A stretch of 64,000 nt of DNA, taken from NCBI RefSeq assembly GCF_027942865.1, contig NC_134510.1:20515209-20579208 (forward strand), read 5' to 3'. The first letter of the stretch is position 1. Each line of letters begins with the position of its first letter. This DNA comes from Odontesthes bonariensis (lineage: Eukaryota; Chordata; Actinopteri; Atheriniformes; Atherinopsidae). Both the position numbers and the translations under genes were made by a program. Below are positions 1 to 64,000 of the stretch, piece by piece. The notes under the pieces were generated by a model, which did no database searches, was not told the origin of the DNA, and worked only from the letters and a program-made list of their open reading frames with translations.

Positions 1-3000
1 GTCTTGTTTTTTTCTTTTTTATCATCTGGGCAGAGGATAAGGAGCAGCACTCGCAGCATCCGTCTTGCAGACCCACTTTCTGCAGTCTGGAGTTCGCCAC
101 CTTTGGGAGGAAAACGCGAGCACTGAAACAACTGCGAGTCAGGCTGCTCGTTTCTTTGTTGGGTAATTACACATCTGCCAGCGTGCTCCAGCCAACCCGT
201 CTCACTCTGTCATACCCAGCCCATCTGTGTTTAGCAGTGAATTTCTGTGCCACATTATTCAAGTAAAACAAACGCTTTTAAGTGGTCATTTTAAACCATA
301 GCATCAGCCAGTCCTTAATAAACAATATGCAGGCTTGTTGTAGAAATGAGATTCACTCTTTCATTATTTACAGACCTTCTCCCTGTCCTCGCATTCAACG
401 CTACACAAGACAATCGTTCCTCTGTTGCGTGCTATACATCCCGCGAGTTGTGGCTCTCACACTGGCTTCTTCCTACTGGCTTCTTCCCACTCTTACATAA
501 CACTTGCAGGCCAAAGGCGAACGCACGCTTTGATCAAACCTAAGTAAAATGGACTTCCCAGAGTCTGAAATATCAATATCGCATAAATAAAACCTGGCCG
601 AGGGAGCTGAGAAATCTGCACTCTGGTGGGGAAAGGAGGAGACGGGCCAAGGGAGGCCACCGACTGTAAAAGCTCTCCCTGAAAGGTGTCACAGTAACCC
701 TGAAGAGACCACAGAGGCGGCAGCTGAAGCCCCTGCGAGCACCAGTGTCGGAGCAGGTGGAATCACTCAGCACCACGAGACCTCGTGGCTAGACGGGCGT
801 TACCGTCTTCTGCTCGTACAAGCATCCTCCACACGTGCAGGCGCATACTGTACATTCATTCACTCCGTTTTCGTTCACGGGCTCAAAAACGCTCCGAGCA
901 GAGTGTAATTTTCCAATTCAAACACTAAGTCGTCCACGCATGGCTGGGGTAAAGAGCCGGAATACGATTAAATTAACTTTGTGGGACCAAATAAAAAAAA
1001 ATAAAAAAAGAAGCAGCACCGAAGCAAATGACCTTCTGAGGAAAATTAAAGGTTCAGTCAGACGTAAAAGGGATGAACAAAAGTGTTTAAACACACTCGT
1101 GAGTAATTTCACTTTGTTCGAATGACTAACAAGCTCAGCCTGAAGCCAAACTAATGATCGCCTAAATCTGTTCACCTGACCCCATAATTAAAGCCATTTA
1201 TTGGAAATGAACACAAGACAAAACACATGGCAGATGCGATGAAATGAGATGGTGCCGGTAAAGAGGCATCAATTCTATAAAACAGCGAAGAACAATGTGG
1301 AAATCTAACATTTCTGTGAGCTTCACTGACATTTGAATAAAGACGATTACAACGATGACGCAGCCACGATCACAGTTCACTCAAATAGATGTGATCGCGG
1401 TTAATTACAGGATTAATTGCCCTCGCAAAAAAAGTCCTCCAACCCAATCAACCATGTCGATCGCATGTTCCTCACCGTCGCATGCAACTGGTATACAACA
1501 GCATTGAGAAGTGTCTCCACTTTCAAAAAGGGCCTCAAAGTTTGTGTTAGAAGGTTGATTTTAAAGGCAGGGGGCAGGGTCTCTGCAGAGAAACACACCA
1601 CCACACAGTTGTGGTGGGTCTTAAACCATCACTGAGGAGGACTAGTTTATTTCATGGTTATCTTTTTCTTTTCGGAATATTCTGCTTAATCTGCTTTTAG
1701 AGACCGGAGACCTGAACTCTGTGACCACCGTGGTGTTTTTGTTACTTGGTTTGGCCTTCAAGCTTGGCTTTCTTTCACCGCTTGGTCAGGTTTAAGCACT
1801 AAAACTATGTTTAGGGAACACAAATACTCATGGCTGGGGTTCAACAAAAATTAGTTTTCAAAGGTTGCCAGGGTGATGAGTCCATTAGAGATTTTGCATT
1901 CCCTTTTTCATGAAGTTGACCCATGGTGTCATTTCAAGTCACATGGCACGGTCTATTCTAAGCTAAACCATTTCTTAACCTCGAATACATTATTTTAGGG
2001 ATGCAGCGATATCACTTTTTTTACAAACCGATACGATACCGATACTTGGATCTGAGTACTTGCCAATAGTTCTATCACAAAAAAAAATGCAATGAGTTGG
2101 AAGACAGGTTTCGGTCTCACGAGCCTAACCACACTGTTCCTGATTAGCTCGACATCTCCCCTAGCTGCCAATCTAAAAAAATACAATAAAAATGACAAAC
2201 CACCCTCTGATCGCAGTCTTCATGCAATAAATTGGTATCGGTTCATGGTATCGGTTAACTTTAACGAGTACGAGTATATTAGAATAGTATCGGTGCATCC
2301 CTACATTCTTTAGGTTTCAGTTTTGTTGCCTAAACTGAATTTGTTGCATAAACTCTGACCAGTTTCGAAGCTTTAACCTCACACCGCTGACTCATGTTTC
2401 ATGGCCATTTAACTCTTTTCTACGAGGGGGAAATTTGTTTTTGGATTTCTCTCTTGTTGATTCCGCTTCCTGTGTCACGATTCCCGACCCATCGGCCGAT
2501 GCCCCTATATATGAATATACGCGGTATCTAAATATCGTCCGAAGGACGCCGACTTTCACCAAACTGTTATCGGTGAGTAGATGAACGTATTTTATGCCAG
2601 AAATAAGTTCCAGGTTTAAAAAATATAAACAAACTTCTCCCTTAATGGCACGCTTACAAAAAGAAACCTCAACAGGAGAATATGCGTCATGTATAATTAT
2701 CTCCAATCTGCCCGTTTTCCACCTGAGTGGCTCCTTTCAGCGCTCCCCGTTGACCAGCGAGATTTGATGTAAGTGAGCAAGAGCCCACAGAGGAGCGCTA
2801 GGCTAAAATGGCAAGAGGAGACAAAGAGCAGAAGCAATCCATCTTTGGGGGTTTAATCTTGTTGTAAGAAAAGAAAAAAGAAAAATCCCAAACTGTGACT
2901 CCCTCTTTTCCCTGCCTCAAAAACACGAGGTTGGCCACAGCTTACAGGGACCTTGAACGGAGGAGGAAAAAAAGTTGGAGCTAATTTAGCAGCAGAGCAG

Positions 3001-6000
3001 CAACGTGATCATTTCAACAAGCAACGGCAAAATGCTTCGCAGGATTAATTGCACACAACATCCACGAGATATGTGCGAGCTGCAGTCTAGCACGAAGAAG
3101 AAGTGGCTGCACTGTCAGCACAGCACACAGCTAGCACAGCCAAAGGAGAAATGGGACCAACCCGGGACAGAGGAAGGCCCCGCATGCTTTCGCTGATGAG
3201 GAGCGCCATCGATTATCGTGACACATGGCATGAAGCTGGACTCCTTGAACACATAAGGATGTTTCCCTCCACTCCTGCTCGACTACACATAGCCCTCACA
3301 TTACAATAGATCAGACACAGAGGAGACAGAATGCAGCGCAGAGGGCTCCTCTCATAAACAGTGTTTAATCGCACGCGGCGCTGAAGGCGGAGCGGCCGGC
3401 ACGCACAAGCTCAACCAAAGTCCCGCTGCGGGCTCGGCTTAAAACCAAAACATCTATCTGAATGAATCCCGCTGCCATTCTCGTCCTTCCTCTCAGACAT
3501 TCCCTCCCTGCATTCTTCCCCTCCAATCCCCTCCTCTCCTGGATGCAAAGTTTTCCATCTGCTCAGTGAATTACTGCCTGTGATCCCACCAAGATGGAAA
3601 TCAACCAGTCCTTTCAGGAGTCTGATTTAGGCCCAATCCCCATCGGCCCCTCGTTGTCTATCCACAGATGGTGGCCTGGCTCCTGCAGGGAGCACTTCCC
3701 ACTCGCTGGATTTGCTGCAACTCTGCAACATTTTCGACATAAAAGGAAAAAGGTTTTTTTTTTTGTCCCCCCCCCCCACCGGTAGTGATTCATAAATGCA
3801 TATCAGGCTCTGTTTTACCCACCCACCCCTCCACCCATTTATTTAGATACTTATTACGCTGAGCACATTTAATGGACTCTTTAGACTCAATATGTGAGAG
3901 CAGCAAACAGGCACCGTGAGGCTAATAATGTGAAGAAGCAAAAATCTAAACGGGGCAAATGTGAAAAAGATTTCTATTTGTACTGTGCCTGCAAATGAAT
4001 TTATTCTCTTTTAAGGAAAACTTTCCCCACATCCTGTTAAATTGTGGTGTTTTTCTCCTGTCGATTCCTTTTTGTGGCTGCAAATGGGGGCTTTTTGTGT
4101 CAGCATAAGGTTATATTTTTTGTTGGTGTTTTGACTAATTGCTTAATTGAAAATGTGAATGTCAGAAATACCCGTTAAACAGTAATGGACCGTATCCTGC
4201 CTGGCTTTGCCTGCCACATCAGCAGTTTACCACCACGTAGCTGGAAGAGCAACACGAATCATTATCAACCAGACGGTCTGGGCTTCGTAGACTTTTTTTC
4301 ATCTTGATCCAGGCGTCGCTTTGTTCACTCGAATGAGCCAAAAAGGTGCTTCTGCCTCAACTTTAGATCAAACTGTGAATTGAGTCACGAAACATAGGAT
4401 AATTACACCATTCAGCTGGCAGCGTTCGCTGCTAATGGAGGAAACAGACGGTGAGTGAACATCCAAGCTATTCAAGGGAAAAACAAGGGCGTGAAAGTGA
4501 CAGATTGGGCTTCAAACATACACGACGTCATGATAATACCTGAAGCTGGACATCCGTGAACTCTTTGTGCCTGAGCGAATATGAAGCAAGTGTCCATTAT
4601 TATTAGCGTTTTTATCAACCACACTGCAGCCAGTCACACGGAGGAAGTAGCCTCCTTATCAAACAGCCGTGGAGTGACAGCCTCCACCCCACCGCAGCAT
4701 AAGCAAAGGAAAGAGTTATGGAGAATATGGACTTGAGAAGGGCGGGGTATCCCCAGCGGACTCCATATTCCTAATTGTTATTAAGCATTCGAGGTTAAGG
4801 CGTGGCCTTCATCCAATAGCAGCGCAGAAGGCAGAGTTAATCGAAGGAGGCACTCTGAAGATTGTGGGGAGTCGAGGCAGCGTTTCTGCTCCCACAGGAT
4901 GATGACGGGTGGAGAGGCATGCAGGGAGGCAGGAGGAGAAGCCACGACACTGCCAAGTGTTGACTATTAGCAGCTAATGGGGGGGGCAGCAGCTCTGACG
5001 GCAAGGCTCGCAACACCCCAGTTAACAAAGTGAAAAGCCGACAGCATGTAAATCTTTGTTGACAGACAGTGGCGCGGCGTTGCGTGGTGGAGCGTTGCTG
5101 TTCCATTCAGCTGTTTTAATTACCTGCGTGTGATTTAATCCGTCATATCTCTCAGCCCATTCCTCTTAATGATGTGCTCCATTCAGCTCTCGACAATACA
5201 CATTCTGCTTGCATGGCCCTGTTGTTGTTGCTGCTTTGCTCACCTTCGCTCATGCATTCGGGGGGGGGTTTGACCGAGCATCCTTTTTCCATGAAATGCC
5301 AGCACCGGCCTGCTTTAAACAACAAATAGCCCGTGAGTCTTCTCCTGCAGGGTGTTACTCGGTGTCTTTGGTTTGTGAAAGCAGCAAATGGTACCGGTAT
5401 TCCTACCGTACACCCCGGGTTTGAGCCCCTAAAGAGGGGGGCGCATTCCTGCATTTGAATGTGTGCAACAGAAACAGGCCCGTGTGATCTCAGCTTTCAG
5501 AGCGAGCGTGAAAAACGAGGCTCTATGCTGACATTTCATAAATGACTGACAAAAAACAGTGAATACAGTTGACTTTGAAAGCAGGAATGTAATTTAATGT
5601 GAGAAGGTCAGTGTCAGGGCCCTGCGAAAGACATTTCTTTTCATCACTTTGTCTCTGCCCCCCCATTCTTTTGGAAAGAATTTGTTCCACTGAAAGCACC
5701 ACTGCATTAATGAATCAGGGGAAACTGCTCACCTTTGATCCTCTATCATAAAAACAATTTTAAAGACACGCAGGCATACATCTCATCAAGTCTCCTCCAC
5801 AGACCATAAGACAACCAAATAAGAGGAGAAAGACCCAGCAGCTTTGAGAAATGATCAAACTTCTCTGCACTGAGAGCAAAAGACAATAATCAGAGATGAC
5901 TGTGATGTCATAAATCACACCAGTATGTCAACTTTGAAGGAGCCACTGAGTCGAGAATCAGCTCTGCAACCCGACTCCAGTGTGGATGAGCTCCAGGTTT

Positions 6001-6569
6001 TAGTCTGTGGATGTCATCGCAGACTGGTTCAGGCTGTGAGGGGATTTGGGAGTCTCGTGCTCGCAAATATTGATTCAAATCTTAAGCTGTCATCACCCCC
6101 TTGTGTTTTCGGGATCTTTATTTTTTTTTTTCTCTGAATGGACTAACTTTGGCACAAAAAGTTAAACATTATTTAGCCTACCTGGCGCCTTTAATTGGCG
6201 CCGATAACAAAACAGCAGAGGCAGCGTAGCGCAGGACACCGTGTTGTTTTGGGAAATGGGAGCTTACCGGAGCACCCAGAGCACTTCTAAATAACCAACA
6301 TTTTTCCGGCCACTGAGAAAATTCAATGCTTCAGTTGACAAAGTTATGAAAGTTAATAATGTTCCCTGCGGGGGGGTAAAAATGGTGTCTATATGAAGTC
6401 ACTGGAGGGATACAAACCCGAAGATAAAACAAGCAACGTGTTGGGGGAAACGGGTACAAAGTTGGCATCTCTCCCAGACTCGCTCCGCTTTTCCTCTCAG
6501 TGGAGTTTCATCCACATACAAAAACTTCTCAGCTCCGTTTAGGACATAAGAGATGTTCATCACTCTTAC
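1..6569 (-). other. Probable first intron of the gene starting at 6639
   Basis: No exon with a recognisable protein family, splice pair and open frame was found on either strand. The only structured insertion seen is the hAT-like element at 1996-2303. Homopolymer runs occur, for example T/C runs near 3750-3778. The short open frames here are low-complexity or random. I assign the stretch to an intron because a signal-peptide exon with a good donor sits at 6570-6639 on the minus strand and points into it. The rest of that gene would then lie to the left of the window. Confidence 0.5.
1996..2303. mobile_element. Non-autonomous hAT-like DNA element (308 bp)
   Basis: The ends are inverted: TAGGGATGCAGCGATATC on the left and the near-complement of TAGGGATGCACCGATAC on the right. 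They are flanked by 8-bp direct repeats that match at 7 of 8 positions, CATTATTT (1988-1995) and CATTCTTT (2304-2311). An 8-bp duplication and short terminal repeats fit the hAT superfamily. The interior has several GATAC/GTATC repeats and no transposase frame. Confidence 0.75.
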
Positions 6570-6639
6570 CTGTTGGCCCTTCAATGCCATCGGCGTAGAT
6601 CTGAACAGTCAAAATCAGTAGAAAGGCGCAGGTGTTCAT
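6570..6639 (-). CDS. Signal-peptide exon 1 of a secreted or membrane protein; ptpru is a candidate
   Basis: On the minus strand an ATG at 6639 opens 23 codons beginning MNTCAFLLILTVQIYADG, a classic cleavable signal peptide. The exon ends at a consensus donor (ACAG|gtaaga) in phase 1. Only this first coding exon is in the window. The length, the phase and the residues around LTVQ resemble exon 1 of receptor-type tyrosine phosphatase PTPRU, which in human lies in the same 1p35 region as GMEB1, the next gene here. That identification is inference from one short exon and synteny. Other type I membrane or secreted proteins are possible. Confidence 0.6.
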
Positions 6640-6805
6640 CGTGTCGATGTTTTAGTCCACTTTAAATGAGAGGAAGAAGTCATTTCATTCAGTCCGTGAG
6701 GTCCGGGCGCGCGGGAGCATAGCGGAGCCCATCTATTCCCCCAGTTCTGACTGAGTGGAGTTTCGGAGACACTAAGAGAGACAGGGCAGAGCGAGTTCTG
6801 CAAAC

Positions 6806-6813
6806 TGACGTCA
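6806..6813. promoter_or_regulatory. CRE-type palindrome TGACGTCA upstream of the signal-peptide exon
   Basis: A perfect TGACGTCA octamer, the consensus CREB/ATF site, lies about 167 bp upstream of the ATG at 6639. The surrounding 6690-6810 stretch is GC-rich with CpG clusters, as expected for a vertebrate promoter or 5' UTR. No binding data are available. Confidence 0.4.
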
Positions 6814-6975
6814 GGGTAAACAGTTCAGGAGAGAGATTTTTTTTTTCCCAAGCCCACTTTCCCTCCCAGCCTCCGCTTCTCGTGTAGATTCTAAATATGA
6901 GTCGGGCGCCTCCAAGCGGCCTAAACGGGTAATGACACAGTTATATTCACACTTCGACCAAACACTACCCGAATC

Positions 6976-6977
<2 letters not shown>

Positions 6978-7027
<50 letters not shown>
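6978..7027. repeat. (GT)n microsatellite
   Basis: About 25 uninterrupted GT dinucleotides. It produces spurious His-Thr and Val-Cys open frames. Confidence 0.97.
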
Positions 7028-7030
<3 letters not shown>

Positions 7031-8490
7031 TGCGTGTGCTTTATGTCGGATGTTGCTCTATTTTCCATGTTGGTGAGAACCGTGCAGATCTTTTGCACAC
7101 ATTTTGACCAGGAAACGGACATTTTGAAGAGAGGCTTACACTAGGCAAACATGTGGGTGAGACATGTAGTTTTGAAGGCCCTAACATTAGGATGTGTTCT
7201 GATATGACCCTCACCATGCACCCAGCAGCACTGTTAAAAGAGCTATGACTCAGCAAGGACTCGTTATTTCAGACAGCCACCGTGCATGCCAGTCACTGGA
7301 GTTTTAAAAGTAACAGCAGCATCAACTGTGTGCATATCATCATTACTATTCTTTTTTTATTACCATTTTTAGGCCACTTTATGCCCCTGATATAGTAATG
7401 ATAATAAATTGAGAGGTGCCAGACTAATTCTCACATGCCCATTTGTCTTGCAGTGCCAAGCCCAGTACTACAAGAATAGACTGCCAAACTTGTTTGGTCT
7501 GATTCGTTGGGCTCGTGCAACACCGCGGTTCTTAAAATGGTTCCAAAACCCTGCCGTTTGTTCTGGCATTATGCTGCACAAAATGTTGATGCCACTCCAA
7601 GGCAGATACAAACACTAGCACATGGGCGACTTCGAGGGACGTTCGACATTACATCAACATGCGGACCAACATAATGATCATATTATATGATGAGCTGATG
7701 ATTTAGTTATCATGACAAGCGTAGTTAAACTGGTTAAACCGTTCTTGTGTTTTAAAATCATAGCAGCTGCTTATAAGTTTAACCTTTTCCGATATTCTCC
7801 ACCAAAGTTTTTGAGGTTTTTTTGTTTTGTTTTGTTCTGCTTTGTCACGTTGGCTACTGCTGTGCCGCCGAGGTTAGTCCCATATTCTCACAGTACAGGC
7901 AGGTATGTCTACCCATGACAGCTGCAAAGCATATTTCTCCATAAATTAGGTAGTTTGACATGTTATGAGCATTGAATTTGCATTTGATCAGGTTAGTTCT
8001 TTTTTTTCCCTCTCCAGCCGCAGCTGGCCGTGTTGTCCCTGAAATACTCATTTGCAGAAAATACGTTTAGATCTTATGTAAAGTGCAAAAATCAACTGCA
8101 AGCATATGGCATAGTTGTAATGAAAACTTGAAAAGCCAGTGATTTGACACATACTTGCCGCCTTGTCTGCCATGTCACATTCTTGTAAAAGCTTGACAGG
8201 AGCAGTGTAAACTATTAGGAATTAACAGACACTCTTCACGTGAGGCAAAGTGTTTCACTGCATTTTATTATAGCTTTGCATGGCTTAGTTAATATTTACC
8301 TTTCAATTGAGCACCTCACACAGTCTTCTCCGTAATAAAGTATGATACAGCCGACACATTCAGCTGTGACTTCAGGACTCAATCGGATCAAAATGTCATT
8401 ATACAGGCAATTCATCGCACATTTTCTGCTTGAGTGTGGACATTAAAGCTGGGGATTAAATTATAGGAGGCCAAATAGAGGCATCTAACC

Positions 8491-8519
8491 CTTCCAACAT
8501 GAGAGCCTCATGTTGGAAG
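8491..8519. repeat. Perfect 13-bp hairpin with 3-nt loop
   Basis: CTTCCAACATGAG, a 3-nt AGC loop, then the exact complement CTCATGTTGGAAG. No T-run follows, so it is not terminator-like, and it is too short for a miRNA precursor. It is reported only as structure. Confidence 0.85.
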
Positions 8520-9914
8520 CCCTCGCCAAATCTAATGCCAGTGGCCCTGAATGACAGATGAACGATGACTTCATTTGACAAAAGGAGCGCAACATATGTC
8601 AAGATAACACCTGTAATTACACCTGCTTGACGCATGGACCACATTTTGTGCCTGGCATTCAAGTCCCAGGCTAGCAATTTATCTAAATTTTGACTAGGAC
8701 GCGTTCGGCTGCATGATACGCTAATTTGCAATAACAGGATGTTGCGAAATACTGTTCAATAACGACAGCAGGACAGGTGTCAACAGAGATGTCGAGAGCT
8801 GCACTGTGATGATACTCATTTCATCAGACATTTTATCAGCTGCCACTCAAAAGCCTTAACAAACAACTACATCTGCACGGGCACCGTTGTCTATGAATTT
8901 ATAATAACATATCATCACAGTTCTGAGGGAGGCTGTCGAAGGCAAAGCATCACTGTCTATCACAAGGCCTCAGCAGGCGGCAGAGTGCTCAGCACGAAGA
9001 GCAAAATCACGCCGGCAGGAAAGCTGCTACTACACACTTACCCGCGACATAAAAAGACAGCTTCCATTAGCCATCTTATAGGAAATGACTGACGTCTGTG
9101 ATTGTCATGCAACTGCAAGGCAAACGTGGTTGTAAGATTAACCCACAGGACAGCAGTTTTCTGCCCTGAAGGGGCACCTTTGTCACTGAATCACACATTG
9201 ACTCCAGTGCTGTAAAGGTAACTGAGGTATTCACCTCACAGGGTAGCACAGTCCGACTATTTGAGAACTGAGAAGAACGCTACCTCTGGGATCAAAACCG
9301 ACGATAAACTTCGAACAAAATGTTTGCAATTCATCGGCTTCTTACATTGAGCCCTCTTCCTGTCTGCGCTTTCAATAAGTCTAGCAGCTCCTTGTAATTC
9401 TCATCAACAACCTGACATTAAAAGAATCAATAAACTGAGAAGTGTGAAGTTAGCTCTCAAAGGGAAGCTCAAACACTGCATCTGGTTTTAATGCAAACCG
9501 GGATCGTTATCCAACAAGGTCATTCCGGACCATCGGTGTCTCTTTTTGAAATCCCGCTTTCATGTTTAGAGCATACTCTCACCTTTTATGTTTTTTTATC
9601 AAAGCAAACACTGTACAAAAAAGTTTCAGTACATGTAGCGCATGTTAATACAAAGAGCACGTTGGCTTTATAAATTGTCTTCACTTTCGTAGTTTAAGAA
9701 TCTATTCAGTGCAGGGATCTAAGCCTTGTCTAAATGCACTATATCAAGTCAAAGGCCTACATATGAGGGAAAAATAATCCCCTTCATCCAAAATTATCTG
9801 GGATTTAGAAAACTAGTTTAACTCTCTCAGTATAAATAATTTAAATTACAAATATTAGCAATACGATGTAAAAAATGTGGAAAAACACGTTTGCTACTCT
9901 TGGGCATGACAAAG

Positions 9915-10448
9915 TAGCCTGGGTGCCAGCCGAACTTAGCCCCGCCCATAAAAGTTTTGGTCGGGAAGTTCGGTCTGGCTCTGCTCAGTTGGGAAATCAT
10001 TATGCCCGACCAAGAATTGGTCGGACCAATCAGATTGCCAGGGCGGGCTTTATACGATGATGGACAGATGGTCAACAGGGACATTATCGACTACGTCACT
10101 AAAGAGCTGAACACGGCTGCCGCTGGAGAGCTAGGGCGTGTAGATTCTGCCATCGAGTCTGTTCTACAGGATCTCCACATTGGATTAATTTTGAAAGACG
10201 AACAGAGGAACGCGATAAAGGCTTTTATCGATAGAAAAGATGTTTTTTCCGTCCTTCCTACAACAAGTGTGTGTCGCTTAATCTACGTCACATACTACGT
10301 TGCTCTGATTGGTTGTAGGTCTATCCACTTGAGCGAAGAGGCATTTTTTCTCCTGGTTCGGTTGAAACACGCCCCATACTCAAATCTCTATTGAGCGGTA
10401 TCAGACTCACATTCTGACTAGAATCGTGAGTATGACGTAGTCAGGCTA
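9915..10448 (+). mobile_element. DNA transposon derivative carrying a RecQ-like helicase fragment, 9-bp target duplication
   Basis: Perfect 9-bp direct repeats ATGACAAAG at 9906-9914 and 10449-10457 bracket 534 bp. The element starts TAGCCTG and ends CAGGCTA, a 7-bp inverted end. Inside, a frame from about 10068 reads LKDEQRNAIKAFIDRKDVFS, followed by VLPT. This resembles the Q-motif and the start of Walker A in RecQ-type helicases. The expected G-x-G-K-S/T after PT is missing and the frame then becomes meaningless. The 9-bp duplication would suit MULE-type elements, but the superfamily is unresolved. It is not a functional helicase gene. Confidence 0.7.
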
Positions 10449-10457
10449 ATGACAAAG

Positions 10458-11662
10458 TGTCATCTCCATGAATATAGAATCACATATAATTGCAGACCAC
10501 CTCAGCCTGAAATTTAGAAACATTTATACAGAGTTCTGACGCACTACGAGACCCCAGAGAACTCTGTGTTTTAGGATGCAACTAGTGACAGTTCCATAAC
10601 CAACTTTACCGTCTCAGTTAACTGTTTTTGGTCAATAAATTGGTAAATATATTCTTTTCAAAAATAGCGAGAAAAAACATTGTTATAATACGTCATAAAA
10701 AAGATTGTATATTTTATCCGAACAACAGTCCAAAACACAGACTGGGGACTAAAAAAAACTGTTGATTAAGGGTGTGGCAGTCTTATCATCTATTTTTTTG
10801 TTTTTTGTTGATAAAAACATTTCAGAAAACGTCTTTATGTCATTAAATCTCAGTGCAAGAATAACGGGGAGGTACATATGAACTTTGTAACTATGCAATT
10901 TCTGAGTTCCCAGTGGGGAAAAAAAATCAACTGTACCTCCCCCACAAAACCAGATTTAGCCCTCTAACTCAGAAATTATGAGGAACTTTGCTTGCCCCGC
11001 CCTCAAAATCCAACATGGCGGCCCCATGCATGGAAAGTGGCGATAGCTGCAGTATCACACAGTTTCGTAGCTCCTCTGTCGGTTTGTGTGGCGTTAAATC
11101 AGCCAAACAAATAAAACTGTCCAAATTCTATCACCGAAACACTTAATCCTCGTAATATTTTCTTATCTTGTATTGCTAACTTTTGCTAGCTTAGTCACTT
11201 AGCACGACCTTGAAAAAATCCTATTGGTTCTCCGACATCCAGCTGGAAGGTGGACAGCTCGAGAACGATGTCATCCCCAGCTCCAACTTCCAACTTCCAA
11301 GGCGCATAAATCTGCATGTGTAACACACTGCTGGGACTCCACTAATCCCTGTTTATATAGCGCAACATTTAAACCACTTCCAGTAAAGGTCAATGAAAGA
11401 GACCATCTTGTTACAGTGCAATGTTCTCCTGGGAATTCTTGGATCCTGGTGCTCATGTGGCTGTAACTTTGACATATAGCACCTGCTTAAACTTTCTTGC
11501 ACACAGCCCCATAGCAGCAGCTTCACCCAGCAGAACAATAATCCTATAAAATGTACAGTTTGACAAAGTTTTCTTGTTTCCCCACTGCGTGTCATCTTTT
11601 AGTCTCTTGCACATTGCCTGAATTAGTTCCACAGAATCCCTCTGTCTCACTTACTTTTTTTT
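10458..11662. other. Intergenic stretch, repeat-like but unclassified
   Basis: No exon is recognised. Around 10870-11000 the sequence (TCTGAGTTCCCAGTGGGG and a partly complementary CTCTAACTCAGAAATTATGAGG) resembles dispersed fish repeats, but no clean ends or target duplication were found. The 3' UTR of the minus-strand gmeb1-like gene should lie just below 11663. Confidence 0.4.
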
Positions 11663-14600
11663 TTATTTCTTTGATGTCTTTCTCCCCATAATTATATTCT
11701 CAGTGCCATATAATTCTTGTGTCTCCTCCTTCACCTTACATCTAATGTGAGATTCTCCCAGAAGCTTTACTCTCCTCCATCCAGTCTCACTGTGCATCCC
11801 TGAGGCGTCCTCCTTCTCGCTGCTCTCCCGTCCCAGCTGGAGAGCTTTCTCCTGGTTTCCTGCCTCACCGATCTCCTGGTCTCTTTGGCTATCCCCCCTG
11901 TATGTCCTGCTAGCGCCAGCGCGTTGACACTTGCGACTGAAAGCAGAGGTATGGGTGAAGAGTTGAGGGTAAGAGGCAGTGGATAAACCAGTAACAGAGA
12001 GAGGATGGATCACTGTGCTTCTTCTTATGGAGGATAGGAGGTTCTGGGTCCTGGGATGAGGTCGAACGTGTTTTAAGGAGGAGTTTTTGCTCGATCTGCT
12101 TCTGTTGCAACTCTGCTTCCTCTGATCCTCCACGATATCGTCCAACCCTGCAGCAAAGCGAGGAATTAGTTAATGCAATCCACTGGGGTATCACTGCGTG
12201 TGCTGTATATTGGCTTTTGCAGCTGTCTCACCGTGAACATTGTTAACAATTCTGCTCTCTTCATTCTGGCTACGCCTCAGGTCCAGGGCTTGTTTCACAG
12301 AGTCTAAAAGCCCAAACATCTCACTCAAGGAATTAAGTATGAGGGCGTCTGACAAAAAAAAAAAAGAAAGAAAAAAAGAAATAAAGAAAAACAAAAGTTG
12401 GCTGGAAAGTTTGAATGATTAATACAAGTCCATATCAATTTGTCAACAATAAATTCAGCAGTTTTAGAGATGGAGCCTTTTTCATTGAATTATCATTCCA
12501 CCCTACTGTGGGAACTGACCTGTGTCCAGCAGGTTGGCCTTCTCACTGCGACGCTCCACTCCTTTAAGAGAGGTTAATATTTCTGTCTGGAGACTGGACA
12601 GGACCTCCCCCATCAGTCCAGAGTCGGCGACATCCCTCCACAGACTCAGTACTCCGTCTAGATAGGACATAACTAGGATTAGTGGAGAGCTCTGTGCATG
12701 TGTTTCTTTTTAAAGTCGGGAGATGTCTGGGGTGAGATCTGAGTAGAGTCGAAGCGCCGAAAATGTAAAAAAAACACAGAGGGAGATGTCCAGGTTGGTG
12801 GAAAAATAAAATAAAAGATACGAGGAGATAAAGGAAACGGGAGAGGTGCAGCACTTGGAGCGAGGATGTTAAATGGGTGACAGATGTGGCAAGGAAAGTG
12901 TTGGAAAATGGGTTAGGAAAGTGGTGCTGTCGGAAGAGAGAAAGGAGGGCAGGACAGATTTGAAGGAGAATGAAAAATGACTCGGGATCTGCGTAGCACT
13001 GAGTGAAACAGAAGTAGAGAATATTAGTGTTGAAATGTCAGAGGATGTCGGATATACTTCTTGAGAAGAAATGCACGCACATCTGTGTTTGCTTAAACTT
13101 CTGTCAAGATTAATACAATATTTCCAGTGAAAGCATTCCAAATCCCATTTACAGCTATCTGAGCTTAAATTAATTCATTCCTCCGTGTCAGGAAAGTGCA
13201 CTACTCGCACCACAGAAAACACATTTCTGTATCTTGCAGAGTAGAGCTGTAAGCTGAGTACGCTTCTTAAGAATTGTCAACTCGTTCTAAGCCCAACACC
13301 GTGTGCAGGGCAGGAGTCGAATCAGTCACTCACAGTGGCCGAGGTCCAACTGGAGCAATGCCAAATCAGGTCACCTTTAAAAGCCCTTAACTCAAAGCTC
13401 AGGTCCCAGCGAGAACCGGTCACACCTGGAAATGTCAGCTGCTGTCGCTGGCTATAAAAAGGGACACGACTCTCTGCCTGCCTATGATCAGCAACTTTTT
13501 AAGGACAGTCCGCAGGAATGGCTGAACATCCCACAACTGCAGATTCAGTGGCTCGTTGGGTCAGAGGGCTCCAACAGTTGAAACCCAAACGACGGACTGA
13601 CTGCAGAACGACTCATAAATCCCTTAGGGACATGCCTTACAAACGTATGGCTTCCTGAAGACAGTGCCTCTTCCCATGGGGAAAAAAAATGTCTTTGACA
13701 AGTAAACTTTCACTGCTCCCGCCTTTAAAATATGTGTTATAACATATAACTTCCTAGAAAATTTGCAGGGAAACACGCGACTGACACAAAACTACATGTA
13801 TACCCCTGAATTAAATACTTTCTAAACAGAGCATCTACCACTGTAGCATGTATTTAACACTCCAGGGGGGCTTTAAGTGCTGTGAACAAGTAGGTGCACA
13901 TGCAACATACCACTGAAAAAACAATTCAGCTGACACAAAGCATTTCACAATACCTGGGACCGCCGGTGGGTAAAATGCATTGTGCAAAACAGTGAAAACA
14001 AAAAAAAAAATCACAAAACAGAGGCAACTTACTTAGAAAACCTCCCGGTGAGCCACTGATCAATATTTTCCGGGCAAAATCTGACATTTTTCATTGACAA
14101 GGGTTCCAAATATCCACTCCAGTAAAGCTTTTAGTCCCCAGAAAATTGTTTCTTCAATATAATCCCACAGATTGCAGTTGCATTATCATGAGGCTGGCAG
14201 CTGTGCTTCATCTTTCAGTCCCAGTCATACTTTGATTGATTCGGACGGTTTGGGGGGGGGGGGGGTTGAGTTTGCTTTCTAAAATCAAGCTTTTACTCCA
14301 TGTGGTTCGAGAGCAGCTCTCAGTTTATTTGGGTTACCCCACGGATATGCATTTTAGGCTAATTTTACCGGAATTGGAAGAGGTTACAGTGGGACACTAC
14401 AGGTCAATAGCGGGTACCATGGGGTGGTCCGTAGGCGTAGTGGGTTAAGCAGGCGCCCCATGTACAAGAGGCTATAGCCCTCGCTGCAGCTGGCCCCGGT
14501 TTGAGTCCCGCATCGGATGGCCCTGTGCTGCATGTCGTTCCCCCTCTCTCTGCCCCCTGCTTCCTGTCTCTCTGAACTTTCCCATCCATTAAAGGCACAA

Positions 14601-17600
14601 AAGCCCCCCAAATAAATAAATAAATAAAAATAGCAGGTGCCATCATTTTTCCTACTGTGTGGTGGGGCACAACTTTTGCGCCTATGTACTGTATGTACTC
14701 TCATATTTACCTGTTGTTTTGGCCCTCTTTCGCTTGGCAGAATGCCCGTTAGCTGTTGTGGGGTTTACAAGTCTTGGCTGACCATTACCCCACTCTGCTG
14801 TTGCACCAAACTTATCCTCCAAGGGCTCTTCGACCTCAGCTAAATTATGCGCGGCTCCTGAAATGGGAACAAAGCAGGCAAAGCCAGTGATCAAAGCGCA
14901 AAAATTAACAAAAACGGGAGCTGGTTGAGGGAAGATTTGATCTATTTGTTCAGCTAATTTCGATTTGTATTATTTTCCTTTTGGACCCTTTTTTTTTTTG
15001 CTTTTGGAAATGCACGATCTTCAAGTTTGTCATCTCAGTAATACAACAGGAGCTGAGGAAGCATATGTGGGGGGACAAACAGTAAACTGTAAATGCCAGC
15101 TGAAATCTACCTGTCAAGGGAGGCACCTGTCCTCCAACAGGGTCGAGAGCCAGACTCGACAGGCTCGGCTGCACCGCGGTCCCCGGAGGAGGCCGCGTGC
15201 TGTTGATCAGCACGTCAAATTTTGTGCTGCGGCAGGTGTTGCTGCATACGGAGTCATGCTGGTAGAAGTCTATCTGGCCTGAGTCCATCATTTTCCTACA
15301 AGGAGACAAGCGGGTCACAGTAACACTGCAAAGTATTTCAGACAACGAGCGATATTAGGAGTGAACTTGCTGAAAAATCCTAACAGCTTTTCAGTGGTTT
15401 GTTTGATGCAGAGCTCGCTGATCTGGCCTCAAGCGGAATAAAGATCAAAGGAGGAGATACTGCCTGTTGAGTTCTGTGTGTTGACTCACGGTCACATCAA
15501 CAACAAGTGCAAACACGATAAAGTGGGGAGAAGCTGCACTCGGCAGCTCACGTACGAGTTATTTGATGCTGCTATCATCATAACTCCGCTTACCTACAGA
15601 CTCAGGAATGTAGTGACAAACTGACAGAAACAGACAGTCAGTATTTACAAGAGTGCACGTTGCCCCCCCCGACACTGAGCTTTTTTAAGGACTTACACTT
15701 AAAGACCAACACGGAAAAAGGTCAAATCAGCATCAAGGCAAATAAAGGTGTTTATTTTAACGTTTCATAAGTGTACCTGAGCATAACCCCTCCCAGTCTG
15801 ATGGCCCTCTTCCAGTCCTTCAGCGTGGCTTTCCCTGCCAGGTGTACAAACTGCTTCGGACTGATGAGCTGGTCATTAAACTGTAGAAGAGAAGACAACG
15901 ACGTATGTCACATACTGTATACACAGTAATGCAAGTGGTTACACTAGAAATTTAATCCCTACTTTGTTATTCCTCCCAACTCGTCTAAGCTTAACAGACA
16001 AAGTTCTAGACTGACGGAAGGACATCGAGTCCAAAATGTATACGGATTCAGCTGATCATACAATGTGTACAGAACAAATACGTAAACAGTGTGCGTGTTT
16101 ATGCGTGAGTCTGCGCATATGTATGCTTGGTGCAACCAGCAAAAGTGTAAAGGAGCATTACACATTGACCTGCATAGTTGTGGTTAAAAACAAATTTCCA
16201 GTCTTGTTGTATTGGCCTTGACACTCCTGCAGGGTTCTCCCAACATCATATGTGTGAAAAGGTTATTTTGGGGGTATGCACAGAGTTCCTGATGATCTTA
16301 CATGCCCTCCGAAAAAACCCCTAGTGGGATAAAAGTCCTGAGGTGAAGGGAAAGCTGAGAGATGCTGTGCACTTCATGCCAGACACCCCTCCTGTCCTCA
16401 GCAGTGCTGTTTTCACACCAGACTACTTATAGGAAGTACAGTCAGTGCTGGGACTTCTTAATAATCATGTGAAATGTTTTGGTATGCCTAATACTGGCTA
16501 ATATTGTTGATATAATAGGGTGAAACATATGTATATTATTCTCTTAGTGATGAAACAGTAAATATGTATCCACGACATGCAGATTTGTGTCCATTCATCC
16601 ATCCATTTTCTATGCCAGCTTGATCGGATTCAGGGTCGCAGGGGTTCGGACTTGTGTGCGGTGTATAAAAACATGCATGTATCTCACAGATGACATCACA
16701 CATAAAATCTGTGGTCAATCCGCAGAAAATCAATGTGTCCTTGGAAAAGCCACTGAACACATAATATGTGTTTTTGGGGAAACAAAGGAGGCGCTACATA
16801 TGTTCTATATGCTGTGTATAATAGGAAGTACTGTAAGAGTGTTTGAGTAAAACATTTTAAAGCACTTTTGTAGGGCCTAGATATGGTTCAAAGGAACTAT
16901 GCGGTATATATGGGGGGCATTAAAAACGAGTGGCAGACAAAATGTGAAGATAAATCTGTGTCAGTGCATTAAAGAATTCCTAGTTCACCACCTTTCAAAC
17001 ATATCGACTTACCTTGATGCATCTGACATTGATTCCAGGGCACACAAACTTCTTAAACAGCAGCACCGCTCTGCTGTCTCCACAAGTGATGGGGTAGCCA
17101 TACTCAATCTCGTCTCCCTTGGCTTTACTGTCTTCTAAACGTTAAAAAACGAGAACAAAACCGTAACCACCTGCAGTGTCTCTGCAATGCGCAGTCACAA
17201 GACTACCTCCTCTAATGACAGAGAAGATTTATCAAAACCATAACTGCAACCCAGGAGGTTTACCACAGCTCTCTATTCATCTCCCACACAGTAAATAGCA
17301 TTCCGGCCGGGGAAAACACCGTCTGAAATACTTTACTGCACTAAACAACACCCTCTGCTCTCGATTTGATATGATCAGTCATTGGTGAAATGTGGCGGTA
17401 ACAGGAAATGTGTTTACTTACCTTGATGGGTCTCTATGGCTAAAACGGTGGTGCCAGTCTCAGCAGTGTCGTAATTTAACCTGTAGAGGGCGACAGATCC
17501 TCACATATAAACGATCATTTCACGCTACATGAGTTTGAGTCTGTGAATAGCAGCTGTATGTACACTTTTCGAACATGTTACTGATCCACATTGCCTAATT

Positions 17601-17840
17601 TGAGCTTTATCTATGCCTAAACTTGCACTGCACTGAAGATAGAATGTGAATGTAGATTTATTACATATAAATACTAACACAAACACGTGTGAAAAGGGGG
17701 GAAACAATGTAGAAACAATGTTACCCATGCAGGTGCAGTATGACTTGATTCTTATTGTTTTTGCCACTGTACTCCCCCTCCTCTTCCTTCATCGTCACGA
17801 GTTGCCCTGAAGACACGGTGACCTCAGCACCCGCCATCAT
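11663..17840 (-). CDS. gmeb1: GMEB1-like SAND-domain transcription factor, 9 coding exons
   Basis: Coding exons: 17725-17840, 17422-17480, 17013-17134, 15777-15880, 15111-15295, 14711-14857, 12520-12657, 12232-12348 and 11663-12147. All junctions are GT-AG and the phases agree, giving about 490 aa. GMEB proteins bind glucocorticoid modulatory elements in the nucleus. The SAND domain covers roughly residues 65-170. It shows YPITCGDSRAVLL, KKFVCPGINVRCIK, the KDWKRAIRLGG DNA-contact motif and RKMMDSGQIDFYQHD with CSNTCRSTKFD. Exon 1 (QVILHLHG) and exon 2 (VLAIETHQ) resemble GMEB1 more than GMEB2. The central GMEB helix region is in exons 7-8 (LWRDVADSGLMGEV, LNSLSEMFGLLDSVKQ). A basic KRKRAK lies in exon 6. 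The last exon is open but not recognisably conserved. Start: the first of two tandem ATGs, at 17840. Confidence 0.9.
14421..14628 (+). mobile_element. tRNA-derived SINE in a gmeb1-like intron
   Basis: The 5' part is tRNA-like, with an A-box-like TAGGCGTAGTGGG and a B-box-like GGTTTGAGTCC. It continues with a SINE body (TGCATGTCGTTCCCCC) and an (AATA)n tail. Target duplications AATAGCGGGTACCAT (14406-14420) and AATAGCAGGTGCCAT (from about 14629) match at 13 of 15 positions. It sits antisense to the host gene between coding exons 6 and 7. The A and B boxes belong to the SINE and do not indicate a real tRNA gene. Confidence 0.9.
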
Positions 17841-19160
17841 CCCTCCTCGCAGAGCTGCACGCAAGAGAGGATCAGGCAAGCATCTTCACATCCAGATCAG
17901 AAAGCATGCATGCAGTTGTGCCCGTTTAATGCGCAACACAACCCTCGCTCAACTTTACTTTTCTGGTGTGCCACTGTCGTAAAAATGAGTCACGGTGAGC
18001 TTTAAATGACTTAATCCTTGCACTGGTGGTCCCACGTTACTGGAGAGAGTGCACAAAGATAATGACACAGAAACTCGCAGCTGTGAATAAAACCCGCATA
18101 GTGAGACGGTGATTGTGAGATCAGAAGAAAAATAAATCACGTAAAAGTGCAGCGCGGTACAACCCTGTTTTTTTTTTTTTTTTGTAAAAAAAAAGTTGAG
18201 GTGCTCTGGAGTATGGAAATAGCTAAAGAATGCACACATTTCAAATTCCAAAGAAGAAGAAAAAAACATAATCTACCTTACGTTCATTTTCAAAATAAAC
18301 ATGCCCTCGTTCCGAATTTGATGCCGAAATATCGTGGGCAACAAGATGCTGGAAAAGTTGTGTCCTGCTCAAAGAACCCACTTTTTTGGAAAGGGGAATT
18401 TAAAAGTCAAATGTGATTCAACACATGAAAATACTCCAATTACTTAGTCATGTTCTACAGCCAAAATAGCTGCAGTGAGGGGCACCGCTTTTGACACAAA
18501 TTTGATGCACATAAGAGACAATAAATGCAGTTCATATAGGAGCACTGTAAACAGCTGTGTGCTGAGCAAATCTGAGCTGACACCAATCTATAAGGATCAA
18601 ACCTTATTGTTAAGATATGTTACATATCTTGGCCATTTTACAGCATAGGAATTGTTTAATGCCCTGTTATTTAGGGTCATTATGTAAGGGGAAAAAAAGG
18701 TAATGTAAATTATTACAGTAAACGACTACAGAGATAAATGATAAAGTCTCAATAGTCATTTCAGTCTCCCTGCTCTGTCCACAGTATTATTTCAGTCCCA
18801 CACAAGAAAAAGATGCAGATAACAGCACAGAAAGAATAATGCCATCTGTTTGGATTACTCCAACTGGAAAGAGTCAGTAGAGGCTGCCCTGTCATGGAGT
18901 GAAAACCATGACAGACCACTAACATAATAATCAACATACTCCACAATAGAAGCCTATGTTGGATCCCCAACAGTTGCGTGCCTGTCTCGCCCTCTTTTAC
19001 CTTCACAAAGTGACGTCTGTTGATGCGGCAGCACGCACAGCCCGGACAACAACAGAAGGTACAGGACGCACTCCTGGTCCAGAAAGGCCAAAAAACACAC
19101 TACAACTCTAAAAACACTCCACTTTAAATGAATGTACAACGATAATATAAGGTTACTCAC

Positions 19161-19978
19161 CGTGTTACAGCAGGAAATAATATATCCTGCGCTTGCTAGA
19201 GAGGAACGAGAGCATGCGCCGAGCTGCTTCGCCACACTTCCTGCAGTGAAGGCAGGCAGCATTTGCCTGAGAAGCATCTGTCCCGCTGTCACGAGAAGCG
19301 GTTTGTTGGCACGCGATGTGTAAATCGGTCAAACTGCTCTAATGGGCCTTGGTTTTTAGCGCCTCCATAGGAGCACGCGGGCCCCGAAAGGTGTCCAGCC
19401 TCATAACTTATTTCCCACCAACACAGCAGGGGAAAACAGGAGACGGGGGTTTCTCTCATTGTGTACATTACTGTTTAATATGAACGAGGCTTTCACGTTA
19501 GTTCGGGGTTTTGTGACTGCTGCTCTGAGCTGTTGTGTTTTTGTTGTTGGCCTTATTTCACCACTAGGTGGCAGGTTTCGAACAGAAATGGAGGCGGGTC
19601 GACAGGGGCATACACGGGGCAAGTGTTCTTGCTCTATATGTTGGCTGTTAAACTCGACATTTCCCACTTATAATACAGTAACTTCATGAAACAGCCTGTA
19701 CAGGTAAAGGTAGCCATCTGACATCCATCTGTATTATCATTAACGGTGGCTGGTCTCGGATCAGCACACAGCCACACATAAGCCCGCCCCCTTTCGGGAA
19801 TGGAATGTTTGGGACACTTTGATTGACAGTCGAAGCTGACCAATCGAAAGGTCGGGTTTGCGACTCGTGGCCAATAGTAAATACCAGTACTTTGTGCTGG
19901 AACTTTTTTTTTATTCATGCAAGAACTCGAGACGTCGAAGCATGCACCTTACCCTTCTCGCGCACAGCGCTGGGAATC
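19161..19978. promoter_or_regulatory. Probable bidirectional promoter and 5' UTRs of gmeb1-like and dcbld1-like genes
   Basis: On the minus strand a good donor (AACACG|gtgagt) at 19155-19161 marks the end of a likely non-coding first exon for the gmeb1-like gene. On the plus strand the dcbld1-like ATG is at 19979. The two start regions are less than about 800 bp apart and diverge. The interval contains two CCAAT boxes (near 19840 and 19870) and moderate CpG content, with no coding frame. The shared promoter is inference from layout. Confidence 0.5.
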
Positions 19979-22900
19979 ATGCTTACAAAGTGCGAAAACG
20001 TCTGGGATGCTGTGAGGTCTCTTTTCGCGGGCTTTTGGATCACTTTTAGCGTTTGTTCCGTCGGCGTCCACGGCCAGGAGGGTAAGAAAACGACTATTTT
20101 CCCCACGCTTGTGATAAGATAAGGATTGTGACGCGAGATTGGAGTTCAAACATCTTGTCAGCCAGCTGCTGAAGATCCCCTCAGTAGATTATTAGCTGGC
20201 TTCCTTGGTGTCGAGTTAATGTTTTTGCTTGTAACGACATGATTATAAAGTCTAAGCAAAAGGACGAGCATTAATAGCAACTTTTTTTTTTTTAGTTTAA
20301 GCTTATTTTCTGCATCGTTTACTCATTGTGTCATGCAAAACTGAATCCTACTATTGTTCAAGTTAGAAAAAAAGAAAGACAGAATTGGCTAATAATCCTA
20401 CTGTGTCAGTGTGAGCCACAGGAAACGTATGTTAGTGTAACTTTTTTGATTTGTTGCTGCAGGAGAAATACTGTATTGCAGATTTGACGTGGGTACGAAG
20501 GTCGACCGTGTGCTGTCATGGTTACATTCTTCGCATACTCTTCCCTTGTTAATGTGTTTACCTGCTGATCCCAGCTATCTTTTCCCAGCGTTTTTTCTTT
20601 TTCTTTTTATTATATCTTAACACCAGTTAAGCCCAGTATGAATCACAGTGACCATGTGTACTCACACATAGAGAGAAAGAACAGTTATTACGCTTGTAGA
20701 CGGTGACTCCAGCAGTCAGCCACACCACAAATCCTTGTTTTTGTCTGTCTCCGGGTCTTTGGTTTCCTCATATCGGACGATGATTAAGTCCTGGGTAAAT
20801 TATCCACTCTGAATCTTTTTTTTTTTTTTTTTAAAGCTTTGGTGGGGCCAGGTTTTGGGGGGGGAGCATTGCAGCCGATGCGCTGTAATGCTGCAACTGA
20901 CATACCAGAGGGGTTAAGGCTATGTAGTGACAGGTAGCACAGGTGAACATCCTGTCTGCCAGTGAGGACCTGTAAAGACCTGCCAGCAAAACCACAAGGG
21001 GAAAACAGAGTTGCTGGTGTGCTTCTGGTCGACTCTCTTCTTGCCGCGCCATCCACTCTGAATCCTGTTTAGTGTAATTTACCCCTCTAAATTTTCCCTA
21101 GCTGGCCCGAACAGACTGAATACATATCAGTTTCCCAATCAAACTGCTCTGGAGAGTAATTGAAAGAGTTCGTTGAGCAGGGCACAATTCCAGGCCAACC
21201 AGAACTTCCCCCAGTATTGCCGCCTCGGTGGCCTCCCACAGGAAGGTGACGGATCCACGCTCTGTTGCCCGCGGTTACAGTATGTCACTGTGGCATTTCC
21301 AGGGAATCCTTCGGGGGCTTGAGGAGGGGCAGTGACATTCAAAGGCTGATGGTATTTTGGAGCTGAAGATCTGTTGGGAATCGGGGGGTGGTGGGGGGGG
21401 GGGGGGGGTGATACTGGAGGCATGACACAGGGTGAGTGGGGTGGTTATCTAGAAGTTTCCCCTCAACACTTTTGAGGAAGCCTTTTATGGAAGACAAGGA
21501 TGGGGTGTGATGATTAGCCTTAGTCTGACCCCGGGGCCCTTTTATGCATTTTGACCAATACCGGAACCCTTTGTTTTGGCTGTGGTATACGCGCACGCCG
21601 CCTCCACAGCACAGTTCTGTGAAACCGCTGGGGGAATTGACTCACTGTTTTTCAGCGACCAAGGAGGATGTTGGACCGTCTAAATATTTGTGCTTTCTGT
21701 TCCAGTCCAAGCGTTAGTCACAGCGGTCGCAGGTCAGAAGACTCAGTGAAAAAAAATTAAAGATAAGTTGTTTGCAGGGAAGCTAATTCGCAGTTCTCGT
21801 GCTCCTCTATTAGAGATAAGAGCCCAGTAAGAAATCCCAGACTTTTTATAAAATTTCATTTCAGTGGATTAAATCTTTTGGAGATTGTCCTCTGCTACAT
21901 GGTGTGCATGTTGTAGTGTTCATGAGCCGAGCACTTTCCTCCCTGGCAGTTGTGTCATCGCTCAGTTATGATCGTAAAACATGCCCAGGTCTGCGGGGCA
22001 CGTTCAGGTGAGACTTGTTAAGCCTGATTCTTCCTCGGCGCAACCGCGCAACTGTTCTGGCTCGAGAACCATTAATGACGTCATCGAAAGCGCCAGCCCC
22101 TTCACAGTTCCTTCAGCTCATAAGCGCAGTTTGCGCCGAGTATGCGTCACATTTGCAGTTCTCTCCAGACCAGCGGGCGTCACTGTTGAGGAAACAAGCT
22201 GAAGAACCGGACGAAGAAAAGCATACGAAGAAAGCATACACAATGCCACCTGTGGTGTCACGTCAGCAGAGGCTGGCACATCTGATGCAGATGCGGAATG
22301 AATTTACTCTGGGTGTAGAACTGTATATGTATCTCAGTGCTAAGCGGCTGCGGCAAAAACAGAAGAGAAGGTGGAATGTTCGTCCTTTGCAACAAGACGA
22401 ACTTTGTCAAACGTTGTCCTTTGGGACAACGTTGTCCCAGTGTAACTTCATAGATGTGTCGTACAGATGTTTGTAGAGGCGCACCCTCTCGGTCACCGCG
22501 GTCTCTGCAGTGTTCATGTTTCCTTTCTCTTGGTCAGCTGTTTCCGGTTGAGCTCGCGCGAAGTCAGAAAAAAAGTTGTGTGCGCGCCCTTGCGACGCGC
22601 GAGGATTTTTTAGCTTGCGACGGGGGGCGTGGCGGAATTTTGGGTCACGTGACCGTTTGCGCCATTTGCGACCAGCTAGTAAGAATGGGTCAAAGCGAGG
22701 TTGCGCCAGGTAAGAATCAGGCTTTAGCCTTTAGTCCTTAAATCGCGCGTTAACAAAGCCCTTAATATTCTGTCTGTTTGATTAAGACGGGTGATGACGA
22801 GACTGTCTGCGGTTATGTCATCCTGGCTTTGCTGAAAAGTATTCCCACGCTTCTCACAGCGTTTCTCAGATGCAAAATGCTTTTATATCTGCCAGCTCCA

Positions 22901-25900
22901 CAGCTCATAAATACTGCACCTGCTCAGGACACCGTGCAGCTGAACTATCATGAATTATTTTTGTAAAACGAACTGGCTCAAGCTTGTCAGGTATGAATAT
23001 TTTCTGTTGTATTCAACCTTTTAAGTTTTTTTGCAGTACCGAACAAGAAATTGGAATATCACGACTTGGAATAATAAAGAAAATAATTCATTTCAGCCTC
23101 CATGGAAGAGCAGTGATGTGTGCCGTCTTCTGTTTTGTCTGGCCACAGCCTTTCTTTTTACGCTTGTGTTATGTCAGGTAATGGCTGCGGACACACGCTG
23201 CTGGGAGCAGAGTCTGGCACTCTAGCGTCTCAGAACTACCCAGGCACCTACCCCAGTGACGCCTGGTGCAAGTGGAGGATTCGTGTGCCTGAGGGGCGGA
23301 CGCTGCGGCTGCTGTTCGGAGACTTCGACATTGAGAGCAGTCCGGGCTGCAGCAATGGTTCAGTTGTTATCACGGACAAGAGCGGAGAACCCAGCATGGG
23401 TGAGAAGTGAAAGCTCTTAAATACTCGCTAATGGGCTTTTTACATTCTACACCACTGCGGAAGTTCTCCCCGCCATGATCGTACACACAGGCCACGCCAT
23501 TCAACTGACGCACCTTTTTTGCTAGAGACACACGTATGTTTTGCAACCACCTGTATCAAGTTGTGTCTTGAGGGCATAGCTATTTGACAGCAAACCGAAA
23601 TGAGGGTTGAGAGATTTAGGGGAAATAGATATTCTGACAGGCTGCTGTTGGATATATTAATGGCCTCCAGAGAACCTCGTGATTTTCTTTTTTCTTTTTT
23701 ACTGTCATCTCAGGTTCAGCATAGGTTCTCATCATTATAGAGTCAAGTGTTAGTGGGAGGATTGTGACGTAAACGGCACACAGTACAATTAGAAAGCTCA
23801 AGGAATTTAGTGCAGATGTGAGAGAGATGTCTGTGGCCTCTTCCTAACATGTGGAAATCGGGGGTGGGGGTCACCACCTTGCCAAAGTCTCGAAGATGAC
23901 CCGACCTGTGGAGCTGAACTGAGAGTGAACTGTTTTATATGGTTAGAAACAACCTGGAAACCGAGGTGCAGGTTTGTGCAGATTAAAAGTTTCACTGTCT
24001 ACAGTCCAGCTGGCTTTGTGTCGCTTAGAAAGAGGCCGCTGGTCTAAAACGGACATCTTTAGATTGATCCGAAGCTCTTAGCTGTAAGTTTAATGTCTCC
24101 ATGATGATGGAGACTGTAACAACTGTTGACCGTGGCGGTGGTAGCATCACGCTGTGGGACTTTTTCCACTGCCAGTCAGCTAGAAAGTTGAAACTTTCAC
24201 ACAGTTGGGTGTTCCAACAAGGCACTGACTCCAAACATACGTCAAAGTGGGCTTGGGGTATGGATTAAATTAGGCCGATGGAAAGGCTTTCCCAAAGTCT
24301 TTTTAAGAAGATGTTCATCAGTGCTATTAAGTCAGGTCTGTGCCAGGAAAGCAAAATATTTACTTTCACTTAACAATTCAGCCAAAAAACAATGGTCAAA
24401 TATCCAGCCAGATTCTCCCAGAAGCTCGTTAATGTCCACAGAAACATGTTTGGTCAAGTTCCAACTTGTTAAGGAACATACAACAGGCACGAGGCGTGTT
24501 GCTTTTAAAGTTCCGACCCTTTTCTTCTGGGAAATTGTGCAATTATCCATTTCAAAGACATCATTGTGGCCCAATACTGCCACGGCATCTCTGTCTGTGA
24601 TGAGTAAGTCAGCTGTGCATGTGCATTCCCAGGTCCGGTGTGTGGCAAGCTTGATGCAGCACAGAAGAATGTGACACTTAAAAGCAACGAAGTGACGGTA
24701 GCATTCAAGTCAGGCCCACATCGCTCTGGACGAGGTTTTCTACTCTCATACACAACAGACCAGTATCCAGGTAAGCCTGCGTTTGCTCGACTGTGGTTTC
24801 AGTCACGCTGATAAACTGGTAACCGGTTCAGTATTGTTACTTGGAATCCTGAGCACATGGCTTACACATGGCCAACTTTTATGAATGCCTTACTAATGAA
24901 CTGTGTGTGCGCACGCTCTTATTTTATAGGTTTAAGTTGGTGTAATTTGAAGCTGTTTTCTCGTGCATGGGGGGCTTGTGCGTTGAGGTCTGTGCGTGCA
25001 TGAGTCACCGCTTATTGGCATTCATCCTCCGTCGCCATCTTTGCTCTGGTATGTTTGCTCAGAAAACAAGAGTCGGACTCCCTCTCGCAGACTGAATGGA
25101 GCGAGGCCTCGGGCTTCAGTCTGTCATTTGTACAGTCTTCACCAGCCCCGTTAACCACTGCAAGCCCGCAACTGCCTTTTAATCCCACTGATTTAGCTGT
25201 TAACTCTCCAGCCGCGCCACAGCAAATTCTGCCTTCCTTTTTTTCAGTTTTTTTGTAGATTGGGTTCATCGCAAAAAGGCGCAACAAGTTAAAGCTCTTA
25301 ACTCTCCTTTTCTCTGGATGAAGTAATCTAAACTGTAAAGCGCGTATCATAGCTTCCTGTTTTTCAGTGAGTTGTTTGTAAAAAAAAAAATCGTCAGCGT
25401 CTGGAGTGGTGCGCACACACAGACCACTGTCTCCTAACTGTCATCGCACGAGGACCATTCACTGTCCTCGTGAACTGTGACTAAAGGACAGTAACAAAGG
25501 GTGCAGTCACATCAACGGTGATGGCCAGCGTTGCCTTAATACAGCGCGCTTAGAGCATGCCAGAGCGTCTGTGATTGTGTGATTGAGCGAATGGAGGGGA
25601 GGGATTATTACGCAAGCCTGAAACACAGGGTCCCATACTGTTCAAGTACCAACTACACTTTTCAAGAAGGTGCAGATTAATTCTGGCATCTGCTCTGCTC
25701 TGTTTTTTTTGTTTTTTTTTCAGATCTCATCTCTTGTTTACGAAGAGGATCTCATTTCAACTCGCAGCAGTTGAGGTAAGCAGTTGGCGAGTCACGTCTC
25801 CGACAGCGGAGTCGGTTTCACTGGGTTGAATAACGTGTCATTCTGCTGCTCCTCAGCGTGTACTGCCCTGCTGGATGCAAGGACGTCAGCGGGGACGTTT

Positions 25901-28900
25901 GGGGGAACTCTGAGCAGGGTTACAGAGACGTAAGCACGCGACATTTCACTTGGTCGCATCGCTGCGTTCGAATTTTTTGTGATTAAAAGAGAAACGTCTG
26001 ACGGTGATCCATCCTCTCCCCTCTGCCACAGACCTCAGTCCTGTGCAAGTCTGCGGTCCACGCTGGAGCCGCTTCCGATGGCGCGGGAGGTCGCATCGCC
26101 GTGCACCGAGGGAGGAGTCTTACACTCTATGAATCCACCTTTGCCAACGGGATCCTCTCTAAGATGTGTGTTGGTTTGGTGTTGTATTCCAGATGACAGA
26201 TCACAGTAATGTCTGTCAGGGGCCAGTCTGACCATGCATTGCTGCTCTTTTGACAGGGGATCATTATCGGAGAAGAAGCTGCTTTTCAGCCAAGGTATGA
26301 GGCAGCCATGACATTTCTAATTGCACGTTGCAAATTTTCCCCGCAGATATACGGGGGTTTTCTACATTTCTTTTTTTTTTTTAGCCAGTTTGCCGCAGGC
26401 GGAGCGGCTAAGAGAGCGAGGCAAGCTGCATCATTTTCTTTTTTTTTAAATGCTAAACACGAACATTTTCTGCCGTCACGACAGCCGCAAGTTCCTCTCA
26501 ACTTGGCATGAAAAAGCAGCATCTTGATATACACAATTTCAAGTGGCCAACGTTGCTGTGTGTCTTGAAAAAGAAAGTTACATAATGGGATGCTTCCATC
26601 TGTCGATTCCTTCCTCTCGTCCCTGAACAGAATGCAACAACATCCTGACCGTCTCTGGTCTGAATGCCTCATCTTTCTGGGACAAAAACAGTCCAGAGCA
26701 CAGACTGTTCTCGTCCTCCAGAAACATGGAGTCCGGCCATGACTTCCTACACTGGGCGGCAGACAGTAGTGATCCAAACCCGTGGGTGGAGATGGAGCTG
26801 GTTGATAGAAGCACCGTCACAGGTCTGGAAAATATATCTATTTTATTTATTTATTTTTTAAATAATAAATAAACTTGCTTAAGGGATAGCTTTGGTGATA
26901 TTTTCTATTTAGTGTAAAGTAAAGGGCGGATTATACTTCTGCGTCTATCGTCTTGACGTGTTGCTTTGCTCTGGTCGCGAACCACTTTTCATGTTATGGT
27001 TCTGCAACCTCGGTCTGGAATTTCTCGGGACGCACAGCAGTTTCCCCTCGCGAGAATTTCGGTGGGCGGTGACGAGAACTTCGGCGGCGCTGGCGGAAGT
27101 GTTTGTTTTTACAAAAAAGAAAAAGTGTATGCAAGATATGGATTTGGAGTTGCTCGACATCGAAGAAGAACAGCTTTTTTTTTGGAGTTGGCGAAAATGC
27201 AAAGGTGGAAGCCACACAGACAACCGGAAAGGCACACCGAGGACCAATCACAGCCGCTTTTGTCTGCGCACTTCCGTTGGTGGTCTGCGTCCGTCCGACG
27301 TGTAGTCAGGATTTTTCTGAGGTGCACGACGACGCGCGCAGAGCCTCTGCGTGGGGGAGTGGTCAAGATTTTGACGCTCGCAGAGGCTCTGCGTCCGAGC
27401 GTCAGAGGCTTTGCGCCTGAAGCATAAATCAGGCTTAACACATTGTTCTCTTTTCTCAGGAATAGTAACAACGGGATCGGATGAGAACTACATCCAATCC
27501 TACAGTCTCCATTTCAGCAAGGACAAAAAGACCTGGAAGCCGTACCGAGGCGCTCTGAGCAAGGAACAAAAGGTTGGTGGTGAGCTGCACATCGCGAGGC
27601 TCGTTTCAGACAAAAGGACGTCGGAGTTCTCTGCGAGGAGAATAACTCGGCTCTCTCTGGCACCCAGGTGTTTCAGGCCTACACCGACGGCCACCTCAAA
27701 GTGCTCAACAGCCTGTTTCCTGCTGCGGTGGCTCGATTCGTTCGCCTGCAGCCGCTGAGCTGGCACGGCAGAGCTTCGGCTCAGGTCCGAGTTGTGGGCT
27801 GTCCGGCTGCAAAAGCCACACCGAGGTCGCGGGCACCCGGAGGTGAGTAAAGCGCCTCCGTTCACTCGGTCAAAATTAGCAACCGCCCGCTCCAGGGCCC
27901 TCATTTATCATTAGTGCGTAGAATCCCTTCTAAATCCTGTCGTATGAGTGAAATTTAGAATGTGCCCAAGTACAAAAAAATCGGCATTCATCAAACGTTC
28001 TTACACAGGTCGTACGCACACAGGTAGGTAATCTGCAATGATAAATACCACACCTGCCAATTCACCTTGCGCGGGCACGATCAGACTAATTTGCATCATG
28101 GAACGCCCCCAATTAACCATATATGGCACCAACATTCCCTTTAAAAGCCACCGGAACTTGCTTGTTTGCTTGCTTGCGCTTGACATTTCTTTTCTCATGT
28201 GTCTATGCATGAAATATCTTTTAACTTATTTAGACTGTTGCCTGTTTTTAAATTCATTTAAATGATTTTATTTGTTTCTCTTTATATTCTTTTACGTATT
28301 TTTAATGCTTCTTGCACTCCCTGCTGCAATGCTTTTATTTTATGTAAAGCACTTTGAACTGTTTTGTACATGAAATGTGCTATACAAATCAATTTGATTT
28401 GATTTGATTGACTCAGAGCGCGGATCTCGAAAACACATGAGAAGCAATACAGAATCATACGCGGCGGACAGCACAGCTTTATGCCAATTACGCACACAGG
28501 CTCCACACCTCCACACACGCATCGCGTCTGCAATCATAACTCACCCCCCCCCTGGCCATCGGGCAACGACATTGAGAAGCAGCATATCACTGTCGCATAT
28601 AAGCTGTACATTAATGGAGTGCTTCCCCTTCCTATTCACGAAGTTGTATTGGTGCTGTGATGGTGCTTTTAGTGCGACGTCAGTGCAGTCTATTGCTCCT
28701 ATGACGTTGGGGAACTGCGCGATACCATAAAACCCTCGCTTAATGTCTGCCTGGCGTGGACCCCCATAAGGGAATCGAATGTAAGTCGGTGCCAAAGAAA
28801 TAATCGCATCCAACACTGTGGGCAGAATTCGGCTCATGGACGCCTGAGAAATGCCGCATCGATCTCCTACCTCGCGCTGAAACGTACCTGTAGCCAAAAA

Positions 28901-30516
28901 GCCCAGAGTGGACAGCACCTGTGTATGCACAGGTATGGCTTGCGTGCGCTTAGTTTCGCGCTCGAGAAATGGCCCCAATTCACGGCAGAGGTCGAGCAAT
29001 ATATGTTTTGGAAATCTGAACCTGCTTACAAGCCACTCACTACTTTCTGCCAATAAATCTGCACGCTCCCTAAACACGCGCTCCCTCCGTAGCGCACGGT
29101 TTTCCAGATCCTCAAGCAATGCAAGATGGGCCATGTTGCGTTCTGAATGGCATGTCCTACGTGTGCCTTTTATACCCATATCAATTAAACTAGGCTGATT
29201 ATTGTCAGGTCTTCTGGTGAAACAATTATTGTTACACTCTGAATGAAATGCAATGAACGCCAGGTAGGTCTAATGCACCGTGCTTTGGAATTGCATAGGC
29301 TACACGGACCCAAATGCCGTCAGACATACTGTAATGCAACAACTGAATGAACATTGTAATATTCCCCTGTGCAGCGATCAACACCATTTGCAGTTTCGTA
29401 ATTCTACCACTAGGCAATGTGCGTAAGCATGGTCAAAGCTGTGCGTAGATTTAGGCACATTTCAAAGTTCAAGTACATGTTCATAAATCCCACACTTTGC
29501 TCAGGAATGATCGCACGGACGCTTTACGCACAGATCTGTTCCTAAGAACGCTTGATAAATGAGGGCCCTGGTGTCAAGATTTTCCTCTCCTCCTGCTTTT
29601 CCTGACAGAATCCCCGTCCATCAAAGTGAACATGGACATCTCACGCCCGAGCCCCTCTCCCACCCCCACCGAGGGCTCAGTGTTGGTGGAGACGACATTA
29701 AGTATGCGCTTTTATCTCCATCTGATTGGCTGATGTGACATTTCTCTACCAGCATTTGGGGATGTGTACAGGTTATATCAGTAAGAGCAATGTATTGTGT
29801 GTTGAGTGCATCATCTCTGTGAACTGCACATCTTCTTTAATTGTTCAGTCACTGAGACGTTTGAACTCCTGCAGGCTCCAGTCAGCCAGTGATAGTGGCA
29901 GTGGGAGTGGTCCTGGGGCTTCTAATGTGCGGGAGTTGTTTGTTAGCTGGAATCTGGTGGAAACGAAGGTACTGTACATCGACACATCGGTTGGAATGTT
30001 CTTTATTTGCCACTTCAAAGAATCATTGAACTTTGTGAATCGATGCTTGTCATAACTCCCCAAATACGAATAGACTCTCTTTAAAATGTCAAAGGGTTAT
30101 GCAAATCATCTTGTTTGGGTTCGATTGTGTAAATGAACAGAAAGTCTCATTAAAACAGGCTGACTGCTTTCCATTCAGTGAGTCGGCTAATCGCACCCAG
30201 AAGCCGCATTTCACATGGAAAATACCCTCACTGTGTGCTTTAATCTCCTCTGTATAGGAAAAAAGAGTCACAAATGAAGTACTCCATACCCACAGGTAAG
30301 ACGAGCCATGCAGGGTTTTTTTTAGGCACTTTCGTCATCCGTTGTTGCAAACTCTTGACTTTGACTCGTCTTTGTGTCGAGCAGATTGTCAGAGTTTTAA
30401 GGCCAAGTGTCCACAGTCAGAGCTCATCTCTTACCCGCTGGAGCGAAACGTCCACGATGCTCTACCGAGCCCCCCTCTCAACGGTGAGATGTGATGCATA
30501 TTTTATGTTGTTTGTT

Positions 30517-30590
<74 letters not shown>

Positions 30591-32719
30591 CTGCATTTCT
30601 GCTTCCCCCATCTGTTCAGCCTGCTCAGTCCTCGGCTTCAGTGGTCGGTTTGTGCAGCTCATGCCAGCTCTGACAGGCAAACAGCTCTCTGCGGGCTGTC
30701 CATTCTTTCCCCTGGCTCAGCCTATCACCCAGTCACAGTACAAACATTCCTTTCTTTGCTCCGCAGAGCCCCTCTGAAAGAGACTCTTTAATTGGAGCTC
30801 GATAAAGGCCTCATAGCCCCCCCACAACCACCCACCCACCCACCCAAGCGGTCCCATCTCTGCGTCCCAAATCCCCTCCCCCAGCAGGGGCAGCCCTTCC
30901 CTCAGACGTCCAGTGATAAACAAGGCAGAGGGGTTGATGCTAAGACAATCGAAGCTCCCGCAGAAGCCCGTCTAAGTAAAATGGCTGTGCTGGCTCTTGA
31001 GTTAGGTCGAAGCCTCCCACGCCCCCGCCTCTGGATGAAAGTGCTACTTTCTCAGCCTCGTTGCCTTATTGGTAGAAAAGCATTTGCCTTTAGAAAAGCT
31101 TTTTTTTTTCCATTGCCATTTATAGACTTTTGATCTGGATCCACCAACATGTTTAAGGCTCATAAAGTAGTTTGGATGCCGATGGCTCAAACAGATTCAA
31201 CTCTAGACACGCCTCACATCTCTAACTTGGATCATTTCACTGTGTGTTTTCTTTATTTTAACTGTTTGAACTTTGTAGAAAGAAAAAAAAACAGGACAGT
31301 TTGTTTGGACTCGCAGGCAGCCGGGTTGCCAGTTGATGTCCAGAGAGGACAAATTCACCGATTAACCCTGTCAGCGACCACGGGCTCCTCTGAGCAACTG
31401 CCGAGGATCTAGAATTAAGTTAGTAGCCAACTGCAAATCGGAGGCAGGCTATGTAACGATTGCAAAAGCTCTTTCAGCTTGTAGTTTGATCAGTTAAAAA
31501 TATCATAAGGAAGCATCAGTCTCCGTTTGGAAACTGTCAAAGTTAAGGAGAGATCTGTGGGAGCAAAGTGTTGGGATGAAGCAGCAGGTCTACAGGTGAG
31601 AAAGGAAAAGCATAACCTCCGTACGGGTGCCGAGGAGCTTCAGTCGGTGGAGGAGGGGAGGCGCACAGGTCCACTGCACATCAACAGTTATCTGCTGAAG
31701 GAAATTGCTGAAGGCAGCTATTGATGAAAAGGAATAATTCTGAGTTGGAAATATTTCAGTTTGTGTATCAGCGCATTGATTTAAAAAAACACAGCGAATA
31801 GAGGCCAGACTCGGTTCCATTAAAAACAGCAGCAAGTTCTGGATGCAGCCAAACAAACTGAGAGAAATCTGGTTTCTATGTTGGTTCGATGTTGGGCTCA
31901 CATCTATTTGTTTATTTTTTTGTTGCTCACCCAAGGCCACACAAACCAGCCCCGTTTAACTGCCCAAATTCAATTTTTAGGCGACGTTGACTGATTAAAA
32001 CCTTGGTTTACAGAGAAAACTGGAACACTGAAAGCATTGTGTTGAGAGGCATAAAAGATTGAATTAGAACTGCACATATTCCGATGGTCTTTTATATTGA
32101 ATAGCATTAAATAATTGATTGCATTTGACAAGTCTAGCTAATTGCATCCAGTATAGATTATGCCGTTGCTCGAGCAGAAACCAATAACCCCCGTTTGTGA
32201 ATTATCGCCTCGTTTGAAGTAACAGATAGTGTCTCGTGTGAACGGATCGCTTTTTTTTTTTTCTCTCTCTCTCCAGATTACGCCGCGCCTGCTCTTACAG
32301 CAGTCGGACAGAGGGTCGGTTCAACGTTTAGACCTTCTTCAGACGAGGACTACACCACCCCCTTCCCTTGCGTCCATTACGACACTCCTGGCAACCTTCC
32401 AGAATACGCCGAGCCGCTTCCTCCAGAGCCAGAGTACGCCACCCCTTTCAGTGAGCTGCCCTCCGAGCCCAGCCTGCCAACTCTGACCGGGATGCTTCAC
32501 GGCAGTACACACGGACCTCCCGTTCCGGCGCCATGCATAGGCGTCAGGATGACACCGCACCACAGTCAGTATGACTGCCCCTCACACAGGATGCTGTCCA
32601 ATGGCTACTGCACTCCAGCTGTGCACGCCACTGGCCCGCGGCCGGTCAGCGTGGTCTACGCAGAACCCAAGCCGAGTGACTCTTTACTACGGAAGTACAC
32701 ATATGAAGAGGCGTCGTGA
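19979..32719 (+). CDS. dcbld1: DCBLD1-like neuropilin-related receptor (CUB-LCCL-discoidin), 15 coding exons, complete
   Basis: Exons: 19979-20081, 23178-23399, 24633-24770, 25724-25775, 25857-25929, 26032-26165, 26257-26294, 26631-26822, 27460-27572, 27668-27842, 29609-29701, 29875-29968, 30258-30295, 30385-30483 and 32277-32719. All phases agree, giving 668 aa. Order: signal peptide (1-32); CUB (about 36-154, [20 protein letters not shown]); LCCL (about 155-253, [29 protein letters not shown]); F5/8 discoidin (about 258-410); Ser/Pro linker; one transmembrane helix (about 450-472, [21 protein letters not shown]) followed by KRRKK. The cytoplasmic tail has repeated YxxP sites (YAAP, YTTP, YDTP, YAEP, YATP). 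In mammalian DCBLD1/2 such sites are phosphorylated and bind CRKL SH2. The LCCL region and PPEPEYATP favour DCBLD1 over DCBLD2. The locus is not the mammalian DCBLD1 neighbourhood, so a fish-specific paralogue is possible. Confidence 0.93.
22021..22723 (+). mobile_element. PIF/Harbinger-type non-autonomous element in dcbld1 intron 1
   Basis: The ends AGCCTGATTCTTCCTCGGCG and, at the right, the complement of AGCCTGATTCTTACCTGGCG form imperfect terminal inverted repeats. They are flanked by a TTA duplication (22018-22020 and 22724-22726), the usual Harbinger target. An internal frame up to 22476 has [15 protein letters not shown], like the start of HARBI1-type transposases, with no DDE domain. 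Confidence 0.8.
24115..24590 (+). mobile_element. Degenerate Tc1-like transposase relic in dcbld1 intron 2
   Basis: Translated fragments match the C-terminal half of Tc1-family transposases: [11 protein letters not shown], then [12 protein letters not shown] (family FQQDNDPKHTAK), then [14 protein letters not shown] and [11 protein letters not shown]. Stops and frame changes separate them, so it is not coding. The ends were not found. Confidence 0.75.
26923..27435. mobile_element. PIF/Harbinger-like MITE in dcbld1 intron 8
   Basis: TAA duplications (26920-26922 and 27436-27438) flank 513 bp. The ends are imperfect inverted repeats (AGGGCGGATTATACTTCTGC against AGCCTGATTTATGCTTCAGG), related to the ends of the element at 22021-22723. 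The interior is CpG-rich and holds open frames on both strands, including [14 protein letters not shown]. These are weak and probably remnants of a Harbinger N-terminus. Confidence 0.65.
28180..28408 (+). mobile_element. L2/SINE-type 3' tail nested in the Harbinger element
   Basis: The stretch TGTAAAGCACTTTGAACTG, then GAAATGTGCTATACAAAT and a (TTGAT)n tail, is the characteristic 3' end shared by teleost L2-type LINEs and their SINEs. The upstream limit is approximate. Confidence 0.7.
28541..29179 (-). pseudogene. HARBI1-like PIF/Harbinger transposase, C-terminally truncated
   Basis: The frame of 212 codons contains the helix-turn-helix-like region ([21 protein letters not shown]) in its N-terminal half. 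It also has the first catalytic Asp in [15 protein letters not shown] and the conserved [15 protein letters not shown] and NVVARWPG. It then stops within WPGGG, where intact relatives continue with the later DDE residues (typically WPGSTHD...). About 130 residues of the catalytic domain are therefore missing. The element around it is consequently non-autonomous. The track start at 29179 is the first ATG of the frame; the native start is unknown. In HARBI1 relatives the transposase acts with a second Myb-like protein, which is absent here. Confidence 0.88.
30520..30588. repeat. Compound (TA)n(TG)n microsatellite
   Basis: About 14 TA units run straight into about 20 TG units in dcbld1 intron 14, 37 bp after an exon end. 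Confidence 0.97.
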
Positions 32720-33376
32720 AAACGGTGAGCTCAGACATGAGGAAGAAACAGCTCCGGTGAACCAAATCGTGTCGAGATCAGAGGAGCATTCGGAGCGATC
32801 TCAAAAGGACGCCAGGCTGGACGGTGCCGTGCACAGTGAGCCGTACCCAGAGATCAGGAATCACTACTCATGGATTATATCAGGGTTCCCCACTCAGAGC
32901 ACAGGATGGTCTGAGGGGCCACGTGGACAAAAGTATTTTCCTTTCAGGAAGTTTGTACAAGTACGTTGTTTTGTTTTGTTTTGTTTTCTTGTGATGCACA
33001 AAGAAGAAGCAGGTTCAGGTGCGTCCGAGAGACTTTTTACTGAAATGTTTAATCACAAGCTGCACTTTCCGAAAAAACACTTAAAAGAAACATATGCATC
33101 AATCTATTTAACGTCTAACAGTGGATTGAATGTTACTTGTCCGCACAAAACATTGTATTGTTTACAATGTAGAATTTCAGCATTTTATATGAAGCACTGT
33201 AAATGGAACACTGTAACAAAGTGGTTGAGAGTATTGATTACACATGACCACTAGGTGGCGCTGCCGAGCTTCAGGCCTCTAACAATAACTGCTGTATGTG
33301 TCATTTCTCATAACCCTCATGTAACATGTATATTAAAAAAAATACCTTTATGTAAAACATTATTTTTTTGGATTGT

Positions 33377-33382
33377 AATAAA
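33377..33382 (+). promoter_or_regulatory. Polyadenylation signal AATAAA of the dcbld1-like gene
   Basis: AATAAA lies 658 bp after the stop codon at 32717-32719, in an AT-rich 3' UTR, with a GT-rich GGTGGTGGTGTC element about 20 bp downstream. Confidence 0.65.
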
Positions 33383-33977
33383 ATAAAATAGAGGCAAATA
33401 TACAAGGTGGTGGTGTCATGGATTATTTTTCTTTCCCCGAAAGCCTTTAGTATGATTTTCAGTATGTGACCCAGTGCTATTCTTTCAACTGTTTGACTTT
33501 TTTGACCATTTGTCTTCAGGGGAGAAAGTTGCCAAATAATTTAAATACACATAGCTTTTATTCCCCCTTATTATCTTACACGGAAAGTCTATAGATAGAT
33601 CAGTTTTAAAAAAGGCAAACTTGTACTTTTTCCGGTTACAGGACATATTTTGTTATGGGGATCTGAGGTCAGTCCACAATGTTACTGACCGCTTCATTAA
33701 AGTCTGATTTGTTGGGAGGCTTTGACTAGCTTAACACACCTTAAGGAACACACCTTACTGAGTTTCTGTACAGAATCTCCCAGAAATCCACTGCGATGCT
33801 GTGAAACATAAGAAAAGCTTCGTTTCAGTCTCAATAGTAGCTGACAAAGATGCAGAGCTGTATCTAAAATAATGAAGGCTGATGATAAACCGATCATTTT
33901 AGTGTGTAAAAAGGCCACATACTTTGCAGTTTAAATGTTCAGCCCCTTATGTGACCTCCGCATTGATTCACATTCAT

Positions 33978-36032
33978 TCACTGATCATAAACCCCTTCTT
34001 CTGAGCTGAACTCTTTCCTTTTCCTCTGCCCCTCCTCCTCATCCTCTTCCTCCTCCCTCCCTTCATGGGAGTAGTGCTCCAGTGTCTGGTGTCTGTTCCT
34101 GGACGGGGCATCTTTAAAACGCAGGCCACAGTCCTCACATGCATACAGAAGCCCCCCTCTTTGACCGCCCGCTCCTGCTGCCTGAGATGCGCTCTCCTTT
34201 CCACCGAGCTGGGTGGAGCTACTATGAACGGCGGTCAAATCTGAAGGAAGTACAGAATTTAGCGCCGTGCGGGAATCGCTGCCTGGCCTGTTCCCAGCAG
34301 TTAGCCCAACAGCAGTCTGGGGCAAAGTCCTCGGGCGGCCAGGGGAACAACCCTCAGCTCCTGCCTCGCCGGTGTGTTCAGGAGCCAGCCCGTGGACGGT
34401 GCGATAGTGGAAGCGGATCCCGGAGCGGTTGGAAAAGCCCTTCCCACAGAGGCTGCAGGTAAAGGGCCTCTCACCTGTGTGGATGCGGGTGTGAATTTTA
34501 AGAGCTCCTGACTGGGTGAAGCACTTCCCACACTGGTTACAGCGGTAGGGCTTCTCTCCTGTGTGGGTCCTCTGGTGCGCCCGGACTCCCGCCAGATGTG
34601 GAAACCCCCTGCCGCAGAAGCCGCACGAGTACGGCCTTTCGCCCGTGTGAATCCGCCTGTGGATCTTCAGAGCGCCGGACTGGCTGAAGCTCTTCCCGCA
34701 ATCGGGGCAGCAGTAAGGCCGGGCACCTGTGTGCACGTTGAGGTGGATGCGGAGGTTGCTGTGAGAGTTAAAGGCCCGGCCGCACTCCGTGCAGAGGAAG
34801 CCAGACGGCTTGTGGGCGTGCTCGGAGCGCTGGTGCTGCAGCAGCTGCGAAGGCCTGGAGAAAGAGGCGGGGCAGTGCATGCAGGGATGCTGCGGCAGGA
34901 GGGCCCTGCCCCGTTCCTCTTGCTGCTGTGTGGGTCTGTGGCGGGGGTGGCACACCTGAGAACAGGTGGGAAGCGGGCACTGGCAGGACAAACAGGGAAG
35001 AGGACCAGAGAGTTGTGCAGAGTGGGCGAGCTGAGGACAGGGTAAACAAGACGTTAAAGGGCAGTGGTGGTGATGAAAATGATGATGGGCATGGGTGTGA
35101 GAGAAAGGAGGGTCTGTGCCTTCTTGCTGGCTCAGCAGCTGATTACAGGTTTGTAGGCCACGGTGGCAACAGAAGCAGGGAAACACGGAAAGATGGGACA
35201 TGGCGCCCAAAGACGCTCTGGAAGGAAGATCTTGGCTTCGAGTCCCTCCATCTGCATCCTCAGCCTGCGGTCGGTTGGACGGCCTGGACTCCAGCTCAGA
35301 TGTGGCGGCGCTGCGGCAGGGGACGGCGGTGTCCGGTGAGCACGTGCTGAGGTCTTTGGGCTGGCACGCTGCCTCAGAGCGCGGCGATGACGGCGAAGAC
35401 TGTCTGGGCAGCAAAGTTTCAAAAGATGGAGGGGGACTGGAGTACGGACAGCCGGGGCAGGAGCAGGCGTGATGCACGTCTAAACCGGAGGGACAAGTAG
35501 AAAACACATTTTAGGAAAAATAGAAAAAGAAAGAAAAGAAGCGAAAAGATCCATTTCCTAAATGCCAACCTTCTCTTCTGTCTTTGGCCTCTCCCTTCCT
35601 CTGTGATGGCCCAGGATGGACCTGTCTGCCCAGGGCTGTCCCCCCCTTGTTCTGGGCGGGTCCAGGCAGCTGGAGATGGGAAGTAGTTTTGAGTCCCAGG
35701 GAAGCGCCAGCACCCCCCCACGCTGCGTTCAGCACATCTGGCTGACTCTTAGATGGGTTTCCAGATGAGAGGAGGTCACCAATGAACTGATGCATCTCCA
35801 TCCAGGAGCACGGGGCATGCTGCGAGAGGTACATAAAGCATGAGTGTACAGGCCGCACGTGCTACACGAACACTGCCTGAAACTGAAGTCCAGGCTACTG
35901 ACAGCTGGCAACAAACTAAAGGGCTCGCGGCCTGAGCCGAGACCACCCACTCCTCTCAAAAAATGGACTGTAAATGTCAAGTGACAGCTAGCGGCTCTTA
36001 CTTACAATGTCGCCACCTTTGTCTTTGTCCAT
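33978..36032 (-). CDS. C2H2 zinc-finger protein, 592 aa, 7 fingers, 3 coding exons
   Basis: Exons 36006-36032, 35570-35819 and 33978-35479 join in phases 0 and 1, giving 592 aa that start MDKDKGGDI. Exon 2 is Gly/Pro/Ser-rich with [15 protein letters not shown]. The last exon begins with a Cys/Pro/Ser-rich part and a histidine run ([12 protein letters not shown]). Six C2H2 fingers follow: CMHC..H, CTEC..H, CPDC..H, CGFC..H, CNQC..H and CSLC..H. Fingers 2-6 are joined by TGARPY/TGERPY/TGEKPY linkers typical of DNA-binding arrays. A separate seventh finger ([17 protein letters not shown]) precedes an acidic-basic tail ([15 protein letters not shown]). No KRAB, SCAN or BTB domain is visible. Role: presumed nuclear DNA-binding transcription factor. 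The orthologue was not recognised. It is convergent with dcbld1, with about 600 bp between them. Confidence 0.88.
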
Positions 36033-36228
36033 GAATTCAAGCAAACGTCGGCGCGGGGTCGACGACTCTCCTTCACAGCCACGATTTCAACGCCTCGCAC
36101 GCGCACTTTATGGTTAAAAACAACACGTGCGACGAATAAAATGAATTATATGCACGCGTTTGTTGGGACATGGCGACGTGTAGCCCCACTTCAAACCACC
36201 AACAGCATTTCTGTTTCCGGGTTTTAAA

Positions 36229-36237
36229 TCACGTGAC
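36229..36237. promoter_or_regulatory. E-box palindrome TCACGTGAC upstream of the 592-aa zinc-finger gene
   Basis: A nine-base CACGTG-centred E-box lies about 200 bp upstream of the start codon at 36032. The motif type is known to bind USF/MYC-class bHLH factors. Use here is inferred from position only. Confidence 0.35.
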
Positions 36238-36559
36238 CGAGGCTCCAGCCCTTTTGTTCCGCTCACGATAACCGCATGTACAGAAGTACATATTGAATCT
36301 AAATTTGTGGCTAATGTTAGCCCACAGCGGGATAGGCGTAATAGGGTCTATTCGTCAACAATTCACCAAAGTTTACATTTATTTCGCCCACCAGAGAATG
36401 ACCTACAATCAGACAGCACGGACACAGAAGGACTGAGCACAAACACGTGCAAGGTCACTCAGACGTCAGATCATTTAAAAGCGCCATCTAGATCATAAAG
36501 TGGACAAGCGGAGGATTTCCACTTCTGAACAGTCAAACAGACATACTTTAGAGAGACGG

Positions 36560-37240
36560 CAGCGCAACTACAGATCCAAATGAGTGGGACTGTGGAACAA
36601 AAAAGGAAATCTCTGATCCCGGAGAGAAAACAGAGAATACCTGTGATTTGAATCAGCCTAATTCCTATGGACCCTAAACTCTGAACACCAGAGTTCAGTC
36701 ATGGATGTTTGGGCCGCGTGTTTGAGCTGTTAAGCATAAGCATGGGAAATAGTGAAAGTCCGAAAGGGACGGCAAAAATCTGACCTTTTTCAAAAAGGCA
36801 CAAATGGGTGCAGGAAGACGAGCGGTGGAGCAAAAACCTCTGAAAAGTTTGAGATATGGTAAAAAGGGAAGGTTTCCGAGCATAATGTCAAACCTCTACT
36901 GACAGCGTGTGAGGAATACCAAAGCCCCACTTTGATGAGGAACATTATCTTAGAAAAGGATGAATATTGGGAGCACATTCTTTGGTCAGATTAGAAGATC
37001 CGTTTGATCAGCTCAGGTGGGGGCCGGCACATTGAGAGGCAACCCGGCCAGGGGAGCCACAGTGAACGCAGTCGAGCACAGAGGTGGGAGAGTGATGATA
37101 TGGGACCGCACAGGCGCAAAGGTGTTGGGATAACATTCATAGATGGCCCCATGTTTGCTGATATACCACAACATGGACTGAGAACATGACTTTCGGTCTC
37201 CAGATGTTTGGCAGAGGAGGAATATTCCCATGGGACAGAA
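36560..37240 (+). mobile_element. Degenerate Tc1-like transposase relic
   Basis: Conceptual translation, with stops, shows LLTACEEYQSPTLM, then WEHILWSD followed by KIRL (family WENVLWSDETKI), and then KGVGITFIDGPM (family KGVGEMTFIDGTM). Order and spacing follow a Tc1 transposase. In-frame stops make it non-functional, and no terminal repeats were identified. Confidence 0.75.
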
Positions 37241-38479
37241 GTCATACTAACAATTCAGTATTACTTATTAGAGTATTTTGTTTTCTTTCTTTTTTTTTTC
37301 CTCTTGAGTGTCATTTTTCTAATGTAAACAGCTATACGTTAAATAAGTCCTGATATTTATAAAAAAAAAATTTAAAAAAGGGGGGGGGAATATTAGTAAT
37401 ATTTAAACACACCTGTGCCATAAGAGTTCTGTTATACTGAGCTCTCGAAGATTTTCATGTCGTAATAATCTTCCAGAGTGTGAAAATATATCTCTCAAAA
37501 GGCTTTTTCTTTTCTGTCGTTTGGTTTAAAATAAAGGCTAAAAGGTCTGACTCTGCCGTGCCTTCGTCTGTGAATGTATGGCAGTTTGACATGAGCCATT
37601 TCATGAAAGCAATGTTTCCACACATCAAGTGGCATTTGTATACGTCATTTACCCCTTTTCAAGAATTAAAACGGCACATTTGTTCTCTCTCTTAGACAGA
37701 AGCAGGAGGCGCTATTGCAGCTTAGGAATAAAACCTGGCGTAAACAAGATATTGAGGCATCTTATACGTAGTCCAAATGTTTATTTGCCATAAGAAAAAA
37801 ACCCATCAAAATACACCTGCAGAATACATCGATTCAGAGCGTGTAAATCACAAAGTTATCCAACGTCAGAACTCCCTGTAACTTATCAAATATTTAGCTT
37901 AGCAGTCAAGGTCACATCCCTGCAGTAGAAAAACAAAACAAAAAAAGGAGTTAAGAAACCCTTTGTTTGCTATCGGTCTTATACATAGAAGACGAAGCTT
38001 CACCACCGAAATACAAGGAAGTAACGGCAGGAACCGAGGATATACATTAATGCACAGAAAGATCCTGCTCAGTGTTGCATAGGCTTCTACATCCCACCAG
38101 CGCCACCCAGAATACAAATAAGAAAAGATCAAGAGTGGAATGTTTTAAATCACAGATGAAACAGCAAACTTTTTTCTTTCTTTTTTTTTTTTTTAAACAC
38201 TCAACAAAAGTCACAACCACAGACACTTTCAAGTCTATTCATGCTAGTGACGAAAGTGAGAACAGTATCAGGAAACTCCTGCCTTGCAGTAACACTGTAT
38301 GATAGTCCACGTATCGATACAGCAAAACGTACACAATATTCTTTAGAACTTAAGTTGTAATATCAGTGCTATTTTTGGTTAATGCGACTACAGTTATTGC
38401 CAAATAAGATGTGCATCCTTTGCAGGGTTTTATCAGGACTTTCAGTTTCTTCACGCGAGATCACGCACAGCTTGAGATG

Positions 38480-41400
38480 TCAAACTTCCTTTTTAATGTC
38501 CTTCTCTGGCCCGCAGTCGGTCAGCTGGATGGACGCGGGTGACGGTGCATCCGAATCAGGCCCAGGGGAGTCAGGCTCGTTCTTTATATGCGATGCGAGT
38601 CCAGGGGACGCTGTGTTAGCCACGGGGTCAGTTTCAAATCGCTTCGCCTCGCTGCGCGCGTACGTCTCTCCTGCATCCGTTTTAATAATCTCTTCACGGC
38701 TTCTGTGCTTTTGAGCTTCTTGTGGTTCCGTACCATTGGCCTGTCCTGAGGCTTCAAAATCTACTGGCTCGCTTTTAATAGGAACGTCGGACACCTCCGA
38801 CTTGGAGGGGTTACATTTCTTAGACAAATCTAAAGGTGCCACAGTGTCCCCCTTAACCCCTGTTAACAACTGCAGGGGAGGGTGCAGCGACGCTCCTAAA
38901 GCACCTTTCACGCCGAGCAGTTCATTATTTGACGCCGGCGAGAGAGATGCTTGAGGCAGAGGTTGCACAGCAGCAACTGGCAGAGTCTGAGGGACAGCAG
39001 ACACAAGCCCGTTAGTTTGAGTTGGACAGACGGGAAGAAACAAGACGAGGTTCATGCCGGGAGGCGGCTCTTTATCCAGAGTTAGACTCCATAACCCATC
39101 TGACGGAGCAGAGCCCGCAGGATCACGCCCTGCCACAAGTCCGGGACTACGGGAATCCTTCTCCGATGCAGCGGGGTTGTTCAAAACAACGCCAGGTACC
39201 TTGAATGTGCTGGAAATATTTGTTGAGTCTGGTTTTGCTCGCTTTTTCAGAGTTTGCTCGGGCAGAGAGCTCTTCAAGGTCTTGCGCCTCTTGGGAACAC
39301 TCTGAAAAGGCAAAAACAAGAAAGAAACATCCCAGTCAGTCAACTTGGAATACAAAACAAAAGCGAGACGTGCAAATATGCGGAAAGACTCAAAGAAACG
39401 GGGGAATACGTTCACTCATTCTTGAGACATTTTTCCTCATTATGAGGTAACGCATTTGACCGCCCCTGCTAGCAAAGACGGAAACAGCGGAGAGGATACA
39501 ATTTTTCAGAAACCAGTATTCTAAAAGAAACCCGTTTACTGTGGAATGTGTGTGACGACAGAAATAAGGAAGAAGGTTTAACATTAGTAACACGTCTATA
39601 GCAGAGTCCTTTCGATATTTGCTGTGTAGCGCTGTTTAAATATGCATCAGTGTATTTCTTCAACAGACAACAGACACCAGTGTGGGTTACTTATAATTTT
39701 GATAAATCAACAACACTCTCAGTGTGCAATAAGGCCAAAGAGTCAGGAGTCGGAGAGCCGGTGCTGAGCAGTTGCAGCCAGGCCAGAGTTGGTCACATTT
39801 GGCTTTGGTTTGGTGTTATTCAGCATAAACAGACTAAGTTTTTAAGTGTGTGATCGTTGCCTGGAAAGAAAATTTAAGATGTTCTGCAAACATAAACCTG
39901 GACGATGGCTCTAACACTTTGTGCAAGTTCCATGTTGGGGATAACAATCCAAACCACAACATCGATTTGCATGTAACAGAAACCACCGGCAAAAGGATTC
40001 CATGAACTTTGTTCTTTGCTTCCGTGTCGTTCTGCAAACCAGGCAGTGGCAACGCAAAGTAAAAACACTTCAAACACTCGTACTCACCACAGACTGGGAG
40101 GGCTGTCCACAGGTCTTGAGGTGGCCGTCGTAGTTCTGCTGGTGGGGGAAACCCAGTCCACAGGTCTGACAAAAGCAGGGCGACTTGCCGGCATGACCGC
40201 CCATGTGGGACATTAACAGCAAGGCCGACCGAAACCCCTTTCCACATTCAGCACATTTCAGCACCCTCTGGTGAGCGCCGGCGTGCTTCTTCAGCTCTTC
40301 TGAAGTGTCGAACCTCTGGCCGCACTCCAAACATCGGATCTCGTCCTTTCTCTGGTTCGGCTCCTGATTCCCCCAGCAGCCCGTGTCCTTTTTGTGCTGC
40401 TGGAAGTCCTCCTGACTGAGAAACTCCCGGAGACACGCCACGCAGTGAATGCGCTGGGGTTCGCACTTGTGTTGGCGGTACAGCTTAGCCAGGCGGAAGT
40501 GGCAGCGGCAGCGTACGCACGTGTAAGGCAACAAGCCGAGATGCGAGAAGCTGTGCTTCAGGAGAGCGTTCTTCTTGGTAAAGGTCTTTGTGCAGTCTGT
40601 GCATTTAAAGTTGCGAAGGCACCTCTTCTTCCTGTGGCGCGCGAGGGACTTTTCGGAGGGAAAATTGCGGCCGCACACGTCACACACAATGTTCACCATA
40701 CATTTGTGCAGCTGCACGTGGGCTTCGCACTCCTTCAGCGAGGTGAACACGCGTTTGCACAGGTCACACTCGTAAAACAGGTCCTCAAAGTGAGTTCTTG
40801 ACAGGTGGCGCTTCAGATGCTCCTGTGAGCCGAAGCCAGTCAGGCAGATGCGACACCAGTGGCGCTCCACTTTGATCTTGGCGTGCGTGCGCAGGTGGAC
40901 GCGGTAGTTGTAGATCTGGCAGAAGCGCTTCCCACATTCCGCGCAGCAGTACGGGCGTGCTCCCGTGTGCAGGTTCATGTGGTCTTGGAGCTTGAATTTG
41001 GAGGGCAGCTGGAGATCGCAGACACTGCAGCGGAAGTCGCCCGAGTTACTCGTTTCTGAAGAAAACGTTGAGAGGAAAGTGTGCCGGTTAATGGACGGAT
41101 TGTGGGAGAAAGTTTATAAGAGTTGGAATCTAACAACCGTAATCGTTATACTTGCTGTATCGAACTAACAGTCTAAATGCCTGCAGCGCCTTAACAGTTT
41201 TAAAAGGTGCGGCAGGTGTTAAACAAAAAACACCTGTTAAAAACAGGTTTTTAGATACTTTTTTAATCCCTACATTCAGCCTTCAAGCCATTTGTTCCAA
41301 CACAATAGTAAATCTTTACAATCAGGTCACAAATACACACTTTGATTCAAAGTATGACTGAGGTATATCTTTCAAACTATTTTGGAAGTAGGGCCTATTT

Positions 41401-42744
41401 TGCCCAAAGAACCAAATGGAACCAAAGTCTCACTCTGGAACCCCGAGGGGAGGCAAGTCGCTGCGTTTACCTTCAAACAAGCCTTTGGGTGTCTGATCTG
41501 CGGCAACAAAATGACGCAGCACACATCGCAAAGCCGGGACGCTTTTTTAGCATCGACAAAAATGCTTTGTTTGAAATAACTCCAATGAAAGGGTGAAAGC
41601 CTTTGAAATCTGAGAGTTTCAGCCTCTGAGGAATCTAGAAACATGAAATAAAAAGAAAAAAAATATTCGGGAGCTTAAACCCTTCCGCTTTCGTTGTCGA
41701 TTACTGGCATTGGACTGATGCTTATCAATGTGTTGGTTTTTTTTTTATAATAACAATGATTCGTAGGTCTTGAAAATGTCGCAACACTTAAGGCAGGGAT
41801 GTCCAAAGTCGGTCCTCGAGGGCCACTGTCCCACAGGTTTTAGATGTTGCCCTGCTTCAACACACCTGATTCAGATTAAATGGATCTCTTCAACAGATTG
41901 TTAAGTTCTGCACCAGCCTGTTAACGATGTATTGATCTGAATCAGGTGTGTTGAAGCAGGGCAACATCCAAAACCTGCAGGACATCCGTGACTTAAGGCC
42001 TGAAAAGTCACATCAGGTCTTAATGGGTCCAAGGAACAAGAAATAAAAAATGCATCCAACACTTCATATACGTGATGGGTGCATTTCGAGGTATTATTTA
42101 TCTGATCTGTCTGCCATGGTTTAATTCCTATCAATACGGTAAAATATTCCGTATGATATTTGACTCTTTTTCCTGAGGCGTATGCCAGTGGCATAAAAAG
42201 AAATAACCAGGTCAGTAGTGGCAATTTGACATATTTCAATCAGTTAACAGACTAAACTGGTACCGTTGCTTAGTTCCTCTTCCTCATCATCATCGTCGTC
42301 GTCGTCTTCATCATCAAGTTCCTCGTCCTCATAGATCTCTGAAACTTCGCTGTCATCCGAGTCCTCCTCCACGTCCTCCTGCGCCTTCTCCTCATCGAGT
42401 CTCTTTCCACCACTTTCCTCGCACTCTGCAACCAGGGGGGCCTCTGAGGGGGGGTCCTTCACTGCGGCCCCGTTGACACCCTGGCTGTCTCTACTCTCGG
42501 CGCGAGTCAATCTTTTACAGGGTACCGTCTCTGGCAGATGTGGGGACGCGGAGCACTTTCGTGCTGGTGGCGCTGCTGCCTCCTGCCCATCTCTGAGCAG
42601 CCGTCTCCGCTTGCGTGCGGCTGACAGTGAGCGCGAGGACGGCTCATCCGACGGCTCTTGGCTAACCGAAGCGTCCTCCGGCTGCAGGACGTCCGGAAAT
42701 CCCAACTCTGTCAGCTGGATATCAAGGGTGTACTCCATGGACAT
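38480..42744 (-). CDS. C2H2 zinc-finger transcription factor, 756 aa, with CtBP-type PLDLS motif
   Basis: Exons 42264-42744, 40088-41055 and 38480-39301 join in phases 1 and 0 (756 aa). Start: MSMEYTLDIQL at 42744, just after an acceptor at about 42748. Residues 1-160 are disordered and end in a long Asp/Glu tract. Exon 2 (about 161-483) carries 11 finger-like units. Several end in Cys instead of the last His (RKKRC, DTGC, LKTC). Only the first pair has a TGARPY linker, so not all need bind DNA. The C-terminal exon is disordered, with a basic start (PKRRKTLKSS), PLDLSKK (the CtBP corepressor-binding type), and four SUMO-acceptor-like motifs (IKSEP, IIKTD, IKNEP, IKKEV, the last at the very end). 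Predicted role: nuclear repressor. The orthologue was not recognised. Confidence 0.88.
41794..41990. mobile_element. Foldback hAT-like MITE with perfect 8-bp duplication, in an intron
   Basis: ACTTAAGG occurs directly before (41786-41793) and after (41991-41998) a 197-bp near-palindrome. Its halves include GCTTCAACACACCTGATTC and the inverted GAATCAGGTGTGTTGAAGC. An 8-bp duplication fits hAT. A second copy of the same family lies at 43978-44190. Confidence 0.85.
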
Positions 42745-45249
42745 GACTGCTGGCTGGAGAGGCAGCGGAGGGTGTGAAACAAAAGAGGAGCGGGTGTTCA
42801 GTAAATATCTGATAACCGACTTTAAACACCTGGCATTGTGGACCAAGGTGCAACGCTCACGTGTGCACAAAATAACAATACTGCCAAGAATAACAATTTC
42901 AATTTCACCTCACCCACTCAAGGGACTACATCCGTGTGACAACTCCTCTGTCTCTCCTGCTTTTCAAATATTTATTTTCCTCTTCATGGAAACTCCTCTG
43001 TGGCACACCTTGCAGCCCCGTTTGCACATCGAACACCTGGCGGGAGGCACCGATGATGATGATGAAGCGTGGCTTGACAAGCTTTACCTAGGAAACTAGC
43101 TTTTTCTTATGATTATTGTTATCCCAAAGCAAATGACCGCTTAAGACATATGACTGAAAAGAACAAAAAAAATTTGCCTAAACTGCGTGGATATTGAGCG
43201 CTATTAATTAGCAAGGTAGCTAGCAGCACCCTGCTCCCTCGATGATAAACATCGATCTATTAACAGGACAACAAAGGCTAACAAATGAAGCAGGAGGAAA
43301 AACCACACCTACTCACGCGCACCCCTGGTGTCTCGGAGTGGTATTACATATCAGCAGCACAGGCGGACTAGTAGATTTAAAGTTTTATATTGATAAAATA
43401 TAAGCGGTGCAATTTCACTTAAGTTTACAAAATCCAGTATGGTAAAAGCCATGAAACATACTTTCACTGTTGTACTTTTACTTTCATAATATCATCAAAT
43501 AAATACATTGTATTTCTTTTCTGCTTACTCGTGAGGTGGTTATCACCGTTCTATTACTGTATCTCTGGTTTGACGCAGTTTTCAGTCTGATCAGATCTAC
43601 AGTACTCAGCAAAAATGAAAGTGAATAAAAGTACTTCCACCACTCAATATGTCGATTAAAACTTTTAAAAAACTGTTTAGCTTTCATCTGCATGTAAAGA
43701 ATCTTCTTCCCTTATGTGACAACACAGGAAATGCTCCCTCAAAATGTGTATACTGCACATTCTAAAGAACAAAAATGTTCCACACTATACAAGATTAAGG
43801 TCATACCAAAAACTGAGGTACCAAAAGGTTTAATATTCAGCTGTTCGATGGCTGTGTTAAAAATACACATCAGCCCAGGTGACGCTCGACTCCAAGGCTG
43901 TTTAAACAACTAAAAATCTGTTCTGAAGGTAAAACCACCATATAATGTATAACGCTATCAAAACCTTATGTCCAGAGCAGGGATGTCCAGTTAGTCCGCT
44001 GACCTGCAGATTTGAGACGTTTCCCTGCTTCAACACACCTGATTCAGATCAATGCATCATTAGCACGTTTGTGCAGATCTTCACAATCTTTTGAAGAAAT
44101 CCATTTCATCTGAATCAGGTATGTTGAAGCGGGGCAACATCTAACACCTGCAGGACAGCGGCCCTCGAGGACCGGATGTGGACATCCCTGCTCGAGGGGT
44201 TATACCATACTCCAAATCGTCTGATCCACACATAAAGTCCCAAATCCACATCGCAGCTCGTGTTCCTGACTCAGAAGTGAGAACAAAAACACAAAATCGA
44301 GTAATTTCTTCAGCAGCCTCCCTCAGGATAGCATGGTTTATTACATTTTTTTTTTCTTGCAGTGTCCAGACACATTGCAGTGGGGAGAGAAACAATCCAA
44401 TCAGTGAATAACATGATATACATTTTTTTTCTTTTAAATGGGCATTGAAGAGTCACGAGCGCCGTGTAAGAAATGCTAAGAAATTAAATCCTACTTTAAC
44501 CAGTGGATAAAAGTAATAATAAAGTTAATTTTTATCATAACACAAAATCAGGATTATAGTGGATCATTTGTGCCCACGTGCCAAAACTACCCCACATTGA
44601 ATCTGGAGCACTTGGCAAAAATAATCTTTAAGCACAACTTTCAGAATCTCCCTCGATGAAACTTAATTTAGAATGTAAAACAACCAAAACATTTAGTGTA
44701 AAAATGAACCAGAAGCTGTACATAAACACGTTTCTTTTGACAACCTGCCTAAAACATTCAGACAAAGTAGATCTACGAGGCATCTAGTGTACTTCAAAAG
44801 ATGTACTTTTTCAAAACGAGGTTTTTTTTTTTAAACCGCAAAGCGAGTTAATCAACTGAAGAGATCCAGTAATAAAATCATAATAGCGCACGCGTTTCAC
44901 ACTTAAAAAAAAAAAACAGACAAAAAGAAAAATCATTTTAAAAGTTAATCAAAACGGTGTTTTTTTCATGTTTTTTAAACAAATAAACTATTTTCCATGA
45001 CAAACAGTGTAATATATGAGCTTAATTAACACTTGGTTAGTCAATTCATGAGGACGTGTCTGTCCAAAAAAATTTCAACAGCTCATAATCAAATCAACTT
45101 TAAATTCAGCAACCAGCTAAAAACCTGATTCTCCAAACCATTCATCTGGAACATCGTCTCGACTACGAGGTTTCCCGAATTTAAAAAGAGAAAGGGACAA
45201 CTCATGGCTAAAATATTCAAAAAACCCGCAAACTTTCTGCATGTCTCAA
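42745..45249. other. 5' region of the 756-aa gene and 3' UTR of the 415-aa gene
   Basis: 42745-43330 probably holds non-coding 5' exons and the promoter of the 756-aa gene. A donor-like CCTAG|gtaaag reads on the minus strand near 43090. 43400-43977 shows nothing recognisable. 43978-44190 is a MITE, listed separately. About 44340-45249 is AT-rich and is likely the 3' UTR of the gene ending at 45250, with TTTATT (AATAAA on the minus strand) at about 44336. Confidence 0.45.
43978..44190. mobile_element. Second copy of the foldback hAT-like MITE
   Basis: The ends are CAGGGATGTCC and GGACATCCCTG. The interior has CTGCTTCAACACACCTGATTC and the inverted GAATCAGGTATGTTGAAGC, matching the 41794-41990 copy. 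The flanking 8-mers agree at only 5 of 8 positions, so this copy is older or its duplication has decayed. Confidence 0.8.
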
Positions 45250-48012
45250 TTATCTCTTTGCGTTTGGGTTTTCAGGCTTTTCCTCGGGGTGGCTTTTTTG
45301 GTGAGCTTTCAAGGTGCGCTCGCGACCAAAGCTCTTCCCGCAGGTCAGGCAGGAAAACCGACCAACCGCGTGAGCCCGCGACATGTGGGCATCCAGCTGC
45401 TCGGGACGGGCAAAGCTCTCCTCGCATTCTTCACATGGATGAGCTTTCCGTGGCGCGTGTTTCTCCTTCTTGTGAGCGCGGAGCTGAACCAAACTGGGAA
45501 AGGCGAGGTCACACTCAGGACAAGGGTGCTGACGAGGCGGAACCGGGTCCGCTTTAGGCTTCTTCTCCTTTCCTGGAGCTTGACTTTCGTCTCCAGAGCT
45601 TTTTTTATCTTCCGTTTCTGGTTTCGGCGCCACTTTAGAAGGACGGCCGCGCTTGGCGCCGCCCACTTTTCCCTTTTCTTCTGCCGGGGTCGCTGCTGGC
45701 TCTGACGTGCTGCTGGCCTTCACTGCCTCCTCGGACACCTCTCCCTCATCCTTCTTTTTTCGCTTTCCCTTTTTCTCACCACCCACTGGCTCTTCGGTTT
45801 TGGAAGGCCGCCCACGTTTCTTCAAAGGCGAGGCGCTGCCGTTGCACTGTTGACCTTCAGGGTACTTCTCCTGGTGCGCTAGCAGCTCCGATTCATCTTC
45901 AAATCCCTGACCACACTTCTTACAGTGGTGGGTTTTAGTGGCGTCCTCCGCTTGCTCTGCAGTGTCTACATCTGGGCGGGGATGCTGGGTCAGGCGGTGA
46001 GCACGCAGCAGTCCAGCACTACGGAAGGTTTCATTGCAATCTTTACATACCATCTGTCTTTCTGGACACACCTGTCGTCTATGGGCCGTGAGCTACAAAG
46101 GTGAGATGACAAAAACAAAAACAGTAAGCACAAACCATAACCTGCGCGATATTCAAAGCTGGAAGTTTTTTTGGCAGCGTTAATAAGGTTTAATACGGCT
46201 CATGAGTTGTATCAAAAATACAAAATATAATCACCTCAGAGAAGGTCTTAAAGCTCTCCTTGCAGTGAACACATTTGAAAGGCTTGTCATCCTTGCTGTG
46301 CGTTGGCTGGTGCTGTGTCAATTCCTCAGACGACAGAAACGTGCGGTCGCACACGTAGCACGTAAACAGTGTGTTTCCCTGCGAGAAAACCAGACTTGAA
46401 TCACAAAGGAGAGGCTACATGCGGCAGCACGTTTTCGAGTTATAGGAAATAAGAAAGACTGTGCCTCAAATCTACTCCACACACATTACTGGGAAAACAT
46501 GGGTGCCGTTCACATAATAGTTTAACAGTATTTTCAAGCTTGAATTAAAAGAGAGAAGAAGCCCTGCGTCTTTGAAGTCAAACGACTCTGCATTAACATG
46601 TTGAGTTGAACACGACTGGTCAAACTGTGCTCATAACAACATTTAAATACAAGTTAACTTCACAAAAGGGCAACTGACGGCTCTTTATTACCACAGCTTC
46701 TACGCAACTCATCACGTTATTGGTTAAAGGGGAACTCCGGGGCATTTGAAGCGTGTTTCCATTGCTAGAGGTTGTCAAATAATGATAGTATGACACAGAG
46801 AGGTGCGTATCTGCGCTCCCTGTGTGAAGATCGCTCTGTCCGCACAGCCTGTCATGCGAGGCTAATACGTGGTGGCTAAGGGGCAAGCGCTAACCCTTCC
46901 ACGTAAAACAACAACTTGCACACTGCAGAAACGTCACACCACTTTATAACCCATCCGACAATAAAGTCACAAGCCTTACCATCAAAACCATATGCATGGT
47001 TCTCACATTACTGGCATGGGGACGTTACAAAACAACTTTATAAACAGCATGTCACTCACCGGCTGGTTGTAGGCTCGCGCATGTGAAAGCCCAAAAGAGT
47101 CGATGGAGAATAATCCCATATACAAAACAATTATCTTCTCTAGAAAAACTGCGTTCAAGTATTTAAAACATTACAACAATACTTGCCCAGTAATATTCTT
47201 GTAATGTTTTAAATACTTGAACGCAGTTTTTCTAGAGAAGATAATTGTTTTGTATATGGGATTATTCTCCATCGACTCTTTTGGGCTTTCACATGCGCGA
47301 GCCTACAACCAGCCGGTGAGTGACATGCTGTTTATAAAGTTGTTTTGTAACGTCCCCATGCCAGTAATGTGAGAACCATGCATATGGTTTTGATGGTAAG
47401 GCTTGTGACTTTATTGTCGGATGGGTTATAAAGTGGTGTGACGTTTCTGCAGTGTGCAAGTTGTTGTTTTACGTGGAAGGGTTAGCGCTTGCCCCTTAGC
47501 CACCACGTATTAGCCTCGCATGACATGCTGTGCGGACAGAGCGATCTTCACACAGGGAGCGCAGATACGCACCTCTCTGTGTCATACTATCATTATTTGA
47601 CAACCTCTAGCAATGGAAACACGCTTCAAATGCCCCGGAGTTCCCCTTTAACTGGTTGTTGTGAGATGTACCTGCTGAAGCTGTTGTTTATATTCCTCCC
47701 GGTGGCTCTTCTTCATGTGCCTCTCCTTGGCTTTGGCGCTGCAGAACGTGATGAAACACTGGAAACACTGCAGGTTTTCATGCTGGTCTGAAAGATCGCA
47801 GAGAGACACGGTTACAGTTTTGCCCATTTCAGCGCTGAGCTGAGCTCGTGATATCTGTACCACTCACAGGATTGGACAGGAGGTGCCGGAGGTCCATTCA
47901 AAGTGATGGGTTTGTACGGTTCCGCTGGCTTTTCAGGGGGAGCTTCAGGGGGTGGATCTGGCAAGCCCCGTCCCATCACTATCTCCTCTATGTTCAAAAT
48001 TTCAGAGTCCAT
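45250..48012 (-). CDS. ZNF576-like C2H2 zinc-finger protein with AT-hook-like motifs, 415 aa
   Basis: Exons 47868-48012, 47672-47787, 46235-46378 and 45250-46092 join in phases 1, 0 and 0 (415 aa). It starts MDSEILNIEEIVMGRG, followed by a proline-rich stretch. The first two fingers (CFQCFITFCSAKAKERH, CYVCDRTFLSSEELTQH) closely resemble human ZNF576 (ITFADSKFQERHM, RSFPSSKALITHQ). They also resemble the gene at 52133-61426. Three more fingers follow, the third (CKKCGQGFEDESELLAH) lacking a clear final His. A lysine-rich linker then carries two RGRPSK motifs (AT-hook type, KKRGRPSK and AKRGRPSK), and three C-terminal fingers end HPEEKPENPNAKR. Likely a nuclear DNA- or chromatin-binding protein. 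Intron 2 contains a 920-bp foldback element. Zebrafish znf576-type genes are the probable relatives; exact orthology is unresolved. Confidence 0.88.
46728..47647. mobile_element. 920-bp near-perfect palindromic (foldback) element flanked by TTAA
   Basis: Left arm 46728-47176 and right arm 47199-47647 are both 449 bp and reverse-complementary, with a 22-bp spacer. By eye I found one mismatch (46849 against 47526). The ends AGGGGAACTCCGG...CCGGAGTTCCCCT are bordered by TTAA at 46724-46727 and 47648-47651, as for piggyBac or Kolobok-type targets. There is no transposase frame; the duplicated short frames in the arms are mirror images. It lies in intron 2 of the 415-aa zinc-finger gene, and its right end is 24 bp from the exon-2 donor. 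A transcript would fold into a very long hairpin. Confidence 0.92.
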
Positions 48013-48739
48013 CCCGCGATACTGGGTGCCCTAAGCAGGCTAAAACTGTCCCAAGATTGAAAAAAATAAATAAATAAAACCAGACAGGAATAATGGGTAA
48101 ACAAAGTACTAAATATCACGTGGAAATAACACCAATTTGGTTCACTGCGGGAAACGCAACAAAATCAGTGATGTAAACATTAGTATATAACAAATGACAG
48201 CGTATAAAAATCCATAATGTTAAACAGAGGTTCGGTAACTCTAAATAACTAATTGCAGAAGCTAAAACGTATATAATCTAAGAGTTGTTTAACAATTTAC
48301 CACGACATCAACTTAAGTTTTAGTTCAAGCTATCGTTAAACATCACACTAGGGCCCGCCAGCTAAGCTAACTAGCTCACTGCAAATCTATATGTACCAGA
48401 TATTAAGGTGCCTGCGTAAAATGCCCTAACGAATGTAGCTGATCAACTGAAAAAGCGCAGTTGCCAGCTATATTCGCTTGAGTTTTGTGTCTATGCACGT
48501 AGCTAACGCTAATAACAAAGTACCAGGCGACTTAAGCGGGCTAACGTTAGCTAGCTTCCCACTAGTTAGCGCTAACAACACTCTGCCATTCAGAGGACCG
48601 CAGACTTCATGCTTGTTCTCATGCTGAGTTTAAACTAATTATTCAGCGCGTACATACATCTGCCGAGAATCTATATGAAGCACGTCACATTCATATATAT
48701 TGCAAACATTTGAATAACGATATGAAATTGAGCAGACGT

Positions 48740-48900
48740 TACCTCTAACCGCTCTTTCAGGGTAGTTTGACTGAGAGAGTGACCCTAGAAGTACATTCAA
48801 TAGATCGTACACTTCCTGGTGTGCTGTTGTGATTGGTACAACTAAGATGGCTGCCGCGGACTTTTCGAATGAAAACTTTGAAAAAAAAAAATTCAAAATA
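48740..48900 (-). promoter_or_regulatory. Probable 5' UTR exon and promoter of the 415-aa zinc-finger gene
   Basis: On the minus strand GGTTAGAG|gtaacg (about 48748) is a plausible donor for a non-coding first exon, about 740 bp upstream of the start codon. AAGATGGCTGCC at 48844-48855 matches the YY1-type motif commonly found around vertebrate housekeeping-type starts. Confidence 0.4.
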
Positions 48901-51900
48901 AAATGTCAGACACAGGTCATTTAAAGTTTACTGGCGTTGATAAAGGGTATCGCTCTGTATCGTAGAGAATATTACTCTCGTAAAAAAAAAATAAAGCACA
49001 TGACGCCAACGGCTCTACAAGTATAACAGTTGCAAATTTTGTTTTTTTTTCTTTCAAACAATATTAATGTTTTCTATTGAATTATAGAATAAGCTGTAGT
49101 GAACACAATGCGCATTTTCCTGTTCAAACAAAGATTTGAACCATAGACCGTACAACTAACTAATCTGCTTTTCTATGCAGCACGATTCTATAGCAGACCT
49201 TCGTCACGTGACCAAAGAGAAGTTGGCCAAAAGGAACTTGAAATTTTCTTCCAGTGTACCGACGCACAATATTGGTATTGTGGCCGATTTGCAAGTCGTT
49301 CACATCCTCTGTTGAGCTGGACGTTTTATAAGAAGGGTGCTGAACTTTGACCCTGATAAATGTTATTGTCGTTCAAAAGGCTCATTTTAAATTTGAAGCC
49401 ATCAATATTCAAAATAGAGCAACACCAAAAAAGTAGAAAAAAAAGGCATCAAAACACAGGAAGGGGTATTTAACCAAACAAATGAATGTAAACAGGTTAA
49501 TAAAGAGGTTCATTTGCAACATGTCAGATATTTTCTATAAAAAAAAAGTTTCCCCTCTGAGAAGTCCCTCTAAGGACTACAGAGCTCCGCCACTTTGAGA
49601 AAGACAGGATGAGGAGGTGGTTCGGTGTATGGATGATGTTTCTGAATGCAAAATCAAACATAATTTGGGTATTTGATAACCTATCAAATGTACGATACAA
49701 TATTCTTGAGGCATTAAGAGAGTCAGAGTAATCTCTGCAAACACACCCAAGAAAAACAAGGTTGGAAACCTGTACTGAGGGACAATGATCTTTGGGCCCT
49801 CAAGTGAAACCGCATTTAAAACGTGGTATCTGTAGGTGCCGGGACTCGACTGCATCCACAAATGCAAGTTAAAACTACTTTGCAAAGAAAAAAAAAAACA
49901 AATATGAAAGATAACTAGAAATGCTGCCATGTTCTCTGTGCATGAAACCTTTTAAAAATGGTTTCAGGTGAAGCGGTGACTATCAGCTATTCATGGAGTC
50001 ATGCTGCATAGAAAAGCTCATGAGTTGTTTTACATCTATCAATGAAAAACCAAACAATTAAAACTGTCCTTTTGTTCTCGACAGCTTTTACATATTAGTG
50101 GAACATATTAATGGGTAATATTAAGAAAACACGATTTTGTTACCGTTATAACTGTACTGGCGACATGTGCTTAATTTTTCTGTAAGGGTTACTCTACTAC
50201 GCTATAAAGCAGTGCCCTGTAAAAACATCAGTAAAGTTTACATGATCTGGATCTGACTTTGACAGTGTGGGGATGTGTCAGTTTCTATGGAACTGGCATT
50301 CCAACTGATAGGTATGTAAGCAACATTTACTCCCATCCAGATGCCCTTTCCATGGAAGGCCTTGCACATTTCAGCAAAACAATGCGACAGCGAAGAGCCC
50401 AGGCGCTGGAATGGAACCGCTTGCAGTCCAGACCTTTCGTCAACTGAAAAAATTTGCCGCATCACGAAACGTAATATTGGCCGGAGAAAAACCCAGGACT
50501 GTTGAGCAGTTAGAATCCTACATCAGACAAGAATGGGACAACAGCCTCCTCAGGTCCCAGATGTTTACAGACTGTTGGTAAAAGAAGAGTTAACGCCACG
50601 GAGTGGTAAACGTGACGCCGTCCCACCTTTTCTGAGACATGTCGCTGCTATCAAATTCAAGATGAGCCATTATTTTTTCCACAACGTACACGTCTCTCTC
50701 AACATTTGGTGTCTTATCTATGTTCTACTGGTGATGCAAGTCATTGCGTTCTGTTTTTATTGACATTTCGCAGTGTTCCAACCCCTGAAATGGGGTTCAA
50801 CATACCAAGACAAATTCCTTGTATGTTTTAACTCAACTGGCAATATAAGTAATGTAGTAGTGCATGCTAAAGCTATAGTTGTAGCATGTTTGTAACATTC
50901 ATCACATTAGTACAGTATCACTACAACAGTTGGTCAGTGTTACTTTCTTTTTTTTAATATTGTGAGATGATCAAATTGATCTTTTTCATGGAAAACATTT
51001 TGACACCATAGCGTAAATAATAAGACCGTACACACAATGGCATTACAGCGTCATGGCTTACAGGGACACTTGAACACAGCAGTACCATCGCTTTTATTAG
51101 TGACACATTTGACATGTCAAACAGCTGTGAAAAGGTGCAGCTTTAAAGCACGGTTGGAAAATAAAATAAAATCAGTAATGCAGGTTTTTTTTTGTTGTCG
51201 TCTGTTTTATTGTTTTGTGGAATCAGAATAAATAGAGTTGAAATTCATGGAACTAAAAATAAGCTCATCATGGAATGTAAACTAGAAAAGGTTAAGAAAA
51301 AAACCGTCTCCCTTTCCATAACAAATTACTTTAAACAAAAGCTGAATGACTTCGGAAGCCACATCACGAAGCGTTTGTCCCGTTTGAACTGCAGTGCTAC
51401 GAAAAATATGCCACTGCCATTTAAAGGCATTATGGGGAAAAAAAAAAACAATAAATAATTGGTCAGTCACAACATTAACAACACTGACAGGAAAATGAGG
51501 AACACTGTTCAGCAATGTGCGGCGGAAACCTGGCATTCATATGGACCCTACTAAATATTTTCAGATCAGTCACACCCACCTCCCCAGTGCCAGCAGCACC
51601 ACCCTAACAGTAACATCCTAACACTGCTGAACCGTGACAGGACCAGCGAAAACTGCTTTGGAAGAGCCCAAAGTCTGAGGTAGTCAAGCCCACAAAGACC
51701 CCACCGCAAAACCCACAGGGCCAACAGGATCTGTTGCGAACAGCCCACTACCACACACTCCAGGACACCCTCAGGTGTTCCTTGTCTACAACCTAACTGG
51801 TCCGAGCTCTTGGCAAAATGAGGGCAATGAAATGAAAAAGTAATTTAATTATCCCCAAAGGGAAATCATATTGTTGTTGTATTATTTTTTCCTGTTATCA

Positions 51901-52132
51901 ATCATCACAAGCTGTCGTTATAAATAGTTATTTCTGCTGGCAGGTAGGACCATCTGTATCTTTCTTTATTGACACTGTTGTTTCGATGCATTATAGTTCT
52001 TTATGCTAACCAACTTGTTAACGTATCGTTATCTACTGTTATACTAGGAGGGCGGTCATAATGGCTGTTCGGTGGAAACCATACAAAACGATATTGAAAG
52101 AAAAAAAAAAAAAGCAAGGTAAGTATGAAACA
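48900..52132. other. Intergenic region with a mariner-like relic
   Basis: A TCACGTGAC palindrome at 49204-49212 may belong to the upstream region of the 415-aa gene. 50240-50790 is a transposon relic, listed separately. The remainder is AT-rich with no exon recognised. About 51960-52132 is probably the 3' UTR of the fusion gene, with TTTATT (AATAAA on the minus strand) near 51963. Confidence 0.45.
50240..50790 (+). mobile_element. Mariner/Tc1-superfamily transposase relic, C-terminal part
   Basis: Fragments ALEWNRLQSRPF (family VLNWPACSPDLSP), then EKPRTVEQLESYIRQEWDN and a 3' end reading ATTCTGTTTTTATTGAC...GGGGTTC, match a very common teleost DNA transposon of this class. Frameshifts and stops break the frame. 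A second remnant of the same family is at about 60490-60815. Confidence 0.75.
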
Positions 52133-55100
52133 CTATTCCTTTCCTAAACTCCCTTGATTATGAAAATTCAAAAAGCAGTTGTGGTTGCGTGAGATACAAA
52201 GAAAGACGCAGCACTTGAGGCAGAGCACTCGGGACGTTCTCTGACAGTCCCCAAAACGACACCTGCCCCCTTCCCCCTCCGCAAGCTGTTCCGGCCAGTG
52301 GCCTGAGCCATCGTACCGTATGGTCGCATCCGGCAGAGGACTCTCCTCAACCAGGACGGGATTTGGAGTTTCCCTCCTTACACAAGCCTTCTCTGAGGGG
52401 GGCTGAGGGGGAACAGAGTCCTGAGTGTCCGAGCCGCTCGAAAGTATCAAAGCCTTGGACACCTCCAATCTGAAGGCCATGAGAGTCAAAGGGGCTGACG
52501 CTGATGCGTGATCCGAACGGTATACGAGCCAGGAGTTCACCAAAGCCACATCTGTGAGGTACCAGAGCACGGCTTGCGGCCAGCAGGTTGGTGCAGAGGC
52601 TGTGAGGGGGATAGAGTACAGATTTTGCAAATCTCTGCTGAGGCGAGCCGACGTCTGGGCTTTCTCAAAGCTGTCTATGAGAGAGCCTATGATCCTCTGG
52701 CTGTTCCCCGCAGTGGAAAGTATGAAACCACAGTGTGATCTGCGCAACATCAGCTTCCCATCGGAGCTCACAAACTCATCTCCGATCTGTCCTCGTGCTC
52801 CTCCCACCCTGCCTGCGCCGTGAACCCCAGCGGCTAAAAGGCGTTCCAGCATCGCCGGGGTGGACAGTTCCTGTTTGCAAAGAAACACCATACTGCCTTT
52901 GGGGACCATCTTTTCTACGGCGTCTTCTTTGTCTGAGAGATCCAGTTTCAGATCCACATGCGAGAGTAAACCATCAAACCCTATCAAAGAAGTGCAGAGG
53001 AGAGATGGTTTGTTGTCGTGAGTCTTCCCAGTCAGTGGAAGAAGATACTGGTCAATGGCATAATCGCCCTGTCGTCTCAGCGGCTGGCACCCCGTGTTGA
53101 AACGACCCAATAATGGCTGAACCTTCCACAGAGGACCAGCCTGTGTTTTGGAACCTTTTTCCCTGGCAAATTGGCACTGCCCGTCACTGCGCTGAGAAAT
53201 TACTCCTTGACTGCTTGGACACGTTTTAACTTCCTGTTGGCTGTTTAAATTACTACTGGCTGGATCTTTTGAAGGAGAAGTCAGCTTCAACGTGCGAGAC
53301 AGCTCAAGGAATCGGCTCAGTGGCATGGCCTCGGCAATCAATGGCACCTTAGTCAAATCCTCCCAATAGAGCCTTGGACTGGGAAACTAAAAAAAAAAAA
53401 AAAAACACACCACATAAATTCAAACAGTTTGTGGTCTTGCATTGGACTTATAGACAGTGATTCATATCAGCAATCAATTCAGCAGGAATACAGACCTTCA
53501 AAGTTCCCATTGCAATGTGGATCCCGACAAAGCGTGCAACCTCTCTGGATGTGACAGGATTTGACTCCTTGGGATGTTCATTGGTGCAAGTGGCAATTTC
53601 TAACCAGGTATCCCAGCCAAAATATTTGGAGAAGTAATCAATGGGCTCTCTGGTCCCGTTTTCATCCCTTGGTGCTTGATGTTGACTAGTTGAAGGTGGC
53701 AAGCTACGCAAGACAAAAGAAAAATCACAAGAAAAAGAGTTGAATTAGTCCATCTGTGACTCCGCGAGTGCCTCTTTCACCATTAACCGTCTCAATTGTT
53801 TCTGCACAGTATGAATGCATCACTGAATTTGAACAAAACACTTGGAAGAATCTTATTCTTGTTTCATAGTGTTGTGCTCAGTTAACGCTGCTAGTTTTAC
53901 TGTACTTTGGTGATGTTCGATCTGACTGTTGTGCGCTGCTGGACTGGTTCTTGCTGAAGTAGGCCAGTATTCCTGCCTCCGTGTCAAGCTGTGGCTCAGA
54001 CAATTCAAAAGGACTCGTATCTTCTTCATCAGAACTCTGGAGGACAAAGTCTTGCAGGTCTGATGGGTGCTGCCACTCAGAGTCCGACATGGCTGAAAGA
54101 CCAATCAGTAATATTTTAATAAAGAGCTTAAAAAACCAACTATAATAGCTGCAAATTGTAAAAAGATATACCGACCTTGTCCGTCAGCAAAGTCCCCTGG
54201 TTCTGACAGGAGACCTCTAACTTCAGTCTCCTGATAGTCTGGTGGGGAATGTCTTCCTTCACCTTCTTCAAAACAAGATCAACATCAAAATAAAGCTTTC
54301 CTGGAATATAAAATTGAAATGTGGTAGAGACGGTGACTCACGTGCATCATGACCTGCAGTCTGATGTCCTGTCTGATATGCATCATCGGGTCCGTCCGAG
54401 GGCGAGCTCCTTCTGTTGTTCTGAGGAGCCCCCAGCAGGACCTCCCTCTCCTCCTCCTTCACCGGGTAAAAGATACACTGGCTGCTGTTGAACTCTGGGG
54501 AGACGCGACAGTCCCCCGTTGTCTCCTCAGTCTCCGTTACTGTAAACAGATTCAAAACATGACCAACCACATAGGCTCCAAATCATTTGATGATTGTAAA
54601 TGTTCTAGCTCGTGGAAAACATGTTAAATTTCTAGAAATCGAGAGTTAAACAACCAGGCTTTGCTTTTGGAGTGTGAGCTGGGAGGACACAAGGGTCTAC
54701 CATCACAGAAATGCTATTACTAAATGCCAAAAATGTAAAACCTAACATATTGAGAAACAAGAGGAAAACATTTACTGAAGTATGTTATCCGTTAACTGAA
54801 CAAAGACATCCCTCTGATCCACAATTACACCATAAAGCGAACACCATCGACAATGTTTTACCATAGTTCTTTATAATCCATCAAATTTGGGAAAATGGGC
54901 TCTTGACTACTCACACGGGGTGTCCGTGTTCTCATTGCCGACTGGCTCCACATTCCATTGCATGCGTTTGCGGCCTTGCGTGACCTGAGCGTCGTTCTGC
55001 ATCGGGCTGCTTTCTTCTTTCACCAGAACGGTCCTTATATCTCGATGATGCTGTGGCTGCACACTCGCACTCTGTCTGCTCTGGCAGGCGGGTGCGACCA

Positions 55101-58100
55101 GCAGGGGATCCGAGGTGTTCTCTTCAACCTTGATCTCCTGGCCCCCAAGACATTGCACTTCTTCATCAGCAATTCTGTCCAAACCCTGGAGCAAAAAGAA
55201 ATGTAATATTTCCACATCTGGATGTACTGTCAGTGTATGGTTTTTGATGGCACAAGCAGCACCTCACCTGTCTTTGATTGTTCCACGCTGTCATCAAGCA
55301 TGTGTCCTTGTCAGCAGTCACTCTTTGCCTGGAGGTAAGGAACCTCTCCAGGATGATGCCTGGAGACTGGTCAGCCTCCCTATCATTTTCCTTTCCTTCC
55401 TGCAGTCCTCCGTCTTTCATCACTTCCTCAACACTAGTGGTAAGTGTCTGCAGTTCAAACACAACTGGCTCTTCATGGCGTTCCTCTAATGTGGAAGGAA
55501 TGGAAGGCAAAGGTGCAACGGGATCTTTAAAGTCAGGACTGGCTGGTGTCTTTGTGCCACTCTCAGGGTCAGGAATTTCTGAGGAGAGGGGGTGTTTTTC
55601 ATAAACTAGCTGACATTCGTCCTGTCCGTTCTCTGGTTCTGTACTTCTGAGAGATTCTCCAACTGAATTAGTCTTCGATGTTGCATCACTTTTGAGACCA
55701 GCTGTTCCTCTTCTCCTACGTCGTGCAGCACTCCTGATAACAACTCCCTTCCCTCCACTTTTTCTCTTTTGGACAAACATTTCTTCCTCCTCTTCTTTGA
55801 CCTCCACTTGATGAGTGGAACACGACACATTTTGAGAGGCTAGACAATTTTCAGTCGTCTCAACATTGACTCGTTCAGGGTGCTTATCGGTGCTTCCACT
55901 CGCAGAATCGCAGCTGCCATCCAACTCGTTTTGGGAAACGGTGTCTGCATGCGAAACTGGCTCATCTTTCTCATTCGGCTCCCCAACAGTGACCAAATCC
56001 ACCTCGAGGAGTAAATTCTCCTTAACGTCCTCATCTGTGGTAGCCTGGACTTCAGATTCTGAGCTGGGATTCTTGGTGGCGTCCTCTCCTCCTTTGTCTT
56101 CATCCGATGCCAAACGCTCTCCTGTCCCGGAACTCTTTGTCTGAGTGGTCGTAGGCAAAGGGCTTTCCCTGGCGACATCTGCTCGAGTCTCGCAACTTTT
56201 CATTTCAAGAGATGGTGAGTGAACTTCAGTAGATTTGTGAGACTCATCGCATGCCCTTGTTTTACTTCCACCCATATCCTTGTCAGCACTCATTTCAACA
56301 TCTTGAGGAGGAACTGGTAAAGATGGAGATGGAATCAAAGCTGGGAAAGAGACACTCTGCTCCCTCTCCTCTAAAGCCATCTCGACCAGCTCAGGCTCTG
56401 TATCCCAGTCTGTCGCAGCATTCATCACCCCAACTACTTTATCGTGCACTTTTGGAAGCTGGTACAGATCTAACCTTGAGACGCCCTCAAAGACGTTCCC
56501 ATTGGTGTACGTGAGACTAGGACTTTCAACAATGTGTGCGGTCGTCTTGTGCTTTTGAAGGGACGAGACTTCACCAAATTTCTCCCCACAGTCCTTACAC
56601 TGTAAGGCCCGCTTGGAAGTTATAACGCCCTCGGTCTCCACTCTCAAGGAGGCTTTGCGCTTCCTGGAGGTCTTTGGCTTGGTGGGCAGCGCTTCAGGTG
56701 GCCGATGGGAAACCTGCAAGGAGGACAACAGGGAAAGAGCTTTCTGGCTCTTCTTCGCTCTTCCACCTTTTTTCCCACCTTCTGCTGTGAGATTATCTGT
56801 GGACTCACTTGTACTCTGATAAGACGGTGTTTGGGACTCTTGAGGAGAAGTCTCAGGTGTCTGCCCGGATGCCGTTGAAGGGTCCAACTTGTAGACTTTC
56901 AGCTGGGGCTGTTTGTGACCTTTCAGTAGAAGCAGAGCATCTTCTGTTATGTGTGAACCAGGCGAATTTGCCTTTTTAGGCGTGTCCTCTGTTGCCAGGT
57001 TTTTCTTTCCCTTCCCATCCTTTGGACTCCTGGGTTGATCCTTCCGCAGTTTTTTGGCTTGTTTTTTCTTTTTAAACATGGGCGGACCTACGGTATTGTG
57101 CTCACTTCTATGTGCCACACCTGCCTTGGCTACTTTCTGCTTTTTCATTTTATTTTTACCTTTATCTTCTTTGACTCGTTGCACCTGTGGGACCTCAGAC
57201 GAAGGAGATTTCCTGTCAGCTCCCGACACCACGCCCCCGCCAGCCCTGTCCTTTTTCCCCTTTCCTCCTTTCTGTGATGGCACGTTTTTTCCGGAGAGTT
57301 TTTTTGGCGATGTCTTACTGTCCTGCTTCTGCGTTGGCTTCTTCTGTTTCTTGCTTTTCTTTTCTTTGTTTTGTGGACCAAATTTAACAACAAGATGAGC
57401 CTTTTTGGTTCTTTGGCGTTTGGCAGGTTTGGCATTGCTCTGAAAGTCATCCGTGTATATGGATCCAACCAGATCTTGCATATATCCTTGAAAAATAAAC
57501 GTCCTGGCTGGTTTTCTTTTCCTCACTTTCACCAGCTCTTGAGCCGACATTACATTTATGGACAACTCTGAGTTCTGGGGCACCTCTTTAGTCGGTAATT
57601 GTAACAAAGCCTCTTCTTTAGCAGGTTGGTTCTCCACTTCAGAAAGATTTTTCTTGCCATCTATCGGCTCAGATATCTCCTGTTCAGCCAGCTCCTGTGT
57701 TTTCTCATCCACCTCAGGCGCCTGATCTGGACCTACTGTTTTCATATGTGAAACCACGTCTTCTTTGGAATTATTACCCGGAGCCTGTGTGAGTGCGTCT
57801 GGTGGAACAACGGGGCAAGAAGAAAGATCCTGTTCTTCTGGGTGTAAAGATGTCAGCTCCAGCTCAACTATGGACATCAGCGATGGGACTGACAGGCTGG
57901 TTTCTCGCTCATCTACAACTGTCTGATCTGCAACCTGATCAGGAGTCGCTTGGTCAGTGTTCAGTACCGAAGAGGAGGAAGGCATTTCATTTTGTGGTTC
58001 AGTTTGGGATTTCTCCAGCTCCACAGTTGGTATCAAAGCAGGGGTGAGTTCTAATATGACTGTTTGCTCAAGGTTTTCCTTGAGATTATCAACCTCACTG

Positions 58101-61100
58101 TGACAAACCATGGGATCACAGTGAACTGCACTGATCTCAGACTGCTGAAGGATCTGATGCAGCACCTCTCCTTCAGGTCTCTCCGTCTGTTCAGCCTCAA
58201 CTATGCTTAGTTCTATATTTTCACCTGCCGCTATGTGGGATCCCAGTTCTGAGAAGGATGGGTTTTCTAGCTGTCCATCTGGAGTTATAGGTTCCAATAT
58301 AATTGTTTGCTCCATTGGATCACATGGGTTGTTTAAAGGGTCCAGTTCGGCCGTCTTCGATTCCGACTGTTTCAGCCCTATAAAATCTATCTGTGGTGGA
58401 CTTAGATTAAAAGTCATTGGATTGGCCAGATGTGATACCTGCTGCAATTCCAGTGGTGGGGCATGAGGAGGCACACGCCCCAATATAACAACTTGGTTCA
58501 CTTTCTGCACATTCCCCAGTGACTCAATAAGTCTGCGAATCTGCTCAGTGTCAATATTTGCATCCACTCTTTGCAGGGGTCCGTTGTTTTCCAATTGTAA
58601 GAGTGCTGTTTGAGAAATGGAAATTGGAGTTATGATGGGTGTACCTTGTTTCACCTGCTGCTCGATTGGGAGAGCATGACTGGCTCCAGGCGGTGGCGCG
58701 TTGTGCTTGGTTTTCATGTGATGCAACCGGCTCTTGGAGCTCTTGAAAGTGACATTGCATAAAGAGCAGGGATACTTTATTGTAGAGGCACCTTAAGACA
58801 AAAAAGGAGGAAAGCTGTGATGCCCAGTGGTATACAACAAAAACAGAGTCTTTTATCATGCCCACCTTTATTTACTAGCTCCCAACACAACAAAACCAGC
58901 AGAAGTTGTAAGGAATATCAGAAGTTTTGTACGTTTTTTTTTATTATACATTTTTCCTTTAAACCAGTCAATGTGGCTCTGGACAGCAAAAACTAATATT
59001 TACCCACGTAAGGATTTTACCATGTGCAGTGACAAGACATTTTCCTTACCATTGTTTTTCTTTAGCTGTGCCTCCTTGCGTCTTTCGGCTCCCTCTGGCA
59101 GGTGCTGCAACGTGTGTTTTTGCAGAGCTTTGGACATGGTGAACCTCTTTCCACACTCCTTGCAAATGTACGGCCTCTCTCCTGTGTGCGTGCGCTGGTG
59201 ATACTTCAACAACGTCAGGGTTTTGCAAGCTTTGCCACATTCAGCGCAGCCATAACCGTTCTGGCCAAAGTGACTCTTTTTATGTGCGGTGAGCTCTGAC
59301 GACTTCTTGAAGGACTGACTGCAGACTGGACACTTGAAGGGCTTCTTCTCTGTGTGGGCCTTCTGGTGGGCCATGAGGTCTATGGAGTTTGTAAAGTGGC
59401 GGTCACAAACGTAACAAGCAAAAAGGGCATTCCTCAGTATGCACTGTTCATATTGCGCTGGGTGGCTCAGCTTCAAATGACGCTCTTTGCTCTTGTGATC
59501 ACTGAAGATAATGTGGCACTCTTTGCACTGCAGAGAGAGCTGAGATGCTGCAGGAAAACACGAGAGAGGAGATGGTAAATGTTTACATGTGGTATCATCG
59601 GACAGAGGAGAACACCGGCATATAAAACACATGAGGACGTCTGGGCAGGAGAGACCCACTCGCCTCTGCTGCTTAAGGCGGCATGCATTTACTGTTACAC
59701 ACGAGGGATCAAAAATGACAAACGCGTAACGACTGTCCTCTTACAGTGTGACAGAGCTTTGGAGATTCTGTCCTTCTATGACACTGATCTTCTGAACCAG
59801 TAACAATTCTAATGAATGAATTCATTCCAATGAATAAATCATGAACTCGCATTATTAATCAAAAACACCAAGTAGATTTATAAAGGTGTAACATGCCGTT
59901 TCCCAAAAAGCGGGACGCTTGAATTTAATTCAAAACTGAATACATGCAACTGACTTAAAAACTATGACACCGAAATTGCTAGAAAAATAACACAGAGAAT
60001 AATGACACTGAAATGTTTTCGTGTAAAACACATGGTAAAAGTTTCTCAAATTGTCTCTCAAATTTCAAAGAATTTCTAGATTTTTAAATCACCGACGCAA
60101 CACAACACTAAAATATCCAAAGAATCTGGATTAATCTATCTGCACAGATGACGAGGACAAAATCCAAAACTAAAAAGGCTGCGATCTTTATCCGCTGCGT
60201 TAGAAACAGAAACGTATGTTCACAGGAACACTTCTGAAAATCCTCGTCGCTGAGCACGGGGAAAAAAAAGAAGATTTAGAAGGATCGTTTCCATCCCAGG
60301 GTGCAATACCACTTAAGATGGACTGAGGTTGCCTGGGGAACTGCTCTGTCTTCTGACACCTCAAAATTCGAAATGATTTTTGGAAATCATTGGCCGCCAT
60401 GTTCTCTGGGCAAAAAGAGCGGTTGGACCACCTTGCCCGTTGTCAGCACAAAGTTAAAAATCCAGCATCAGTGCTAAAAATCAGTACACGTGGCGTGGGT
60501 AACAATTATATTTGCAGGTTTTGGAGGAACACGCTGCCATCGGGTCAGGATCGTGTGCAGGCCACACAAAAGGTGAGCCGTTTCTTAAGTGGCCTGCCTG
60601 AAATCCAGGTTTATAAGCACTGTTAAAAGCAGATGGTGGCGATACAAAAGAGGAAGAAGGTTCCAAAATCTTTTGGAATGAAAAAAAATTCAAAGTAAGC
60701 AAATATTTAACAAAAACGTTTCTCAGTGTCAACATTTGAAATGTTGTCTCTGTGTTGTTTTCAGTTAGATTGTGGGGTTTAAAGGATTTGCAAATATCTG
60801 CATTGTTTTTCAGAAGTGGAGCTGTGTAGCACAGAACCTCCAAACAAGTAAATGCTACTTAAGGCGCTGCCATGTTGGTAATGAGTGTGTGCCAGTATAT
60901 TTGTATTAAGCCTCTCAAACCAAGCCTGGTCTGACAGCTGTATGACAAAACGTACATGCAACGTGAAATACTTACACGTCAGAGGAATAACGTACGGCTT
61001 GGACATATCAATCTTCAGAGGATCTAACATGGCTTTCTTGGAAGGAACGTATTTCCTTCCGTCGCCTTTTTCCTGCTTCTTTGCTTTCTGTCCATCACAT

Positions 61101-61426
61101 TCAGGTTTTGCATCGGCATCAGGAACAGATTCTGCGGGGACACCTGGCTTTGCAGCAAGGTCCCAGTCCATCTCCCCAGTGTTTTCACAGGACTCGGCCT
61201 GCGACTGAACTCCAGACTCACTCTCTGCTGATGCTGGGACCGCCATGCTCGCAGGTGTCTCTGGTGCATTTCTGCTTTCCGTCTCAGCGGGAGCAGTTGA
61301 TCTGCTCTCCCTGTCATGTGCATCTGGCTGGCTTTGCGCTGGCTCAGCCGCAGTGTTCAGTTGTTGCTCTGAGGTTGATGTGGTCGCAGGGTTTGGTTCA
61401 GTGTGCGCCTGGGTCTGACTCTGCAT
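52133..61426 (-). CDS. Zinc-finger/piggyBac transposase fusion gene, 2226 aa, 9 coding exons
   Basis: Exons: 60976-61426, 59050-59547, 55268-58791, 54915-55185, 54342-54539, 54176-54265, 53906-54092, 53496-53703 and 52133-53386. Every junction is GT-AG and in phase. Residues 1-150 are disordered, with DPLKIDMSKPYVIPLT. Five C2H2 fingers lie at about 155-300 and a sixth (CSLC) at about 322; the seventh (CKDCGEKFGEVSSLQKH) is deep in a long disordered, Lys- and Glu-rich exon. Exons 4-6 are acidic linkers. MSDSEWQHPSDLQDF in exon 7 looks like an ancestral transposase start. Exons 8-9 are a piggyBac (DDE_Tnp_1_7) domain: YFGWDTWLEIATCTNE, PLSRFLELSRTLKL, YAIDQYLLPLTGK, WPQAVLWYLTDVALVNSWLV, then a Cys/His tail (CRFGDC..CLKCCVFLC..H..CFLNFH). 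The second catalytic Asp is replaced (CKQEL for CDNWF), so it is probably not an active transposase. Start: the first in-frame ATG after the acceptor near 61470. No orthologue was recognised. Confidence 0.82.
60490..60815 (+). mobile_element. Internally deleted mariner-like relic in intron 1 of the fusion gene
   Basis: The stretch TTTTGGAGGAACACGCTGCC, then further along TCAACATTTGAAATGTTGTC and GGATTTGCAAATATCTGCATT, follow the order of the common teleost element also seen at 50240-50790, with most of the transposase region missing. Confidence 0.65.
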
Positions 61427-61469
61427 GGCTCTCTGCTTCACAGCTTCCCGTGTCTCTGTGAAATCACGT

Positions 61470-62040
61470 CCTTCACACACACACACACAGACAGACACCC
61501 ACGCTTTATTACACAGGTAAATATATTTACATCATTTTATCTATTTTCAAAGCAATGAACGGCATCTTTGTTATCCACACAGGGACAGCTGGGAGCCTGG
61601 ACGTGTAACATTTGAATTACAATAGCTGACGGAGGGATGTGGAGGACAGCTGCTGCTGATGGAGGCTGTTGTCCATTTGGACTACTTTAATATCAGCAGA
61701 TACCGTGCAACTACACCTTTTGACCCGTTTTCCTGAGCAAACTCTCCGGAATAACGTTAGATTCACAGATAACGGTAGCCTTGTTAGCCTAATTCAATGT
61801 TTGAGTAAAATGAGAGTGCAAACCTGAGCCATTTTGATCTGTTACGGGACCAAAGATGCTAAATATCCCCTCACTTTGCACGTCCCCCCGTTCACACAGA
61901 CACATGGACACATGAAATGAAGCAAGAGGATGCAGAACGAGGTTACCTGGGCTGACTCGTCCGCCCAAACATCTCCGCGTCGTTTCTCACAAAGCCAACA
62001 CGGAGGAGCCGCAGACACCGTGACGTCACGTCTGACACGG
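61470..62040 (-). promoter_or_regulatory. Promoter and non-coding first exon of the fusion gene, with CRE palindrome
   Basis: CAGCCCAG|gtaacc on the minus strand at about 61948 is a strong donor for a 5' UTR exon that would join the acceptor near 61470. A perfect TGACGTCA (CREB/ATF type) lies at 62021-62028 within a CpG-rich stretch. The exact transcription start is not determinable. Confidence 0.5.
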
Positions 62041-62137
62041 GCGCGTAGAGGGGAATCATGGGATTTGTGGTTTTCCTTTATTTAAATAAAGGAAGGAAGG
62101 ATAAACTGATGGTTTACACTAATACATACATACATTA

Positions 62138-62172
<35 letters not shown>

Positions 62173-63492
62173 AGTTTTAAAAAAACATGTTTTTGTAGAT
62201 TATTTTTCTTTTTGGAAATGTTTTCCTTTGGTTTCCATCAAATTCAACATTACAAGCTGAGCTGTGTTAAATCAGTGTTCCCATGTCAAATTGAGAAATA
62301 TCAAAAGAAGCCAGCCTAAGGTTGAATATGCAGCCACAGTAACCAAAGACCAACCAACACTGGTAAAAACACAGGGCCTTCACTCCCTTTCCCTTAAAAA
62401 GCCTTTATTTTTATTTTTTTAAATCATTGTATTCAAACACAAATATGTAAAAACTATACGTCACATAGCATATCAAACTTCCAAACCCATACATGAAGAT
62501 TATTTGCTCAAAGTTATTCCAATCGCAGCTCAAGATGCTTCTCCCAGATATTAGATATTTCCCATCTGTTGTTTTGGACAGCGGGTCGACGGTGCCGGTG
62601 TTGTGCCAAGAAATGCAGACTTTTACCGAAATAAGCATCCCCTGCCGGTCATGCTTTAAAGAGAGTCTGGAATGGAATGATATAACTACATCATAACTTT
62701 GTTAATCTGATTGAATTAACAGATGCGAATTTCAACAAGTCCAAAATTGTCTCTAAAATGAAAATAATCAAATTCCATAGTTTTAAGTTTTTATATTATT
62801 TCATCTGTGCTATACTGAGTTAAGATTGATATTCATAGAAAATGTCTCCAACCGTCTTACTACAAAAGTCTTAGTCACCGCCCTTACTTTGGAATATTTG
62901 CACAATAATATAATAATAGGTGAAAGAGATGCTCTAAAATGTACAGTTGTCGGATTATCATAAATGTACATGTATTATTCATCTACATGAAGAAATGATA
63001 ATAAAAAAAAAGATTAACTAATGAAACACCATTGTCAGCTGAATATTATCACTAACTTTATTGGATAAATGTAAGAGTCCACACCTGAACCGGTTTACGC
63101 GCGCACCAATGGGGATGCACTTCTCGGCATACCACCTTGCACATGAAGTGAAACACTGAAGCCACTGTGAATGCATTTGACTTTTAATTAGTTTTTACAA
63201 GAATGATGCAGTTTTACTTCGGGCTCCCATCTTCATCACCTTCGTCTTGTCGGTAAATCTCATATATCAAAAATACATGTTAAAAAAATAATAATAATAA
63301 TAAACTCAGCATTTGACTAGACTCGGTGTTAAACTCATGAGCAGGTGTTTCTTATGTATGCAACACTAACAAAAATGAGACATGTTATGTTACTTTTTTT
63401 TTTTTTTTTTTTTTTAAGGGAAAATACAACGGGGGAATTACTTTGCCTGATTTCTATCAGCCGCAGAGACAGAAAGAAGCTCCTCAGAGGCG
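62041..63492. other. Intergenic gap between the fusion gene and the right-edge gene
   Basis: It contains a (TA)n(CA)n microsatellite at 62138-62172, a T-run at about 63391-63416 and otherwise AT-rich sequence. An open frame at 62411-62638 (minus) has no recognised family. About 63190-63492 is probably 3' UTR of the right-edge gene. Confidence 0.45.
62138..62172. repeat. (TA)n(CA)n microsatellite
   Basis: About 11 TA units followed by 6 CA units. Confidence 0.95.
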
Positions 63493-63992
63493 TTAGCCCT
63501 CGGTGTCGTCCTGTGGGATCGGCACCTCCCCTGTTGCATGTTGTATATAATGCAAATGCAGCTTTGCCATTTCATCAAAGCCCATATCACATTCAATGCA
63601 CTCCCATTCCCAATATTTATGCTCTCTGTGCTGGTTCGGCTCCTTCTCATCGAGCTCCCCTTCTGATTTCGTCTTGTCTGACGGATCAGCAGAACCGGTT
63701 ACCTTGGATACCGGGAAGCAATGCACAGGCTCTCCGCAATCAGACTCCTCAGAGTTTTCATCACCTCCACACTCTGAATCCTCCTCTGGGCTCTGATCCT
63801 CACCCGTGTGCATACTTTCTTCCTTTACTGGCAGTTCTTCCATTTTTGGAAGAGCCGTTTTCATTTCTGGATCATCATCCTCATCATCATCATCATCATT
63901 CACGCTGGTGAGCAGAGCGCTGTTTTTAATATCTTCCTCCTTCACATCAAAGGCAAGGCTCCCGGGAAGCGTCCCACTCATCCCGAGATGAC
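63493..63992 (-). CDS. Terminal exon of a ZNF576-like zinc-finger gene, 5' part outside the window
   Basis: On the minus strand an acceptor (TTTCACAG|GT) at 63992 opens a frame that runs to a stop at 63493. Its first Met is at 63981 (MSGTLPGSLAFDVKEED, 162 aa to the stop). The exon is very acidic (SVNDDDDDEDDD, EEDSECGGDENSEESD) and ends with one C2H2 finger, CIECDMGFDEMAKLHLHYIQH, followed by ATGEVPIPQDDTEG. This terminal finger resembles the last finger of human ZNF576 (CTECGQDFAQEAGLHQHYIRH), which is also close to its C-terminus. The open frame continues to the acceptor, so it is most simply the last exon of a larger gene to the right. It is the third of three neighbouring related genes on this strand. 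Confidence 0.75.
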
Positions 63993-64000
63993 CTGTGAAA

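Follow-up and report, generated by a model that had tools for sequence, protein, structure and literature searches.

A candidate fish gene that joins C2H2 zinc fingers to a piggyBac transposase with a broken catalytic centre

Within the window, a stretch of 64,000 nucleotides of Odontesthes bonariensis, exons for C2H2 zinc fingers are followed by sequence related to piggyBac transposases, which raises the question whether the two belong to one gene and what has become of the transposase. Capture of transposases has been proposed as a way in which vertebrates generally gain new transcription factors. An earlier note had claimed nine exons in one open frame, and by enumerating GT/AG combinations from the ATG at 61426 we recovered exactly this model on the minus strand (61426-52133, 2226 residues, intron phases 1,1,0,1,1,1,2,0). 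The acceptor of exon 6 allows two further frame-keeping variants with proteins of 2225 and 2223 residues. As in a fusion gene, one open frame runs across phase-compatible introns through coding sequence of host and of transposase origin (Table 1).

Table 1: Features of the putative fusion gene and of the neighbouring finger gene (positions in the window).
Feature	Position	Strand	Remarks
Exon 1	60976..61426	-	start codon and N-terminus, aa 1-150, without Pfam match
Exon 2	59050..59547	-	C2H2 fingers one to five, aa 158-299 (calculated position about 59527-59102)
Exon 3	55268..58791	-	3524 nt; sixth finger at aa 325, seventh at aa 1048; donor CAG/GTGAGG
Intron 3	55186..55267	-	82 nt; junction of finger half and transposase half
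Exon 4	54915..55185	-	acidic linker with VKEE-type motifs
Exon 5	54342..54539	-	acidic linker
Exon 6	54176..54265	-	linker; acceptors 54265, 54262 and 54256 all frame-keeping
Exon 7	53906..54092	-	acidic N-terminus of the transposase-derived part; weak donor AAA/GTACAG
Exon 8	53496..53703	-	piggyBac core begins (Pfam PF13843; alignment to transposases)
Exon 9	52133..53386	-	remaining piggyBac core and C-terminal cysteine-rich domain, through the stop codon
First catalytic Asp, kept	53051..53053	-	model aa 1921; D in 24/26 transposon ORFs (place by arithmetic)
Second catalytic Asp column, Lys	52874..52876	-	model aa 1980; D in 26/26 transposon ORFs
Third catalytic Asp column (GGVD motif), Arg	52643..52645	-	model aa 2057; D in 26/26 ORFs
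C-terminal cysteine-rich domain	52160..52303	-	aa 2171-2218; Cys/His series kept
Presumed poly(A) signal AATAAA	51965..51970	-	163 nt past the fused stop codon
Tandem paralogue	45250..48012	-	4 exons, 415 aa, C2H2 fingers, without piggyBac part

The first half of the predicted protein is a C2H2 zinc-finger protein, with exon 2 matching zf-C2H2 in Pfam (E=6.2e-23) and the motif C-x2-4-C-x12-H-x3-5-H occurring seven times. The count given in the earlier note, an array of seven fingers, was thus right, but the fingers do not form a single array, as five lie in exon 2, the sixth follows in exon 3 and the seventh stands isolated far behind it. Beyond its fingers exon 3 is a long region without a further Pfam domain over the cut-off, and its final 453 aa gave nothing else at E<=0.1 except one weak finger match. 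A SCAN or KRAB domain was found neither in exons 1 and 2 (E<=0.05) nor in exon 3 and exons 4-6 (E<=1). The linker of exons 4-6 likewise has no Pfam domain over the cut-off, exons 4 and 5 have no further genome match at E<=1, and no homologue from the Pfam and genome searches ties exons 4-6 to either half, which counts against the fusion. Its VKEE-like motifs are presumably of the SUMO type.

To score the coding signal, exon 3 and the neighbouring finger gene served as training set for a codon model (an earlier version had been trained on exons 1-3). Among the eight exons outside this training set the frame of the gene model ranks first of six in seven; exons 4, 5, 7, 8 and 9 have their top score in this frame, which speaks for the fusion, and all eight introns score negative in three frames. 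Two exons count against it: in exon 6 another frame scores higher (0.419 versus 0.377 for the frame of the model), and the in-frame score of exon 8 is just 0.013 and thus barely above zero. Donors were scored with generally known base frequencies. The donor of intron 3 lies at the 99.9th percentile among 1204 minus-strand GTs and its acceptor, with 16 pyrimidines in 20 positions, at the 98th percentile among 1417 AGs. Judged by these scores, exon 4 has a strong acceptor for which exon 3 supplies the top-ranked donor 82 nt away, and such an acceptor calls for an upstream exon. Less favourable to the fusion are the donor of exon 7, which reaches just the 68.7th percentile and for which the alternative GT that was tried disrupts the frame, and the donors of exons 6 and 8, both with a C at +3.

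Could there be two genes instead? The finger gene would then end in exon 3 or shortly behind it, and a domesticated piggyBac gene with a promoter of its own would begin either with exon 4 or at the ATG near the beginning of exon 7. Exon 7 does start two bases 5' of an ATG (MSDSEW), and exon 3, when left unspliced, reads on to a stop at 55166; but the phases match, and the strong acceptor and top-ranked donor described above face each other across the junction. The minus strand is free of both poly(A) hexamers sought between 57154 and 54120, which leaves none for more than a kilobase past the finger-only stop. An ATTAAA at 54120, inside intron 6, could terminate a shorter transcript. A solitary transposase made from a cryptic promoter has been described for the human PGBD3 locus (PMC3459987), and this is a further point in favour of two genes. 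CpG content is low upstream of exons 4-7, but it is low as well where the gene itself starts (0.48), and since a CpG peak is lacking even there, CpG is unhelpful as promoter evidence. Taking this together, we regard two genes as unlikely, and the finger half and the piggyBac half likely form one gene.

In the same PGBD3 account, the N-terminal exons of the host gene CSB are spliced to a piggyBac transposase that supplies the 3' end, through a splice acceptor just upstream of the transposase ORF, giving the DNA-binding protein CSB-PGBD3 that acts on transcription (PMC3459987). The locus described here resembles it in its host N-terminal exons and piggyBac 3' end, provided that the joint transcript is made as predicted, and in the acceptor two bases before the ATG opening exon 7. 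As three products are described at CSB (PMC3459987), our locus might by this precedent also yield alternative products, namely a finger-only isoform, the fusion as a minor form and perhaps a solitary transposase-derived protein. Keeping the 82-nt intron would end the frame at 55166, where the short isoform would, however, require a poly(A) signal and neither of the hexamers sought is present; and unlike at CSB no finger exon follows the transposase, as a search with the fused protein between 48012 and 52133 revealed nothing finger-like. Such a set of products therefore appears rather improbable to us.

The second half of the protein matches DDE_Tnp_1_7 (PF13843) in Pfam (E=4.8e-21, 75.9 bits), the match covering just positions 2-141 of the 349 in the profile. 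Aligned to a profile of 26 piggyBac ORFs from the same genome, whose columns derive from an alignment in which the fusion had been present, exons 7-9 cover residues 58-541 of 549 with an hhalign probability of 99.9 and 25% identity. By sequence comparison they are therefore a true, nearly full-length piggyBac relative. A phmmer search of exons 7-9 against the PDB returned no piggyBac and two chance matches. A profile of the fusion and 11 genomic relatives matches T. ni piggyBac (6x67, E=3e-85) and piggyBat (9c0f, E=1.3e-91) over nearly their full length, a signal that is probably carried mostly by the 11 relatives. In the 945-Mb genome a second copy of exons 7-9 was not found among the scored candidates, the other matches being 25-47% identical over parts, and exons 4-7 have no second copy either. 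Between 51000 and 55000 there are 16 pairs of inverted repeats, none of which flanks exons 7-9. As far as these scans reach, the piggyBac part is thus single-copy and lacks terminal inverted repeats, like domesticated, PGBD-like piggyBac genes. Relatives of exon 9 were found neither in the viral contigs nor in the prokaryote genomes scanned, as expected for a fish gene. The idea that the transposon brought the fingers along was rejected, since no host domain turned up at Pfam E<=0.01 in any of eight piggyBac ORFs from this genome, namely the two nearest relatives plus six that have long frames.

A closer look at the catalytic core shows what has happened to the transposase. The catalytic triad of T. 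ni piggyBac is given as D268, D346 and D447 in PMC7351741. In three alignments the fusion reads D, K and R in these columns and so lacks the DDD of an active transposase. The loss of two catalytic aspartates, overlooked in the earlier note, is the main sign of the type of domestication. The same note had spoken of a complete-length piggyBac C-terminus, which holds for the extent but not for the catalytic centre, as this is destroyed. In the cysteine-rich domain all five scored Cys/His columns are retained and the rest of the series is seen as well, a feature shared with active piggyBac transposases as a sequence pattern only, compared with that in PMC8086355. DNA binding by a domain of this type is not assured, because that of PiggyMac is described in the same paper as not binding DNA.

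The loss is concentrated in the core. Where at least 85% of the 26 ORFs agree on a column, the fusion retains 9 of 23 such columns in the core and 14 of 15 outside (Fisher p=0.0017), the core borders having been fixed after the alignment had been viewed; each of the 26 ORFs itself retains 18-23 of the 23 core columns. Measured against nine nearer relatives it keeps 13 of 46 core columns and 34 of 42 outside (p=6.9e-07). At a 95% threshold the contrast is not significant when the full set of 26 ORFs is used (p=0.13-0.15, in three of 18 settings, where two of the three alignments yielded identical counts). The comparison loci were hand-picked from longer match lists for long frames and diversity and are not a random sample. 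Of the 12 fetched first, seven gave ORFs for the first alignment (L025, L026, L027, L030 and L031 were left out); after 20 more had been added, 26 of 27 served for the column counts, L064 having no ORF of 400 aa, and an intermediate alignment used 15 of the 27 because of a motif filter. Intron 8 interrupts the core at GTLK/FPSP, a place that is continuous in each of the 32 other piggyBac loci compared: the 26 ORFs and the six loci left out of the counts, which lack a usable long ORF. In domesticated piggyBac genes such introns, inside the old transposase frame or next to it, are described as recurrent, although not obligatory (PMC3257199).

These results also bear on the idea that exons 7-9 are a dead transposon remnant that is open and in frame with the neighbouring gene by accident. 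The genome has at least 116 piggyBac matches, so insertions close to genes are to be expected, but a relative's ORF that was allowed to decay neutrally to 37% identity in simulation acquired 13.3 stops on average and stayed open in none of 400 cases. Together with the core intron, the lack of flanking inverted repeats and the concentration of column loss in the catalytic core, this makes a remnant very improbable. Because of the missing second copy, the lost aspartates, the column contrast, the core intron and the open frame, the piggyBac part looks domesticated instead. That it is a still mobile element carrying host fingers we consider next to impossible, since, even though many of the genome's piggyBac matches lie in long stop-free frames, a second copy was not found among the scored candidates, two of the three aspartates are gone, flanking inverted repeats are missing and introns are present.

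The finger gene next to the fusion, which bears only the putative label ZNF576-type from the earlier note, was also said to be a paralogue without a piggyBac part, and both statements were borne out: its fingers are 38% identical to those of the fusion gene over 182 aa (E=2e-30) and the first intron has phase 1 in both. It differs in lacking the long exon 3 and in having two further introns, and it is a genuine paralogue that looks old. A second copy of its finger block is found on contig C23, where neither piggyBac nor a homologue of the exon-3 tail occurs within the 9.6 kb read. In two finger blocks the neighbour is identical to the C23 copy at 24 of 31 and 30 of 48 positions and to the fusion gene at 16 of 31 and 27 of 47. 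As the neighbour is nearer to the C23 copy, the split of the tandem pair seems to predate the C6/C23 duplication, a result that depends on few residues. The earlier note has the fusion follow the tandem duplication, which may be so, but the neighbour could instead have lost the 3' part.

We therefore consider it probable that the locus encodes a catalytically dead host-transposase fusion, a DNA-binding regulator derived from a captured piggyBac. Through capture, a piggyBac transposase would have come to form the 3' exons of a C2H2 zinc-finger host gene, and this part would afterwards have lost catalysis, gained introns and been retained as a second DNA-binding, possibly dimerising, module. A single transcript would cover the nine exons via the 82-nt intron 3, and the protein would be nuclear, with DNA bound by the fingers together with the dimerisation/DNA-binding and cysteine-rich domains of the transposase. 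Its binding places might be relics of the ancestral transposon, and the long acidic linker with its VKEE-like motifs may attract partners that alter transcription. Such a protein would act like human CSB-PGBD3 or PGBD1 and not as a transposase. Rather doubtful is the further-reaching reading as a transcription factor that would regulate host genes through two independent DNA-reading modules, fingers and dead transposase, which bridge finger sites and dispersed relics of its own former transposon.

The type of host-transposase fusion is already known, and C2H2 fingers with piggyBac in a fish would be a further member. CSB contributes an N-terminal piece to CSB-PGBD3, whereas the host part here consists of C2H2 fingers. 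PGBD3 is an intronic insertion with a transposase called intact, and full-length CSB persists; in contrast, the piggyBac part described here is the end of its gene, contains introns and has a broken triad. Also related in build is the PGBD1 group of domesticated piggyBac proteins with N-terminal transcription-factor domains, for which PMC6015446 reports no detectable transposase activity; its added domains are SCAN and KRAB (PMC9499001), neither of which was found in the fusion. The fusions of Cosby et al. 2021, described in PMC12062965 as a survey of tetrapod evolution, go back to the same type of event, in which host regulatory domains became linked to transposase sequence. Compared with T. 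ni piggyBac and piggyBat the fusion has lost its catalytic centre and has no flanking repeats. A fish C2H2-piggyBac gene is not named in the titles and beginnings of abstracts among the open-licence papers listed by the literature searches.

In summary, the locus looks like a probable fish gene in which a tamed transposon has been reused as a gene regulator. Having kept the zinc-binding tail and lost the cutting centre, it would be a testable example of selection after capture, and as many piggyBac elements of this genome have open frames, it could be compared directly how the captured protein binds its living and its dead relatives. If the reading with two DNA-reading modules is true, C2H2-piggyBac would form a class of such host-transposase fusions beyond the tetrapods surveyed, in which the transposase core has been remodelled from cutting to binding and dimerisation.

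The nine-exon minus-strand model that the earlier note had proposed for the fusion gene was returned exactly by an enumeration of splice combinations (intron phases 1,1,0,1,1,1,2,0), with two additional frame-keeping variants at the exon-6 acceptor. The protein holds seven C2H2 motifs, at residues 158, 195, 223, 251, 279, 325 and 1048; exon 2 carries a cluster of five fingers (Pfam E=6.2e-23) and the seventh stands isolated some 700 residues farther along. Exon 1 gave no Pfam match at E≤0.05 and the remainder of exon 3 no Pfam domain above the cut-off, and for the final 453 residues of exon 3 no genome match at E≤0.1 was found except one weak finger match (E=0.03).

Coordinates of the features discussed (G000, the 945-Mb genome assembly; C6 and C23, its contigs; positions without prefix refer to the window)
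Feature	Position	Strand	Description
Window	G000:C6:20515209-20579208		
Fusion gene	61426-52133	-	nine exons, 2226 residues, splice-combination enumeration
Neighbour finger gene	48012-45250	-	four exons, 415 aa
Second copy of neighbour's finger block (L071)	G000:C23:16203400-16213000		61-62% to neighbour
Perfect inverted repeat	46723-47652		two 459-nt arms, 100% complementary, 12-nt spacer
Transposase fragment	28541-29269	-	DDE_Tnp_4 match, E=6.5e-08
C2H2 stretch	33978-35510	-	7 zf-C2H2 matches
C2H2 stretch	40070-41113	-	8 zf-C2H2 matches

That finger and transposase halves would form a single gene is favoured by the intron-3 splice sites, the codon scores and the placement of poly(A) hexamers. 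Scored with general donor frequencies against the 1204 GTs that the minus strand holds from 44 to 64 kb, the intron-3 donor CAG|GTGAGG ranks at the 99.9th percentile; the acceptor is at the 98th percentile of 1417 AGs. Under a codon model whose training set was exon 3 plus the neighbour gene, the frame of the gene model was best in seven of the eight non-training exons (exon 6 scored 0.377 versus 0.419 in its better frame, exon 8 just 0.013) and all eight introns were negative. The minus strand is free of AATAAA and ATTAAA between 57154 and 54120. The fused stop codon has an AATAAA 163 nt downstream. Against one gene count the weak exon-7 donor (68.7th percentile) and an ATTAAA in intron 6 as potential end of a shorter transcript, and an independent start at exon 7 is possible because an ATG lies two bases inside its opening. 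CpG content was no help as a guide to promoters, being low before exons 4–7 (0.17–0.72) and at the gene's start (0.48) alike. As the similarly arranged human CSB locus is described as giving three products (PMC3459987), alternative products are a live rival here.

Exons 7–9 matched Pfam DDE_Tnp_1_7 with E=4.8e-21 over positions 2–141 of 349 only, and a single-sequence search of solved structures did not find piggyBac. Homology covers residues 58–541 of 549 (probability 99.9, 25% identity) when the comparison is with a profile built on 26 of the genome's own piggyBac ORFs; the columns of this profile were taken from an alignment with the fusion in it, and the row of the fusion was removed afterwards. 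A profile of the fusion and 11 relatives matched piggyBat (9c0f) and T. ni piggyBac (6x67), probably mostly due to the relatives. Among the best candidates scored genome-wide no second copy of the transposase half was found, and the matches at E≤0.001 other than the fusion gene itself were partial, with 25–47% identity. A 27-row tree gives the fusion a branch length of 2.5, where the median end branch is 0.31, and places it with families L024 and L032 (99/94), a placement carrying a long-branch warning. The genome contains at least 116 piggyBac matches; many, on several contigs (e.g. L001-L008, L060, L062), lie in long stop-free frames and some copies are near-identical (equal match scores, short tree branches), which suggests that several families were recently active.

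A dead transposon remnant is strongly disfavoured by simulated decay, the core intron and the inverted-repeat results. Decaying a relative's last 417 codons to 37% identity by substitutions only gave a mean of 13.3 stops and an open frame in 0 of 400 runs. The exon 8/9 intron lies at GTLK|FPSP with the protein alignment unbroken across it, and the site is continuous in all 26 ORFs, which were selected for long frames, and in all six additional loci without a usable long ORF. PMC3257199 describes the DNA transposons of vertebrates as lacking introns, so introns of this type are taken as gains after domestication. Of the 16 inverted-repeat pairs in 51000-55000, none brackets exons 7–9.

At the columns of the T. 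ni catalytic residues D268, D346 and D447 (PMC7351741) the fusion carries D, K and R; D is present there in 24, 26 and 26 of the 26 ORFs. Among columns conserved in ≥85% of the ORFs it keeps 9/23 in the catalytic core, whose borders were defined after the alignment had been inspected, 5/6 before and 9/9 after it (Fisher p=0.0017); individual ORFs retain 18–23 of the 23 core columns. The direction was unchanged in all 18 settings of a robustness grid (three alignments, two with identical counts, by two reference sets and three thresholds), with p≤0.0017 in 15 and p=0.13–0.15 in the three using all ORFs at 95%. Against nine nearer relatives, 13/46 core and 34/42 outside columns were kept. The C-terminal domain retains the series C-C, C-C, C, C, H together with a histidine upstream of it, the variant arrangement discussed for PiggyMac (PMC8086355). 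The PiggyMac domain is described there as not binding DNA, and therefore we only infer binding by that of the fusion.

Aligned over 182 aa, the neighbour and the finger region of the fusion share 38% identity (E=2e-30), and the first intron is phase 1 in both genes. In two finger blocks the neighbour is closer to the C23 copy (24/31 and 30/48 residues common) than to the fusion (16/31 and 27/47), and the tandem split thus seems to predate the C6/C23 duplication, few residues being compared; fusion and C23 copy have 19/31 and 22/47 in common. No piggyBac homologue was found in the stretch of 9.6 kb that includes the C23 copy. Loss of the piggyBac part from the neighbour and a fusion later than the tandem duplication would be equally open readings. 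Upstream of the C23 finger block, on the same strand, an ORF matches Complex1_51K (E=2.2e-08), which we take to be NDUFV1. The perfect inverted repeat sits in the neighbour's second intron, and a TTAA stands one base in from each of its outer ends. It may represent a palindromic element of very recent origin or an artefact of the assembly. The transposase fragment is presumably Harbinger-like. The two additional same-strand C2H2 stretches give the region the appearance of a small cluster of finger genes.

Host-transposase fusions are a kind already known, and a large survey of them is described as being on tetrapod evolution (PMC12062965). Section 2.5 of an analysis of piggyBac proteins names added SCAN and KRAB domains as well as a zinc ribbon at the C-terminus, and no C2H2 arrays (PMC9499001); nor was the C2H2-piggyBac architecture found in the literature searched for the combination. 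The dimerisation/DNA-binding and cysteine-rich domains of piggyBac are reported to touch the transposon ends (PMC7351741, PMC8086355), and a domesticated piggyBac fusion to affect transcription (PMC3459987). The fusion protein would most likely be a DNA-binding regulator that does not cut, whose sites would be chosen by both fingers and transposase tail and whose acidic, VKEE-bearing linker would recruit partners.
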